DNA of 64,000 nt from Trileptium ribeirensis. Lineage: Eukaryota > Nematoda > Enoplea > Enoplida > Thoracostomopsidae. Shown here one piece after another: positions 1 through 64,000 of the stretch. Position 1 is the stretch's first letter. Every line of letters begins with the position of its first letter. The stretch spans positions 1 through 64,000 of the forward strand of contig JASANE010012710.1 of NCBI GenBank assembly GCA_030248225.1, in the 5' to 3' direction. The notes beneath the pieces were generated by a model that worked only from the letters and a program-made list of their open reading frames with translations, was not told the DNA's origin and did no database searches. Made by a program: the position numbers and the translations under genes.

Positions 1-13
1 GAGACCAGTTCCG

Positions 14-31
14 TGGAGATCCGACCCGGAT
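14..31 (+). other. Primer-binding-site-like sequence, left palindrome arm
   Basis: TGGAGATCCGACCCGGAT begins with TGG and is 18 nt long. Its complement reads as the last 18 nt of a tRNA: end of a T-stem, a 7-nt acceptor strand, a U discriminator and CCA. The same sequence occurs inverted at 5649-5666 and 25146-25163. Here it points toward the palindrome centre, as it would downstream of a plus-strand LTR ending just left of the window. Confidence 0.55.
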
Positions 32-1635
32 CCACGGACTTATGAGAGAATAAGTAGGTACGTAAATCAATAAAATACAGTTGTTAAAATAACTTCACGA
101 ATATTGAACATAAAATTATATATAGGGCATCGTTGCAAATCCGATACCCGAGGCTTTAATTTAAGCCCTAACCGGTCCCGCTGCGCCCACTTTTAGGTAC
201 CCCATATGAAGATTTTAGAAATAACGCCCCGACAGGCGTGTCACCCCTCATTAGACTCCCCTTGTTGAGATTAGCCCAAAAATATATAGAACACCCCAGA
301 AGAGTACGCCCTGAACCCGCGATGAAATCCTTTAAACACCCTACCCGCGAGAAAATTCGTCATGGACCCTCTCCCGAAGAGCTCATTTTCCCCCTGTAGT
401 ACGAATACGGTCCGGTTATATACGATCTTAACTGAATGGCTTTGGGCTTGTAGTCCGCAATCCGGTGTGGTTTGGCACTCTGGCCATTCCCCAGGGAACC
501 TTCACCTTTTCTACACCTTTCCCTCGCTTTTCTTTTGTTTTGTTGAATTAAGCCTATTTTTTATGGAAATCGTTTCTAAAACACAATTTATATAAAATAA
601 GTGCTATTATTAAATTTGTATAAAGTTGGCTGAAAATTGTTAGCGGTTAGTAAGCATTTAAGTGGACCAAGCGAATTTGAAATTTATATAAAGCATTGTA
701 CGAAAGTGGCGGTTTACTATACGTTTATTAGCCGCCCGTCAAGCTAACTGCGTCAGCGAATATGACTGATAACGTCGGTTAATATCAATTTGGTATACAT
801 TTTATATAAAATTGATACTGCAATCCAACAGAGTCCTTATCAGTTAACAAAGAATATACTTGAACATAGTACTAAAACTGTTCGGACGGTCCAAGAGGTT
901 GTTGTCGAGAAAATAAGCTTGACCTCGTCAAGTTTGTAAACATTTGTATTAAGCTGTGCGAACCAAGTATCTTTTAATATTAAACTTATAGCCGCTTTGA
1001 GTAAATAAACGCTTTAATATTGAATCTATATAGAAGGTGACCACTGCATCTGTACAGTGAGTAAACAAAGCTCGTTTTTACTGTTAGCTTCATATAACTT
1101 CTCTACCTGGATTCTTATAGAGTTATTAGCCGAGATTCTTATCACTCGTTAGCAAAGTAATATAAAAGTTGCAGGGACCACCGTGACTACGTTTAATATA
1201 AACGACCCTGTAAGCTTAGTGTTTGTTTAACGCAAAGCTAGTAGTAGAAGTTTGGAGGAATTTTCTCGTCGGTACAGCATACTTCGATGTTAAAGCTGGG
1301 TTTTACCTCGTGTTTAGAGTATTGGCTTTGCAGTAGCTTAAATTTACAAAGGCGTATATTAATTTTACTAGAGTAATAAAACGTTTTCTTATATAAACTT
1401 TAAGTAATTTTAGACATCAAATTTGTAGAAATATGATCGGAATTCGTTCCGATAAGAGTATTTATTTAATTAAGTAAGATTTCGTATAAAATCGGTCCGA
1501 AATTCATCGAAAATCGGACCGATAAGATTGTTTGTTTTGATTAAGCGAGGTTAAATCAGGATAAATCGGACTAAAGTGCTGAATAAGCACTCTAACTGTC
1601 CGAAAGTTCAAAAAATTCAAAAATTTGAAATCCAG

Positions 1636-1673
1636 TATAAAAGCAGAACTGCAAGAAACTGACAGCGTTCAGT
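1636..1673 (+). promoter_or_regulatory. Possible core promoter in left palindrome arm
   Basis: TATAAAAG at 1636-1643 is followed 35 nt later by TCAGT (1669-1673), an arthropod or retroelement-like initiator. An AATAAA lies about 440 nt downstream at 2109. The order resembles the U3-R part of an LTR. No transcript evidence is available. Confidence 0.35.
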
Positions 1674-2108
1674 ATGACTTCGACAGCGCAGAGGTCGTTC
1701 GGTTTGCAGAACGGCTCTGGCGCTCTTCGGTTTTCCAGTGTTTTTGCTTATTGATGGCTTAGTATTTACGATTGGTTTTGCGCTTTGGTTCGTGGATGGA
1801 TGGATGCGTGCGATGGACGACCGTGGAACGAAGGACTGTAAGTGTGGACAGGGAGGCGGTTAGGGTAACCGTATACTTTCGACAGGTAGATTCAAAGCTC
1901 GATAGTTAATTCGTAAGATGAAAACAGCACGGCAGTAAGCGTATCAAAGTACAGTGTTCTGCCTCCCCTGTCCACACTTTCCCTTTTACATGATAGCCCT
2001 GCCCGTCCTAGCTCGTCCCAAGGATCCACTGTCACTGTTAGCCGTTTGCACTTAGATCAATCCCGAAGTCATACTGGACCTCCCTCGGTCATTCAAGATT
2101 AGGACACA

Positions 2109-2131
2109 AATAAAGCGTAACACTTACGCTT
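2109..2131 (+). terminator. Possible poly(A) signal with hairpin, left arm
   Basis: AATAAA at 2109-2114 is followed by a perfect 8-bp stem with a 3-nt loop (AAGCGTAA, CAC, TTACGCTT). The unit is conserved in mirror image in the other arm. It may end a transcript started near 1671. Confidence 0.35.
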
Positions 2132-3550
2132 AGACTTAATTTACATGCTCCCCTGAGCCTGAGTTAGGATCGAAAAGTTTGAGTATTGAGCTGACCGAGG
2201 TTAAACAAACATTTTACATGAAAATATATTGGCTAAACAAGACGTCTCGACTAGTACTCCCGAATCATCCACGGTCACGCACGCGTTTTACTCAGCCGTT
2301 ATCAAAGTTCATTTGCAAGGTCTTACGCGTTTTTACGGTTTTCTGGACGCGGAGCCGTCCATACGTGTTCTCGCTGTTTTGTTAATAGGGATTTATCAGT
2401 GTTTGTGATTAGTTTGCTCTGGGAGCTCAGCTAAAAGTTTGGCAATAATGCAGTATTGATGCAGGCCTTATCTGTACGCGGAAAGTTGCGTTAAACCGCG
2501 AGGTAAGCATATTGAGTTACCGCCCTGCAAGTGAGACCGCCCGCCCATGTAAAAAAGTCGAAGTACCTTAAGAATTTCTTCCAGATACTCGGTTAGAAAT
2601 ATCACTCTGATCCTTACGAGGATCCGAGCTATGAATTAGTACCTAGCACGTTCAAATATCACATTGGGAATACAAACCCGACGACCCTAAAGGGGCCCGT
2701 TCCCACCGAAATGTGAAACTTTGAGTATCTTAGGATCTACTCCAGGAATATAGCTGAAACCTTGGCAGTTTCTTCGTAGGACTGTTCACTCACGAATAGG
2801 ATTATAAACGTATTCTAGCGATACGTTATTTTTTTTTTGTCTTGTGCGTGTACTTCGTTACGGTACATACCTGTAAGATATTTTATAATCCTATTCGTGA
2901 GTGAACAGTCCTACGAAGAAACTGCCAAGGTTTCAGCTATATTCCTGGAGTAGATCCTAAGATACTCAAAGTTTCACATTTCGGTGGGAACGGGCCCCTT
3001 TAGGGTCGTCGGGTTTGTATTCCCAATGTGATATTTGAACGTGCTAGGTACTAAATCAATAGCTCGGATCCTCGTAAGGATCAGAGTGATATTTCTAACC
3101 GAGTATCTGGAGAAATTCTCGAGGTACTTCGACTTTTTTACATGGGCGGGCGGTCTCACTTGCAGGGCGGTAACTCAATATGCTTACTCGCGGTTTAACG
3201 CAACTTTCCGCGTACAGATAAGGCCTGCATCAATACTGCATTATTGCCAAACTTTTAGCTGAGCTCCCAGAGCAAACTAATCACAAACACTGATAAATCC
3301 CTATTAACAAAACAGCGAGAACAGATGGACGGCTCCGCGTCCAGAAAACCGTAAAAACGCGTAGACCTTGCAAATGAACTTTGATAACGGCTGAGTAAAA
3401 CGCGTGCGTGACCGTGGATGATTCGGAGTACTAGTCGAGACGTCTTGTTTAGCCAATATATTTTCATGTAAAATGTTTGTTTAACCTCGGTCAGCTCAAT
3501 ACTCAAACTTTTCGATCCTAACTCAGCTCAGGGAATCATGTAAATTAAGT

Positions 3551-3575
3551 CTAAGCGTAAGTGTTACGCTTTATT
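3551..3575 (-). terminator. Possible poly(A) signal with hairpin, right arm
   Basis: Mirror image of the unit at 2109-2131: AATAAA on the minus strand at 3575-3570, then the same 8-bp stem-loop. Confidence 0.33.
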
Positions 3576-4010
3576 TGTGTCCTAATCTCAATGACCGAGG
3601 GAGGTCCAGTATGACTTCGGGATTGATCTAAGTGCAAACGGCTAACAGTGACAGTGGATCCTTGGGACGAGCTAGGACGGGCAGGGCTATCATGTAAAAG
3701 GGAAGTGTGGACAGGGGAGGCAGAACACTGTACTTTGATACGCTTACTGCCGTGCTGTTCCATCTTACGAATTAACTATCGAGCTTTGAATCTACCTGTC
3801 GAAAGTATACGGTTACCCTAACCGCCTCCCTGTCCACACTTACAGTCCTTCGTTCCACGGTCGTCGTCCATCGCACGCATCCATCCATCCACGAACCAAA
3901 GCGCAAAACCAATCGTAAATACTAAGCCATCAATAAGCAAAAACACTGGAAAACCGAAGAGCGCCAGAGCCGGTCTGCAAACCGAACGACCTCTGCGCTG
4001 TCGAAGTCAT

Positions 4011-4048
4011 ACTGAACGCTGTCAGTTTCTTGCAGTTCTGCTTTTATA
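4011..4048 (-). promoter_or_regulatory. Possible core promoter in right palindrome arm
   Basis: Mirror image of the promoter at 1636: TATAAAAG on the minus strand at 4048-4041 and TCAGT at 4015-4011. The two promoters face each other across the loop. Confidence 0.33.
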
Positions 4049-5648
4049 CTGGATTTCAAATTTTTGAATTTTTGAACTTTCGGACAGTTAGAGTGCTTAT
4101 TCAGCACTTTTAGTCCGATTTCTGATTTAACCTTGCTTAATCAAAACAAACAGTCTTATCGGTCCGATTTTCGATGAATTTCGGACCGATTTTATACGAA
4201 ATCTTACTTAATTAAATAAATACTCTTATCGGAACGAATTCCGATCATATTTCTACAAATTTGATGTCTAAAATTATTTAAAGTTTATATAAGAAAACGA
4301 TTTATTACTCTAGTAAAATTAATATACGCCTTTGTAAATTTAAGCTACTGCAAAGCCAATACTCTAAACACGAGGTAAAACCCAGCTTTAACATCGAAGT
4401 ATGCTGTACCGACGAGAAAATTCCTCCAAACTTCTACTACTAGTTTTGCGTTAAACAAACACTAAGCTTACAGGCTCGTTTATATTAAACGTAGTCGACG
4501 GTGGTCCCTGCAACTTTTATATTACTTTGCTAACGAGTGATAAGAATCTCGGCTAATAACTCTATAAGAATCCAGTAGAGAAGCTATATGAAGCTAACAG
4601 CTAAAACGAGCTTTGTTTACTCACTGGACAGATGCAGTGGTCACCTTCTATATAGATTCAATATTAAAGCGTTTATTTACTCAAAGCGGCTATAAGTTTA
4701 ATATTAAAAGATACTTGGTTCGCACAGCTTAATACAAATGTTTACAAACTTGACGAGGTCAAGCTTATTTTCTCGACAACGACGCTACTTGGACCGTCCG
4801 AACAGTTTTAGTACTATGTTCAAGTATATTCTTTGTCAACTGATAAGGACTCTGTTGGATTGCAGTATCAATTTTATATAAATATTATACCAAATTGATA
4901 TTAACCGACGTTCTCAGTCATATTCGCTTTGTTGACACAGTTAGCTTGACGGGCGGCTAATAAACGTATAGTAAACGGCCACTTTCGTACAATGCTTTAT
5001 ATAAATTTCAAATTCGCTTGGTCCACTTAAATGCTTACTAACCGCTGACGAAGTTTCAGCCAACTTTATACAAATTTAATAATAGCACTTATTTTATATA
5101 AATTGTGTTTAGAAACGATTTCCATAAAAGATGCGGCTTAAGTAAACAAAACAAAAGAAAAGCGAGGGAAAGGTGTAAAAAGGGTGGAGGTTCCTGGGGA
5201 ATGGCCAGAGTGCCAAACCACACCCGGATTCGGACTCAGCAAGTCCGTCCGGTTAAGATGATATGTAACAGGACCGTATTCGGTCTACAGGGGGAAAATG
5301 AGCTCTTGGGAGAGGGTCCATGACAAATTTTCTCCGGGTAGGGTGTTTAAACGGTTCCCGTGGGTTCAGGGCATACTTTTCTGGGGTGTTCTATATATTT
5401 TTGGGCTAATCTCGACGAGGGGAGTCTAATGAGGGGTGACACGCCTGTCGGGGCGTTATTTCTAAAATCTTCATATGGGGTACCTAAAAGTGGGCGCAGC
5501 GGGACCGGTTCGGGCTTAAATTAAAGCCTCGGGTCTGGGGATCCCAACGATGCCCTATATATAATTTTATGTTCAATATTCGTGAAGTTATTTTAACAAC
5601 TGTATTTTATTGATTTACGTACCTACTTATTCTCTCATAAGTCCGTGG

Positions 5649-5666
5649 ATCCGGGTCGGATCTCCA
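5649..5666 (-). other. Primer-binding-site-like sequence, right palindrome arm
   Basis: Minus-strand TGGAGATCCGACCCGGAT directly follows the inner end of the LTR at 5667-7745. A genuine 3' LTR should not be followed by a primer-binding site. Its presence means this LTR also acts, or once acted, as the 5' LTR of the palindromic unit. Confidence 0.6.
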
Positions 5667-7745
5667 CGGAACTGGTCTCATTAGAAAGACCGTAAAATTT
5701 CCTACAAGAAATGTTGAGTACAAAATTTCGGAATTCCCAACGGTTCCGGAGTTATGGGCCGGAGCCGATATTTTCGACACCAAATTTGCTAACTTTTCTA
5801 ATTTTATTTCTTATCTGAACCAGCGAAATTGAACGCTGGTAGGTAATATTTCGTAATGTTATACCAATTACCAGTGTAGCGAGCACTGGTAAATTTTATA
5901 TTTTTGATTTCCTCTTATAATTTTCAAGAAATTGTCTCAATCGCTGTTCGCTCTCGGGCGGACAGCCACATCTTTGTGGTCCTCATTCGTGAGGACGGTC
6001 GTGACGGGTATCCGGCACGGCCAGTCATTCCGACAACGATTCATAACCAACTTTGTGGTCCTACCATTCAGGGCAGGGCAATTTCTACTGAGTCCACTTG
6101 TACTGGGTTCAGCGGGGGAGTCGTACAGTCCTAAAATTCCCTGCAAATCGAGTATGGCAAGGGCTCGCCATACTCGCGTTCAGCACCTGTAAAACACCAG
6201 CTTGCAGGCGTAAAATCTCTAAAATTCCTCCTAAAAACACGTCAAATACGTTACGCTCTATGGATCATACTTCCAACCTAAAAATTACAAAAATGTAACA
6301 AAATATGACAACCAAGGTGCACAAAGTCATGGTAAAACGCAGGCGCTTTTATGGCCTGATCAATCCAATAAACAGTACAATTACAGCACGAAACGATCAT
6401 AAAATAGTATGCAATGGTAACAACAGGGCGGCGCTTTTATGGCCTCGTATTATAACAATGAACGGTATGAATATAATATAGCATTCAGACACAAATGGTT
6501 AACAATCATTATCCCGATCAATTTGCTGGATTTGTACCTGAAAATATGTATAGACAACAACATCGATTCAACGGTACACAATTATACAAATACGATCCTG
6601 ATAGTATATGTATATACTGAACGCGTGCCTTTATGGCCACAAGAAGTACCACAACATGATATCAATTGTACGTAATCCAAACATATACCAATGATGCTTT
6701 TATGGCCAACGATAATATGATAGAAGTCATAACAATGCCAATATATATATACATATATACCCAGGCGTGCCATCGGGGCACTACAATAGATGGATACAAA
6801 TACCTGTATATACGGTTACGATTCCTTGACAAATATCCATCCCTGAAATAGCAATAACGATACCCATTTTGATCAAAAATGTCGGCGGTGCAGGCCGAAA
6901 TACTAAAAATACGCGTCGGTTACATAGCGGGACTATTTGGGCCTAATTATTCCGTGTATCTTTATATAGATGTACCTGATACCATTGAATTTGTTTCAAT
7001 TACGTACATATATATACTTTGGTTTTAATTCTGTCTCAATTATTAATATGTACCTGATAAGTTCTGGTTCGTCGTAATTACGTACTTATATAGCTGTATC
7101 GATCTTGCGAATCATTTCAATTACTGGTTTGCGCATATAAAATGGTTCGAGGTGTGTGCCAGTTAGGCAGTCTACATATGAAGTGACAACAGGGCTGTAT
7201 GGTCGATGGTATATATACACTCAATATATATATTTGTTTGCGCCAAGAGGCGATTAATTGATTCTGCTTACATAGGTGTACATATTATAAAGCGAGGGTG
7301 GGTTCCGTTCCCTTTTGGGCTATTCCCGTTGGGTGTCCCAGGTTGGGGAGACACTGGGGCTGAATTCGGAAATGTTGGCCACTATACATGTGGTCATGAT
7401 TATTAGGGAACTCAACTAAATGTTGACCATTACACTATGGACAGGATTTTCGGTACTCGGAAAAATGTTGTCCATTATACTGTGGACAGGATTTTTTGGT
7501 ATTCGAAAAAAATGTTGTCCATTATACTATGGACATAATTATTGGTGGTCGAAAAAATGTTGACCATTGCACTGTGGCCAGGTTTATTTTTGTTCGAAAA
7601 AATGTTGACCATTGGGGTGTGGTCGGAATTATCGTAAAAGTTGACCATTACTATGTGGTCAAGATTATGGGTTCTCGATAAAAGTTGGCCATTAGGCTGT
7701 GGTCAGGATTATCCACCTCGTAACGATCCGTAAGGATCTGTTACA
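5667..7745 (-). repeat. 3' LTR (shared with palindrome)
   Basis: Nearly identical to 25164-27254, with a few substitutions and small indels. On the minus strand it starts TGTAACAGATCC at 7745, which is a normal TG start. No matching CA end is obvious before the primer-binding site. It contains a hairpin array (7371-7712), TA-rich microsatellite stretches and four copies of a GC(C/T)TTTATGGCC motif near 6343, 6431, 6625 and 6693. On the minus strand that motif reads CCATAAAAG or CCATAAAGG and could serve as a TATA-like element. Confidence 0.9.
7371..7712. repeat. Array of eight covarying hairpins in LTR
   Basis: Eight units spaced about 36-48 bp (starts near 7375, 7423, 7468, 7515, 7560, 7605, 7641, 7685). 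Each has the form TTGnCCA, 7-8 nt, TGGnCA. The two arms pair, and the variable base changes on both sides in several units: TGTCCA/TGGACA in units 3 and 4, TGACCA/TGGTCA in unit 7, G.U-type pairs in units 1 and 8. Units 2 and 5 have one mismatch. The array lies in the first 370 bp of the LTR on the coding strand. Confidence 0.85.
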
Positions 7746-9683
7746 TCTCTTAATGTTTTAAGGGAAAATTATTTGACTTTTTACTTGGGGTGGGAAGATT
7801 AAGTACGAGTTCTAAGGGTGGTTTGTCGGGGATTTTGGGTTTCGTTCTGAATGTTTTAGGTTGTTACTTTATATTCTCGCGGTTACTTTTCGTACGGCTG
7901 TTTTACTTGGTTTCGACGGGTATTTGTGTCTTTGGTTTACCTAGTTTGTCGAGCGTAGGGGCTTCACTACTCCTTCTTTTCTCGGTAGAGATCGGACTCA
8001 CTGGAGTCATGAGCCCTACAAAAATTTACCCTGCCATTTATATTTGCCCCCACGGTCGCTAAAGGCGACCTATGTACAAGCACAAATAGATAAAAATGAT
8101 CCATCACTAAATATATGGTACAACCAAACTTCAAATTTCCTTCGGGGTTTATATATCCAGCTTTTCGACCAGCGATGGGGTTTCATTTATGACCGCTGGC
8201 TATTTTAAAATTGTCGTTTGCAGTTAATATTAAGTTTACGGGCGTTGATTTATTCTGTTTCATTTGGTCCACTTTTATAGGTGGTTTCTTATGGGAGTTC
8301 CTGGTTCTGTTATGTGGATATTGTGAAGGTTCCTCAGGTTTCCTATAAAATTTCTAGCGAAATCGGTCTTTATGACCTTCTTTCCTATAAAATTTCCGAC
8401 GAAATCCTAACGGTCTTTATGACCTTCTCTTAATTTTTAAAGGGAAAATTATTTGACCTAACACCTGGGGTTAGAACATTATTCTGGGGTGTTCTTTGGG
8501 GGTGTGTTCTAAACAGGATCGAAACAAGTCGATCCTTCAAAAAAGGCGAATGAGCAAGGTTTTACATTGCCGTCTCTTTCCACTGCCATATTCATACAAC
8601 CATGATACAAAACAATCATCACAGTCAAAACATTATGACAATCATCACGATGACTTGTCCTAAATTTCTGAGAAGGTGGTTGAAACTTAGTTTATTAAGT
8701 TTACCACTGTTGGTGATAAGTACTTTTACTGTACTTTTAAAGTATCCGTAAGCTTTAGTATAAACTGATTTTGACAATTTTGCTACACTTTTATGGATAT
8801 TATCGTGGTTTTCTTGGAACAACGAGTGCTGCTGGGAACCAAACTTGAGGTTCCTTTTATGATGGGTTGAGCGGCCACTTCTACAGGGACTAACGTTGTT
8901 GTTTTAGAGAGGACAATGTCCTCCTTTAGACGGCTCTTTCCTTGCGGTTTCCTTGACGTTTCCTAGGGTACTTTATGTGCGTTTCCTTAGGGTTAAACAG
9001 GGTTCCTGGGGAGGAACCCGTACAAAAATAAATCCAGACATAAATCTTTATGACGACGATGCCGATGATGACCACGACGACGATGATGCGCTAGTGGACG
9101 TTTAGGGCAGTCTGAGGTAGTCGAAACTCAAAATATTAATTTTACGGTGGTTACTGATAAGAGTTTTTGATATGTAACGCTGCTTTTACAAGCTGTCTCT
9201 GAGCTAAAACTTGGACAAATTTCGGGGAAGAAGTTGCTTGGAATAATTTCAGAGGGGTTGGGGAAGAGAGGGTTCCACTGGGATTAGGGCTTCAGGGACC
9301 CTGTTGTCAGGAGTCCAATCGATACTGAAGAAATAAATAGATCGGGCACGTTGCAAAACTCGCAAGTCCTTACATTCTAAGCTTGAAAATTGTCAAAATT
9401 CTGACCTTAGTTCGTCCTTGCGTCCTCGCTAATCTGAATCCTTGCACCAAATTTTGGGTATCCGACTTCCTGTAATTATGATCCGCATACAAGCACAAAT
9501 AATAACAAAGCACAATATCAAAGTTTTCATACCGATACAGTACATTCATATGTCAATACAATACATTCATGAACAATTCACATTCCAATAATCATAATTG
9601 TCACTTCAACCAGTAGTGAACGGGCTATTTCAATTTATTTCAATGCGTTCATGTTCCAAAAATTCTAATCCATTCTAATAAAT
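7746..9683 (-). other. 3' untranslated region of the retroelement
   Basis: No open frame of substance is present. A short purine run (AAGAGA, minus strand) sits directly before the LTR and is a weak polypurine-tract candidate. About 30 bp of this LTR-adjacent sequence is repeated near 8427-8460. A GAC/GAT-rich low-complexity stretch lies at 9050-9090. An 11-nt CCTATAAAATT motif and a GGTCTTTATGACCTTCT motif are each repeated within 8340-8430. Confidence 0.6.
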
Positions 9684-10859
9684 TCAATATTTTCTTTGTA
9701 ATTGGTCTTCCAACCAACGTCTCAAATTGTCGGCGAAATGCTCACTAATTACTGGTTCCCAATTTTCATTTACATAGCTTTTGGTACAGTCCCACGCAGT
9801 AGGTGACTGTAATTCCGAAGAAAACGACGGCCTATGCATACTTACTTTGCTTAGCATATGAGGCTTATTTCGCTGAAATTCGGCATAGGCCTCCTGAAAT
9901 TCAGTCGACCAAGCCGTCATATCCGATACAAAATTCCAATACGGTGGGGGTGGCATTACAATAGCAGTAGCAGAGTCTGCTAGCAGATAATCAAAGGTAC
10001 ACAGATAATGTCTCAGTCGCCGTACAACATGGCGAGGAGAGTCCAACGGGTGCTTTTCCCATGTTTTCTTTCGCAAGGCAGATAAATATCCGCCTATTAT
10101 GACAATAGCTTGAGTTTGTGGGGTTGCCAAACAAACAGCCATTCGGATAAGAAATTCCATAGTTGCTTTTGGCCAGCTATGGACGAAGTAATCTGGTCTT
10201 TCGTTGAGTTTTAACAACGAGGCGGCGGTAGCATCGCCGAGAATTATAGTGGTGGGCCATGAGACGATTCCGCTTTTGTGGAAGGTGCGAATTTCTTGTA
10301 ATAATCGTCCCATCACATTGTGACAATTTCTTGGGCGACGGCCCATTTTAAAATCCTGAGGTCCAACGCCTATGCCCCAGAAGCTATCGGAAGGATTAGC
10401 TTCCAGAAGCTGGGCTTCTCCTGTGGATAACAGTATATGTTTTAAGGTGGGCAGGTCGAACTTGGGCAATAATACGGTTCGCATTAGATGAGGCAGGACG
10501 GGGCGAAGAAGTTGGGCATTTACCTCGTCCAAAAATTGTTGTTTATTTCTTCGGGCAATGGATTTGACATCTCGAGCTCCCAATCGAAGATCTTTGATAT
10601 CTTGACGGGCTTGATCCTCGTTAAAAAGATAGGTAACGAGTAATTGATATCCTTGTTCTGTGGAATTGTATTCGATGGGATAATGTTGAATTGTTTGATC
10701 GAGGGCGGCCATGTTCGACAACATAGGCCAACGAGTGCCTTTGGAAAGAAAGATTTCGATCGGCTTCGAATAGTCGATGAAATAATACGGCACGGAAACG
10801 GAATTTTCATGCGATTTGTTGATACCAGCGTATCGCTTCGGTCCTTTGAGATAATTCAT
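9684..10859 (-). CDS. NADAR (YbiA/DUF1768-like) domain protein of the retroelement
   Basis: A 391-residue frame, the last coding unit before the 3' LTR. Residues about 25-192 follow the NADAR pattern: LSNM at 47-50 (family SNF), STEQGYQ at 67-72 (family S.EH.FQ), KFD at 133-135 before a helix, TGEAQLLEANPSD at 146-158, FWGIG at 160-164, then N181, MG at 183-184 and IR at 190-191 (family WG.G..N.LG..L...R). NADAR proteins are N-glycosidases acting on ADP-ribose-type linkages; bacterial members act in riboflavin-intermediate removal or remove ADP-ribose from DNA guanine. Residues about 200-390 form a second domain with ILGDAT, VIIGG and PPPPYW, faintly like an SGNH hydrolase without its serine. 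The frame is the same as pol; three stops (11085, 10896, 10860) separate them. The first ATG at 10859 may not be the original start. Confidence 0.82.
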   Translation of the reverse strand: MNYLKGPKRYAGINKSHENSVSVPYYFIDYSKPIEIFLSKGTRWPMLSNMAALDQTIQHYPIEYNSTEQGYQLLVTYLFNEDQARQDIKDLRLGARDVKSIARRNKQQFLDEVNAQLLRPVLPHLMRTVLLPKFDLPTLKHILLSTGEAQLLEANPSDSFWGIGVGPQDFKMGRRPRNCHNVMGRLLQEIRTFHKSGIVSWPTTIILGDATAASLLKLNERPDYFVHSWPKATMEFLIRMAVCLATPQTQAIVIIGGYLSALRKKTWEKHPLDSPRHVVRRLRHYLCTFDYLLADSATAIVMPPPPYWNFVSDMTAWSTEFQEAYAEFQRNKPHMLSKVSMHRPSFSSELQSPTAWDCTKSYVNENWEPVISEHFADNLRRWLEDQLQRKY

Positions 10860-11084
10860 CTAGAATTTAAATACTTCGTCATTACTGACGGTTCTTCAGG
10901 GCGATTTTGGGTCGGAGCTCGAGGTTCGTAACGGGATTAGTGTTATTTCAGCGCTGTCAGGACGGCTATTGTCGTCCTCGACGGGGCGGTGGTCGCGGTG
11001 TTTGAACGGTTTGGAATCCAAAGTCTTCAGGGCGTAGTGGTCTACGTCCCCATGGGTAGTTCGGGGGGTCGGAATTCTTAGCAT

Positions 11085-14000
11085 CTAAATAGGGCGAATA
11101 CACGTTCGGGTTTGTCGGAAATATCGAAATGATATGTTCGGAAGGAAAAGACACCACACCCCACCAGGTTGATCCATAAAGTCTAAATAAGGTGAATACA
11201 TTGTTCGGCTGCTTGCTTGTCTGCTGGAAGGGTCGACTCGCGTCGGTGGTTGGACAGGGAAAGTTTGCCTTCGACCGGCACGGTCTTCATTAGGTCGCTG
11301 GGCCGTCCTACGGAAGGCTTCAGCGGTCGGAATTGTATCGGGTGGTTGAAAACGACGTTCATGGGCTTGTCTATGCGGCATTTCACGGCGGTTAGTTGGT
11401 ATATCCTGTCTTAAGACAGGTTCACTTCTTCTAGTTACAGGTATTGGGTATTTCTGACTGACATCTTTCTGCGACATGATCGGTTTACGTAAACTATAAG
11501 CATTAGTTCCCATTTTAGGTACCATTGACGATCCAGCTCTGGTCCAAGTAACATTAGTTGCGGTTTGCGTATGCCTAAGTGCGGCAGTACTTGCGATTAC
11601 TTGCTTAACATTATTAATAGTGCGCGGTTTTGCGTGTGTTCCACGCTGCGATGCAGGTTCTTGCCTGCGCGTATGACTGCGTTGCGGCGAAGCGGTTGGG
11701 GTAGGTTCATCATCACTGAGTACTCGTGCTATTCCTTGTCTAATTCTGTTTAACTCGGTTTCTGATTCTTCTGATGCACTTTCAATTACTACTCTTTGTT
11801 TTGGAGGTCGACCTCGGCGGATCTTAGTAATTGTCTCCTCCAGGAGCGGTTGTACTTGTTCATGTAAATAACGTGCGGTTTCGGGTACAGGTGTTGTGCT
11901 TCCTGCAAAGTGTTCTAATAATTCAATGGCAGCTTGAGAACTACTCTCGGTTCCTTCTAATGCTCTGCATCTTCGTTCCTCTTCCTCAGCTAAGAAGTCT
12001 CGTATGACTTCTTCAGCTATCTTTCTCCTAGTATGTCTTCCCATAAATGCTGTTTCTGGTATGTGAGGGTCTCTTGTGTATACTGTTTCTGATTGTCTCG
12101 GTGGTTTGGGAGGTGGTTCAGCTTGAGTATTTCGAGATCGTAGATGGTAAGGTCCAACATGATCATCTCTAAATGGTGGAGAGAATGGTGTAGGTCTCAC
12201 GGGAGATAAGTCATCCGGTGAGAGCAATCGACTAAATGAACGAGGTTGCGTTACATGTACGTTGGGTTCAGAATCCATTGAAGCGTTACTAGAGTAATTC
12301 TGGTACAAGGAATCATTAGGGGACGGTGCACGATATCGGGGAATAGGTTCGCCTTCTGGTATTCCAGGAAAAGGCTTGGGTTGTATAGGTTCTTCACGGA
12401 ACTTATATTGGGGTAGCGCTGATACAGGTGCATCCTGTTCAGGGGTAGTAGCAAATGCGGTATTTCCTCGCATTGTGGTAGTGGCCGTAAGTAGTGGCTC
12501 ACTTGGTTCAGGTGAATCCATGACCTGTTCGGGGTGTACGCCAGCGGGATAATCGGGCGTCGGTGCCCAAGTGGCAGCTAATTCTAAATCGCAGCGGTTA
12601 TACGGGCTAGTTGAATACGGGGGCGTCCGGTGAGGGAATTGTTCGTCCTCAGCGGGTAACAAATATGGAGTCTTCCGGTGAGGGTATTGTTCCTCCTCAG
12701 CGGGTAAAGTAACTTGGGGCGTAAGGATCGGGTTTCCAAACTCATCGAATCCTTCGAAATTAGGTGATAATAATTCATCGGTTCGGCGGTATTCTTTCCG
12801 CGTTATAGGTACTGTATGTTCGCCATATTCAGGCAGAGGACCAGTATAGTTATCTGGCAAATAAGGTAATTGAGATGCGTTTTGAGTAATAAGCTCTTGA
12901 GAAATGCCGGGCCAATCACATTGAGGGGTCCGGTTGGGATCAACAATAGGTAATCGGTTAGGTACATTAGTCTCCATGGCGGCTAAATGAATATCAGCTT
13001 GTGCTTGGGTTAAATTCGCTGCGGGCTCAACGTCATCCGCAGGTTCGGTTTCATCCGCTTGTTCGCGGGAATATTCAGGAGCAAGTGATTGTCGCATTTC
13101 AGCGATTGATTCAGGGTCCGCGGCTTGGACTTCGCGGATAAACAGACGATCGGCGTTGATCGTTTCAGTGGGATGTTCCAATGGGGTTTGCAATTGTTCA
13201 TCAGGTACGTCCTGTGAAGGATCTTCCATACCTGGAAAAGTACGCAGTGGGCGATAACAGGGTTTAGTACGATTAAAATGCACAAGATGCCTTTTTGCTT
13301 GACTTTGCGCTGTAAGGCGTATTTGGAGACATGGCGGTATGACCTTTAATATTTGATACGGTCCACACCATCTTTGTTCTAGTTTACGCGATAAACCAGG
13401 GGTCGTGTGGTATCGATACACCCACACTTCATCTCCAACTTTATATGGAGGAATTTTAGTTTTCCGGTTATAATACTGCTTACGGTATTCACGGGCGGCT
13501 TGCATCGAACGGTATGCATTTTCTCTAATAGTGGCAAGCCATCTTTGTACATTAGTAAGATAAGCTTCAGCTCCGGGGTATTTTTCCCAGTCAGCTGGCG
13601 AGGAGATATCTCCTGGTACTCTTTGGTAATATCCGTACATCAACAGAAACGGAGGATATCGGGTAGTTGAATGCACTGACGAGTTATAAGACATTATGCA
13701 ATAAGGTAATAGTTCATCCAAGGTTGTATAATCATCAGACGGTAGGGCTGCTCGTAACAAGAAAAGTAGGCTGCGAATAAATCTTTCTATTTCGCCATTG
13801 GCTTTCTGATTATAACTTAGCGTTTCACGCTTAAAGGTACGTAATTCAGCACGTAAGGCTTGCATGAGGTCGGAAATGAAACATCGACCTTGATCGGATA
13901 CTAATTCAGCAGGTGCGCCATGTCGGCATACAACTTCTTTGATAAATACTTGGGCTATAGTGCGAGCTGTTTGGTTAGGTATGGCGACGGCGACAACAAA

Positions 14001-15470
14001 CTTCGTAAATTGACCAATAAAAGCAAGTACGTACTTATTTCCAGTACGGGATTCAACTCGGATATCAAGGATGTCAACGTACATCCGATGCATAGGGGCG
14101 CTGGCTTGAGGTAGGTCGCCTAGGGCAGCTCGGACATTCTGAGGTAAGTTACGAGACTTTTGGCAGGTTACGCATCTCTTCACATAATCTTCAACATGTT
14201 TACTCATGTTTTCCCAATAATAAAATTGCTTCAGTTTACTCATAAATCTATCACGGCCTGGATGGCCTCCAAATAGGGTATCGTGCTCATGCTTCAAGAT
14301 ATGGGGAATAAGTCGACGAGGAACACAAAGTTTCGGGCGATGATCATTTGGTAAGATCGGGTGCAGATATAAGATTTGTGTCGTAGGGCAGATGCGATAA
14401 TGATGTGATTCTAGTTTGACTGTGACAGCATTTTTAGGTTCTTCAGGAAGAGTTCCTTTCTGTAAATATGTTCGAATAGGACCAAACTTGTCGTCTTGTT
14501 GTTGTAATCGAGGAATAATTGTTACTAAGTTCTTATCTGGTTCTTGGCTAAAGTGTGGTAAGTATAAACCTTCTCCAGTGTCTTTCACTTGTTCGGGTCT
14601 TAATAGGACCATAGGGCTTTCACAAGCATATCCTACTTTAATTAATGCATCGAAAGTTTTTTTCTCAGGTATTATTGCTTGGGGTTGGTTTGCGGGAGGA
14701 GGGGGATCCTCCTGAGGTGGATCGGGTGCACTTGAAGGACCAGGGTTTTGTTCGCTAGGACCTGGTTCAGGGCTTCCTATAACTCCTGAGCCTACGATGA
14801 CATATTCTTGGGGATTACTAACTATTTCGGGTTCACCGTAAGTATCTAATATTCTCCTGCGTAATCCTTCTGTCAGTTTAGGCACTTCTGCATTAGGCAT
14901 CATTTGTTGCAATTTCTTAAGCGTCCGTTTAACGAACTTATCGTTAGCGGCCCTCTGTTCAGGGGTTTCATCCTGCCTTTTGCGTTTAGAACCATTTTTA
15001 CGTGACAACATTGCCACTCTTTTACGGTATTCCTCTTCTTCATCCTGTTCTTCCTCATTGTCTGAGGACAATGGAGTTTCTATATCGTGTTGTGGGTCTC
15101 TCGAGAGAGCATCAGCGTTTGCATTGGCCTTTCCAGGCCGGTAGGTAATATCAAAACCACCAAATTCCATTAATAGTTCGTTTCTCCATTGGGCCAAGCG
15201 CGAGTTTCGCGGAGGCCGGTCAAAAAGAGCCTTAAGCGGCTTATGGTCAGTTTCTACGTGGAATTCATGTCCTAATAGGTAATGTTTAAAATGCTGCGCG
15301 GCCCAACGTATGGCGAAAGCTTCGGCTTTGTGGTAATATCCAACGAGACCTAGAAAACTTTGGAGTTGTTTAAGGGTTTCAGGGCGTTTATAGTTATCTA
15401 TTGCAACCGTCTTTTCAGGGTCAGGTCTTACTCCATCAGAGCTTATAATGTGACCTAGATATTTGAGTTG
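11085..15470 (-). CDS. pol: Pol C-terminal part: RNase H remnant, integrase, long tail
   Basis: Open from just after the stop at 15471 to 11085, in frame with the protease-RT part. It starts with the end of the RT connection, then jumps from a FLGLVGYY motif directly into the KAEAFAIRW part of RNase H near 15330. The thumb/connection remainder and the first half of RNase H with its leading acidic residues are missing. NADAL-type RNase H end follows. Counting from position 15197, the integrase zinc finger uses H305, H312, C342 and C345. The catalytic triad is D375, D435, E471 with 35 residues between the last two. GPY lies at 612-614. A 150-residue acidic, proline-rich linker precedes integrase. 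About 700 residues after GPY/F are low complexity, with a repeated PAE(D/E)EQ.PHR..PY unit near 12605-12715. No chromodomain is seen. Confidence 0.9.
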   Translation of the reverse strand, partial: QLKYLGHIISSDGVRPDPEKTVAIDNYKRPETLKQLQSFLGLVGYYHKAEAFAIRWAAQHFKHYLLGHEFHVETDHKPLKALFDRPPRNSRLAQWRNELLMEFGGFDITYRPGKANANADALSRDPQHDIETPLSSDNEEEQDEEEEYRKRVAMLSRKNGSKRKRQDETPEQRAANDKFVKRTLKKLQQMMPNAEVPKLTEGLRRRILDTYGEPEIVSNPQEYVIVGSGVIGSPEPGPSEQNPGPSSAPDPPQEDPPPPANQPQAIIPEKKTFDALIKVGYACESPMVLLRPEQVKDTGEGLYLPHFSQEPDKNLVTIIPRLQQQDDKFGPIRTYLQKGTLPEEPKNAVTVKLESHHYRICPTTQILYLHPILPNDHRPKLCVPRRLIPHILKHEHDTLFGGHPGRDRFMSKLKQFYYWENMSKHVEDYVKRCVTCQKSRNLPQNVRAALGDLPQASAPMHRMYVDILDIRVESRTGNKYVLAFIGQFTKFVVAVAIPNQTARTIAQVFIKEVVCRHGAPAELVSDQGRCFISDLMQALRAELRTFKRETLSYNQKANGEIERFIRSLLFLLRAALPSDDYTTLDELLPYCIMSYNSSVHSTTRYPPFLLMYGYYQRVPGDISSPADWEKYPGAEAYLTNVQRWLATIRENAYRSMQAAREYRKQYYNRKTKIPPYKVGDEVWVYRYHTTPGLSRKLEQRWCGPYQILKVIPPCLQIRLTAQSQAKRHLVHFNRTKPCYRPLRTFPGMEDPSQDVPDEQLQTPLEHPTETINADRLFIREVQAADPESIAEMRQSLAPEYSREQADETEPADDVEPAANLTQAQADIHLAAMETNVPNRLPIVDPNRTPQCDWPGISQELITQNASQLPYLPDNYTGPLPEYGEHTVPITRKEYRRTDELLSPNFEGFDEFGNPILTPQVTLPAEEEQYPHRKTPYLLPAEDEQFPHRTPPYSTSPYNRCDLELAATWAPTPDYPAGVHPEQVMDSPEPSEPLLTATTTMRGNTAFATTPEQDAPVSALPQYKFREEPIQPKPFPGIPEGEPIPRYRAPSPNDSLYQNYSSNASMDSEPNVHVTQPRSFSRLLSPDDLSPVRPTPFSPPFRDDHVGPYHLRSRNTQAEPPPKPPRQSETVYTRDPHIPETAFMGRHTRRKIAEEVIRDFLAEEEERRCRALEGTESSSQAAIELLEHFAGSTTPVPETARYLHEQVQPLLEETITKIRRGRPPKQRVVIESASEESETELNRIRQGIARVLSDDEPTPTASPQRSHTRRQEPASQRGTHAKPRTINNVKQVIASTAALRHTQTATNVTWTRAGSSMVPKMGTNAYSLRKPIMSQKDVSQKYPIPVTRRSEPVLRQDIPTNRREMPHRQAHERRFQPPDTIPTAEAFRRTAQRPNEDRAGRRQTFPVQPPTRVDPSSRQASSRTMYSPYLDFMDQPGGVWCLFLPNISFRYFRQTRTCIRPI

Positions 15471-18230
15471 TTACTGTCCAAACTGACATTTTGATGGCTT
15501 TAGCTTGAGGTTAGCTTTTCGAAATCGGTCCAATACAGTGACCAAGTCTACTAGGTGTCTATCAAAACTAGGGGAAAAGATCAAGATATCATCGATGTAT
15601 ATTAAACATCGTTCCCATTCTAGTCCTTTGAGTACTATTGACATGCATCTCTGAAATGCTCCGGGGGAAGAGTTTAAACCAAAGGGGAGAACGTTATACT
15701 CGTATTGTCCATGGACGGTAACGAAAGAGGTCTTCTCTTTCGTCTCGGGATCTAATTCAAGTTGCCAAAATCCTTTGTTCAAATCTAAGCTAGACATAAA
15801 TTTAGTGTCTCGGAGACATCCTAAAATATCATCAATTCGGGGTAGAGGGTATACATCTCGTTCGGCAACTAGGTTCAACTTGCGAAAGTCGACACACAGG
15901 CGTAATGTTCCGTCACTCTTGGTTACATATACTATGGGCGATCCCCATGGGGAATCTGAGGGTGTTAATCCGGCTTCAACCATGTTATTTAATTCTTCTC
16001 GGAGGGGTTCTCTCAAAGAGTGGGCAAGACGGTACGGAACTTGTTTAATCGGTCTGGCATTTCCAGTGTTAATTTTATGTTGATGTATGCCACATCGGCC
16101 TAGATCAAATGGATGTGTACTAAAGACATCCGAATTTTCTGAAATTACGGTTTTGAGTTGTCTCAACTGGAAGGGAGTCATAGAAGTGTTAGAGAAATTA
16201 ATCACACTAAGGATTTGGATCGAACGTTCATTGTCGATCGCTTTCTTTTGTTCATTAATAACTTGTACGACATTATCGGTTGTTAAGCCTAACCTATTAC
16301 ATTGCTTAACCCTTTTGGGCGGTCCTAAATTCAGTAGGAGATTATTTTGATCGTACAAGAGTTCAACTGCAGAGTCAACGAGGATTTCGATATGTTCTAT
16401 TGTCTGTCCTGCATGGATTGCTGTAGGGAGATTTCCAAAATTCATCACGGCTACAGGGATTAATCGCTGTCCGGTTAGAACCAGAGCGTGAGCGATTGCT
16501 AAATCAAAGATTAGTGGGTCTGGTACGAATAATGCTTGACCTATTGGAGGTTGTGCAATTTCCGTTATTGCATTAATAAATAGTTCAGTGTTAGGGGGGA
16601 CTTGAACGTATTGTGGACTGACGACATTGATTACGGGTGGATGATAATCTGCTTGGTCGGCAAAAGGCACAGAGCACTTCTCCGAACCATTGGATAGATC
16701 TAGACAACGGTCTTTAAAATTTATGGCAACTTGTGGTAAGAAGGCCATAAAATCAGTTCCTAAAATACATTCGTAGGGGGTGTCATTAGTGACTTGAAAT
16801 TCACAGGGAACCGTAAGGGTTCCTATGGTTATAGGCACCTTCACTACCCCAGTTATAGAAAGTTCTTGTTGCGTGGCAGAAACTATTCTCGTATTAGTAG
16901 ATTCGCGGGGTACTAGTCCTAGTCGGGCGGCAGTAGCCTGCGAAAGAATGGAGACGTCTGCTCCAGTATCGATAAGAGTATTTACGGGTGTTCCCAGAAT
17001 AGTGGTGTTTATAATCAATATAATCAATGGGGTATTATTAGCTTTAATAGAATTGACTCGTTTGGTTACAACACCAGTGCGAGATCTACTACGTAGTCGA
17101 CGGATGGGGTTAGCGAACAACTCTCCATCATCGATAAATACCATGCCCTCATCGGAAGGGGCGCCTGGAGTAGGGCGTTTCCTTGTATAACGACGCGGGG
17201 TTCTACTAGTTTTACGAGTCCTATCGGGAGATGGTAAAGAGGCTGTACTTTCAGCTTTCTGCAGCGGTGTCATAACATGTGCTTCGTCGGTGTTAGAAGT
17301 GGTAGATGCTTCGGGTGACGACATCATCCATTGGGCGGTCGGTGTTAGTTCGGTCGGGCGGTTATCCACTCGGCTTTTACCGGGGAACCATCTGGGTAAA
17401 CACTGTGTACATCGAAGAGGTAATTTACACTTATAGAGGCCATATCCTAGTACAATGATGCCTATTACTATAGTGATTATTGCGTACGGGGAGAGTCCGG
17501 TATACTCAAGTGCAGGGAGGGCTATAACTTTGTGTAACTGGTCCTTTGCTATTTGGGCTACCTGTAGATTGATTGCTTTAGCATTTTCTAACGAACTCCA
17601 TGTAAGGGGCTTTAGCTTGGTATTAGACAACTGGTCCAGGGAGATGTTAGGGCCAACTCTAACCATTAATTCCTCAGGCTGTAACATGCTTGTTAGCATA
17701 AGTGATCCTACAATCAACTGTGTGTAATTGCCATGTGGCATCCAAACGACTCCATGGTCGGGTACTACTCTACTTTGTCCTTGTGTAATATGTGCGAAAT
17801 GTCGTTTGTCCGTGATCACGAGTTTCTCCTCCGAAGTACGGAGCAAGACCCCTTGCATAGTAGTGTAGACATCGGTACCATTGTCAAGTGGTCCGATTAA
17901 AGAACGGTTTTGGCATTTTGATTTGGTGTACTCAGAGACGAGGTCACCTGAGATAATCCAGTCAAGGCAATGTATGCGTTGATCAATTACAAGCGCATGC
18001 GGTTCGCAAAAGGCAATGCCTGGACGGCGTTTACAAGCGGCTAAATTCCGTACTTCAAAGCGCGATGAAGATACGCGGGCTGCGTATTCTGGTAGCGGTA
18101 GTTTTACATGCGTTCTAGTAGCGGGTACATTCCAGCCAGTATTATATATGCGAAAATACGGTCTTACATCATTCGTAGTAGGTAAGGGTAACTGCAAAAT
18201 AAATCCAAATCGAAAAGTATTCAAATCCAC
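15471..18230 (-). CDS. pol: Env membrane-anchor region fused in frame to protease and RT
   Basis: A 919-residue frame. Residues 1-245 look like the membrane-proximal part of an Env glycoprotein, with cysteines and N-glycosylation sequons near 108, 117, 168 and 195. A hydrophobic segment at about 248-265 is followed by a Cys/Arg-rich cytoplasmic stretch. After a Ser/Thr/Arg-rich linker, an aspartic protease begins near 400 with DTGAD at 421-425 and ILGTDF near 489-494. RT occupies about 690-919 with LCVDFRKLN, LDLNKGFWQL, LPFGL and the catalytic YIDD at 878-881. The frame is also open upstream to a TAG at 18291 and beyond it. It ends at TAA 15471-15473 inside the KC.FGQ/LGH part of RT, and the same frame continues after that stop. 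Having Env before protease in one frame is not usual for Metaviridae or retroviruses. Confidence 0.88.
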   Translation of the reverse strand: MDLNTFRFGFILQLPLPTTNDVRPYFRIYNTGWNVPATRTHVKLPLPEYAARVSSSRFEVRNLAACKRRPGIAFCEPHALVIDQRIHCLDWIISGDLVSEYTKSKCQNRSLIGPLDNGTDVYTTMQGVLLRTSEEKLVITDKRHFAHITQGQSRVVPDHGVVWMPHGNYTQLIVGSLMLTSMLQPEELMVRVGPNISLDQLSNTKLKPLTWSSLENAKAINLQVAQIAKDQLHKVIALPALEYTGLSPYAIITIVIGIIVLGYGLYKCKLPLRCTQCLPRWFPGKSRVDNRPTELTPTAQWMMSSPEASTTSNTDEAHVMTPLQKAESTASLPSPDRTRKTSRTPRRYTRKRPTPGAPSDEGMVFIDDGELFANPIRRLRSRSRTGVVTKRVNSIKANNTPLIILIINTTILGTPVNTLIDTGADVSILSQATAARLGLVPRESTNTRIVSATQQELSITGVVKVPITIGTLTVPCEFQVTNDTPYECILGTDFMAFLPQVAINFKDRCLDLSNGSEKCSVPFADQADYHPPVINVVSPQYVQVPPNTELFINAITEIAQPPIGQALFVPDPLIFDLAIAHALVLTGQRLIPVAVMNFGNLPTAIHAGQTIEHIEILVDSAVELLYDQNNLLLNLGPPKRVKQCNRLGLTTDNVVQVINEQKKAIDNERSIQILSVINFSNTSMTPFQLRQLKTVISENSDVFSTHPFDLGRCGIHQHKINTGNARPIKQVPYRLAHSLREPLREELNNMVEAGLTPSDSPWGSPIVYVTKSDGTLRLCVDFRKLNLVAERDVYPLPRIDDILGCLRDTKFMSSLDLNKGFWQLELDPETKEKTSFVTVHGQYEYNVLPFGLNSSPGAFQRCMSIVLKGLEWERCLIYIDDILIFSPSFDRHLVDLVTVLDRFRKANLKLKPSKCQFGQ

Positions 18231-18290
18231 GTTAACTGGTAAAACTCGTCCAAATTGGTATTCTAAATTAGGTTCACGGGCTAAAATCGA

Positions 18291-18485
18291 CTAGGAAATT
18301 CTTGGATCCATTTCAAATAAACGTCTTAACATTAGGGCATCTACTACGGTCGGCGTTAATTCTCCGCTCAACATAGACTGCATTATAGCTTGGACGGACG
18401 ATCGAATGTTAGCTCGAACTGTATGGGTTAGCAACATCTGGTTCACTTGCTCTGTGTTGTGAGCATCTAACCTGTTCTACCACAT
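18291..18485 (-). pseudogene. env: Env segment in the pol frame, before a TAG
   Basis: Downstream of the frame change near 18485, the pol-phase frame is open and encodes a plausible helical Env segment until TAG at 18291-18293. The open frame then resumes into the anchor region. The frame change and the stop are each single events. Confidence 0.5.
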
Positions 18486-19044
18486 CAACTACTTCTTGCA
18501 TACTATGGTGTAGGAATGCATATAACTCTTCGTTAGCTTGGGTCAACTTCTTGATTTCCTTCGTATTACGTAGGGTTGCTTCCAAAGTATCTCTCATATA
18601 TGTTCTTATAGCGTGCATTTGGTTTCCCATATTATGTATGTGAATGCCATTGGAGATGGACATTCCCATTCCTAAAAATCCTGACACTGCTCCAGCGGCA
18701 GCTGCAATAAGCGTAACGAAACGCTTACTCCTCTTAGGGTCGTTATGACAGAAATGTAGGTTTTTGTCACAGAATGAACGCATAAGGTTCGAATAGTAAC
18801 TAATATCTAGAACTCCGTTGTAGGTTCCACTTAACTCTGCTCCTAATTCTCGCATGGTTTTGTACAACTGCGGGTCAGTGGTGCAATTGCTCCAGTAGCA
18901 ACAATCGGATGAACACGTGCAATCCGCATTGTATAGTAGGCAAGGTGTAACTTCGTCTGTAGGGGCTCTCATATCTGGTCTCCAATGTCTTAATGTTAGC
19001 TGTAAAACTACGGGTAAATAGGTGAGTTGATCTGACGTGATCAT
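18409..19044 (-). CDS. env: Env-like fusion glycoprotein, ectodomain with furin site
   Basis: A 211-residue frame. Residues 30-100 are cysteine-rich with an NCT glycosylation sequon. KRSKR at 104-108 is a furin-type site. It is followed at once by an Ala/Gly-rich hydrophobic stretch (about 109-128), as expected of a fusion peptide, and then by a helical region (about 135-190) that looks like a heptad repeat. This is a class I fusion-protein layout with a short N-terminal subunit, resembling baculovirus F and errantivirus Env in plan. The start at 19044 follows two codons after an in-frame TAA at 19051; upstream of that stop lies a likely signal peptide. Near 18485 the meaningful frame changes by one base and continues toward the membrane anchor. 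These breaks show the gene is not intact in this copy. Confidence 0.8.
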   Translation of the reverse strand: MITSDQLTYLPVVLQLTLRHWRPDMRAPTDEVTPCLLYNADCTCSSDCCYWSNCTTDPQLYKTMRELGAELSGTYNGVLDISYYSNLMRSFCDKNLHFCHNDPKRSKRFVTLIAAAAGAVSGFLGMGMSISNGIHIHNMGNQMHAIRTYMRDTLEATLRNTKEIKKLTQANEELYAFLHHSMQEVVDVVEQVRCSQHRASEPDVANPYSSS

Positions 19045-19050
19045 TAGTCC

Positions 19051-20085
19051 TTAGGGTTCCACTACAACTCCTACTTGAGAGTTCACTACTACTCCTAGGC
19101 GAGATATTTTCTCGCTCATTGGTGTCGAAACTGCATGAGTGGTTGAAAGCAATGCCAACCACATAACTAAGAGAATTCCACAAATACCGTTGACTAAGGT
19201 GCTAGTCCTGTATCCAACTAATGGAGTAGACGCGACTGGCGTCTGTTGAAGTTCCTCGGGGACTGGTTCTAATCCTACTTCATCCTGACAGGGAAGACTT
19301 ATCTCTTTGTTAATCGGATCGTTATCCGTTTCAGGGTCGGTGTCCGTTTCATCTAGATATTCTTCCATCGCATCAGCTATCTGCTGATCGAGGTCTTCTA
19401 CTGAGGTGCTTCGTAGCGGAGCTTCACACGTTAACACGGCTACTGGGTGTCTTAGTAATTGTAGCTGGGCTTTTATCAGTTTCTGGCGATCCTGTCTAAG
19501 AGACTCATTCTCAAACGTGGTACGTTCAGTTATATGCTGTACCAATTCATTTACTGGAATACCTTGGGTACCTTGACTGCGCAAAATAGTATCCAGCAGA
19601 TAAGGAACTTGTACAATCAATTCATGAAACTCCAAATTGCTACTGCGATAACTTACTCTTGCTGACTGGGTTCCTAATCCTATAAAGTATGACCAACGAG
19701 GCCAAATGGTTGCATCTAAATCGATAAAGGCACAACTGGTAAATAAGGTTCCTGTGTAACTCCATCTTCCATAATATCCATCAAAATAACATTCACTCTC
19801 GGGGAGAATTAAGGGTTTAGATTGATCAAGATTATTTTCTCCACACTTCAGACAAGCGGGTCGGTAACTTAGCTGAGCCTTATAGGTTTCCTTCATGACT
19901 TGGCGGAGCGTGTGGCCATTCACGCATTTACCCACCAACTCTAAAAGAAGTTCCAAGGAGGCTAGGGCCACGATACTTACGTAAATACCTGTGGTTCGGT
20001 GTTCTATCGGTGAAACTACACCTAATAAAAACAGTTGCATCCCTTTTAAGTTCTGGCTGGCTACATGCATCCGAACGTATTTCAA
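19051..20085 (-). CDS. Env leader and unknown N-terminal domain
   Basis: A 344-residue frame in phase with the fusion ectodomain. Residues about 15-50 are hydrophobic and could span a membrane. A CLKCG motif and further cysteines, tryptophans and tyrosines follow, then a helical part, then an acidic stretch near 235-265. Residues about 297-318 form a strong hydrophobic segment ending in an AxA-like small-residue motif (STTHA), which I read as the signal peptide or leader of the Env ectodomain. The frame ends at TAA 19051. I do not recognise the 50-235 region. It overlaps the end of the frame at 19928-20485. Confidence 0.6.
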   Translation of the reverse strand: MKYVRMHVASQNLKGMQLFLLGVVSPIEHRTTGIYVSIVALASLELLLELVGKCVNGHTLRQVMKETYKAQLSYRPACLKCGENNLDQSKPLILPESECYFDGYYGRWSYTGTLFTSCAFIDLDATIWPRWSYFIGLGTQSARVSYRSSNLEFHELIVQVPYLLDTILRSQGTQGIPVNELVQHITERTTFENESLRQDRQKLIKAQLQLLRHPVAVLTCEAPLRSTSVEDLDQQIADAMEEYLDETDTDPETDNDPINKEISLPCQDEVGLEPVPEELQQTPVASTPLVGYRTSTLVNGICGILLVMWLALLSTTHAVSTPMSEKISRLGVVVNSQVGVVVEP

Positions 20086-20485
20086 ACAGTCGAGCTAGAT
20101 TATTCAGTTGTTCTATTACGATAAGGGTACGTCTATAAAAGAGAATTCTTGGTTGTGGTAAGCAATGCCATTCTAGGCCTAAACATTTGTCGGGTATCAT
20201 AAACTCTGCATTTTCCATTCGTCTTTCGTCTCGGTCTCCTGGATTGGGTTGAAATGGAGCAAATTCGATTCGTGGATAACGGTACTTCATCATCTTCATT
20301 TTCTCACTAGGAATGGTGAACATGTAGTCCGGCCCTAACAGTTGGTTACGTTCTTCGTTCGTCATCCCTCTCAAAGTTCCAAACTCAATAGGTACATTAT
20401 TATCAAGGTCCATTCGAAATAGCTTATACAAGCGTTCGTCCAATTCACGTAAGCGTGTCGTTCTTTCCTCATTCATATATTCCAA
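19928..20485 (-). CDS. Unrecognised open frame upstream of Env
   Basis: A 185-residue frame, charged at the N-terminus, with several Met/Arg/Tyr-rich stretches. It starts (non-ATG TTG at 20485) inside the end of the acidic frame and overlaps the next frame by about 160 bp. Residues 1-150 have the look of real coding sequence; the last 45 are probably out-of-frame reading past a frameshift. No family recognised. Confidence 0.45.
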   Translation of the reverse strand: MEYMNEERTTRLRELDERLYKLFRMDLDNNVPIEFGTLRGMTNEERNQLLGPDYMFTIPSEKMKMMKYRYPRIEFAPFQPNPGDRDERRMENAEFMIPDKCLGLEWHCLPQPRILFYRRTLIVIEQLNNLARLFEIRSDACSQPELKRDATVFIRCSFTDRTPNHRYLRKYRGPSLLGTSFRVGG

Positions 20486-21500
20486 CAGTCTCTAGTGTCC
20501 AATTAAAGTCCATATTATTATTATTATTATTGCTATTATCGTCTACAACTTCGGGTTCCTCCAACAAGAACGTGTCAGGCGTCGTATTAAATTCCACTGA
20601 AGATATCCGACTAGAGGGCTCTATTTCGGAGCTACAATACAAGTTCAGCAGATTCGGATCGTCACCCGACTCCACATCCCTTGCTTCTTTATTATCGGAT
20701 TCACCTAAGTTACCCAGAGGCATACTTGGCACTCCTTCGATAGGATCCTCCACTTGTACTAATTCTTCACTACGCTCCATAATCTTACCAATTTCTTGAT
20801 CACACTCTTCATCCTCACTAGATTCTTCACTTACTAGTGGTTCTTCACTCTGATTTAAATCCTTATTTATACTGTCTTCAACGATTAACTCAGCCTCACT
20901 GGCTTGACTACATTCCTTACTTGGTCGTTGACATTCCCATTTACCTGTCGAGTCCCACTCGTTTGGCGGCGGCGTATTTTGCCTACGATAACAGGCTCTA
21001 TAGGGATCTTGCCAATACAACCAGACTTCTTGCTCGTCCTCATTTTCACTATCTGACTCATCTTCACTATTATCATTATCATCTTCTGTATTTGGACTTT
21101 CACAATCGGTCCCGATCCGGGCATCAACTTCATTAACTTCCTCATTCTCAATAACCTCGCTTAACTCAACTACATTATCTACATTACTACTATTACTTAT
21201 TTCAACAGCTTCATTAAAATCAAGTACATTATTCTCATTAATATCCTCAACACTTTCACTATTTCCAACTGTATTACATTCACTACTGTTTTCAACAGTT
21301 CTATTACTATCAACTACAACACTTAAATCATTAACTCCAACAACTTTAGTATCAGGGCACTGCGATCGATCGGCTCCTGGCCTGAACAGACCCCAGGCAG
21401 GTCGATATATAACTCTGTTTACTCCCAATGATCGTGCTCGTTTCATCGGTGAGGCAGTACGCAACTTGCTCTCTACCTCCACATGGACACGGGGGATCAA
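20469..21500 (-). CDS. Acidic Asn/Ser/Glu-rich region after gag
   Basis: A 343-residue frame made almost entirely of acidic, Asn- and Ser-rich low-complexity sequence, with a WLYWQDPYRACYRRQ island near residue 153 and a run of five or more Asn near the end. It is likely a disordered C-terminal part of Gag or a linker protein. The first 45 residues (VHVEV, RPAWGL) echo sequence about 470 bp upstream, so part of this region arose by tandem duplication. Confidence 0.5.
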   Translation of the reverse strand: MIPRVHVEVESKLRTASPMKRARSLGVNRVIYRPAWGLFRPGADRSQCPDTKVVGVNDLSVVVDSNRTVENSSECNTVGNSESVEDINENNVLDFNEAVEISNSSNVDNVVELSEVIENEEVNEVDARIGTDCESPNTEDDNDNSEDESDSENEDEQEVWLYWQDPYRACYRRQNTPPPNEWDSTGKWECQRPSKECSQASEAELIVEDSINKDLNQSEEPLVSEESSEDEECDQEIGKIMERSEELVQVEDPIEGVPSMPLGNLGESDNKEARDVESGDDPNLLNLYCSSEIEPSSRISSVEFNTTPDTFLLEEPEVVDDNSNNNNNNMDFNWTLETVGIYE

Positions 21501-21912
21501 CCGCAGTTTCCTTAACTAATTTTCGCGAACTCAACGGGTTTAAATCAGCAACATCCACAGAATCACCAACATCAACAGTGGTTTCAACAACATTCACAGC
21601 AACAACATTTGAATCAACAACCTCAACAACATCCACTGCATTATCACCAACAACATTTGAATCAACAACAGCAACAACATTCACACAACAGTTCGCTTTA
21701 ACATCATTAACAGGACCGTCGTTTCGCGCTCCAACGACGGGAGATGCAGACTCACCGAGGGTGGAAGAGTCAAATTCTATCACCTCATCTACTTCGACGG
21801 TGGACGCAATTGGAACCTCACAGTGTTTCGATCGGTCAAATTCTATCACCCCATCTACTTCACTCCCATGTCTGGATGGACCCCAGGCAATCATTTCAGC
21901 CCCAACGATCAC
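21352..21912 (-). CDS. Val/Asp-rich repetitive open frame
   Basis: A 186-residue frame in the gag phase, overlapping neighbours in another phase. It is built of repeated VVDSNVV, VIEFD and similar units. It contains CPCGG near the end. Such composition can keep more than one frame open by chance, so its reality as protein is uncertain. Confidence 0.3.
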   Translation of the reverse strand: MIVGAEMIAWGPSRHGSEVDGVIEFDRSKHCEVPIASTVEVDEVIEFDSSTLGESASPVVGARNDGPVNDVKANCCVNVVAVVDSNVVGDNAVDVVEVVDSNVVAVNVVETTVDVGDSVDVADLNPLSSRKLVKETAVDPPCPCGGREQVAYCLTDETSTIIGSKQSYISTCLGSVQARSRSIAVP

Positions 21913-22925
21913 ATCCGCTTCTTCAGTCCGAACGGTCGCGAATCGCTCAGTACCTCCACGTGGACACAGGCGACGAGGGCAGCCCCGTCAGCATCAAGGA
22001 AGGACCCAATGACTGGAGAATCCCTGGTCAGTGAGGGTGGGAAATTCACCTCCTGCCCCATAATAATATCAGCCGGTTTTAAACAAACTTCAACAATATC
22101 AATCTCATCACTATTCTCTAAAGCGCGCCTAAAGGGGGATACACATGACACATCACACTCAACAACAGGACGGCTGACGTTGCCGTCTGTCTCACACACA
22201 TTCACACCATACGACTCATGACACGGATATACGCAATCCTTAGTATTTTGAACGGGACTAGGACTGATCGCTACCGAAGAGGCCTCAGTTTCGGCCGAAT
22301 CAATCTCCATCATCCCTGGTTCATCCCACTTCTCTACAGGCTTCATGGATACCTCACACGGCAGAGCACTTGAAGTCTGGGCAGATTGAACCATAAAATC
22401 ATTAGTGGCTTCTACGCCTGGATCCTTAACTCTTCTATTATTACTAGCTGAACAACTTATATAACTATTGGACCCGGACGCGGCGAGCGTAAACGCCATT
22501 GCGCGATACATCGACGTAGCCGGAATCCGGTCGCTACGAGCGTTACCACCCGCCCTGACGGCAGTTATGCGGGATACATCGCAGTGGCCAATATTCTCTC
22601 TCACTACACAACATGGGCCAGTCTCAGAGGAGGAATAAAAATCAAAATTATTTTCAGCTTCATCAACATCAACATCAATCATCTCCAAAGAGCTGGGGAT
22701 CCCGGAAATCCTACAGGAGGTGGCCCCATGGCGCATACCGGCATTATCAAACCCACATGGACTTATCTCATCGGCGCCGGCTACCGGACCACACGGACTT
22801 ATCTCTTCGGCGCCGGCTACCGGACCGCACGGACTTATCTCTTCGGCGCCGGCTACCGGAAAATTATCAAACCCGCACGGACTTATCTCATCGGCGCCGG
22901 CTACCCGAAAAATTATCACAAACAT
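21909..22925 (-). CDS. Gag-downstream frame with VAGA-EISPCG repeats
   Basis: A 338-residue frame shifted by one from the gag frame and overlapping its end by 38 bp. It opens with four tandem units of the form VAGA(D/E)EISPCG. The rest is acidic and cysteine-containing but of no family I recognise. A -1/+1 shift from gag could be a mutation or programmed; no classic slippery site was identified. Confidence 0.4.
   Translation of the reverse strand: MFVIIFRVAGADEISPCGFDNFPVAGAEEISPCGPVAGAEEISPCGPVAGADEISPCGFDNAGMRHGATSCRISGIPSSLEMIDVDVDEAENNFDFYSSSETGPCCVVRENIGHCDVSRITAVRAGGNARSDRIPATSMYRAMAFTLAASGSNSYISCSASNNRRVKDPGVEATNDFMVQSAQTSSALPCEVSMKPVEKWDEPGMMEIDSAETEASSVAISPSPVQNTKDCVYPCHESYGVNVCETDGNVSRPVVECDVSCVSPFRRALENSDEIDIVEVCLKPADIIMGQEVNFPPSLTRDSPVIGSFLDADGAALVACVHVEVLSDSRPFGLKKRM
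22745..22915. repeat. Minisatellite in coding region
   Basis: Four copies of a 33-48-bp unit containing CTTATCTC(A/T)TCGGCGCCGG, two of them separated by AAATTATCAAACCC-type spacers. The units encode the VAGA repeats. Confidence 0.85.
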
Positions 22926-24372
22926 TAGAACTACAATTATCTACTTCATTCATGTTTTCCTTCACTATTTCTATACTCTCATTTACTACATCCATAACTT
23001 CGTTTACTACATCTTGACCTATCTGATAACCATTTAAACTACCTACAGAAGGTTCTTTTCCGTTTTCGGACGAATTACCACAAATTACCAATATTTCTTC
23101 CTTGTTATCCTTATCTACCTTAATACTATTTGTACTGTTTACATGTTCGCCCTCATAGTCGTAATATGTCCCTTCACGTTCACAAATGTCCTCGTCCATT
23201 TCAATTAACTCATCGGTGGTAACATGGTCGGTCGAGTATGACGACTCGCGACTCCGAGTGTGACACGTAGCATCATCAAATGGAGCGGTTACGATGACGT
23301 TCACAGGTCGAGCGAACACATCACCACCTTCAGTTTCGTCATAATCACTATAGTTTTGCGCAGCGGTCAAATATCCATCACTGTCATATTGTTCGTCAGT
23401 TACTGCAATTGCGTTTACTTGTCCAGACTGTTCACCAAACCCTAATCTATTCTGGATCATTCCTAACTCTCGGCTCAAAACTTCTAACCTATGATTCGTT
23501 GCGGGACTAGGTTCTCTAGCTCCGTTGCGACGGGTAGCGTTACAATTGACTTGGTTGCGGCGGCGTTGCATATCGCCGTACCACTGGCTGGGTCTTTCTC
23601 TCATTTGACCGTAATTATCCTGGAACTGTGATCTATTCGGGGGATACGCGGGTCCCATTGACGCGCGATCATTACGTGAACGCTGGAATGCGTTATTTTG
23701 CTGCGGGTAATTGCTAAATGCGTTCGTCGGTCCGTTCCGAGGACCATCGGAATAACTGCGCGGGTTGTTATTAGCACCTTGAAATGGCCGATACAACTGA
23801 CCATTCATGCGGTTATTATCGAAGCGGCGTGCACCATTGCTAAATTGATTGCTACTATAAGGCTCGGTTGAGCCTCCTGAGCGGTTAGGCTGGGCTCCAC
23901 GCTGTACATAGCTGGAGACATATACATCGACAGGCTGCTGCCTTCGCGCTACAGCACCTGCTGGTTTTGGCGAAGGGTATGCCAATGTCGGGCAATAGCG
24001 AGCATAGTGACCATTCTGGCCACAACGAAAACAATTTACTAACGGCATCTGCGGACGCGGTGCTACTGACTGCGAATTATTTACGTACGGCTGCGCAAGC
24101 GCGTTCAATTGTTGCGGGGCTCCTGCTCGGCGGTCGATTACATCGAGTAATCGGTTTATCGTATCATTATTAGTTTTACTTACGCGGCGATGATCCTCCA
24201 ATACTGTTTGAAGTTGTGTGACCACTCCTTCTCCAGGTTCTTCGAGAAGGGCGTTAACGGCTTTAGTAGGACGCGGTTTACTTACTACGGTGGGGGTGTC
24301 CGGTTCAGGACAATCAGATATCGCATCCTCGTATCGCTTAGCAACCTCTAACGTATCGCGAAAAGTAGGACA
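22888..24372 (-). CDS. gag: Gag nucleocapsid with CCHC zinc knuckle
   Basis: Continues the gag frame after the stop at 24373. An inferred coiled or charged stretch leads to a single zinc knuckle, CFRCGQNGHYARYC, at about 24033-23992 (CX2CX4HX4C). It is followed by an Arg/Asn/Gln-rich RNA-binding-like tail and then an acidic region ending near 22888. The first ATG of this part is at 24225, but the frame is open from the stop, so it is best read as the second half of one Gag. Nucleocapsids package the element RNA. Confidence 0.85.
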   Translation of the reverse strand, partial: CPTFRDTLEVAKRYEDAISDCPEPDTPTVVSKPRPTKAVNALLEEPGEGVVTQLQTVLEDHRRVSKTNNDTINRLLDVIDRRAGAPQQLNALAQPYVNNSQSVAPRPQMPLVNCFRCGQNGHYARYCPTLAYPSPKPAGAVARRQQPVDVYVSSYVQRGAQPNRSGGSTEPYSSNQFSNGARRFDNNRMNGQLYRPFQGANNNPRSYSDGPRNGPTNAFSNYPQQNNAFQRSRNDRASMGPAYPPNRSQFQDNYGQMRERPSQWYGDMQRRRNQVNCNATRRNGAREPSPATNHRLEVLSRELGMIQNRLGFGEQSGQVNAIAVTDEQYDSDGYLTAAQNYSDYDETEGGDVFARPVNVIVTAPFDDATCHTRSRESSYSTDHVTTDELIEMDEDICEREGTYYDYEGEHVNSTNSIKVDKDNKEEILVICGNSSENGKEPSVGSLNGYQIGQDVVNEVMDVVNESIEIVKENMNEVDNCSSNVCDNFSGSRRR

Positions 24373-25047
24373 TTAATGAATTTGATTCAACACTTGTCTA
24401 CGTAATTCCACACGCAATCCTCTCTGAAAAAATTTACGAAGCAGCGAATCCCTTTGTGGAGGGTCAACATCGGGGAATGCTCGGTCACACAACTTTTGCA
24501 ATTCTAAACCATATATGGCGACTGTTTCCTCGGCACCTTGCTTCCTAGTGCAAAGGCCAGCTAGCGATTTCTCTGGGCGGCGCGAAGAAGAAGATAAGAA
24601 ACGTAAATTATAAACCAGACCGTCAAAAGTTCGTCGTTGAGCCGGGGTTAGGCCTGCATAGGCCTCCCTAGCGGGTCCTCTCAACAATGCGGGTATGCAA
24701 GTTAACTTTTGTTCATCACTCCAATTATTGGCACTAGCCAATCGGTTAAACATTCGAATCCAATCTTCAAAATCCTGACCTCCAGGTTTTCCTTCAAAGG
24801 TCGGCATGTCGCGGAGGGTTATTATAGTTGTCGCAGAAGCATGTTTAACAAGGTGGTGCAACAGGGCACCTAGAGTATCTTTCGAGGGATCGGGGAGAGG
24901 CGGTAAATCTCCATTATTACCTTCAGAATGGGGCGGGTTGTGATTTCTTCCAAATGCGGCGTCATTAGCAGGGTTGTTAAAAAGATTATCATCCGGCTCT
25001 ACATATTCTCCTAAATCAATCATTGGGTATTCTGATCGGTTCGCCAT
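24373..25047 (-). CDS. gag: Gag capsid (retrotransposon gag domain)
   Basis: A 224-residue frame starting with ATG in context TTTTCGATGG, 98 bp after the primer-binding site. Residues 1-75 are polar and disordered. Residues about 80-224 match the Ty3/gypsy retrotransposon gag fold: F.G....DFEDWIRMFNRLA, LRGPAREAYAGL, ETVAIYGLELQKLCDRAFP and LLRKFFQRGLR. It forms virus-like particles in this family. TAA at 24373-24375 interrupts the frame at the capsid/nucleocapsid boundary, and the same frame stays open beyond. Confidence 0.88.
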   Translation of the reverse strand: MANRSEYPMIDLGEYVEPDDNLFNNPANDAAFGRNHNPPHSEGNNGDLPPLPDPSKDTLGALLHHLVKHASATTIITLRDMPTFEGKPGGQDFEDWIRMFNRLASANNWSDEQKLTCIPALLRGPAREAYAGLTPAQRRTFDGLVYNLRFLSSSSRRPEKSLAGLCTRKQGAEETVAIYGLELQKLCDRAFPDVDPPQRDSLLRKFFQRGLRVELRRQVLNQIH

Positions 25048-25145
25048 CGAAAATTATCGATTTCAACTCAAAATTTTATAATTTTCTGTTAGTTAATATC
25101 GAGTTCTCGAAAATACAGGCTCTACTCTTCAAAATAAGTCCGTGG
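25048..25145 (-). other. 5' leader of the retroelement
   Basis: AT-rich sequence between the primer-binding site and the gag start. It shares nothing obvious with the palindrome sequence that follows the other copy of the primer-binding site. Confidence 0.6.
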
Positions 25146-25163
25146 ATCCGGGTCGGATCTCCA
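25146..25163 (-). other. Primer-binding site
   Basis: Minus-strand TGGAGATCCGACCCGGAT at the inner end of the 5' LTR. The complement ends in TCCA after a plausible acceptor strand and T-stem end, implying a tRNA with a U at position 73. The flanking bases CCGTGG and CCACGG make the site part of a hairpin. Confidence 0.65.
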
Positions 25164-27254
25164 CGGAACCGGTCTCATTAGAAAGACCGTAAAATTTCCT
25201 ACAAGAAATGTTGAGTACAAAATTTCGGAATTCCCAACGGTTCCGGAGTTATGGGCCGGAGCCGATATTTTCGACAAGAAATTTGCTAACTTTTCTAATT
25301 TTATTTCTTATCTGAACCAGTGAAATTGAACGCTGGTAGATAATATTTCGTAATGTTATACCAATTACCAGTGTAGCGAGCACTGGTAAATTTTATATTT
25401 TTGATTTCCTCTTATAATTTTCAAGAAATTGTCTCAATCGCTGTTCGCTCTCGGGCGGACAGCCACATCTTTGTGGTCCTCATTCGTGAGGACGGTCGTG
25501 ACGGTATCCGTCACGGCCAGTCATTTCGACAACGATTCATAACCAACTTTGTGGTCCTACCATTCAGGGCAGGGCAATTTCTACTGGGTCCACTTGTACT
25601 GGGTTCAGCGGGGGAGTCGTACCGTCCTAAAATTCCCTGCAAATCGAGTATGGCAAGGGCTCGCCATACTCGCGTTCAGCACCTGTAAAACACCAGCTTG
25701 CCGGCGCAAAATCTCTAAAATTCCTCCTAAAAACACGTCAAATACGTTACGCTCTAAGGATCATACTTCCAACCTAAAAATTACAAAAATGTAACAAAAT
25801 ATCACAACCAAGGTGCACAAAGTCATGGTAAAACGCAGGCGCTCTTATGGCCTGATCAATCCAATAAACAGTACAATTACAGCACGAAACGATCATAAAA
25901 TAGTATGCAATGGTAACACCAGGGCGGCGCTTTTATGGCCTCGTATTATAACAATGAGCGGTATGAATATAATATAGCATTCAGACACAAATGGTTAACA
26001 ATCATTATCCCGATCAATTTGCTGGATTTGTACCTGAAAATATGTATAGACAACAACATCGATTCAACGGTACACAATTATACAAATACGATCCTGATAG
26101 TATATGTATATACTGAACGCGTGCCTTTATGGCCACAAGAAGTACCACAACATGATATCAATTGTACGTAATCCAAACATATACCAATGATGCCTTTATG
26201 GCCAACGATAATATGATAGAAGTCATAACAATGCCAATATATATATATACATATATACCCAGGCGTGCCATCGGGGCACTACAATAGATGGATACAAATA
26301 CCTGTATATACGGTTACGATTCCTTGACAAATATCCATCCCTGAAATAGCAATAACGATACCCATTTTGATCAAAAATGTCGGCGGTGCAGGCCGAAATA
26401 CTAAAAATACGCGTCGGTTACATAGCGGGACTCTTTGGGCCTAATTATTCCGTGTATCTTTATATAGATGTAACTGATACCATTGAATTTGTTTCAATTA
26501 CGTACATATTATATATATACTTTGGTTTTAATTCTGTCTCAATTATTAATATGTACCTGATAAGTTCTGGTTCGTCGTAATTACGTTCTTATATAGCTGT
26601 ATCGATCTTGCGAATCATTTCAATTACTGGTTTGCGTATATAAAATGGTTCGAGGTGTGTGCCAGTTAGGCAGTCTACATATGAGGTGACAACAGGGCTG
26701 TATGGTCGATGGGTATATATAGGGGAACTCAATATATATATTTGTTTGCGCCAAGAGGCGATTAATTGATTCTGCTTACATAGATGTACATATTATAAAG
26801 CGAGGGTGGGTTCCGTTCCCTTTTGGGCTATTCCCGTCGGGTGTCCCAGGTTGGGGAGACTCTGGGGGCTGAATTCGGAAATGTTGGCCACTATACATGT
26901 GGTCATGATTATTGGGGAACTCAACTAAATGTTGACCATTACACTATGGACAGGATTTTCGGTACTCGGAAAAATGTTGTCCATTATACTGTGGACAGGA
27001 ATTTTTGGTATCCGAAAAAAATGTTGTCCATTATACTGTGGACATAATTATTGGTGGTCGAAAAAATGTTGACCATTGCACTGTGGCCAGGTTTATTTTT
27101 GTTCGAAAAAATGTTGACCATTGGGGTGTGGTCGGAATTATCGTAAAAGTTGACCATTACTATGTGGCCAAGATTATGGGTTTTCGATAAAAGTTGGCCA
27201 TTAGGCTGTGGTCAGGATTATCCACCTCGTAACGATCCGTAAGGATCTGTTACA
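25164..27254 (-). repeat. 5' LTR
   Basis: Direct repeat of 5667-7745. Minus-strand start is TGTAACAGATCC at 27254. The first 30 nt form an imperfect palindrome (TAAC.GATCC / GGATC..GTTA). Four GC(C/T).TTATGGCC motifs and the hairpin array are conserved. Confidence 0.9.
26880..27221. repeat. Hairpin array in 5' LTR
   Basis: Same eight-unit array as 7371-7712. It differs at a few bases, for example TGTGGCC in place of TGTGGTC in unit 7. Confidence 0.85.
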
Positions 27255-27749
27255 ATAGTAACAATAATAGTATACAGATGATTTCAAGATTAATATAATT
27301 ACGATTAATATCAAAGGATAACATAAGGTGGGTCTGGACCGGTAAAGTACAACAGGGTACCTAACCCAACCCGATCAACCAACAAAAAATGAACAATATA
27401 TATACATATCGACGGTCATGCGAGTTTCGCCTTGCCGGCTAACATCAACAATAATAATCAGCGCAATTGGCATATGTAATACATGGCAACAAAGGTACGA
27501 TCAAATCAATGACTATACAATTATATACGGCGAAAATGCTACAAGTGGTGTTACATAAATAGGCGCCTTTATGGCAACAACAAATGACATAAATACAGGA
27601 GAATAAATACGACCATGACAATGCAATTATATGCGGGAACAAGGGTACAATCAATAATACATGAGTACGTGCCTTTATGGCAGCAACAGATAACATGGTA
27701 CGATACATAGTGATGATCATGTGATAATGATACAATATCGATACATATA

Positions 27750-29350
27750 CGGGTCATTTCACGAAACCATGTACTTTTGAAACACCATTTTTTGAAGCCA
27801 AAATGAAACGTTTTCGAATGTACAGTGTCTAGACCCCTTCCGATGTAAAAAACCCTGAATTTTTCGAATATCGAGGTCTCTATGCAAAACGAGCTACCTG
27901 AAACCTGCTACAGGGGTTGGAAAGGGCCACCCTGGGGGTCAAATTTTTATCCGAAATAAGTCATTATTCTGTACTGTTGACGGAGTGACACGCGAATCAT
28001 GGTCTGTTTTTATGCAAGCCCATCCAAAATGGTCCTAGTCAAGCCATTTGGAGCACTTGCGACCTAAAATTGGTGCTGCTAGGGCATTATTGGGTTAAAA
28101 TCGACCAATTTAGAAAAAGCCTGTCGCAGAAGTTTTTCTAGCGCAACGGAGACAGCACCTACAGATACCATTTTATGCTCACAAACCAACCATGAGCGGG
28201 GGACGTCTGAGAAAAAATTTCAGGCAGATCCTTAGGCCTTGTAAAAAATGGCACCCCGATATGTTGAGTCGGGGGGGGGGCTACACCTCAGGTGGGGGGG
28301 GCTACACCTCAGGTCGGGGGGGGCTACAGCTTCCTACAACATGCAACGCGCCAAACTTTAGCTACTTCTATACATTCTAGATGTAAGCTGGTGTAAAACA
28401 AATACAATTATTGATCTATGACCAGTTTACATTTAAGTGATGATACCAAGGACAATGCGTGTAATAGATGTGCGGGCAGGCAGAAGGGTTTCCTAGCTGC
28501 CCAGTTAACAGCACGGCCCCATAGTGCAATGATGATGAACTTATATACTAATATGATTCTTGCGACCTTCGATTACTGTTATTATACATGCGGTCGGTGG
28601 GGGCTACAGGTCGGGGGGGCTACATATTCATTAAAAATTTTTAATAGATGGGTCGATTCTAGTGGGGATTTACTATGTTTATATCCGGCCTATTGTAAGA
28701 CTTTATACTAAATTTGGCTTTTTTAAATTTAAGTTTGGTCAGGTCGGGGGGGGGCTACATTTTGCATACCCCATTTTTGGCATTTTATGACCTTCGACCT
28801 CATAATGAAATAACACATGGACAGACGCCTGATATTCTTTTTTTTCAATAACACCTGTACTGATTGCGATTACCGTTATATAGCATTTTTGGCGCTAGTG
28901 CACTTTTACGTTATTTACCAGCGTCTGAACGCTGCCAGATTTGACCTTGGTCGGGGGGGGGGGAGCTACATGTCACGAAAAAAAATTTCGGAAGCTTGAC
29001 GTCAGCTTCAGTGTCGATGCTTGCTCCCAAGTTTTTCCGGAAAAATTAGCAAATACCGATGGATCACAGTGAAATGAAAAACACATATATGTATCACGTG
29101 CTAGCGATACGGCGAACGTTTATATTAGGACATGTGTTTTTGGCTTCATTTGGCCAACCCGGGTTGAGGGCCTCTGGCTCCTGCTATGTTTGGGGTACAG
29201 AGGTCCACCATACCTCGTTATGATCGTCGGATATGCTATTACTACATCTCACAGCGACATTAAATTTCCTTACAAAAGACTGGTGGTATGGGCCAAAAAG
29301 TGCCGATGTAGCCACCCCGACTAAAATGACATGGTTTCGTGAAATGACCC
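27750..29350. mobile_element. 1.6-kb terminal-inverted-repeat element (MITE-like)
   Basis: Ends carry GGGTCATTTCACGAAACCAT (27751) and its reverse complement (ending 29350). The flanks are 9-bp direct repeats ATACATATA at 27741-27749 and 29351-29359, which fits a target-site duplication. A 9-bp duplication is known for Mutator-like and Merlin elements. No transposase frame is present, so it is non-autonomous. The interior holds several copies of a (G)GTCGGGGGGG(G)CTACA motif. Confidence 0.82.
28265..28975 (+). repeat. Dispersed poly-G motif GGTCGGGGGGGGCTACA
   Basis: About six copies near 28267, 28295, 28313, 28610, 28741 and 28950, with G runs of 7-12. An inverted, degenerate copy lies near 29310, so the motif is subterminal at both sides. 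Confidence 0.75.
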
Positions 29351-29824
29351 ATACATATATTCATGGAAATGATGAGGTACACAGTGTGGTACTGGTAAAC
29401 AAGATATGATAAATATATATAACACAGGTGTCACACGTAACGGTTCATGGTATGCGATACATAACGACTATAAATGAAGCGACAACATTGTCTCGTAACA
29501 TGACACATGACCTAGGTTTGCACATGTAAACAGATCGGTTGCTACACTTTTATACATATGCACTTGGGCGAAAGAGTGACTTCAAATTCAGTCAGGACCA
29601 TTGTTCTTGGGTGATTAGTTCCTAGGGTGGTTTGTAATCAAAATTCGTAAATGTTGTCCATTGGACTATGGTAAGGAATAATCTATCTTGTAACGATCCT
29701 GCATGAATCTGTTACACATGTGTTTGGTCGTTGTAGCGGAACAATGCTCTACTGTTTTCAATTTAGCACGATGCTTTATGGTTTGTTAGGTAGTGTAATA
29801 TTATACTTGCATCATCCAAGAAAA

Positions 29825-30510
29825 TACTTGACCTTCCTCGACCTAGTATCTGTCAAGAAAACGCCAATTTTCCCTGCGAAAATTAATTTATGGGCTTCAA
29901 ACAGGAGCTGACAGCGAAATATGGCCATTTTATAGATAAAGTATTGTTGGAAGCTAGGAAGCCAAAATATTAGGCTATCCAACAAATATATAGCACCAAC
30001 TCCGAGCTAGTATCTGTCACCAAAACACCAATTTTCTCGCCCAAAATTGATTTAAGGGCTTCAAACAGGACCTGCCAGAGAAACTTGCCCATTTTGTGAG
30101 TAAATTAGGGCATTTGGTTAGTTAGAAGCGAGAAAATCATAGTTAGGCTATCCAAAATATATACTTGACTTTCCCTGACCTAGTAACTGTCGCCAAAACA
30201 CCAAATTGCCTAGCGAAAATAAATTTAAGGACTTCAAACCGGAGCTGACATCGAAATTTAGACATTTTTGGAGTAAAGTAGGATATTTTGGGAGCTAGAA
30301 GCACCAAAATCATAGGCTATCCAAAAAATATATTTGACCTTCGCGGACCTTGTATCTATCAGATCAAATGTTATGTTGGATAATATAAGTATTACTTTGG
30401 CTCTTCTACCCCCCTGGCAAATACCTAAAATAGCCAAATTTAGGTGTCAGCTCCTCATTGAAGCCCTTAAATAAAATTTGACTGCGCAACTTGGTGTTTT
30501 GATGTTCACA
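29825..30510. repeat. Tandem 165-173-bp repeat with inverted end
   Basis: CTAGTATCTGTCA-type units begin near 29843, 30007, 30180 and 30349, each followed by a CAAAACACCAATTTTC, AAGGGCTTCAAACAGGAGCTGAC core. An inverted partial copy lies at about 30436-30505. No coding potential. This may be a small transposon with internal repeats. Confidence 0.75.
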
Positions 30511-30925
30511 TGTTTGACAAAAATCTTATTGGGAAGGAGGATACTGTAGAATGTATGTTTAATTGGCTGTGTTAAATAGGTTTGTTGGTGAAAAGCACTA
30601 TCGCACGTTCCAAATAACAATAAAATACGAAAAACCTAGTTAACACGCTTTCGGGGCTAACTTTAATATGGCTGCGCCAACAGCTTCTGAAAGTTATTTC
30701 ATCAACAAATCATATACAAATAAATCATTGTATCTAAAAACAGCAAAGTTCAGGTTTATACCTTAACTAAAAAGAATCGACAACGGTGCGAACATCCTAA
30801 CCTAATGGTACATTCATCTGCGAATAAATAATATGGTACTACATCAAAAATTATTAAAAAACCATTAGCCGTTACCTTCATTTCCAAAATCAAACAGCAA
30901 ACAAACTTAAAATACGCAAACTTAC
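30511..30925. other. Intron sequence, nothing recognised
   Basis: AT-rich, no frame, between the tandem repeat and the SMG1 exon. Confidence 0.5.
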
Positions 30926-31102
30926 AGAATCAGGACTCGACGAACCGCTAATGTGAAGAAAATCAAAATAAGCTTTCACTGCAACTTCGAAAAGACGATA
31001 TGTCTCGTTGTTAACACGGGACCAAATATTTATAAGCTCGGATTCCACGGGGCAGTCCGGAATTGCAGCATGTATTATCTGCATGAGCTGCGCTTGCGAA
31101 GT
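30926..31102 (-). CDS. SMG1: SMG1 exon (helical FAT-region segment)
   Basis: A 177-bp exon of 59 codons, phase 0 to 0. The acceptor is TATTTTAAG at 31103 and the donor is GTAAGT starting at 30925. The peptide contains QLMQIIHAAIPDCP and LFEVAVKAYFDFL, which I match from memory to the SMG1 segment with the IWRQLISSCPW and SAYFTFLK pattern. SMG1 is the kinase that phosphorylates UPF1 in nonsense-mediated decay. It lies downstream of the exon at 57364-58344 on the same strand, in the same order as in the protein. Intervening exons were not found with confidence. Confidence 0.6.
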
Positions 31103-33606
31103 CTTAAAATATTTCATACATCAAAAATAAATAGCAGTTACTCGCTTCAAAATATTAGTTACTCGCAGGCGACTGTATACGAGTTCACTCAATACTGCAA
31201 CATCTTTGCCAGAACAGATAAAATTCCTAGGTGTAGAGAAACGCGCAACTATGTGTATAATATTATAGTTTGATTTTTTTTCTGAAATTAATTCGAAACG
31301 AAAACACCTTTTCCAAATATTGTAAAAAAAATGATGAAAATCCTACCCAATCGAAAACATTCATACTAATGACTTTTACATGCTTTTCATCCAAGCAACT
31401 ACTGTAAAAAACTTTGGATAAAATTTAAAACTGAGGCCCACATTAATATAGAATACTTTCTCAGTAAATAATGTATTATGAAACGGGATACATGTCTATG
31501 TTAAATATTATATTACCACACAGTAGATTCGAGCGAAGTTATCACAAACGTATACATTAAGCGTATCGGTCGCCGTTTTGTGAGCTGGCGGGACACCCGG
31601 TTTAGGTAAAAAACGAAAAACAAAATCAAATACACAAAATGGGCAGGGCATCAACAGTTGTCAGTTATATAGTTTTTCGGTACGCTGGATAGGAAGATTG
31701 GGTTTTACAGTCCAACTTGACTATATTGTATATGTTCATGCGGTTTCAACCGTATTACCGCCGACGAACACGATTTCCAAAATGTAGCGGGTTTTCATTG
31801 GTTATGTATTGCATGCAGGACATCAAGAATAGTCTACTGGGCTCTCCAAAATGGGGATGGGGCGGGGAGCCTGACATTTTTCGGTACCCCCTGGTTCAGA
31901 ACATGCGCCCCCCGATTCATGCCCCTTGGCAAAATTTTCGGCTCCCCGGGTTCACCGCCTCTTAATATTTTTTACAATCGGTCCAAAGTACATAAAACTA
32001 TATCAAAATTTGCACTAAAATTCTGCACTCAAGGAAAAAATTTCGCAAATTTTGTAAAAAAATTTGCTTCAAAATCGCTTTTTCTTTCCATCAAAAGCGT
32101 TTTGACAGTGTTTCTGACACGATTTATAACCGTTTTTCACTTTGCAAAGTGCCCCCTGGCAAAATAGGGCGCCCCCCCGGTTCGGAACAAGAGGGGCCCT
32201 GGCTCATGCCCCCAGCAAAATTTTCAGCGAATGGAGCGCCCTGTTATTATAGGCCATATAAAATATGACATGTAATTACATATTAATATATAATATTATA
32301 AATATAATTATATATATAATATATATTATACTATAATTATATATTACTGAAATAGAGCAAGCAGAGTTTCCATAGAGTGCGCTAAGGAAATCAGAAAATT
32401 TTTTGTGTGTCGCTGTCAGTAACAACTCATTTTCGGATGGACAGATTTCGACAAATTTTTTCCATAGTAAAAGATGATGAACACGAACAGCTCCGCCCCA
32501 TGTTTTGGGTTACAAAGGCAAAAACATGTTTTAAGGGTTGTTTCCCGCAGCTGCAAGTTACCTGTGTTTTGCAACCCATATCTCGCGACACAGGCTCCGC
32601 ATCGAAAATGAAGACCACCAGACAGAATCAAATGATTGGTTTAAGACAAGTTCGCTGACCACGATTTTTCTGTGGCATCACTCTCTGGGCCACAGTGGGC
32701 CGGAATAGGGTTCGTCGACCTTTTGTTAAAAATAACGATTTTTCAAATGTCGGCATGCTATTGTGTGTTTTTACCTTTCAAAGAGTGCCTAGTAGGTTAT
32801 CAAGCACGCTGAATACGATGGTTTTGCTTTCGAAAGTGTAGTTTGAGTATATTACACCTTTTCTTCAGGTTTCAAACGTCTTATTATCGACGAATCTTAA
32901 TTAAAAAAGTAGTGTGTATTATTTGTTTGTATATGTATTGCGTGAAGGGAATCAAGAATATTCTATATAGGTTTTTCTGAACACTGAATACATTGATTTG
33001 GTTATCTATAGTCCAGCCTGCATATTTCATGCCTTTTCCATGGGTTTAGGGCCAACGAACCCGAGTTCTAGAATATAGTCTGTCCTCATTAATTTGGTTA
33101 ATAATTATAATAAAAATAAATATAAACGCTAAATCTAAGCTTGTACTAAATCTTAGGTTGTTTAATAAATTAATTAATTAGCATTAAAACACATACACGT
33201 ATAGTTTTACCTGTGGGTTTCCAAATAAAAATGCTTCTGTGAGCAAAATTAGAAAACGATAACTGAATTCTGAACATCGCCTCAAAGTAGTGAACAATTT
33301 CTACTAAACGGTCGAACCCATGGCCTGCAACGGTTTTAATGAATACTATTATCGCAATAACCACCTGAATGAAAGCTCGTAGACGCGAGCAGCTGTAATT
33401 CTTAACGAGAATGTGTTATCGTTACATTGTTATGTTGTGTTCACCACCATAGTTTTTGATTATCTTATTTCAATAGGATTGTTTCTATTTGAGTACAATA
33501 CATCAGGTCGCTGCCCAGCTGTGTTAAGCATCTGACAATGTACTTCGATAGTTACGGGGGCTACAACCGGAATATTAACACTGTCGCAATGCTACTTAAC
33601 TAAGTT
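31103..33606. other. Repeat-rich intron
   Basis: No convincing gene. Two degenerate copies of a dispersed repeat lie at about 31660-31830 and 32750-33080 (shared phrases include GTATTGCGTG..GGAATCAAGAAT and CTGAATAC.ATGGTTT). Two G/C-rich direct repeats with CCCTTGGCAAAATTTTC or CCCAGCAAAATTTTC lie at 31840-31960 and 32145-32230. A TA-rich palindromic stretch lies at 32270-32350. Confidence 0.55.
32270..32350. repeat. TA-rich low-complexity stretch
   Basis: Almost pure A/T with ATATATAATATATAT runs that can fold back. Confidence 0.8.
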
Positions 33607-34240
33607 CAGAGAAGCCAAAACCTAGATATTATTGACCATAAATTTATCGAGACTGGTCATTCCATGATGGAAGTGGATTCAATGCACGCTATAATAGAAA
33701 GGGCAAAAAACATCAACGCGTCATTTATACAGATGCGTGGGAAACCAGTAATAATTTCTGCGCGGCGGGACAAACCATACAATATTACAATCCTTAGATC
33801 ACACCAATATGTATGACTTAAAACGCGTTCGCGAAAGCTACTGTAATGAATAGGAAAAGGGCATTATCTGGTGCTGAATTAAAGATGATGGCTACAAAAT
33901 GGTTTCGCTACAGAAAATCGCATCCCAATTCTGTTTTCTTCAAAACAAACTATAGCGACAGCGGTTTTCAACAGTTAGTGCTATCATCAATCTGTTGTTT
34001 CTACTCGTCGGAAAAGTGGTGATGTAGGTGACTACAAACGCGCCTACGACCAGAAGATTCCGATATGGGCAAATAAGTACAGAGATTAATTTCACTAATT
34101 CAAGGAGGAATTATACCCAACCATGCGGCATTGCAAACTACTACCGATCACTGCCTCATATTGAGAAAACCGACCGTTTTCCCATCCCTTCGTTCGACGA
34201 GGTACGGGAAATCGACGATGAATCGGCATGATTGCAATAA
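33607..34240 (+). pseudogene. Decayed transposase-like gene fragment
   Basis: A plus-strand reading with several frameshifts. A phrase of the form ETGHSMMEVDSMHAIIE is followed by a DAWET-type segment, then by KSHPNSVFFKTNYSD and an L.LI..G.IP-like end. This order is typical of a family of TE-derived proteins common in aphids and Hydra, whose transposase class I cannot name with certainty. No single frame is intact. Confidence 0.45.
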
Positions 34241-34889
34241 TCACTCCAACAACTATTTAATTTGAGATTTCGCCTGAACAATTCAAACATTTCACGCCAA
34301 CAATAATTATATTTCGGTAGCCGGAATGTTTGTAATCTTCAACGATATGTGTAATGTGCAGTTTTTGGTTGCGAATTTGTCGAGAGTGACACATAATTCA
34401 ACAAATTATCGTTTTTAAAAACGTTTTTATAAGATAAACAGTAGGAGACAAATTCGGCGTTTGCTTAATCGATCGCGCGTGTTGCTTAAGGACATAAGGT
34501 AATTGTGTGCTAGGTGTTACGTGCTTCCAGTATGATGCACAAAATACTTAAGTCCATTAGATCAATATTTCTAAAGCACACTTAGGGTGACAGCAAGTTA
34601 TGGTGTTGTTACTTCAGTGTAATCCTCAAAGAAAGCTACTAAATGAATATGAGCGCAGAAGTTTTATTTTTCAGTAAACAAGAAAAAAACTCAATATCTC
34701 CAAAAGTTAAAAATGGGCATAAGCATATTGCGCTCGAAGGTATCGATATTGTGTAGTGGGTATAAAAAATTGTCTATATAGGTTTTGCGACAGGCTGAAT
34801 ATGATGGTTTAGTTATCTAGAGTCCAGCACGAGTATCTCATACCTTTTCGGATATTTTCAATGATTTTATCGTTATTGAGTCCCATTGC
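34241..34889. other. Intron with one copy of the dispersed repeat
   Basis: A copy of the CTGAATA.GATGGTTT..TTATCTAGAGTCCAGC repeat lies at about 34735-34880. The remainder is unremarkable. Confidence 0.55.
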
Positions 34890-37300
34890 CGAACTTTCGT
34901 GGGAACGGGCACGTCTGCCGAGGGCCCGAAAAAGCTGACGTGGCACGATTTATGGAGTTTTTAATATCGGTGTCGCAAGCCCCTGATCACGTAACAGAAT
35001 TGTTCAACGGGTTCCACCATGGAACCGTTCAGTACGATGTCTTGATGTCTCTCGATGCAACAGGTCATTATCTTGATCTTATGCGAGCTGATGACCAGAG
35101 CAATGCGCTTTGTGGCTGTGTCGACTCGATTGAGCACAACTTATAGTTCGCTGTCTAAAGACGCGGCTATGGTTATGTCGTCGGCATAAGCGGCATCTAT
35201 TAACTTCATGCCATTTGCGTCGAAAATAACACCTTCGTCGTTAGCCATGCCGGTCTCCATCATCCAAGTAATTGCGTAGTTGAAAAGGATGTGGGACAAG
35301 ATTGACCCTCATTTCACTACAGACTTGGCCTCCAAGCGTTGAGATAATGTATCGTTTATTCGCACACGGCAGTAAGATGGTTCACACAGTCACTTGATAA
35401 CGGATACCATCTTGGCCGGCACCCCGTCCGCCTCCAAGATCTTATAGAGCGATTCTCTGTGAACTGAGTCGAATGCGGCTTTGAAACCAAAGAAGGCCAC
35501 GTCTGCGATATTAATGAAGATTCTCGAGCATGATCGTCATGCTCAATATTTGATTGATTGTGCTGCGACCAGACCCGCACTGTTGCTCACGTTCGAATCG
35601 CTCCCGATGAACCTTGAATCTACTGCAGGTTACTGCTTGCAGCACCTTGAAAGCAATATTCAACAGCGATATACCTCGATATTTGCAGCAGATGGACTTG
35701 TCACCCTTGAGATCTTATAGCATTTAGGCAGAATCCAGTGCTCTCCAGGTGATTTCCCGTTGCGAATATCTTTGACCGCTTTGAGGACTTCGTCACACGT
35801 TGGTGACGAAATATTTATCGCGAATTCGTAAAAAACCTTCAAGGTCGTCATCCCATAACAGTTCTTCTGGCGAATCTTTGTTCAACAGTTCATCGAAATG
35901 CTCTCTCCACCAATTAAATTGCGCGGCTTCGCAGATCACACTGTTACCCGTGCTGTCGCGTATCATACCACGCGTGGGATTCTGCGGCTGTGCGCCTAGT
36001 CTGATGAGCTGGTAGAAACTGCGGTGGTCATGTATCCTAGCTGCTTGGTTCATCACGTTCGCTAGTGTCTTGAGCTTCTCATCCTTAGACTCTTTGATGC
36101 TGTGGTGCAAGCTGGACCTAAGAAATCTTCGAGTTTCCTTTGCTGCACAACTAAGCAGCTATGCTTTCTCTACTGTAAGTGCATCTAGCCATTGAACCCA
36201 TTGCTTCGGTGCAACTTCCCGCAGCACTGCATTAGTGTATTCTGCAACACAAGAACACGTTAAAATTTGAGAGTCCTCTAATCCTGCTAGGACGGCGAAG
36301 CGATTGGACAGTGAGGTGCAGAACTTTTCTGCGAGGCTATTGTCCCTTAGACAGCTGGCGACGGTTGGAAGACCTTTGCGCTTGAAATTGTTATCGTCTA
36401 GCTTTAGGTGTATCTGCAGCAGTATCATGCCAATGTCTCTTGGAAGCAGGTTCCTCCAGACGGTCCTCCAGTCTGTTACAGCAGACTTCCATCTTTTTCG
36501 AAGGACAAGATCAAGCTAAAAAACGCACGGTGGGGGATCGCCGTGTGTGCTGTTGCTTTGCAGGATGTTTGAAATTGGTGTTGGCGAAAAACAAGTCGTA
36601 GAATTCCGCGATGGTGATCAGTCTGGTTCCATTGTCGGTTCAAGACCGAGGCCCTAGGACATTGATTTCGCACGGTCCCATTTGCGCATTGAAATCACCA
36701 CACACTAAGAGGATGACTCTTGCGGGGATGGAGGCTATTAGATGATTGAGCCCTTCCGCGAGGTCGTGCTTGTGTCTGCAACAACAGTAATCTGTGGGAG
36801 CATAGACCACTGCAATAGTTAGGTTGCATGGTTTGAACGAATTCTCGCGTATGCTAGTCATGAACTGAACGGATTCCAGCGCGTCAGGGCATCTAGTCTG
36901 TCCTTCCTGATGGCAAAACCCACTCCCTGTTGGCCCCCTTTTTCGTGTCCCAAGGACAGAGGGTGGTATTCAGTGCCGGGAGTGCTGATTTCCTTGAATG
37001 CTCATGCCGTCTCCTTGAATTCGCGGCTATCTCGATATTACGTGCAGTAAGTGATCGACAATGAAGTTCATTGTAGCCTGGCTTCAACAAAGTTCGAACG
37101 TTCCACATGGCAATGCGGCTCGGCTCCTTGCATGGGTTGATGCGGTTAGTTGCCGTGTGCCCATTTTTCACGTCGCCGACGGCAGGGCAGCGACGCGCAT
37201 CTTTTACCCAGAACGCGGTAGCAGAGTCTAGATTTGATTTATGGTCTTTCATTGAGGTTTTCGGAACTTGGACGTGGATTTCCGAACCCACAACCACTTG
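34890..37300 (-). pseudogene. Decayed non-LTR retrotransposon (APE endonuclease plus RT)
   Basis: Minus-strand pieces follow the normal order. An endonuclease start with MWNVRTLLKPG lies near 37170-37100. An endonuclease core with VVYAPTD and CGDFNAQMG lies near 36800-36670. A linker comes next. An RT N-terminal region with VLKAVKDIRNGKSPGEHW lies near 35790-35740, an AAFDSV motif near 35490 and an AYADDI motif near 35190. Many stops and shifts divide it. RTE-like or a related APE clade is likely; the clade is not settled. It sits in an SMG1 intron in the same orientation. Confidence 0.8.
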
Positions 37301-40300
37301 TAAGCTGTGGCACTAACGTTTGGGAACCCATTCCCTTAGACTACATGGCAGCAGTTAACTTTTTAACGTGGTTTGTCACCCACTATCCACCACTAACGCA
37401 GGTGAGGTCCGACTTTTTATCATGGTTTGTCGCTCACTAGCTCGAATACCTGTTATAAACCCAGCGTTTGGCTTATGCTAATCACTTGTCATCGAGGCAT
37501 TTCCATGGCATTTTGTAGGGAGTAGAGCTGAGCATCTCTAAGCCCAACAAGACCTCACAGTGATGACCATGACACCTGTTCTAGCCGATGTTCGCAAACT
37601 TCCCACGCACGTAATATATAATCAAACAAATGAAAACAGACATTTTGGAAATGGTGTTATCGACTGTCAAACACTTGAAACTCATGAAAGAAAAGGCATG
37701 ATATATCAAGTTGGACTCTACATAACAAAACAATCGTATTCAACGAGCTTGACAACCTAATAACCCCTTCTTATAAAATATAAACACGCAATAACATGCC
37801 GAAATTCGAGAAATCGATATTTTTACAAAAGATCAACATCATATTCGGGCCCACAACACTACAAGAAGTGGTTCCGCAAATGATATCCAGCAACCTGTAT
37901 ATCTCGACAAGCTGATTCTGCATAGTGGTATCCGTTTTTGGAGTCTGTGTCGCAAGATTATACTAGTATGACCAGAATTCCCAAAACACTCTTAACTTGT
38001 GTTTTGCCATTTTGGCTCGAAAGATCGGGTCGGAGATGTTAGCGTTCAACATCGTCATTACTATTGCTATCGAAAAAACAATCTAAATCCATCCACGAGA
38101 AAATGTTTAAGAATGACAGCGATAGATATAAAAGAATTTTGACGATTTTTCGCTATAGCACTATTCATCCTGTTACTGCGAACTGAAAAGTAATAGAATC
38201 CAAATCTTTAAGGAAGCATTGTAACAAAAAACGAGCTAAATACAACCCGTTCCAAAATAACGTGACGCCGTCAATACATTCGTAGTCAGCGAAAAGTATA
38301 GAATGTTTGTAATACTGGCTGATAAGAACTAAAATAAATGCTCACGTGTGGCTCCATTGTGCGAACAGCTTCAACAATGCAACATTTGGAGTTTTCAGAT
38401 ATATCTGGCGGCATAGCCGCTGTCAAAGCAAGAACGTCATTTTCACTCAGTACCAATTTACCAATGCTGAAATGAAAAACAAAATATTGTCAAAATCATT
38501 TGATATAATGTATAATGATAATGAAAATTCGAAAATATATGAATTACCTCATATAGCTAAGTTCATAAAAAAATAAGGCGGACCTCGTGCATACTTGTTC
38601 TGCACGAGGTGACTAAACTCCTTAAAATTTCTCAAGGTAACAGGCAGAAACAAGAGCATGCTAAAGCAAAGTTTACCTGTCCCCATGGAACATCCTATTT
38701 TGTCTAACAATAATATGTATACGGAATTTTGGTTTATTGAAAGGCAGCTCAAAGCAACGAATCAGATAGTCCCAACTGTAACTGTAGAGTTGCAACGAAC
38801 GAAGGTGCGCATAGTAAATATTACGGTTGTTCTTTTGTCAAAATTAATAACTGAATCGTGCCAAAATTGACGCTTAGATATCGAATATCGGTCATTGAAG
38901 CGAACACGAATATGGATATACAAACACAACTTGCGTACGCGTACACGTAAGATAGTGAACCGACTTGATAAAAGCACAACCCCTGTAGTACTAACTAGAC
39001 TCATTCATAATAGTATTGCGTATACCAATAGCTTAACGAATACCAGTTTCTCTATTTAGCCAAGGTGAGACCAAGTTCAGAGCTGACGTCGCGTGATTTC
39101 GCTAGGTGGCACAAAATGGGGACAACCTGATTCTCAGGGGTTTCTTCTATATAGAACGATTTCTGAAATTCGTTTTTTCGTATAAAACAGTAAAATATTT
39201 AATAAACCCGCTAATAAATGCTGCTAAAACATCTCTGATTCAGATGGAAAGTAAGTGTTGATCTAATTTTTTAGGCAATTCAGTAGAATTTTCTACATGT
39301 ATATATACATAAGAAAAAACCTGCAGTGCATGTGTCGCGGTGATAATGTACTCATGAATTCTATCTAAACATGGTCTATCGTTTTTTTAACAAACTGGTC
39401 CTATTTTAGTCGGTTTAATTCAATGCTTCATAAATTAATTCATATTTCCGCTATAATATTGTTAAACAAACTGTTGTCGGAGTAGGGCCGTTTCGTTAGA
39501 ATTGCACTCGCTAACCACAGAGCTAAGACGACGCTGTTGCTGGGATCCTTAATGCTCCTCATAATACGGGATTATAGCAATACGCAGTCAAACGTACGCT
39601 ACGCAACAACTAAGCTAATAGATTTAATTTCATTGTATTAAGTTGCACCACAGCAACTACATGCGTTAAAGGTTTTAAATATTCTGTGCTTTGTTTTAAG
39701 GTATCTTACGTACCAAGAAATGTTTTAAAATCAGCTGCGAGATATTTTAAGGAATGTCTTATAGTTTGAACAAAAAAGTTTTGCCTTAATTCAGAGATTT
39801 GATACGATTTTAAAATGGGACCCTAAATCCAATTAACCAACTTCAGATGCCACATTCAACTTCCACTTTTCTATCCTAAATTACTTATTTAGTCCCGGTT
39901 GTTTGGACTTAACTTGCAAGCTGCCAGCTTCGCCAATCCGGTTTTTCTATTTTCAATTTGGGTTCTAGCAATTCCCTGACATAAAACCCAAATCCCAAAA
40001 TACCAAAAAATATCCGAAATTTTAACTTTATTCTGAATTAGCGCTAACTATGACATGGTGTTCAGTTCACTATAAATTAAATACTGCTTACTAATGTAGG
40101 CTTCAGTGTAAGTTAAACAGCAAACAATGTTGCAAAAGCACTTAATCAAAAGCATTTGTCTATGGCTCAAATAGTTAATACATGATAAGATAGTGAATGG
40201 CGACATCTAGTATACAGTTTTTTAAGTTTAAATAAGTTTGAGATTTTAGGATATGGTTGTCCATATCCGAATAATCCTATATATTCCACAATTTTACACG
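37301..40300. other. Intron, no recognised feature
   Basis: AT-rich. The only notable structure is a 9-bp stem hairpin (CCTCGTGCA / TGCACGAGG) at about 38583-38608. No gene, RNA or repeat was recognised. Confidence 0.45.
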
Positions 40301-40310
40301 GATATCTGAA

Positions 40311-43060
40311 TTGAATATAGTAAACTATATCCCTGCCCATCACTATTCAAGACATGGTGAAAACGGCATATTTGTCCCGTCAACGTGTGAATCGGCTTTG
40401 CCAATCATTCTACTAAATAAAAAAGGAACATGGCGCTTGTGTATAGATTATCGTAAAATCAAGGCTGTAACGCGCAATAATTATCGTATTAAATACGCAT
40501 AGATGATGTTATGTGACCGTAAAAATGACGAGTATTTTGCACACATGATTTGCAAAGTGGATATCATCACATTCAAACGCATCCGAACATCCAACGACGT
40601 GTTCACGACGTTCGATGGACTATAATCACAAAGTTTTCGTTCGAATTTGAAATACCGCGGCAACGTTTAAACACTCAATGGAGCCTGTTCTAGCAGACCT
40701 GGGCTAGAAAAATGTTTGGAGTACATGCATATCTTGGCGATATGATCGACGCCGGGTCAGCTACTTCAACGACTACGCGTGGTGTTTTAATGACTTAGTA
40801 GATTGGTAAACCTCAAGTTGAATATGAAAAAAAACTTAATTTTGGTCGAACTAGCGTTCCATTCTTGAGTTATGTTCTATCTGCAGACAGCTTATTTACC
40901 AGAATGTCAAAAAGGGAACAAAATAATTACTTGGTCTACTCCAAAAGGTGTAAAAGAAGTGCTAGGTTTCATTTGCTTCGCCTCGCGATACCGGTCTTAT
41001 GTATGGCCATTTGCAAAGATTGCAACTCGACTACATACACCATACCAGAAATTGAGCAATTTCAAGTGGACGGATAAAAGGTTAGTCAGTTTTCGATGAG
41101 TTAAAGAAATTTCGCACAGTTAATCATAATACAGACAGAGACTAGTGATCGTGCTATTGGAGCGATACTAAGCCCGCTGGATGATAAGGGTAAGGAACAC
41201 AGAATATCCTATGCCAGCAGAGCACTCACGAAAACAGAATGAAGATATCATATTGTATGGGGTAGACACTAGCGGTGATAGGAGCAATTCGGCATTTCCG
41301 ATCATATTATTATGGTCTACCTTTAAAGATGATTACGGGTCACGAGCCATTCACGTGATTATTTACGGCGAAAGACCACACGGACCGATGAGTCTTTTGC
41401 TTCAGGAATATATGGTCTTTATACACAAATCGGGCCGACAATATAACAACGCAGATGCATTACCACGGCGTCCAGAGCATGCAGAAATTGTTGCTGAATT
41501 GTTGCAGTACCTACAGTCCAATCTGTACAGAACTAAACAACATAACAAAATTTGCGCGATTTCCCATAACACTGACAACCAGACAAGGAATCCATTGAAT
41601 ATTAACAGTGACAATATCGATCAATTGCGAGAATATCAGGAACGGGGTGCAGAAGTGGCCGAAATACTCGTGAAAAGATCCACGAGTGATCATACATTGG
41701 ACCAGCCGGGATTCGAACCCGGATCTCTAGCTTGCAAGACTAGCGCGCTACCATTACACCACGGGCCCCGATCACAACGTGTTCAGCTACGCTATATATG
41801 CTAGCGTAGTGAGATGCTACATAACTCCCCTGCGGAGTCGCGGAGCGAGCGTGCGTTGAGAGCTCTAGCTGTGTGAAGAAACTCCGTGCAGGGGATCACG
41901 TCGGGTTCACCATTGTAAAAACAAATCGAAAAAAGGAAGAAAACCTAGGCAAGCCAACTAAGCGTGAGAACAACTGCAGGCGAAACAAACTTGTTTATTG
42001 AACACAAATCAAATGATGAAAAGTTAAGTGAAGTCAATAAACGAATAAAACAGTAGTTCAACTAGATAATCATCAGTATATAGTCTCGGTTCTTCTTCTT
42101 GAACCTTCCGCGTCGCTCACTGGATCGTGCATGTGACATCCACGTCCACGTGGCGCTTTGTGATTCGTCCACATGCCGCTCATGTGATACAGACATGAGA
42201 GTCCAACACGTGTCGTTAAAGTGACACGTTACACCCGCTTCAAACCGGTGAAAACGAAGCATCATGATACATTAGTACTAGATTACTGCGTCGGAAGAGT
42301 GAAATTGTTGGTAGCAGACAATGGTGTTCCCTTAAGCAATCGAGAACAAGATTTAAACGAATGCCATGATCACATGTATGGTAGCCACCTCGGAGTCCGC
42401 AAAACATTCAGTATGGAAGCGTAACTATACTAATGACCGACTATGTATCGCGACGCAAAAACCTGGTGTGCCGCCTACACAGCCTGTGCAACGAGAAAAA
42501 CTTCCAGTTATATAACCCGTGCTTTTTAATCCATTTAGGTTGTAACTCCATGGTATCAAGTGCGTGCAATATACCTGTTCTTAAGCAAGTCATATGTAAG
42601 TTTGGAGTGCCGAACGTACTGTTGTCGGAAAGAGGACGAAATTTTATGTCGGGATTGATGGAAGATACGTACCATTTTCTAGGAATTCGTAAATTAGCGA
42701 CAATGTCCTATCACCCTCAGTGAGACGGGATGGTCGATCAAATTAGCATTTACCATGGTAAATGGTAAGCTGTCGCGTAGTCCCAATCAAGATAACTGGA
42801 ACACCATTTTGTCATGCGTATGTTTCGCATATCGAAGTAGCATAGATGAATCCGCAAAAGAATCGCCGTTCTTATTTAATTTCGGAACGTGTTCCAGCGT
42901 TACCGATTTATGTGCTTCCTGGACCAGTTACCGCATGAAACAATATAGATGACTATCAGCATTAATTATTAGACAATCTGAGAAAAACGTGGGATTTGAT
43001 GGCACGAAATGTGGTACCACAACACGCATAAACGAAATAATATAAGCGTTGCCAAAACGT
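40311..43060 (+). pseudogene. Decayed Ty3/gypsy pol
   Basis: Plus-strand fragments in pol order. RT has a WRLCIDYRKI motif near 40435-40465. RT/RNase H pieces follow at 40870-41500, including a VDTSGD phrase and a GRQYNNADALPRRP RNase H end near 41430-41470. Integrase pieces run from about 42300, with a GSHLGVRKT zinc-finger part, KFGVPNVLLSERGRNFMS near 42600 and a terminal YHPQ stop. It belongs to a different gypsy lineage from the element at 5.7-27.3 kb. An insert of about 550 bp containing a tRNA gene (41690-42240) splits RNase H from integrase. Confidence 0.8.
41698..41768 (-). tRNA. tRNA-Ala (TGC)
   Basis: Cloverleaf: acceptor 41768-41762 / 41705-41699 with one mismatch, D-arm GTGT..GCGC, anticodon stem CTAGT/GCTAG around loop CTTGCAA, 4-nt variable loop, T-arm CCGGG TTCGAAT CCCGG. 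The anticodon TGC gives alanine, and position 3.70 is G.T, the alanine identity pair. Discriminator is A, no CCA encoded. There is no T-run just downstream, so it may be a tRNA-derived insertion rather than an active gene. Confidence 0.8.
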
Positions 43061-43079
43061 TCCATTCCATAAGATGACA

Positions 43080-46000
43080 AACTTTAGATGTATGTAGATA
43101 CCGTATGGCGTTGAATTCACTTCGATGAAGTGCTGCTACAACGCAGACAGCAATTAATCATCCGGAGTTAAAAGCCACGCTGAAAAGATGGGTCTTTAGA
43201 AATTTGCGAAACTCAGTCAACGATAAAATATCCGATCGTATAGACACTGGAAGAGTGTTCCAAGTAACTGGCGCAAAACAGTCAAAGCTGTTTGTGAGTC
43301 GTTGAGGCACTTGAAGTTGACGTCGTTTGGAAAAGACGTGAACTATCGCATAATCGTATTTTATTAATTAGGTTGGTGGGTCCCTTGTTACTGAAGCACT
43401 TGAAAACAATGCATGCTATCTTAAAGGAGATATGTTGATCCACAAGCAACCTTATTACTGGTGTTATATGGCCGAAAAAAGGCGTTCGTGTTACAACTCT
43501 CGCCGCAGAGCGTAGAAAACGGGTCATAGGCATTAACCGTGTGCTGGGAAAATTGGAGTAAATCGAGTCGTAGTAGTCAATACGAGAAATGATAAAGGCA
43601 CGAATAACTGTTTCCGTAATGGTTCTATGGAACCGAAATGTTATTCTCTGCTAGCTGCCAATTCGATACACGACATACTTCGCGTATGTGATCCTGAAGT
43701 GTTCGACTGTCGTCAATATAAACATCAAGAAACTTAATGACACTAACAAAGACAACTGACTGTCACATTATACGGGTCGACATTGTTATTGTTAATCACC
43801 ATAAATTCAGCCTTAGTAGGATTTAATTTAAGATAACTGCAATCCAGCCACGTTGATATGTCGTCAATTGTCAACTGTAAGCAAGAAATAGCAGTGGTAG
43901 CGGATGAATTATCGTACGACATATAAAGAAAAATGTCAACATATTGTCATATGCATATTAGATACACTTGCATCAGTGCGCCACGGCAGAACCTGCAAGA
44001 AGTGCGATGTACATACTAAATAGAACGGGGCCCAACACGCTGCCCTGGGGCACACCAAATCGACCACGCTCTGGCATGGACATATTATAGCCTAATTTCA
44101 CTTGCTGAAAACGTTTATTAAGATAGTCCTTGAAAAAGAGAAGACATGTATCACCTATGAAGAATCGATGATACAGCCTGCTAAGAAGCATTCTGTGATC
44201 AACAGTGTCAAATGCCGCAGATAAATCTGAAACTGCAACTGCTAGTGAAAGACCGGCAGACTTGTCACGACGAAAATCGCTCATTAGATCTAGAACAGCG
44301 CTTTCAGTAGAGTGGTTGGCTCGATATGCATACTGGGTAGGTGGCAAATACCCGTGCAACGATAAGTAATCGCGCACACCATTAGCAACAGCTCGTTCAA
44401 TTAATTTCGACAAAATCGAAAAATTGCTAACTGGACGGAAGTTATTGACATCTCAATGATCAAGAGAGTGTTTTTTCAGCAGAGGGAAACTATGGGTTGC
44501 TTTTCACGCTGAGACACCGTGCTAGAAACCAATGATTTATTTATAATTTTCGCAAAAAGCGGTGCTATTGTATGTGAATATGTTTTGAGAATAGACATTG
44601 GAATCGGGTACAATGAGTATTGTTTGTTATGGCTACCATTCAAAAGCATTTTTACTTTGTCAACAGAAAACGTTCACTGTGGCAGCACCAAAGAGATAAT
44701 GTACAGGATCACGAAAAGATAGAGATAATCGAATGGATGCAACCTTGTTAATAAAATATTTCGAAAACACGTCTGCAGAAAGCGATGAATCCGGAACCTT
44801 AGGTTTCCTGCATAGCATATAATTTATTAGTGGCCATTTGTTACAGCCCACAGAATCAAGTTTTTGCGCCAAAACAGTCTAAACTTAACTTGACAAATGT
44901 TTTGATACTGACCCTTGCAAATACGGTAGTTGCGGCGATTAATCAGTTTCAGTAGTCGGTATCAGCATTAGCAAGTGAAGTGCGCCACCTCCGCTCAAAC
45001 CTGCGGACCACTCGCTTAGCAATTATGCAGTCAGTCTCGAATCACGGAAAGTTCGGACGAGATTTAACCGTAACTTACTTTAAAGGGGCGTGTTTGTCAT
45101 CATTAGCATATGCCATGCTGTAGTACGGTTACGTCAGGTCATGTACGTCTGCTATATCAAGGTAATTACTACTTAATGTAATACCCATACCGTTTTGAAA
45201 CGAAGGTATATCTATCCGAGACCATTTACGAAAATTCACCTTTGACGCTTTACAATTGCTAGGTAAAATCAAAGGAAGTTCAAACACCACAACGTCATGA
45301 TAGGAATACCAGGGGAGGATACATGAAATCCTCAAGTCAGTGTATGATAATACCAAATCAAACGTGTTAACAGATGTGTTAAAATAACATTTTGTTGAAG
45401 GTTGTATGACTATAATAAATTATGAAATGCAACAGAAAAATTGTCATTGCTGTCATTAGTATGAATGTTAAAATCTACTGCGATTACCACGGGATAACTG
45501 TTTGTCAGGGTTGCATCGAGCAAATCAAAAAACTTATCTAGAAACAGAATCTCGGTTAGTAAACGAATTATTATTACTGATTGATGGGCAATACAACTTG
45601 AATAAAGTGAAAGACGTACAACCAGTTTTAAAATGTTGTGAAAGATATTCGACAGTGAGTGTATTTATTAGGCGTAATTTATGACTCTTGAAGATGTTGC
45701 GAAAAATGTTAGCCACACCCCCAGCGCGTGTTAGACGAGGACATTCGGCATAACTAAAACCGTCAGGACACGACTCTCGTCAGGACCGTCAGGACATGCA
45801 AGGAGTCTTTTCAGTTAGCCTAAGTTTCACATATAAGAAATATATCCAAATTATTGTCAATAATGAAATTACTGATATTGGCACTTTTGTTGCTAACTGA
45901 TTAAGTACCCAGTGCAAGCCACTTGTTGGCACAGTTTTGAGGATCATCAGTTACGATATGCTGATCACGGTTCACTCCGCCTATTGCCGTATCAGACTTC

Positions 46001-46800
46001 GGCTTAAACTTCCAATCCCTTACTATAACGCCACTCGGCCATATGTTCTCGTCATGCATTTTCAAAAAATGCGCTTTGTACACAGTTATGCGCGCGTTAA
46101 TCAGATCATGAAACTTGGTTTGAGGAAAAAGAAAAACATTGGTAACGGTGATATTGTTATTGGACAGCTGATCAATAATATCTTCCTTAGAACACGCGGA
46201 CACAATATTGCTAACATGAAAAACAGCTTTGGGAACAACTTCAGGAACAATCACACCTTTTATCGCACAATTTGACCCGGTACATGAAGTAGTGACTCGC
46301 ATGAGTAGCTTTTGTTGGCGTTTCTTTACCACTTCTGACCACTTTTGATTGCCAGCCGTGTTGTTTGTCGGCTCGATGAAAACGGAAGATGGTCGCGCTC
46401 AGCTGTGACAGAAATAGAGGTGACATGATTAGATGTACTATCAAATGACGTAACTGATGTCGCAGATACCTGTTTCACCATATCCGTAATCGTCGGCGTT
46501 AAGGTTCGGCTCACTTGGTCAACCATAGACGGAATGTCCATCGTAGATTTGGTGGGAGACTCGATATCAGCTTTGCAGCACTTCGGACATAGGGGAGCAA
46601 TGAAGAGAATGGCCCCACCTTTTGAAAACTACGGTACATATCATCATCGATCCCATAGCATTTGGCGTGGCCCGTGAGTGAGCAAAGGCCACAAGGAAGA
46701 GTGAAATCGCGTTGGCCATTTTGTTGTCACATTTTGTGCACAGCGACATTATATCGATTGTTATAGAAGACTTCCAAGGCATGTTCAGAGTTTTAGAGGA
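43080..46800 (-). pseudogene. Decayed CR1/L2-like non-LTR retrotransposon
   Basis: Minus-strand order fits a two-ORF element. A possible zinc-finger piece with CTKCDNKM lies near 46740. ORF1 with an RRM-like segment (VFHVSNIV, ARITVYKAHF) lies at 46332-45901. An endonuclease end with SYHDVVVFELP lies near 45300, and a linker with FSKYFINKVASI near 44770. The RT fragment at 44413-43973 contains VSDLSAAFDTVDH and FGVPQGSVLGPVLFS. Further RT and a C-terminal FKIACIVFKCF piece reach to about 43280. The frames are interrupted throughout. It has the same orientation as SMG1. Confidence 0.82.
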
Positions 46801-49594
46801 ATCGAACGTACCCTGAAGTTACTGGGCACTTCAAAAGGGCAGTGGAAACGAACCGGTGTTCGACACGTAACCTACCGTGGCCGGAACCTTAAAACAGGGG
46901 CAGTGGAACGATATACGAACTCTTGTTCAAGGGCAATAAACGGGAGAGTAGCAATATTTTCAGTACTATAACGTATTATATCAGTCATAGCGGTTACATA
47001 ATATAAGCACGGTTGGTATAATTACAGTAACCAACTCGTCAATATCATAAATTCAATGATTGTACCGCAATCGAACAGCGACTGTACCGCAGTCAAACAG
47101 TTTGAAATAAAACTGAATGCCATTGCGTTAAAACCCTTTACTTTCAAGTTCTTTTAGTAGGAAAAAGACAAAAACTCGAAAGTGGGCTCATTATGTGGTA
47201 TGGACTGTATCATATCGGATAATGACACTGGAGCTGTCATATTGCCAGTGAACAGATAACCACGAACCGAAGCTAAACGAGTGAACGTAAGGCGCTTAGA
47301 ACGAGCACCGCCAGAACTGTATGTGTTGAGCCTGTGTAATCGTCCACGAGAATTTAACAACCGACAACTCATGTTGAACATAGATGATAAGGACAGTACT
47401 TAACGATCCATCGTGTCCTGATACACGAGACACTTACAGCACCGCAGGACAACAACAGACGCCTGAAATTCAAATGAGTAACCGTAAGACGTCACGGAAC
47501 CCATGAGACCTCGGGGCCTAGCACTGAGTATTGAACGAGTGTAATCGTGTACGGGAATTTAACAACCAGCAACTTAAATTTAATATAGCCGAACGAGTTG
47601 AATATAGGTGACACAGAAAAGGACGGTACGATCAATCGTGTGCCGATACACCAGACATTTATTAGGCACAAGAACAGCCGCCTGAAATAGAAATAAGTAA
47701 CCGCAACACGCCAGGGTACCCATGGGGCCGCCGGAGCCAGCAACCAACAGCTGGAGATAGTAGCCCAAAACAGGTCCTAAGGTTGGTACACCGTAAAAAA
47801 ACAACCCGCGTTCAAGGCATAAAACCAGCAGCTGGGTAGTATTTCTCAGTTTCTTAGTAATTAGCAGTATGAATAATTTAATCTTACCAATTTTTATTCA
47901 ACGAAATCAAATATCAACGTCTATAGTCTATTTTATTTACGTAAACAGGGCTATGCAACATATCTATTAACCTGTTAATTTCGCTGAACATCTATTGATC
48001 TAAATTTTTACCAAACGCTAATAACTTCAAATTATTTGGTTAAGCCAATTTACGATGACGATTATCTTCTTGTGATTGGCCTAAAATTTCGTTGGTAAAT
48101 GGACCGGAAATGTTTTACAAAATTTCACAACCACATCTTGCGTGCCTTAACCTTGGCCCGGCTGTTACATGTTGGTATGATGGCAATATCGTTGAGGCTC
48201 CGCCACGTAAACATGCCGAACCATCAATAATTTTACCAGTTCATTTGTATGAACATTGCTCAATAACAGTTAAAATTGCAACAAAACGGAAAACCGTTAG
48301 CAACCCGAAAATAACAAAGCAGCATTATTCACAAAATAACGCATTAGGCATTCCTAAGTCAGTCGTTTAAATAGTGTCACAGCATACCAAACGAACAAAT
48401 AAACACAGCGGCGTCAACTGAACGAATGTTACAGACAATTTTACCATTTGGCAGAACCACAATTAATAGGTTACCATGCAAACCCCCCCCCAAAAGGGTC
48501 AAAAACACTATTTGCAACAACAATCACCACTGGCGGATAAAGCATTCAAGCCAACACCTGAAAAACGCAAATATCGCGAATGGCAGACTGAATGCAATAA
48601 AAAATGGAACACGGCATTACTACTGCCGCCGAAACGAAAGCAAGCCGCCTCCCGACTAATATCGACAAATACGATCCAAAGCGTAATAATAAGGAAACTT
48701 TCGGATGTTACGAGACTACGGTCGCGTAAATGATCTTTTGATGCCTATGGAATACGCGAAGTCAACATAGTAGTGTTGTTTTTACCGTCGCCGCCAACCA
48801 AGAAGGCACAAACCGTCACGAAAAATTATGTTAGTGATGATGTTAATTTCCTAAAGTCTAAAATATCACAATGTCGTAGGACAACGCGCGCGAGTACCTA
48901 CGGGTGATCCTCGCCTTCACATGGCATCTAAATTGCCACGTCCTGGATTTCATCCCAAGTCTGCGTCATAATCCACCTACAAATCAACTGCATTAAAAGT
49001 TAAAAATAACATACGGCAAATTCTTCAAATAGCAGATCGGTTTCTTTAGTATTCAAATTATTACCTATAACGCTATTGCTCTAGTAATTGACCCGCCTGT
49101 TTCGGGTGGACATAGCACTTCATACATTATAAGTCTTGTATTAAAAACAATGGTTTATAACGCCGCCTGCTTAAGGTGACGGTTTAAGCTAAATCACCGG
49201 ACAGCTATTTCAGGCGACCTGCACAATGTTTATTGCGATCATACCTAACGTTGTCAGGACTATCTTTCGGGTGTTCTTCACGTCCACTCGTCTCGAGTGA
49301 GGGTGGCAACGTACTACTACAGATTCACGACGCTCAAAACAATTCAGTTGTAGTTAAAGTGTACGTTGACACCGCACGACGTACACTACATATTAAACTG
49401 TTAAATGCAGCCTGTTTGCATGAACGCAACAGTATTCGCCAAGAATGACGGTCGCAATTCGAGCAAGCTTGTTCAAGATTTATACAGTATCAAATTTACC
49501 AACAAAATTAGATTTTTAGAACTAATTTTATTAAAATAAGCAGTGAATGTGTTTCGAGCGCCTGAAAATCATTTTTAGCGAGTACTGCACTTAC
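46801..49594. other. Intron with repeats, no confident gene
   Basis: Apart from the duplicated unit at 47327-47735, I see only short frames at 48092-48733 on the plus strand with Lys/Arg-rich, Pro-rich sequence (KRKYREWQTECNKKW). These may be a relic of a transposon protein but match nothing I know. Confidence 0.4.
47327..47735. repeat. Tandem duplication of about 200 bp
   Basis: Two copies (about 47327-47518 and 47526-47735) share GTGTAATCGT.CACG.GAATTTAACAACC, ATCGTGT.C.GATACAC.AGACA and GCCTGAAAT phrases in order, at roughly 75% similarity by eye. Confidence 0.75.
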
Positions 49595-49742
49595 TACGTC
49601 TCGTCGACATTTTTCACAGCAGCGTTGTATGCCCAGTCGGCAAGCTTGATCTGCTGTTTCACATTTGTCGGACAGAAACTCACACTCAGGCTCAGCAACG
49701 CTCCGCACACACTGTCTTCGTTTAAGTTCCCGGAATTTGTTT
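49595..49742 (-). CDS. Candidate host exon, Cys-rich
   Basis: A 148-bp open segment with an acceptor (GTATTTTAG at 49743) and a strong donor (GTAAGT from 49594). Phases 2 to 0 would be compatible with the phase-0 exon at 31102. The peptide has seven or eight cysteines (CRLGIQRCCEKCRRD). I cannot match it to SMG1. It could belong to a nested gene or be a chance frame. Confidence 0.3.
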
Positions 49743-50259
49743 CTAAAATACAATGTCAGTCAATAATTGATCTGTTGCACCACATCCAAAGTAAATCACT
49801 CAGGGAGGTATATTGCAAATTTGTGGTACTAGGTACGAAATATTGGAATTTTTAGCCCTCAAATAATTGTTTATCCCAATTTAGTGGCATATAATAGTAC
49901 TTAACCTTTCCGAATACTGTTCAGGCAGGCGCCCTAGTGCCGAAATTAACTTCTTGTATTCACTAAAGGATGTATATAGTACAGTATATATGCGTGCTGG
50001 CTCTGAAATCACTGTGCAAAACATAGCTCATAATGTCAGGTTTATGCCAATCCCAACGAGATACCATTTTCAAAATAAAACTAGTGCGTCAATTTTCAGG
50101 ATATATCCACAATTTCTTTCTCTACATCATCTACAAAACATTGTACAGGTCACCAGGATTTTCGAATTTCATCCTACATCTCAAGATGTTGCATTAAATA
50201 TTAAAAATAATGAAAAAACCTAAATTTCGCAGAAAAAAGCATAATGGGTCGTCGATAGG

Positions 50260-51600
50260 GGTGACGGATTTCAAACACCTTCAATACATATCGCTACCAT
50301 TGATCAGTAAAACGCATGGACACAGTTGGATTTTGAATGAGTATTTATTGATAAACCAAACTCGTATACGGACATGAGTATATTGTACGGGAAAAGTACA
50401 ATAGATACAATGCCAATAGAATAGTATGTTATTGGGAAAATTGGCAGGGTAACAAATGGGCATGTCCGAGTCATCGCCTTTTTCATGGGACCCCACAGCT
50501 GGTTCAAATCACGGCGTGAACTGCTAAACCTTATGAATGACAGCTGTGCTCACGTTATTCGAAAACGGGAAGAACCATATGAAGCATAATGCAATGGGGT
50601 CAATTAATTATCGATGAGCCGATCGAGTAACTACTACTAGGGTACTCCGGTTAATGAATAGATTCAGGTAAGCTAAAGGCGGCAAAACAACGAGCAGAAT
50701 CAAATATACAGAGTGTACACAATGGGATTTTAGGGTCTCGATTTTGTTCATCTTAATCAACGGCTATAGTACACAGTAAAACACGCGGACACCATGGGCT
50801 TTGATTTACTATTTATTGATAAGCCAAAATCGCGTACAGACATGTGTATCGTACACGATAATACAATCGATACAACAGTATGGTACGCTATCAGGAAATC
50901 GGAGGTATAACAAATGAGCATGAAGTCTGTGGGATACGTCTGAATTAAACCGGTCCAACTCGGTAACAGAGGATGGCTTACGCAGAAGTACTTAGGGTAT
51001 GCTTGGCTAACATAATTGCGTCAAGCACCCGCCAGTGCGCTTGTAAACTTGGTAAATGAGTCTATATTGATGTAAACTAACGTTATCTGCAACGCAGCTA
51101 GAAACTGCTTTCTTGGCAATGAACTGTATATATTTATTGAAACTGTGCGAGCAGCATCACAGTGTGTCTCATCCATAGCATTCTGATTAGAAAGTTATCA
51201 TAATTATGATGTAACTGACGGGCACTGTTTGTCCAACGCTAGCCTAAACAGTGTATCTGACCACTGATCAGAAAATTACCTTCTATCTATTATTTTCTCT
51301 TAGAATCATATAAACCAATAATTTTAAGTTTCCTACAGAAGAACATGCAACAAACGTATGTGTAGTAACGGGAGGCGACTGGAGACAGAGCGAAAGTGTG
51401 TATTCTAGGCTCCAAGCTTGGTAAGCACATTCGATTTGACGTGGTATACGCAATGGTGTATAGTGGAAGACATTTTTTGCTCTGAATGTCCAAAAACCGA
51501 CATATTTGATCGATAAATAAACATTATTAGCTTCCTCAGTCGTACACAGAGGGATTTCGGGTTTCAATTTGCTCATCCTAATCAACCGTTAGGGTATACG
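50260..51600. repeat. Repeat cluster, LTR-like
   Basis: Two related units lie at about 50300-50466 and 50775-50925 (shared TATTTATTGATAA.CCAAA, GTA.GGACATG and ATCAACGG-type phrases). A 610-bp block at about 50930-51540 reappears at 60505-61110. Parts may be remnants of an LTR. Confidence 0.7.
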
Positions 51601-51924
51601 ATACATGGATATCGATACTGTAAAATAACGAAGAGGATATAATACAACAAGTATATACAATAACAAATCAGCAAGGACATCATTGAACAATCGACATGGG
51701 TACAACATAAGCAAGAGTATACATTGACATAGGTGCAAGTTTGTGACTTTATAATATACGACTCCTAATATTGGTGCGACGATGTAACGTTTTCTTTCTC
51801 ACGCGCATACATATGAATGAACTATAACAGCGGGTACAAAAGTTTTCCCTCTAATGCGGTGTATAACAAGATAATAGCTGTTCCACGTTCCTATAAAATT
51901 GTCCTTGAAATGATAACCAAGATG
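51601..51924. other. No recognised feature
   Basis: AT-rich sequence just outside the second NADAR-element copy. Confidence 0.45.
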
Positions 51925-52812
51925 ATTGAGGTTTAGTGAAATGAAAGTCAACATGGGCCTCCTGAAATTCAGTTGACCAAGCGGTCATGTTGCGTTCTTG
52001 GTCCCAATAAGGGGTGCGACGATAGCAATTGCAGAATCCGACCGTATATAATCAAAAGTGTGCATATGTCGTCTCAATCGCCGTGAAACATGGCGAGGAG
52101 AATCTAACGGTTGATTTTCTACGGGTTTCTTCCGCAGGGCAGATAAAAATCCGCCTAAGATGACAACAGTCTTATTTGTGGAGTAATCAAACAAGTGGCC
52201 ATCCGAATGAGAAATTCCATAGTGGCTCTTAGCCAGCTATGGACGAAATAATCAGGCCTTTATTGAGCTTTAATAACGGGGCGGCCTTACCATCGCTGAG
52301 AATAAGAGTTGCAGACCATGAGACGAATTCGTCTCTGTGGAAGGTACGGACTTATTGCAATAATCGTCCCATTACATTATGGCAGTTGCTTGCATTCGAA
52401 AATCTTGCGGTCCGACGCCAATGCCCCAGAAGCTATCGGTAAGATTAGCCTCCAAGCTGGGCTTCTCCTGTAGTCAATAGCATATTCTTGAAAACAGGCA
52501 AGTCGAACTTGCGAACTAATACAATTCACATTAGATGAGGCAGTGCGGGACGAAGTTGGTTGTTTCCTTCATCCAAAAATTTTGTTTATTTCGTCGGGTA
52601 ATGGATTTGACATCTCGAACTCCCAATTTAAGATCTTCGATATCTCGTCGAGCTTGATCAAGTAATTGGTATCCTTGTTCCGGAGAACTATATTCGATGG
52701 GGTAATGTTGAATTATTTGTTCGAGGGAGGCCATGTTCGACTTAGGCCATCGAGTGCCTGTTGAAAGAAAAACGTCGATCGGCTTCGAATAGTCTATGAA
52801 GTAATATGGCAC
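51925..52812 (-). pseudogene. NADAR protein, broken copy
   Basis: Contains YYFIDYSKPI, a SNMA motif, the EQGYQLL motif and, in another frame, VVILGGFLSALRKKP and the LDSPRHV stretch. The WG.G motif region near 52420 is present in nucleotides (AGCTTCTGGGGCATTGG) but frameshifted. Small deletions and several shifts break it. Confidence 0.8.
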
Positions 52813-54845
52813 ATAAACAGGATTTTCTTTTAATCTGCTGGCATGAGCAAGTCGCTCTTAGTCCTCTGAGGTAATTCGTCTAGAATTAAATACTTCGTCG
52901 GTACTGACAGTTCTTCAAGGTGGATTTGGGGTTGGAGCTCGAGGTTTGTGACGGGATTAATATCAATTAGACGATGTCGGGCGGCTAATGTCGTCCTCGA
53001 CGGGGTGGTGGTCACGGCGTTCGAACGGTTTGAAGTCCAAAGTCTTCAGGGCGTAGCGATCTACGTCCCCATGGGTAGTTCGGAATTCTCTCGGGGTGGT
53101 GTCGAATAGTATGTTCGGCTCCAGGTTGGTCCATAAAATCTAAATAGGGCGAATACAACGTTCGGCTTCTTGATTGTCTGTCGGAAATATCGACAATGTG
53201 TCAGTGGTCGGGAAGGAAAAGTTTGGGTTCGACCATCACGGTCATTACTAGGTCGTCGCGCCCTACGAAAGTCTTCAGCTGTCGGAATTGTATCCATCGG
53301 TTGAAAACGGCGGTCTCGAGCATGCCTATACGGCACTTCACGGCGATTGGTTTCCATATCTCTTAGGGCAGGTTCATTTCTTCTAATTACAGGTATTGGG
53401 TTTGTCCGGTTTACATTATCTTTCTGCGACAAGATAGGTCCACGTAGGTTATAAGTATTAGTTCCCATTCTTGGTGTCATTGACGGTCCAGATCTGGTCC
53501 AAGTAACGTTAGTTGTGGTTTGAATATGCCTAGGTGCGGTCGTAATTGAGGTTACTTGTTTAACATTACTAATAGTGCGTGGGTTAACATGTATACCACG
53601 TTGTGACGCAGGATCTCAGTGGTATAGCTGATGGCTCAGGTCGGGTAACTCGGGATCGAAGGTAGTAAGGTCCAATGTGATCATCTCGGAATAATGGGGA
53701 AGATGGTGCAGGTCACACAGGAGATAAATCATCCGGTGGAAGAAGTCGACTAAATGAACGGAGTTGAGTTGCAAGTACTTTGGGTTCAGAATCCATATAA
53801 GCATTACCGGAGTAATTCTGGTACAGGGAAACATCAGTCGATGGTGAACGATATCGGGGGATTGGTTCGCCTTCCGGTATTCCTGTAAAAGACTCGGGCT
53901 GTACGGGTTCTCCACGTACGTATATTGGGATAGCGCTGATACAGGCCCATCCGGTACAGGGGCAGTAGGTGGCATTAAGGTAACATCAGTAAATACGGTA
54001 GGTACTCGCATTGGAGTTGTGGTTATAGGTAGTGGCTCACTCGATTCAGGTGAATTTATTGTGACTGAAGGATTTTGTTCGGGGTGTATTTCAGCTGGAT
54101 AATCGGGCCTTGGTGCCCAAGTGGCAGCTAATTCTAAATGGCAGCGGTTATATGGGCTAATTGCATATGGTGGCGTCCGGTGACGGATTTGTTCATCCTC
54201 AGAGGATGAGATAAATTGGGATGTAAGGATCGGGTTTCCAAACTCATTGAATCCTTCGAGGTTGGGTGATAATAGTTCATCAGCTCTGCGGTATTCTTTC
54301 CGCGTTATAGGTACTGTGTGTTCGCCATATTCAGGTAAAGGTTCAGTGTAATTATCAGGCGCATAAGGTAACTGAGTTGGGTCTTGTAATAAGTTCTTGG
54401 GAAATTCCGGGCCAATCATATTGAGGCATCCGGTTAGGGTCGTCAATTGGTAATTGATTAGGTATATTCGTATCCATGGCGGCTAGGTGAATATCAGCTT
54501 GGGCTTGGATTAAATTCGCTGCGGGCTCAGCGTCATCCGCAGGTTCGGTTTCATCCACATGTTCGCGGGGAGGTTCGGGAGCGAATGCTTGTCGCATTTC
54601 AGCTATAGATTCGGGATCCGCGGCTTGGACTTCGCGGACAAAGAGATGATCGGCGTTCACCGTTTCAGTAGGATATTCCAATGGGATTTATAAGTGTTCA
54701 TCAGGTATGTCCTGTAATGAATCTTCCACACATGGGAAAGACGAAGTAGCAGGAATTAGTACGATTAAAATGCACAAAATGCCTTTTCGCATGGCTTTGA
54801 GTTGTAAGGCGTATTCGGAGACACGGCGGTATGACCTTTAATATT
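52813..54845 (-). pseudogene. Pol C-terminal tail, broken copy
   Basis: Three open pieces (53061-53480, 53616-54446, 54355-54681) align with the disordered tail of pol at 11085-13300, keeping RREV..R.AR, TIPTAE.FRR and YGEHTVPITRKEYRR. The 52830-53015 stretch is open here where the main copy has stops. Confidence 0.8.
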
Positions 54846-55442
54846 TGGTTTGACAAGAGACATGATCATGGTTATAATATACCAGTCAAATACGTCAATG
54901 GGTGCCTTTATGGCAAACAAACGGTATAGTGCGAATAATAATATACAAGTCAAATACGCACGCCAATGGGTGCCTTTATAGCAAAACAAACGGTATGGTA
55001 CGACAAAGAACAGCAATAATAATGCAACAATTATCCGTTCCTGAAATAGTAACAATACCCATTTTGATCACCAAAAAACGTCAGCGGTGCAGACCGAAAT
55101 ACTGGAAATATATATAGTTATACAGCGAGGTTAGCGTGCATAGCGACTCATGATTTGCGACACGTATATAGTGGCTATAAATAAGGTGGCAACGGCGTCT
55201 CGCGCGGTTGGTACGTTTATATGGGGAAATCGACAAGCAATTTCGTGGGTACAAAAGATTTTTCTTTGCAGATCTGCTCCAATATATATACGGAGGCGGG
55301 GAAACGGCTTCGTGTTCCTGCAGCCATTCTCGATGGGAATTCAATTCCAGGAAACATCAGTAACTCAAATTCATAAATGTTGTCTATTAGCATGTGGCCA
55401 GGATTAATCGATCTCGTAACGATCCAGCATAAATTTGTTACA
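54846..55442 (-). repeat. LTR remnant of the second copy
   Basis: GTGCCTTTATGGCA at 54901 and a variant at 54970, CAGCGGTGCAGACCGAAATACT near 55082, one hairpin unit near 55378 and the terminus TGTTACA at 55436-55442 all match the main LTR in order, with large gaps. Confidence 0.75.
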
Positions 55443-57363
55443 CATGCAAATAGACAGTTCTTTATTATTTCCTGCAACCATATTAACACTTAACGTGTTT
55501 CCGTGACATATAAATAATCGTAATTATAATATATATTGCTCGGCGTCGAAAATGAAATGAATTTCGAAACTCATTTACAAAATGCGGGTAATGGATAGTG
55601 CAAAAATGATATAAAATGATATTTGCATAGAGTTATGTTTGTTTAGTTCGTGTTCAGAATGAAATGTATTCTTACCAAAGCTACTATCGACTGTAGATGA
55701 CAAATAAAATCAATTGTTGCAATATTAAGTGTACAAGAATAAAACCGCAGAACTGGACATGATGTATATATAAAATGCCCTACTAATTTTACCACAACAT
55801 ACAGCTACTAATATTATGTTTCATGGTGAGTTGTACCGCATACTAGAAAATTTAAAATTTGAATTTCCATGGACTCGAAAATGGAAGCAAACAACATAAC
55901 TGTTCAGAGCCTAGAATATGTGCGGTAGTAGCAAACCAAAAAGCTTCGGATCTTACATAGACATGCGACTTTTGCTAAATCTTACTCAAGGTATACAACG
56001 AAAGGATTCGATTTTATATTCCATTCACATTGCAACAGATACTCAAACTCGCATCTCAATCAAAGTTCGTGCACTACAAAACTATTAATATAGGCGTGTT
56101 TTCAGCTTTTGCATGAAAATTTCAAACATCAACTAAATTGATACGACGCAGCTGTAAACCTTCCTAAGTTAAGACAAAAATATATTTCACCAATTTGACT
56201 GCATTCATAGGTGCCAAAGGTCCGTCGGCTCACAAAACGTAGATGATTCCGTTTGGGAGTGAGCGGGGCGAAGCGTAAGTCAGGAAGTAAAGCTTTGAAA
56301 TTTTTAGAATTATAATTTTCCACAAAATTTCGGTAAAATTTTCTTCAATATTTGCCAATAATATTATCAACATTTTTACTACAATTTACCACAAATTTTT
56401 AAATTTGTGGCCATTTTCGTCAATTTTTGTCAAAACTTCCCTTGCCCGTTGGAGAGGAAGGTAAACATGACACCAGGAGAACTCCGATCTTCTGGTACAG
56501 GTAACCTCTGCTCCTAATGACACCTATGTTCTATATTTAAAATTTATCTTTTGACATAGTCGAAGTGAGAATGACTGGATCTCTAGTTAAAAGATATCAC
56601 TATGGTTTTGTAGCTAGCTCACAGCAGTGATATCTTTTCCAAAAGTATTCCCCCACGTTATAACGAATGGTTATCCCGGCCACGTTCACTCTTGGACTCT
56701 GGATATGTGTCACAGTCATAAAAATGGTTCAATTTATGAGGCAGATTTTGTTAAAAATGTCGGTTTCTGTAGCAGTTTTTTTGAAAGTGATACTGTTTCT
56801 GTATCAGTTCTTCCCAAAAAGTGATAGAGTTTCTGTAGCAGTTTTTCAAAAAGTGACACAATTTCAGTAGCAGTTCTTATAAAACTGACATAATTTATGC
56901 AGCAGTTTTTTTAAATGACAGTTTATATAGCCATTTCGTAAAAGTGACGGTTTCTATGGCAACTTTTTTGAAATTTGCCACAAAATGCAGTGACTTCGCA
57001 CTATTATCTGTGAACACTGCTTTAACAGAAAATTTATTTATGTTTCAATTTTTTATATTTACCACATGTTCAACGTGAATCCAATTTCAAGCATGGGGGT
57101 GAGGTTACAATGTAAGCCATTAACGCGATAAGATTCCTGGAACAATATCGTCACATCAGTAAGTAGCCTTTTATGACCTGCCACTAAATCTGAACCTGGA
57201 TCGTTTTAAGATCCTCAGCTAAAATAATTTCTGAAAAAGTTGGATAAAATCCAAGTAGTAGACAGTTGTCTGAAGCAGCTAAAAATTGTCTGCTCGTGTT
57301 AATGCGAAATGTACCAACAAAAGTGATGCTGTAACAAATCATTTCGCATAATGACAAACTTGC
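55443..57363. other. Intron with hairpin and minisatellite
   Basis: No gene recognised. A perfect 13-bp inverted repeat (AAAAGATATCACT at 56589-56601, complement at 56626-56638) and a tandem repeat at 56755-56985 are the only structures seen. Confidence 0.55.
56755..56985. repeat. Degenerate 30-40-bp tandem repeat
   Basis: About seven units of the type TTTCTGTAGCAGTTTTT.AAAAAGTGACA. Confidence 0.75.
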
Positions 57364-58344
57364 CTGACAAATGTAATTGAGCTTCCACGATTTTGATGAA
57401 GACCGATTCTTCGTTTTGGAGCAGAATTTCACCATATTCAGCTGACGCTGCAGTACCATCGCTGTTCATCCAGGCAGCAAGAATTCCAAGACAACGGCTC
57501 ACCATATGATTCAAGTGATTACCGTTTGAATTATTTTTACCCATATTCCACGCTACGCCACTACTCAATATTGGTTTTACCGCAATAGGTGGTGTTGATT
57601 TTACTAACGAAGGCATCGTGGTATCAACACCTTGCTTTGTTGTGTTTGGAGAAAAATTGCCTGGCACATTTTCTGCACCACCAAGATTTGAAAGCTGTGA
57701 TAAGCACAACCCCAACTGTTGCACAGAACTATTTATTATTCCAGCAGCGGAAACATTTATATTTTCTTGAACAGGGAGAGGGTCACGACGATAAATATTT
57801 AGTGACACAAACGAATTATTGCTGTTTTGCGGGAACAATCTTGTATCAAGCGCTGAGCTGTTGTTAGGTGATAATGATGATGAGGCTCTGATGTTCTCAT
57901 TAACAGTGTTTTGCAGTATTTCCTGATTCACAGCCGGCCTTGGAAAACTTGTAGCCGCTGCAAAGTCAAGTACATGTGTAATGGCACTGCACAGCTGTCG
58001 AAAAGCTTCCGAACGGTAGCCGCTTCTCCGGTATATTTTGGCTGACTGACACACTACGTCGAGATAAGATTCTTTCGGTAAAACAGATTCACATACAGTG
58101 GGAACAGATGAAAGAAATAGCTTGCAACGCTCCGAGAGATAATTATTTTGAAGAAACAAGCTGTGACTATCATCGGTTTCACTTCGAAGGTTGGTGACAA
58201 GAATTAAATCCGTATCTTTTTTTGACAGAATTGATGAACATTTGTGCCGCAGGAAGTCATGGAGCAGGCGAGCTGATAAATTTATGTTACCGGTCTTTCT
58301 TGCAGCCTTCGACAAAAGAAACACCCAAACCTGGTAGCAGTTAT
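57364..58344 (-). CDS. SMG1: SMG1 large exon (FAT domain)
   Basis: A 981-bp exon, phase 1 to 1. The acceptor is TTCGTTTTAG ending at 58345. The donor from 57363 reads GCAAGT after CAG, a GC-type donor. The peptide begins with SKAARKTGNINLSARLL, matching the ARKQGNVSLATRLL pattern of SMG1. It continues with AKIYRRSGYRSEAFRQLCSAI (family KLLYTAGQSTHAMEMLSSC) and ends with CLGILAAWM (family LTLAKWI). The middle (about residues 150-290) is Ser/Asn-rich and appears specific to this lineage. SMG1 phosphorylates UPF1 at stalled terminating ribosomes in the cytoplasm. The preceding exon at 62983-63109 ends in phase 1, which fits this exon exactly. Confidence 0.75.
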
Positions 58345-60504
58345 CTAAAACGAAGATGAATAAGTATAAAAATATCATATAACGGCATGACAATGAAGTT
58401 ATTTTGATACCTTAAGCGGATTGCACAAACATCTTTTAATGCTCACAAAATAGGATTATTATTAGAACGGACGACCGTAGCGAACATCTTCTAAACATTC
58501 AATAAATTGTTTTTATGTCTGTGTTACACGCACAACTCATATTAGGCATATGGATAACGCATTTTTTATTTTACGCGTAAACTGATCTAATGTGGACCTA
58601 TGTTTGTCTTTGCGCAGTTGCTATAATTTTCTAGTCAATTCTCTACAAAACCGACAGTAACTATTGAAAATGTGACTTCGCCTGCTTGAGTTCTGCCGAG
58701 ATTTTATATTATTAAAACCATTTTCAGAGGCTTCTGAACAAAAAATAAAAACTATCCAGAATTCCCCACCTACACGTTTGATAATATTAAATGGAGTAGC
58801 CGTAATCCAAACATTAAAAATATACACAAAATGACATTTGCCAAATTTTAACCGAATGAGATTCCTGCTTGCTGGGTATGAGTATGAGCTTGTAAAACTA
58901 TTAAGCACCAGCGTGTAGAGTCTTTGTTTTAACCATACACTGGGTTCCTATACCACCGGATCAGTTGCACACCTTGCCTACGTGGTATAGTTCTAAAGTT
59001 TATTAGCACCATCATCATCTGCTCACAGGTCACGGTGTTATACCACTATTCCCTATTCTGGTCTAACTTAATTATATCGGAAACACATCAATGGGCTTAT
59101 CTCACATTAGTTTACCATTTGAAATTTGGCTAGTTTGGCCTCCACCAGGGTCTGATGATTCCTGGATGTTTAACGTCAGATTCTTCGCTGAAATCGATTA
59201 CTTATGGAGCAGAAGTTTTCCCTGGGTTAAAACGATATTGGACGTTTAAGCGCTCGCATTCGAATTCGAACTGCGCTCATGCTATTGATTAGCCAATGGA
59301 ACACGCTGAGACATAAGACCTTTCGACGACTGGCCTCAACATGGTTCGCCGGCGGGGCGACGATTTCAAACCCGAACAATATAGCAATACCGGGACATGT
59401 GGAGTGTTTACTCCTTCTTTCTTCGTTTCGTTTACTGTAAGCAAATCGATTACACAACGGGTTGCAAAAATTCACAGATACATATTAACCAATGCACAAA
59501 AACAATAACGATTAGCCCATACATCAGGAATTTGATATAATCGCCTTCCTAAACGAACGTACAAAACCGTGAGTTAAACCAACCGGGTTGGAGCTCACAA
59601 ATACTCAGTAAAACGGTTGCACTTGTCCTATTTGATTGCAAAGAAAACGGGGGTACATAATGATACAGCTAGATAGGCGCCAAAGCTAACTGTTCGATTA
59701 TTATTGCTAAACATCGGGTTCAGACAAGCTGAAGGCTAAAATATGTGTGCTCAACTATACCAGAAAGAAACATGGAAAGAACACATTGAACTCGCATGAC
59801 ACTGCACAGTACGGCACGTCATTCAGTGTTATATGGCACCAAAGTGAGGGTCATCTATGTGCACGATCTATGAATTCTCTGTCCAGTTAACCGCAAAAAA
59901 CTTCAGAGGTTACTGATCTGAGCCTGATAATATTACAATATCATGATGCTCTGCGATAAGGCGATGTAAGTACAGTTTCGGGATTACTTCGTAATAGACG
60001 CTAACACAATCTTAGCCAACAAACTCAAAAGCAATCACTTATATTGGAAGCGTAATCCCGACTCCTAGGAAGTTCATGTTTCAGAGTTAGAAACAGAATC
60101 CAGCTGCAATGGTGCTTCATGTTACAACTGGAGAGACGGAATGCATAGGTATAGATCAGGAAGTAATCCGGAATTCCGGCTCCGGCGAAAATCGTGTTCG
60201 GGTTGCGGTTACGGCAAAGGGCAAAAACCATACCGGAACCGGAATTCCGGTTTAAAAATTTTGTTTGAAAGTTTTTCCACATTTGTGCTTCATCCGTGGT
60301 CCAAACATGATGTAATATATATACAATGATCAAGTTTCAATACAACCAAGCAAAAGAAAAGATAAACTCATCAATTTGCCGCGTGAAACGTATGTAGGGA
60401 ACATAATTTCAGTAGAAATTTTTCATAATAGCCTGCAGGAGTTTGTTAACAAAACTACCCCAGGTTGATGCTTGTAGCAGCTATTTAACACATTCACAAG
60501 TCTG

Positions 60505-61110
60505 CGGGGTGTGTTAGAATTAAACCGGTTCAACTCGGTAACAGAGTGTGGATTACGTGGAAGTACTTAGCGTATGCTTGGCTACCATAAATTGAGTCAC
60601 TCACCAGCCAGTGCTCTCGTATACTTTATAATCAGTCTACATTGAAGTAAAATAACATTATCTGCAACGCAGCCTGAAACTGCGTTCTTGGCAGTGACTG
60701 CAATTATTGTAACTATGCGAGAAGTATCACAGTTTGTCTCATTTATAACATTCTGATTATAAATTTATCATCATTGTCATCTAACTGACGTGCACTGGTT
60801 GCCCAACGCTAGCCTAAGCAGTGTCTCTGACCACTGATTAGAAAATTACCTTCTATCGCTTTCTCTTAGAACCAAACAAACCAATAATTTCCAGTTTCCT
60901 ACGAAACAATATGTAACCAACTTATGTGTAGTAAAGGGAGGCCACTGGAGACAGGGCAAAAATGTTTATTATACACTCCATGCGTTGTAAGCACATTCAG
61001 TTTCACGCAATATACACAAGGGTGTATAGTCAGCGGAACGCATTTTTTGCTCTGGGTGTCCAAAACCGACATATTGATCGATAAATAAACATTATTAGCT
61101 TCCTCAGTCT
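60505..61110. repeat. 610-bp dispersed repeat, second copy
   Basis: Collinear with 50930-51540, roughly 80% identical by eye, same orientation. It ends with AAATAAACATTATTAGCTTC. Confidence 0.85.
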
Positions 61111-61859
61111 CCTTAAAGTTTCAGAAAAGCAATAATGCCATCGCAATATATACATTAAGTTTAATGTAAAATTTATTAATTTTTAATAAATTTTAAATCC
61201 ACTGTACCTTCATTTCTTCCTTCATCTGTTTTGCTATATATAAGTTTCGATGACCAGGTTCCGGTTCCGGATCCGATTTAAATGGACGGTTCCGGTTGCT
61301 GGTTGCGGTTCCGGTAAATTTCGGTTCATTTATTCCCTGGTGATGTACAAAAAATAAATAGCATGTGCAAACAATTTCAATACTGTTTACGACAATTGCA
61401 TGTGCAATCAGTTTCTTCAATACTGTTTACGAGAGAGGACACACCCAGTCACAGAATGCGACCCAAAATAAATTCTAGCCGAACATTTGCCACACACGAG
61501 GCATATCAAGATTTATCGTTTCTTTTTAAAAATTTAATCGATCTTTCAAATTTCATGCTTAATTCTCAACGATTTTAATTCAGTGTTTTTGAGATTAAGG
61601 GGTTTCCAGCGCAGGCTGAGGGTTCTTCATACATCAGGGTCAGGGTTGTTCTCCTCCAACGGTCGCAAATTAATTGTACTATTTCATACGTATTGACAAC
61701 ATTATGAAAACAAACTGATGAGCGAGCTCCTCGAAAGCATTCTAACTTTTCCGATGGCCAGTGCATTGAACTTACTGGAACTTAAAACATTTTGCCCCAG
61801 GTTGCGCGCATTATTCTGTGAAACACGCATTATTGCGTGTTTGTGACTTCGAGCAAATG

Positions 61860-62380
61860 TGTTTAAGATTATATATATCATGCTGAATACGGTAGTTTTA
61901 TAATCGAGAGTCTAACTGGACCATATTACACCTTTTAGAGGTTTCGATGGTTTTCAGGTCGGCCTACCCGATTACTAGGGTTTGTCTTCTTTTCTTTGGT
62001 TATGTATTGATGTATTGCGTGCAAGAATCAACAATGGTCTATATACTGGTTCTTCGCTACGCTGACCAGAACGGTTTCCGGTGCTCTACAGTGCATCATG
62101 AACATCTAACATCATCCCTTTTCAGCGATCTTCAATGGGTTTAGTGTCGATGAACCCGATTTTTACAATATGCGCCTTCGCTTGTTTTTGTTTATGTATT
62201 GAATTCATAGCATCAGAATTTCTATCTGGGTTTTCAGTGAGCCAAATATGATGGTGTGGCCTAAAGTACAGCGCCAATGTATCATGCCTTTTCAGGGTTT
62301 TTCAGTGAGTATGCTGCAGTTGATAAACCATGAATTTAATAATATAGCCAGTTTTCAACGGTTTTGTTGTATATAGTTTT
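61860..62380. repeat. Dispersed repeat, tandem copies
   Basis: Two or three degenerate copies of the unit also seen at 31660, 32750 and 34735 (GTTATGTATTGCGTGCA, ATGCTGAATACGGTAGTTT, GTCGATGAACCCGATTT). No coding potential. Confidence 0.65.
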
Positions 62381-62982
62381 CATGGCGTTTACAATGGTCT
62401 GTTTAGGGGTTTCGGTACTGTACCATACCTTTCAGTTGTTTTCAAAAGTTTTAAGTAGACCTTAAGACAAGTGATACCTTTCAGTTTGGAGAAAGATGTT
62501 CGCCTGTCGCCACTTATCTGGCTATGTGTTGTATTATGCGCCTTCAGACAAGCTATTGTAGGTTTATATATTGTTATTGGTTTGTAGTGTAACACACATA
62601 CGTAACCCAACTTTAGCTGCGCGATTTGGTTTGCGCGACAACACACTAAAACTTGAAATCTTTATTTATGACATGTTTAGTTGAGCTCAATTCCAACATC
62701 GCCTCGCGAGTGTCCGTTCCCAACTGTTCTGTCCGCACGTGCACTTTATTAGCCTGTGACTAAGCTGAATAATTTAACTTTATTTTTTGCTGTTAACTAT
62801 TCCGACATTCTAAAACCAACAACAATTTCATAACGTTGCCAAAGATACAAAAAAGCTCTAATGGCTTATTGATTTCGCGCCATGACTGAGAAACAAGTAC
62901 AATTTTCGTTAATGTATAAAACCACTGATCCCACCTAATCAAGTATTAAAAACTCATATTTCAATCTGTTAAGAAAACATAC

Positions 62983-63109
62983 TTAAAACTGAGTCTGTCT
63001 GACGCACTGCCAATGCATTTTGTAACGTTTCCATTATACGTATTGAATCCAGGGACACACATTTTCCGCCGTCAATGATCGGAATAAAGTTGTTATATTT
63101 TTGTTGAGT
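62983..63109 (-). CDS. SMG1: SMG1 exon upstream of the large exon
   Basis: A 127-bp segment with acceptor TTTATTCTTCAG ending at 63110 and donor GTATGT from 62982. Only one frame is open, and it ends in phase 1, which joins the phase-1 start at 58344. The peptide includes IRIMETLQNALAVRQ, a helical pattern suited to a FAT-domain kinase. Assignment to SMG1 rests mainly on position and phase. Confidence 0.55.
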
Positions 63110-64000
63110 CTGAAGAATAAAGAAAAATTAATGCAATCAGATGCGATCAATTGAATTTTTAATATAAAAAACACCTCTAGACCTAAATGATAAGGTCGTT
63201 GGATCTTTTAAGAGGTTTTCAAAGCAATTGAAAATTGTTGTAAAAAATTCTATTTGTATTTTCCAGTATCTTTATTTCGTAACTATGTATGTAAAGTAGT
63301 TTTACTACATTTACCACAAATGCGTGACAACAAAATATATTTCAGTTCCAGCCTCATCATGAAAAGTTTATTTTTTATCAATGTGTGCATTAAATGAAAT
63401 TTTCTAAAATAATAGAAATTTTTTTGAGAAAAAAAGTTATTGCTATAAAAACAATTTTTATACCGTATTCCAAACGTATTCTATTAAATGACCAAAAATA
63501 GTCAGTAATTGAATAAAAGCACAACGTCAAGCTATCCAAATGCTGTCTTCTTACTGAAAAATGTAATCCTTTAGTCGGCTACATTATGTTGCATTTAGTA
63601 TAAAATGATAAAATTTTTTAAACCATTAATGCAAAAATTTATTATTAGTAAAACTATTATAAATACTAAAATTATAAGTCGATCATGTTTTACTAAAGAG
63701 TATGACACTTTTCAACTTATGCACTCGGTACGATTCGCACTGTCCCACTACATTTCATGGGGGGCAGTGCATATGTCCCAACTCGCGTTTCATGAAATAC
63801 AGGCGGCGGGGACAAAATGTCCTGATACGAAGACATGCTAAAGACAAAACGCCCCCAGGAAATGAAGGGGGTGACATCCCCCCTTGAAACGCAAGGGGGA
63901 AAGATGAACTGTCCCCAAATAAAATCCAGGGGAAACAGCATGAAGCGCCCCGCGACGTCTCTATAGGATGAAAGGTCATAAGGTGAAGAGCAATAGACTC
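63110..64000. other. AT-rich intron, then G-run repeats
   Basis: Nothing recognised until about 63755. From there, loosely periodic G- and C-runs (GGGGG, CCCCC every 20-40 bp) with ATGAA words look like the end of a low-complexity element running off the window. Confidence 0.5.

What the first reader, a model, noticed from the sequence alone, without database searches (positions are those of the whole stretch)
9684..10859. A gypsy-type retroelement encodes a NADAR (ADP-ribose N-glycosidase-like) protein
The last gene before the 3' LTR has the ordered NADAR motifs: SN(M/F), S.E..YQ, TG...L.E....D.FWG.G and N.MG..L..IR. NADAR enzymes remove ADP-ribose from nucleic acid or nucleosides. I know of no described Metaviridae element carrying one. 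A role in undoing host ADP-ribosylation, analogous to viral macrodomains, is a reasonable hypothesis but is inference.
Basis: partly seen in the sequence, partly recalled or inferred. Interest (0 to 1): 0.92.

Follow-up and report, generated by a model that had tools for sequence, protein, structure and literature searches.

The report
NADAR gene inside an animal retroelement
A giant virus-like jumping gene in an invertebrate genome carries, as its last gene, a protein built on an enzyme fold that elsewhere strips ADP-ribose from DNA; the gene is kept by selection in many copies, but part of its binding pocket has changed, so what it acts on is open.

The parts
9684..10859 (-). NADAR ORF, 391 aa: NADAR domain aa 45-192 (Pfam), SGNH-like domain about aa 200-391
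10860..10871 (-). splice-acceptor-like stretch TTTAAATTCTAG ending immediately before the ATG; AG|ATG in 21 of the 22 family A copies (of 29 searched) found by an exact start pattern
   Evidence: function inferred
5637..7745 (-). 3' LTR
25134..27254 (-). 5' LTR
22888..25053 (-). gag-like ORFs (24373-25053 and 22888-24372), CCHC zinc knuckle E=1.9e-4 in the second; the first only weakly PNMA-like (E=0.058)
20469..22940 (-). acidic and repetitive ORFs of unknown function
   Evidence: no Pfam family over its cut-off for 20469-21515 and 21909-22940
17427..20094 (-). env-like gene lying before pol: RSKR site, hydrophobic fusion-peptide-like stretch, transmembrane segment (17427-17495); broken in this copy (stop between 19051-20094 and 18409-19050, and a further break before 18290)
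   Evidence: same order in family B; env identity inferred from features, no Pfam hit
16746..17009 (-). aspartic protease domain
   Evidence: gag-asp_proteas E=4e-13
15477..15923 (-). reverse transcriptase domain; the frame is interrupted by a stop after it
   Evidence: RVT_1 E=3.3e-27
15174..15332 (-). RNase H part; about 100 aa before it are missing against family B copy L040
13842..14324 (-). integrase, H2C2 and rve core
11085..13841 (-). integrase C-terminal part and long proline-rich Pol tail
51942..54847 (-). second, degraded relative of the element's 3' half including a decayed NADAR gene (77-84% nt identity in pieces)

Best explanation
The ORF is a fixed accessory gene ('ORF3') of a Ty3/gypsy lineage with an env-like gene, made of a YbiA-subfamily NADAR domain fused to an SGNH-esterase-like domain. 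I think it is translated from a spliced subgenomic mRNA and acts in trans during the element's cycle. The NADAR domain would recognise, and probably cleave, an N-ribosyl conjugate that the host puts on the element's nucleic acid or makes as a defence signal; the partly remodelled pyrophosphate pocket means that the substrate is probably not plain ADP-ribosyl-guanine. The SGNH-like half, without a conserved catalytic serine, would serve binding or localisation. Shown: domain, predicted fold, membership of the element, selection, residue pattern. Inferred: splicing, enzymatic action, substrate, counter-defence role.
For: NADAR profile and fold. Same gene in the same place in two subfamilies. Pooled dN/dS without a motif filter: family A 0.143 for the ORF and 0.102 for the NADAR domain (28 ORFs), B 0.088 and 0.066 (8 ORFs), against 0.285 for the neighbouring Pol tail (22 ORFs). 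An unconstrained ORF of this length stays open in 7 of 3000 simulations at 0.13 substitutions per site. E68 39 of 39, E153 37, D158 37, W161 38, R104 39 of 39 places. AG|ATG in 21 of 22 A copies and CAG|GAA about 35 nt before the ATG in 8 of 8 B copies. Polinton-like elements in the same genome also carry NADAR, and + strand RNA viruses carry it, for which PMC9503650 proposes removal of host ADP-ribosylation (passages).
Against: The K50 equivalent is V75 in 39 of 39 retro places and the W89 equivalent is absent in 7 of 7 retro rows, while 10 of 10 non-retro rows there keep both; so hydrolysis of ADP-ribose may be lost. No host ADP-ribosyltransferase was shown: the search for a pierisin/Scabin-like family did not complete (15 tries). 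No expression or splicing data. The ORFs used for dN/dS are open ones of 300 aa or more, which biases towards constraint.
Confidence: 0.45

Rival explanations
1. Pseudoenzyme adaptor: both halves keep their folds but have lost hydrolysis, and the protein binds nucleotides, RNA or membranes to help RNA export, splicing, packaging or transport, as SNA-3 may do in nematode trans-splicing or as SGNH ORF1 proteins are proposed to do in LINEs.
For: Loss of two pyrophosphate-contacting residues in the NADAR half and of the Ser in the SGNH half (A 30, N 6, T 1, D 1, S 1 of 39), under strong purifying selection. Mutating conserved NADAR residues impairs SNA-3, needed for SL1 trans-splicing (PMC9303266, passages); the ZfL2 ORF1 esterase binds phospholipids (PMC3905857, abstract).
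Against: The two acids at the distal ribose, and R79, D130 and W133 equivalents, are kept in nearly all places, which binding to another ligand would not demand; the NADAR domain is the most constrained part in both families.
Confidence: 0.35
2. Housekeeping N-glycosidase: cleaves damaged nucleosides or riboflavin-pathway intermediates as YbiA does, improving the nucleotide pool for reverse transcription, in analogy to element-borne dUTPases.
For: YbiA-type catalytic Glu kept in 37 of 39 places; partial loss of the pyrophosphate site would fit a smaller substrate.
Against: No pathway context in the element; substrate untested.
Confidence: 0.13
3. A passenger host gene caught once and carried without function.
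For: None beyond the possibility that it was captured.
Against: Kept in two subfamilies whose synonymous sites are saturated between them (0 of 184 pairs usable over the ORF), with dN/dS near 0.1 inside each.
Confidence: 0.03

Closest known systems
Ectocarpus NADAR-bearing Gypsy lineage (e.g. Gypsy-12_Ec32; PMC12477816, passages read)
   Same: Ty3/gypsy element carrying a YbiA-family NADAR domain conserved through a lineage
   [quoted passage not shown] here a separate 3' ORF fused to an SGNH-like domain, in an animal element with an env-like gene
Bdelloid rotifer Vesta/Juno LTR retrotransposons with enzymatic ORF3 (PMC5408684, passages read)
   Same: Extra 3' ORF after pol with a GDSL/SGNH domain; same ORF types shared between unrelated retroelements
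   Different: No NADAR in that paper (0 occurrences); SGNH residues of those LTR ORF3s are reported intact (absent in one Athena family), here the Ser is not conserved
NADAR domains of + strand RNA viruses and NCLDVs (PMC9503650, passages read)
   Same: Viral genomes carrying NADAR as a presumed answer to host ADP-ribosylation
   Different: Metaviridae, retroelement, retrotransposon and reverse transcriptase do not occur in that text; retrovirus occurs twice, the passage shown being about 2H domains
P. nicotianae NADAR (8bau) and E. coli YbiA (2b3w)
   Different: Retro protein lacks K50 and W89, has about 190 extra C-terminal residues, 22-23% identity in the aligned part

Membership tests
NADAR superfamily (PF08719) | profile match over curated cut-off | tested here: met
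   64.1 bits against 35.1; all 21 rows of A1 match at E up to 1
NADAR superfamily (PF08719) | YbiA/NADAR fold | tested here: met
YbiA subfamily of NADAR | Glu at the E125 position | tested here: met
   E153 in 37 of 39 places, D in one, gap in one; role of E125
active ADP-ribosyl-guanine hydrolase | Lys at the K50/K95 position | tested here: not met
   V75 in 39 of 39; K in 10 of 10 non-retro rows; needed for efficient hydrolysis in E. coli C7 NADAR, where Arg can replace it in vitro
active ADP-ribosyl-guanine hydrolase | Trp at the W89 position | tested here: not met
   absent in 7 of 7 retro rows, present in 10 of 10 others; depends on the alignment
active ADP-ribosyl-guanine hydrolase | enzyme activity | not testable with these tools
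   needs an assay
Ty3/gypsy LTR retroelement (Metaviridae) | two LTRs | tested here: met
   97.8% over 2122 columns
Ty3/gypsy LTR retroelement (Metaviridae) | domain order PR-RT-RNase H-IN | tested here: met
   same in family B copy
Ty3/gypsy LTR retroelement (Metaviridae) | target-site duplication, tRNA primer site | tested here: inconclusive
   neither recognised by eye at the LTR edges; one flank lies in a palindrome
SGNH/GDSL hydrolases | fold | tested here: met
SGNH/GDSL hydrolases | catalytic Ser in block I | tested here: not met
   position 210: A 30, N 6, T 1, D 1, S 1 of 39
SGNH/GDSL hydrolases | Pfam profile match | tested here: inconclusive
   no SGNH/GDSL family for four C-terminal halves at E up to 10
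Ectocarpus NADAR-Gypsy | NADAR in N-terminal region of Pol | tested here: not met
   separate ORF after the Pol tail

The most novel reading that the evidence does not exclude
NADAR is a shared counter-defence module that unrelated selfish elements of one animal lineage (a Ty3/gypsy retroelement with an env-like gene, two Polinton-like lineages, and perhaps a helicase element) have taken up, which implies that this host marks foreign nucleic acid, or signals, by an NAD-derived modification not yet described in animals; the retroelement version has since evolved a new substrate pocket and teamed up with a dead esterase fold.
Probability: 0.28. Interest if true: 0.92.

Novelty: new variant of a known kind. 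Interest (0 to 1): 0.72.

Why it matters
Nucleic-acid ADP-ribosylation is known as bacterial anti-phage defence (PMC11543638, passages) and as a DNA-modifying activity in clams and pierid butterflies (PMC11209040, passages); I know of no established role of it against mobile elements in animals (recalled, not searched). An animal genome in which at least two unrelated classes of mobile elements keep NADAR genes gives a concrete system in which to look for one. It also offers a natural series of NADARs with and without part of the pyrophosphate site.

Tried and rejected
Protein-database searches with the full ORF and with the NADAR part found no relative, and IMG/VR gave none for the single protein and three weak ones for the profile (not followed). 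So the origin of the retro NADAR is unresolved; in a 17-row tree it is one clade (UFBoot 100) on a long branch. Host-gene reading rejected: 28 of 29 other close copies fetched carry the Pol tail directly upstream; the 29th (L019) has only 109 bp of element there.

My first residue counts and dN/dS (31 ORFs) had used exact motifs to pick ORFs, motifs that hold some of the residues counted, and so were partly circular; one open copy (L025) has another residue at the E125 position. They were redone without that filter on all 39 places, and those numbers are the ones given.

Host identity: a COX1 numt reads, by eye at two spots that I recall as conserved, with ATA=Met and AAA=Lys, which speaks against echinoderm and flatworm mitochondria; I first thought of an echinoderm and dropped it. 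Species and phylum stay unknown.

Search of the own genome for a pierisin/Scabin-like transferase (PF22596, accession recalled) did not complete in 15 tries; cuticle family PF00379 not answered. So the idea of a clam CARP-1-like host enzyme is untested. Foldseek against viral structures was not accepted. PDB sequence search with the family B env-like ORF gave nothing significant. Pfam gave nothing for the C-terminal halves beyond DUF2093 at 0.067.

Literature: searches for NADAR with retrotransposon, transposable, Polinton, integrase, and YbiA with gypsy (listings seen, 20 of 25 rows) showed one paper on NADAR in retroelements (PMC12477816). Only open-licence PMC papers are held; de Souza and Aravind 2012 (recalled) is not held. 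Whether an env-like gene before pol is in print was searched once and not settled.

Full report
What is there. Window 9684-10859 on the minus strand is a single open frame of 391 codons that starts with ATG directly after an in-frame TAG. Pfam gives NADAR at E=2.4e-17, 64.1 bits, aa 45-192.

The element. Two LTRs of 2.1 kb (5637-7745, 25134-27254; 97.8% identity, 32 mismatches, 14 gap positions over 2122 columns) enclose, on the minus strand, gag with a CCHC knuckle, acidic ORFs, an env-like gene, protease, reverse transcriptase, RNase H, integrase with a long proline-rich tail, and last the NADAR ORF. The whole is 21.6 kb. This copy is not intact: the env-like gene and RT are broken by stops, and about 100 aa before the RNase H part are missing against family B copy L040. 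I saw neither a target-site duplication nor a primer site.

It belongs to the element. A search of the own genome (687 Mb, 20,229 contigs) with the 391-aa protein gave 107 matches, from 106 scored of 2814 candidates. By my count of that table, 42 rows (41 places) are family A, at least 75% identical, and 65 rows are family B, 55-59% identical; 19 A places span nearly the whole query without a stop. Only the best candidates are scored, so these are lower bounds. Of the 29 A loci fetched besides the window itself (L010-L038), 28 have the Pol tail directly upstream and 25 the element's internal 3' region downstream; L019 has only 109 bp of element upstream. In family B (one copy examined upstream, as two pieces L043 and L040) the order is again acidic ORF, env-like, PR, RT, RNase H, IN, NADAR. 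So the env-before-pol order and the 3' NADAR gene are both shared by the two subfamilies. L039, the longer piece of L012's place, lacks PR-RT-RNase H.

Selection. On the 28 A and 8 B open ORFs of 300 aa or more (36 of 39 places; L023, L027, L028 have none), pooled dN/dS (NG86) is for A 0.143 over the ORF, 0.102 for the NADAR domain and 0.152 for the C-terminal domain; for B 0.088, 0.066 and 0.091. Between A and B synonymous sites are saturated (0 of 184 pairs usable over the ORF). The Pol tail of 22 A copies gives 0.285 (231 pairs). Taking open ORFs biases down. In a simulation without constraint the ORF stays open in 171 of 3000 runs at 0.05 and 7 of 3000 at 0.13 substitutions per site.

Active site. 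By PMC11543638 (section read) the distal ribose is held by E43 and E125, the pyrophosphate by K50, R79, W89, R93, W133 and, through water, D130; in E. coli C7 NADAR the K50 and E125 counterparts are needed for efficient hydrolysis, while E43's counterpart tolerates Ala in vitro but not Gln. By the alignments, the retro protein keeps E43 (E68, 39 of 39 places), E125 (E153, 37; one D, one gap), D130 (D158, 37; one G, one gap), W133 (W161, 38; one C) and R79 (R104, 39 of 39). K50 is V75 in 39 of 39. W89 is absent in the 7 retro rows, and R93 varies among all rows there. The ten other rows (YbiA, P. nicotianae, seven from Polinton-like elements and one helicase-linked) keep both K and W. Thus the catalytic acids are frozen and the pyrophosphate site is partly remodelled.

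Expression. AG|ATG stands at the start in 21 of 22 A copies found by an exact start pattern among 29 (the 22nd has AA), mostly as TTTAAATTCTAG|ATG; in 8 of 8 B copies CAG|GAA stands about 35 nt before the ATG. This looks like a splice acceptor and would give a subgenomic mRNA; PMC5408684 says that ORF3s of LTR retrotransposons are typically expressed from spliced messages (passages). No RNA data here.

Other NADAR elements. A Pfam search of the genome scored 150 NADAR hits of 2317 candidates, best 140.6 bits, all over the cut-off. I looked at 12 of these 150: the best eight and four picked by me. Of 11 (L001/L041, L002-L008, L042, L053, L054), 11 have one conserved small ORF upstream, 10 a packaging-ATPase-like ORF (the eleventh, L006, reaches its contig start), and 7 a TATA-binding protein next to the NADAR. 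Pfam support is firm for TBP (1e-28, 1e-31) and for the rve-chromodomain integrase of L042, thin for the ATPase (Pox_A32 at its cut-off in L041), and nil for a DNA-polymerase-like and a hexon-like ORF that I recognise only by eye. I call them Polinton/Maverick-like on that basis. The twelfth, L052, has a helicase-like ORF (my reading of motifs) before its NADAR. So at least two unrelated classes of mobile elements in one genome keep NADAR genes.

Mechanism. I hold the counter-defence or nucleic-acid-processing enzyme with altered substrate most likely (0.45), a pseudoenzyme adaptor next (0.35). The counter-defence idea rests on precedent (viral NADAR proposals in PMC9503650; bacterial antitoxins) and on NADARs in several element classes, not on any assay.

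Novelty. NADAR in Gypsy and in LINE ORF1 is in print (PMC12477816), so the kind is known. New here, as far as can tell: an animal Gypsy-type element with NADAR as a separate 3' ORF, the fusion to an SGNH-like domain, the loss of two pyrophosphate-contacting residues, and Polinton-like elements with NADAR.

Noticed in passing
L042, L053, L004-L008: Polinton-like elements with a packaging-ATPase-like ORF (not in the L006 stretch), a small conserved ORF, NADAR and a TATA-binding protein gene (TBP E down to 1e-31; integrase-chromodomain seen in L042 and its end in L053); a TBP in such an element is striking in itself
   Followed up: partly
L001/L041, L002, L003, L054: A second ATPase-bearing DNA-element lineage with NADAR and no TBP match in the stretch; its NADAR (L041, L002, L054) lacks Glu at the E125 position and has Phe for W133
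   Followed up: partly
L052: A 682-aa helicase-like ORF (by eye) directly before a 241-aa NADAR ORF; element type unknown
   Followed up: no
window 17427-20094; L043:1935-4163: Env-like gene (RSKR or RREKR site, fusion-peptide-like stretch, TM) lies between gag and pol in the window copy and before pol in the family B copy; unusual gene order
   Followed up: partly
window 1-5679: Palindrome (arms 1-2808 and 2882-5679, 96.4%) that reaches 43 bp into the 3' LTR: inverted duplication or fold-back assembly artefact
   Followed up: no
L039: Copy in which the stretch from env C-terminus to before integrase (PR-RT-RNase H) is missing while env, IN and NADAR remain
   Followed up: no
L038:2765-3811: Tandem duplication of about 590 bp in the Pol tail just before the NADAR gene
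   Followed up: no
window 57299-58411: Long host-like ORF that reminds me of SMG1 (recalled, no Pfam hit)
   Followed up: no
L058, L059 (C17193): Mitochondrial COX1 insert in the nuclear genome that by eye fits ATA=Met and AAA=Lys
   Followed up: partly
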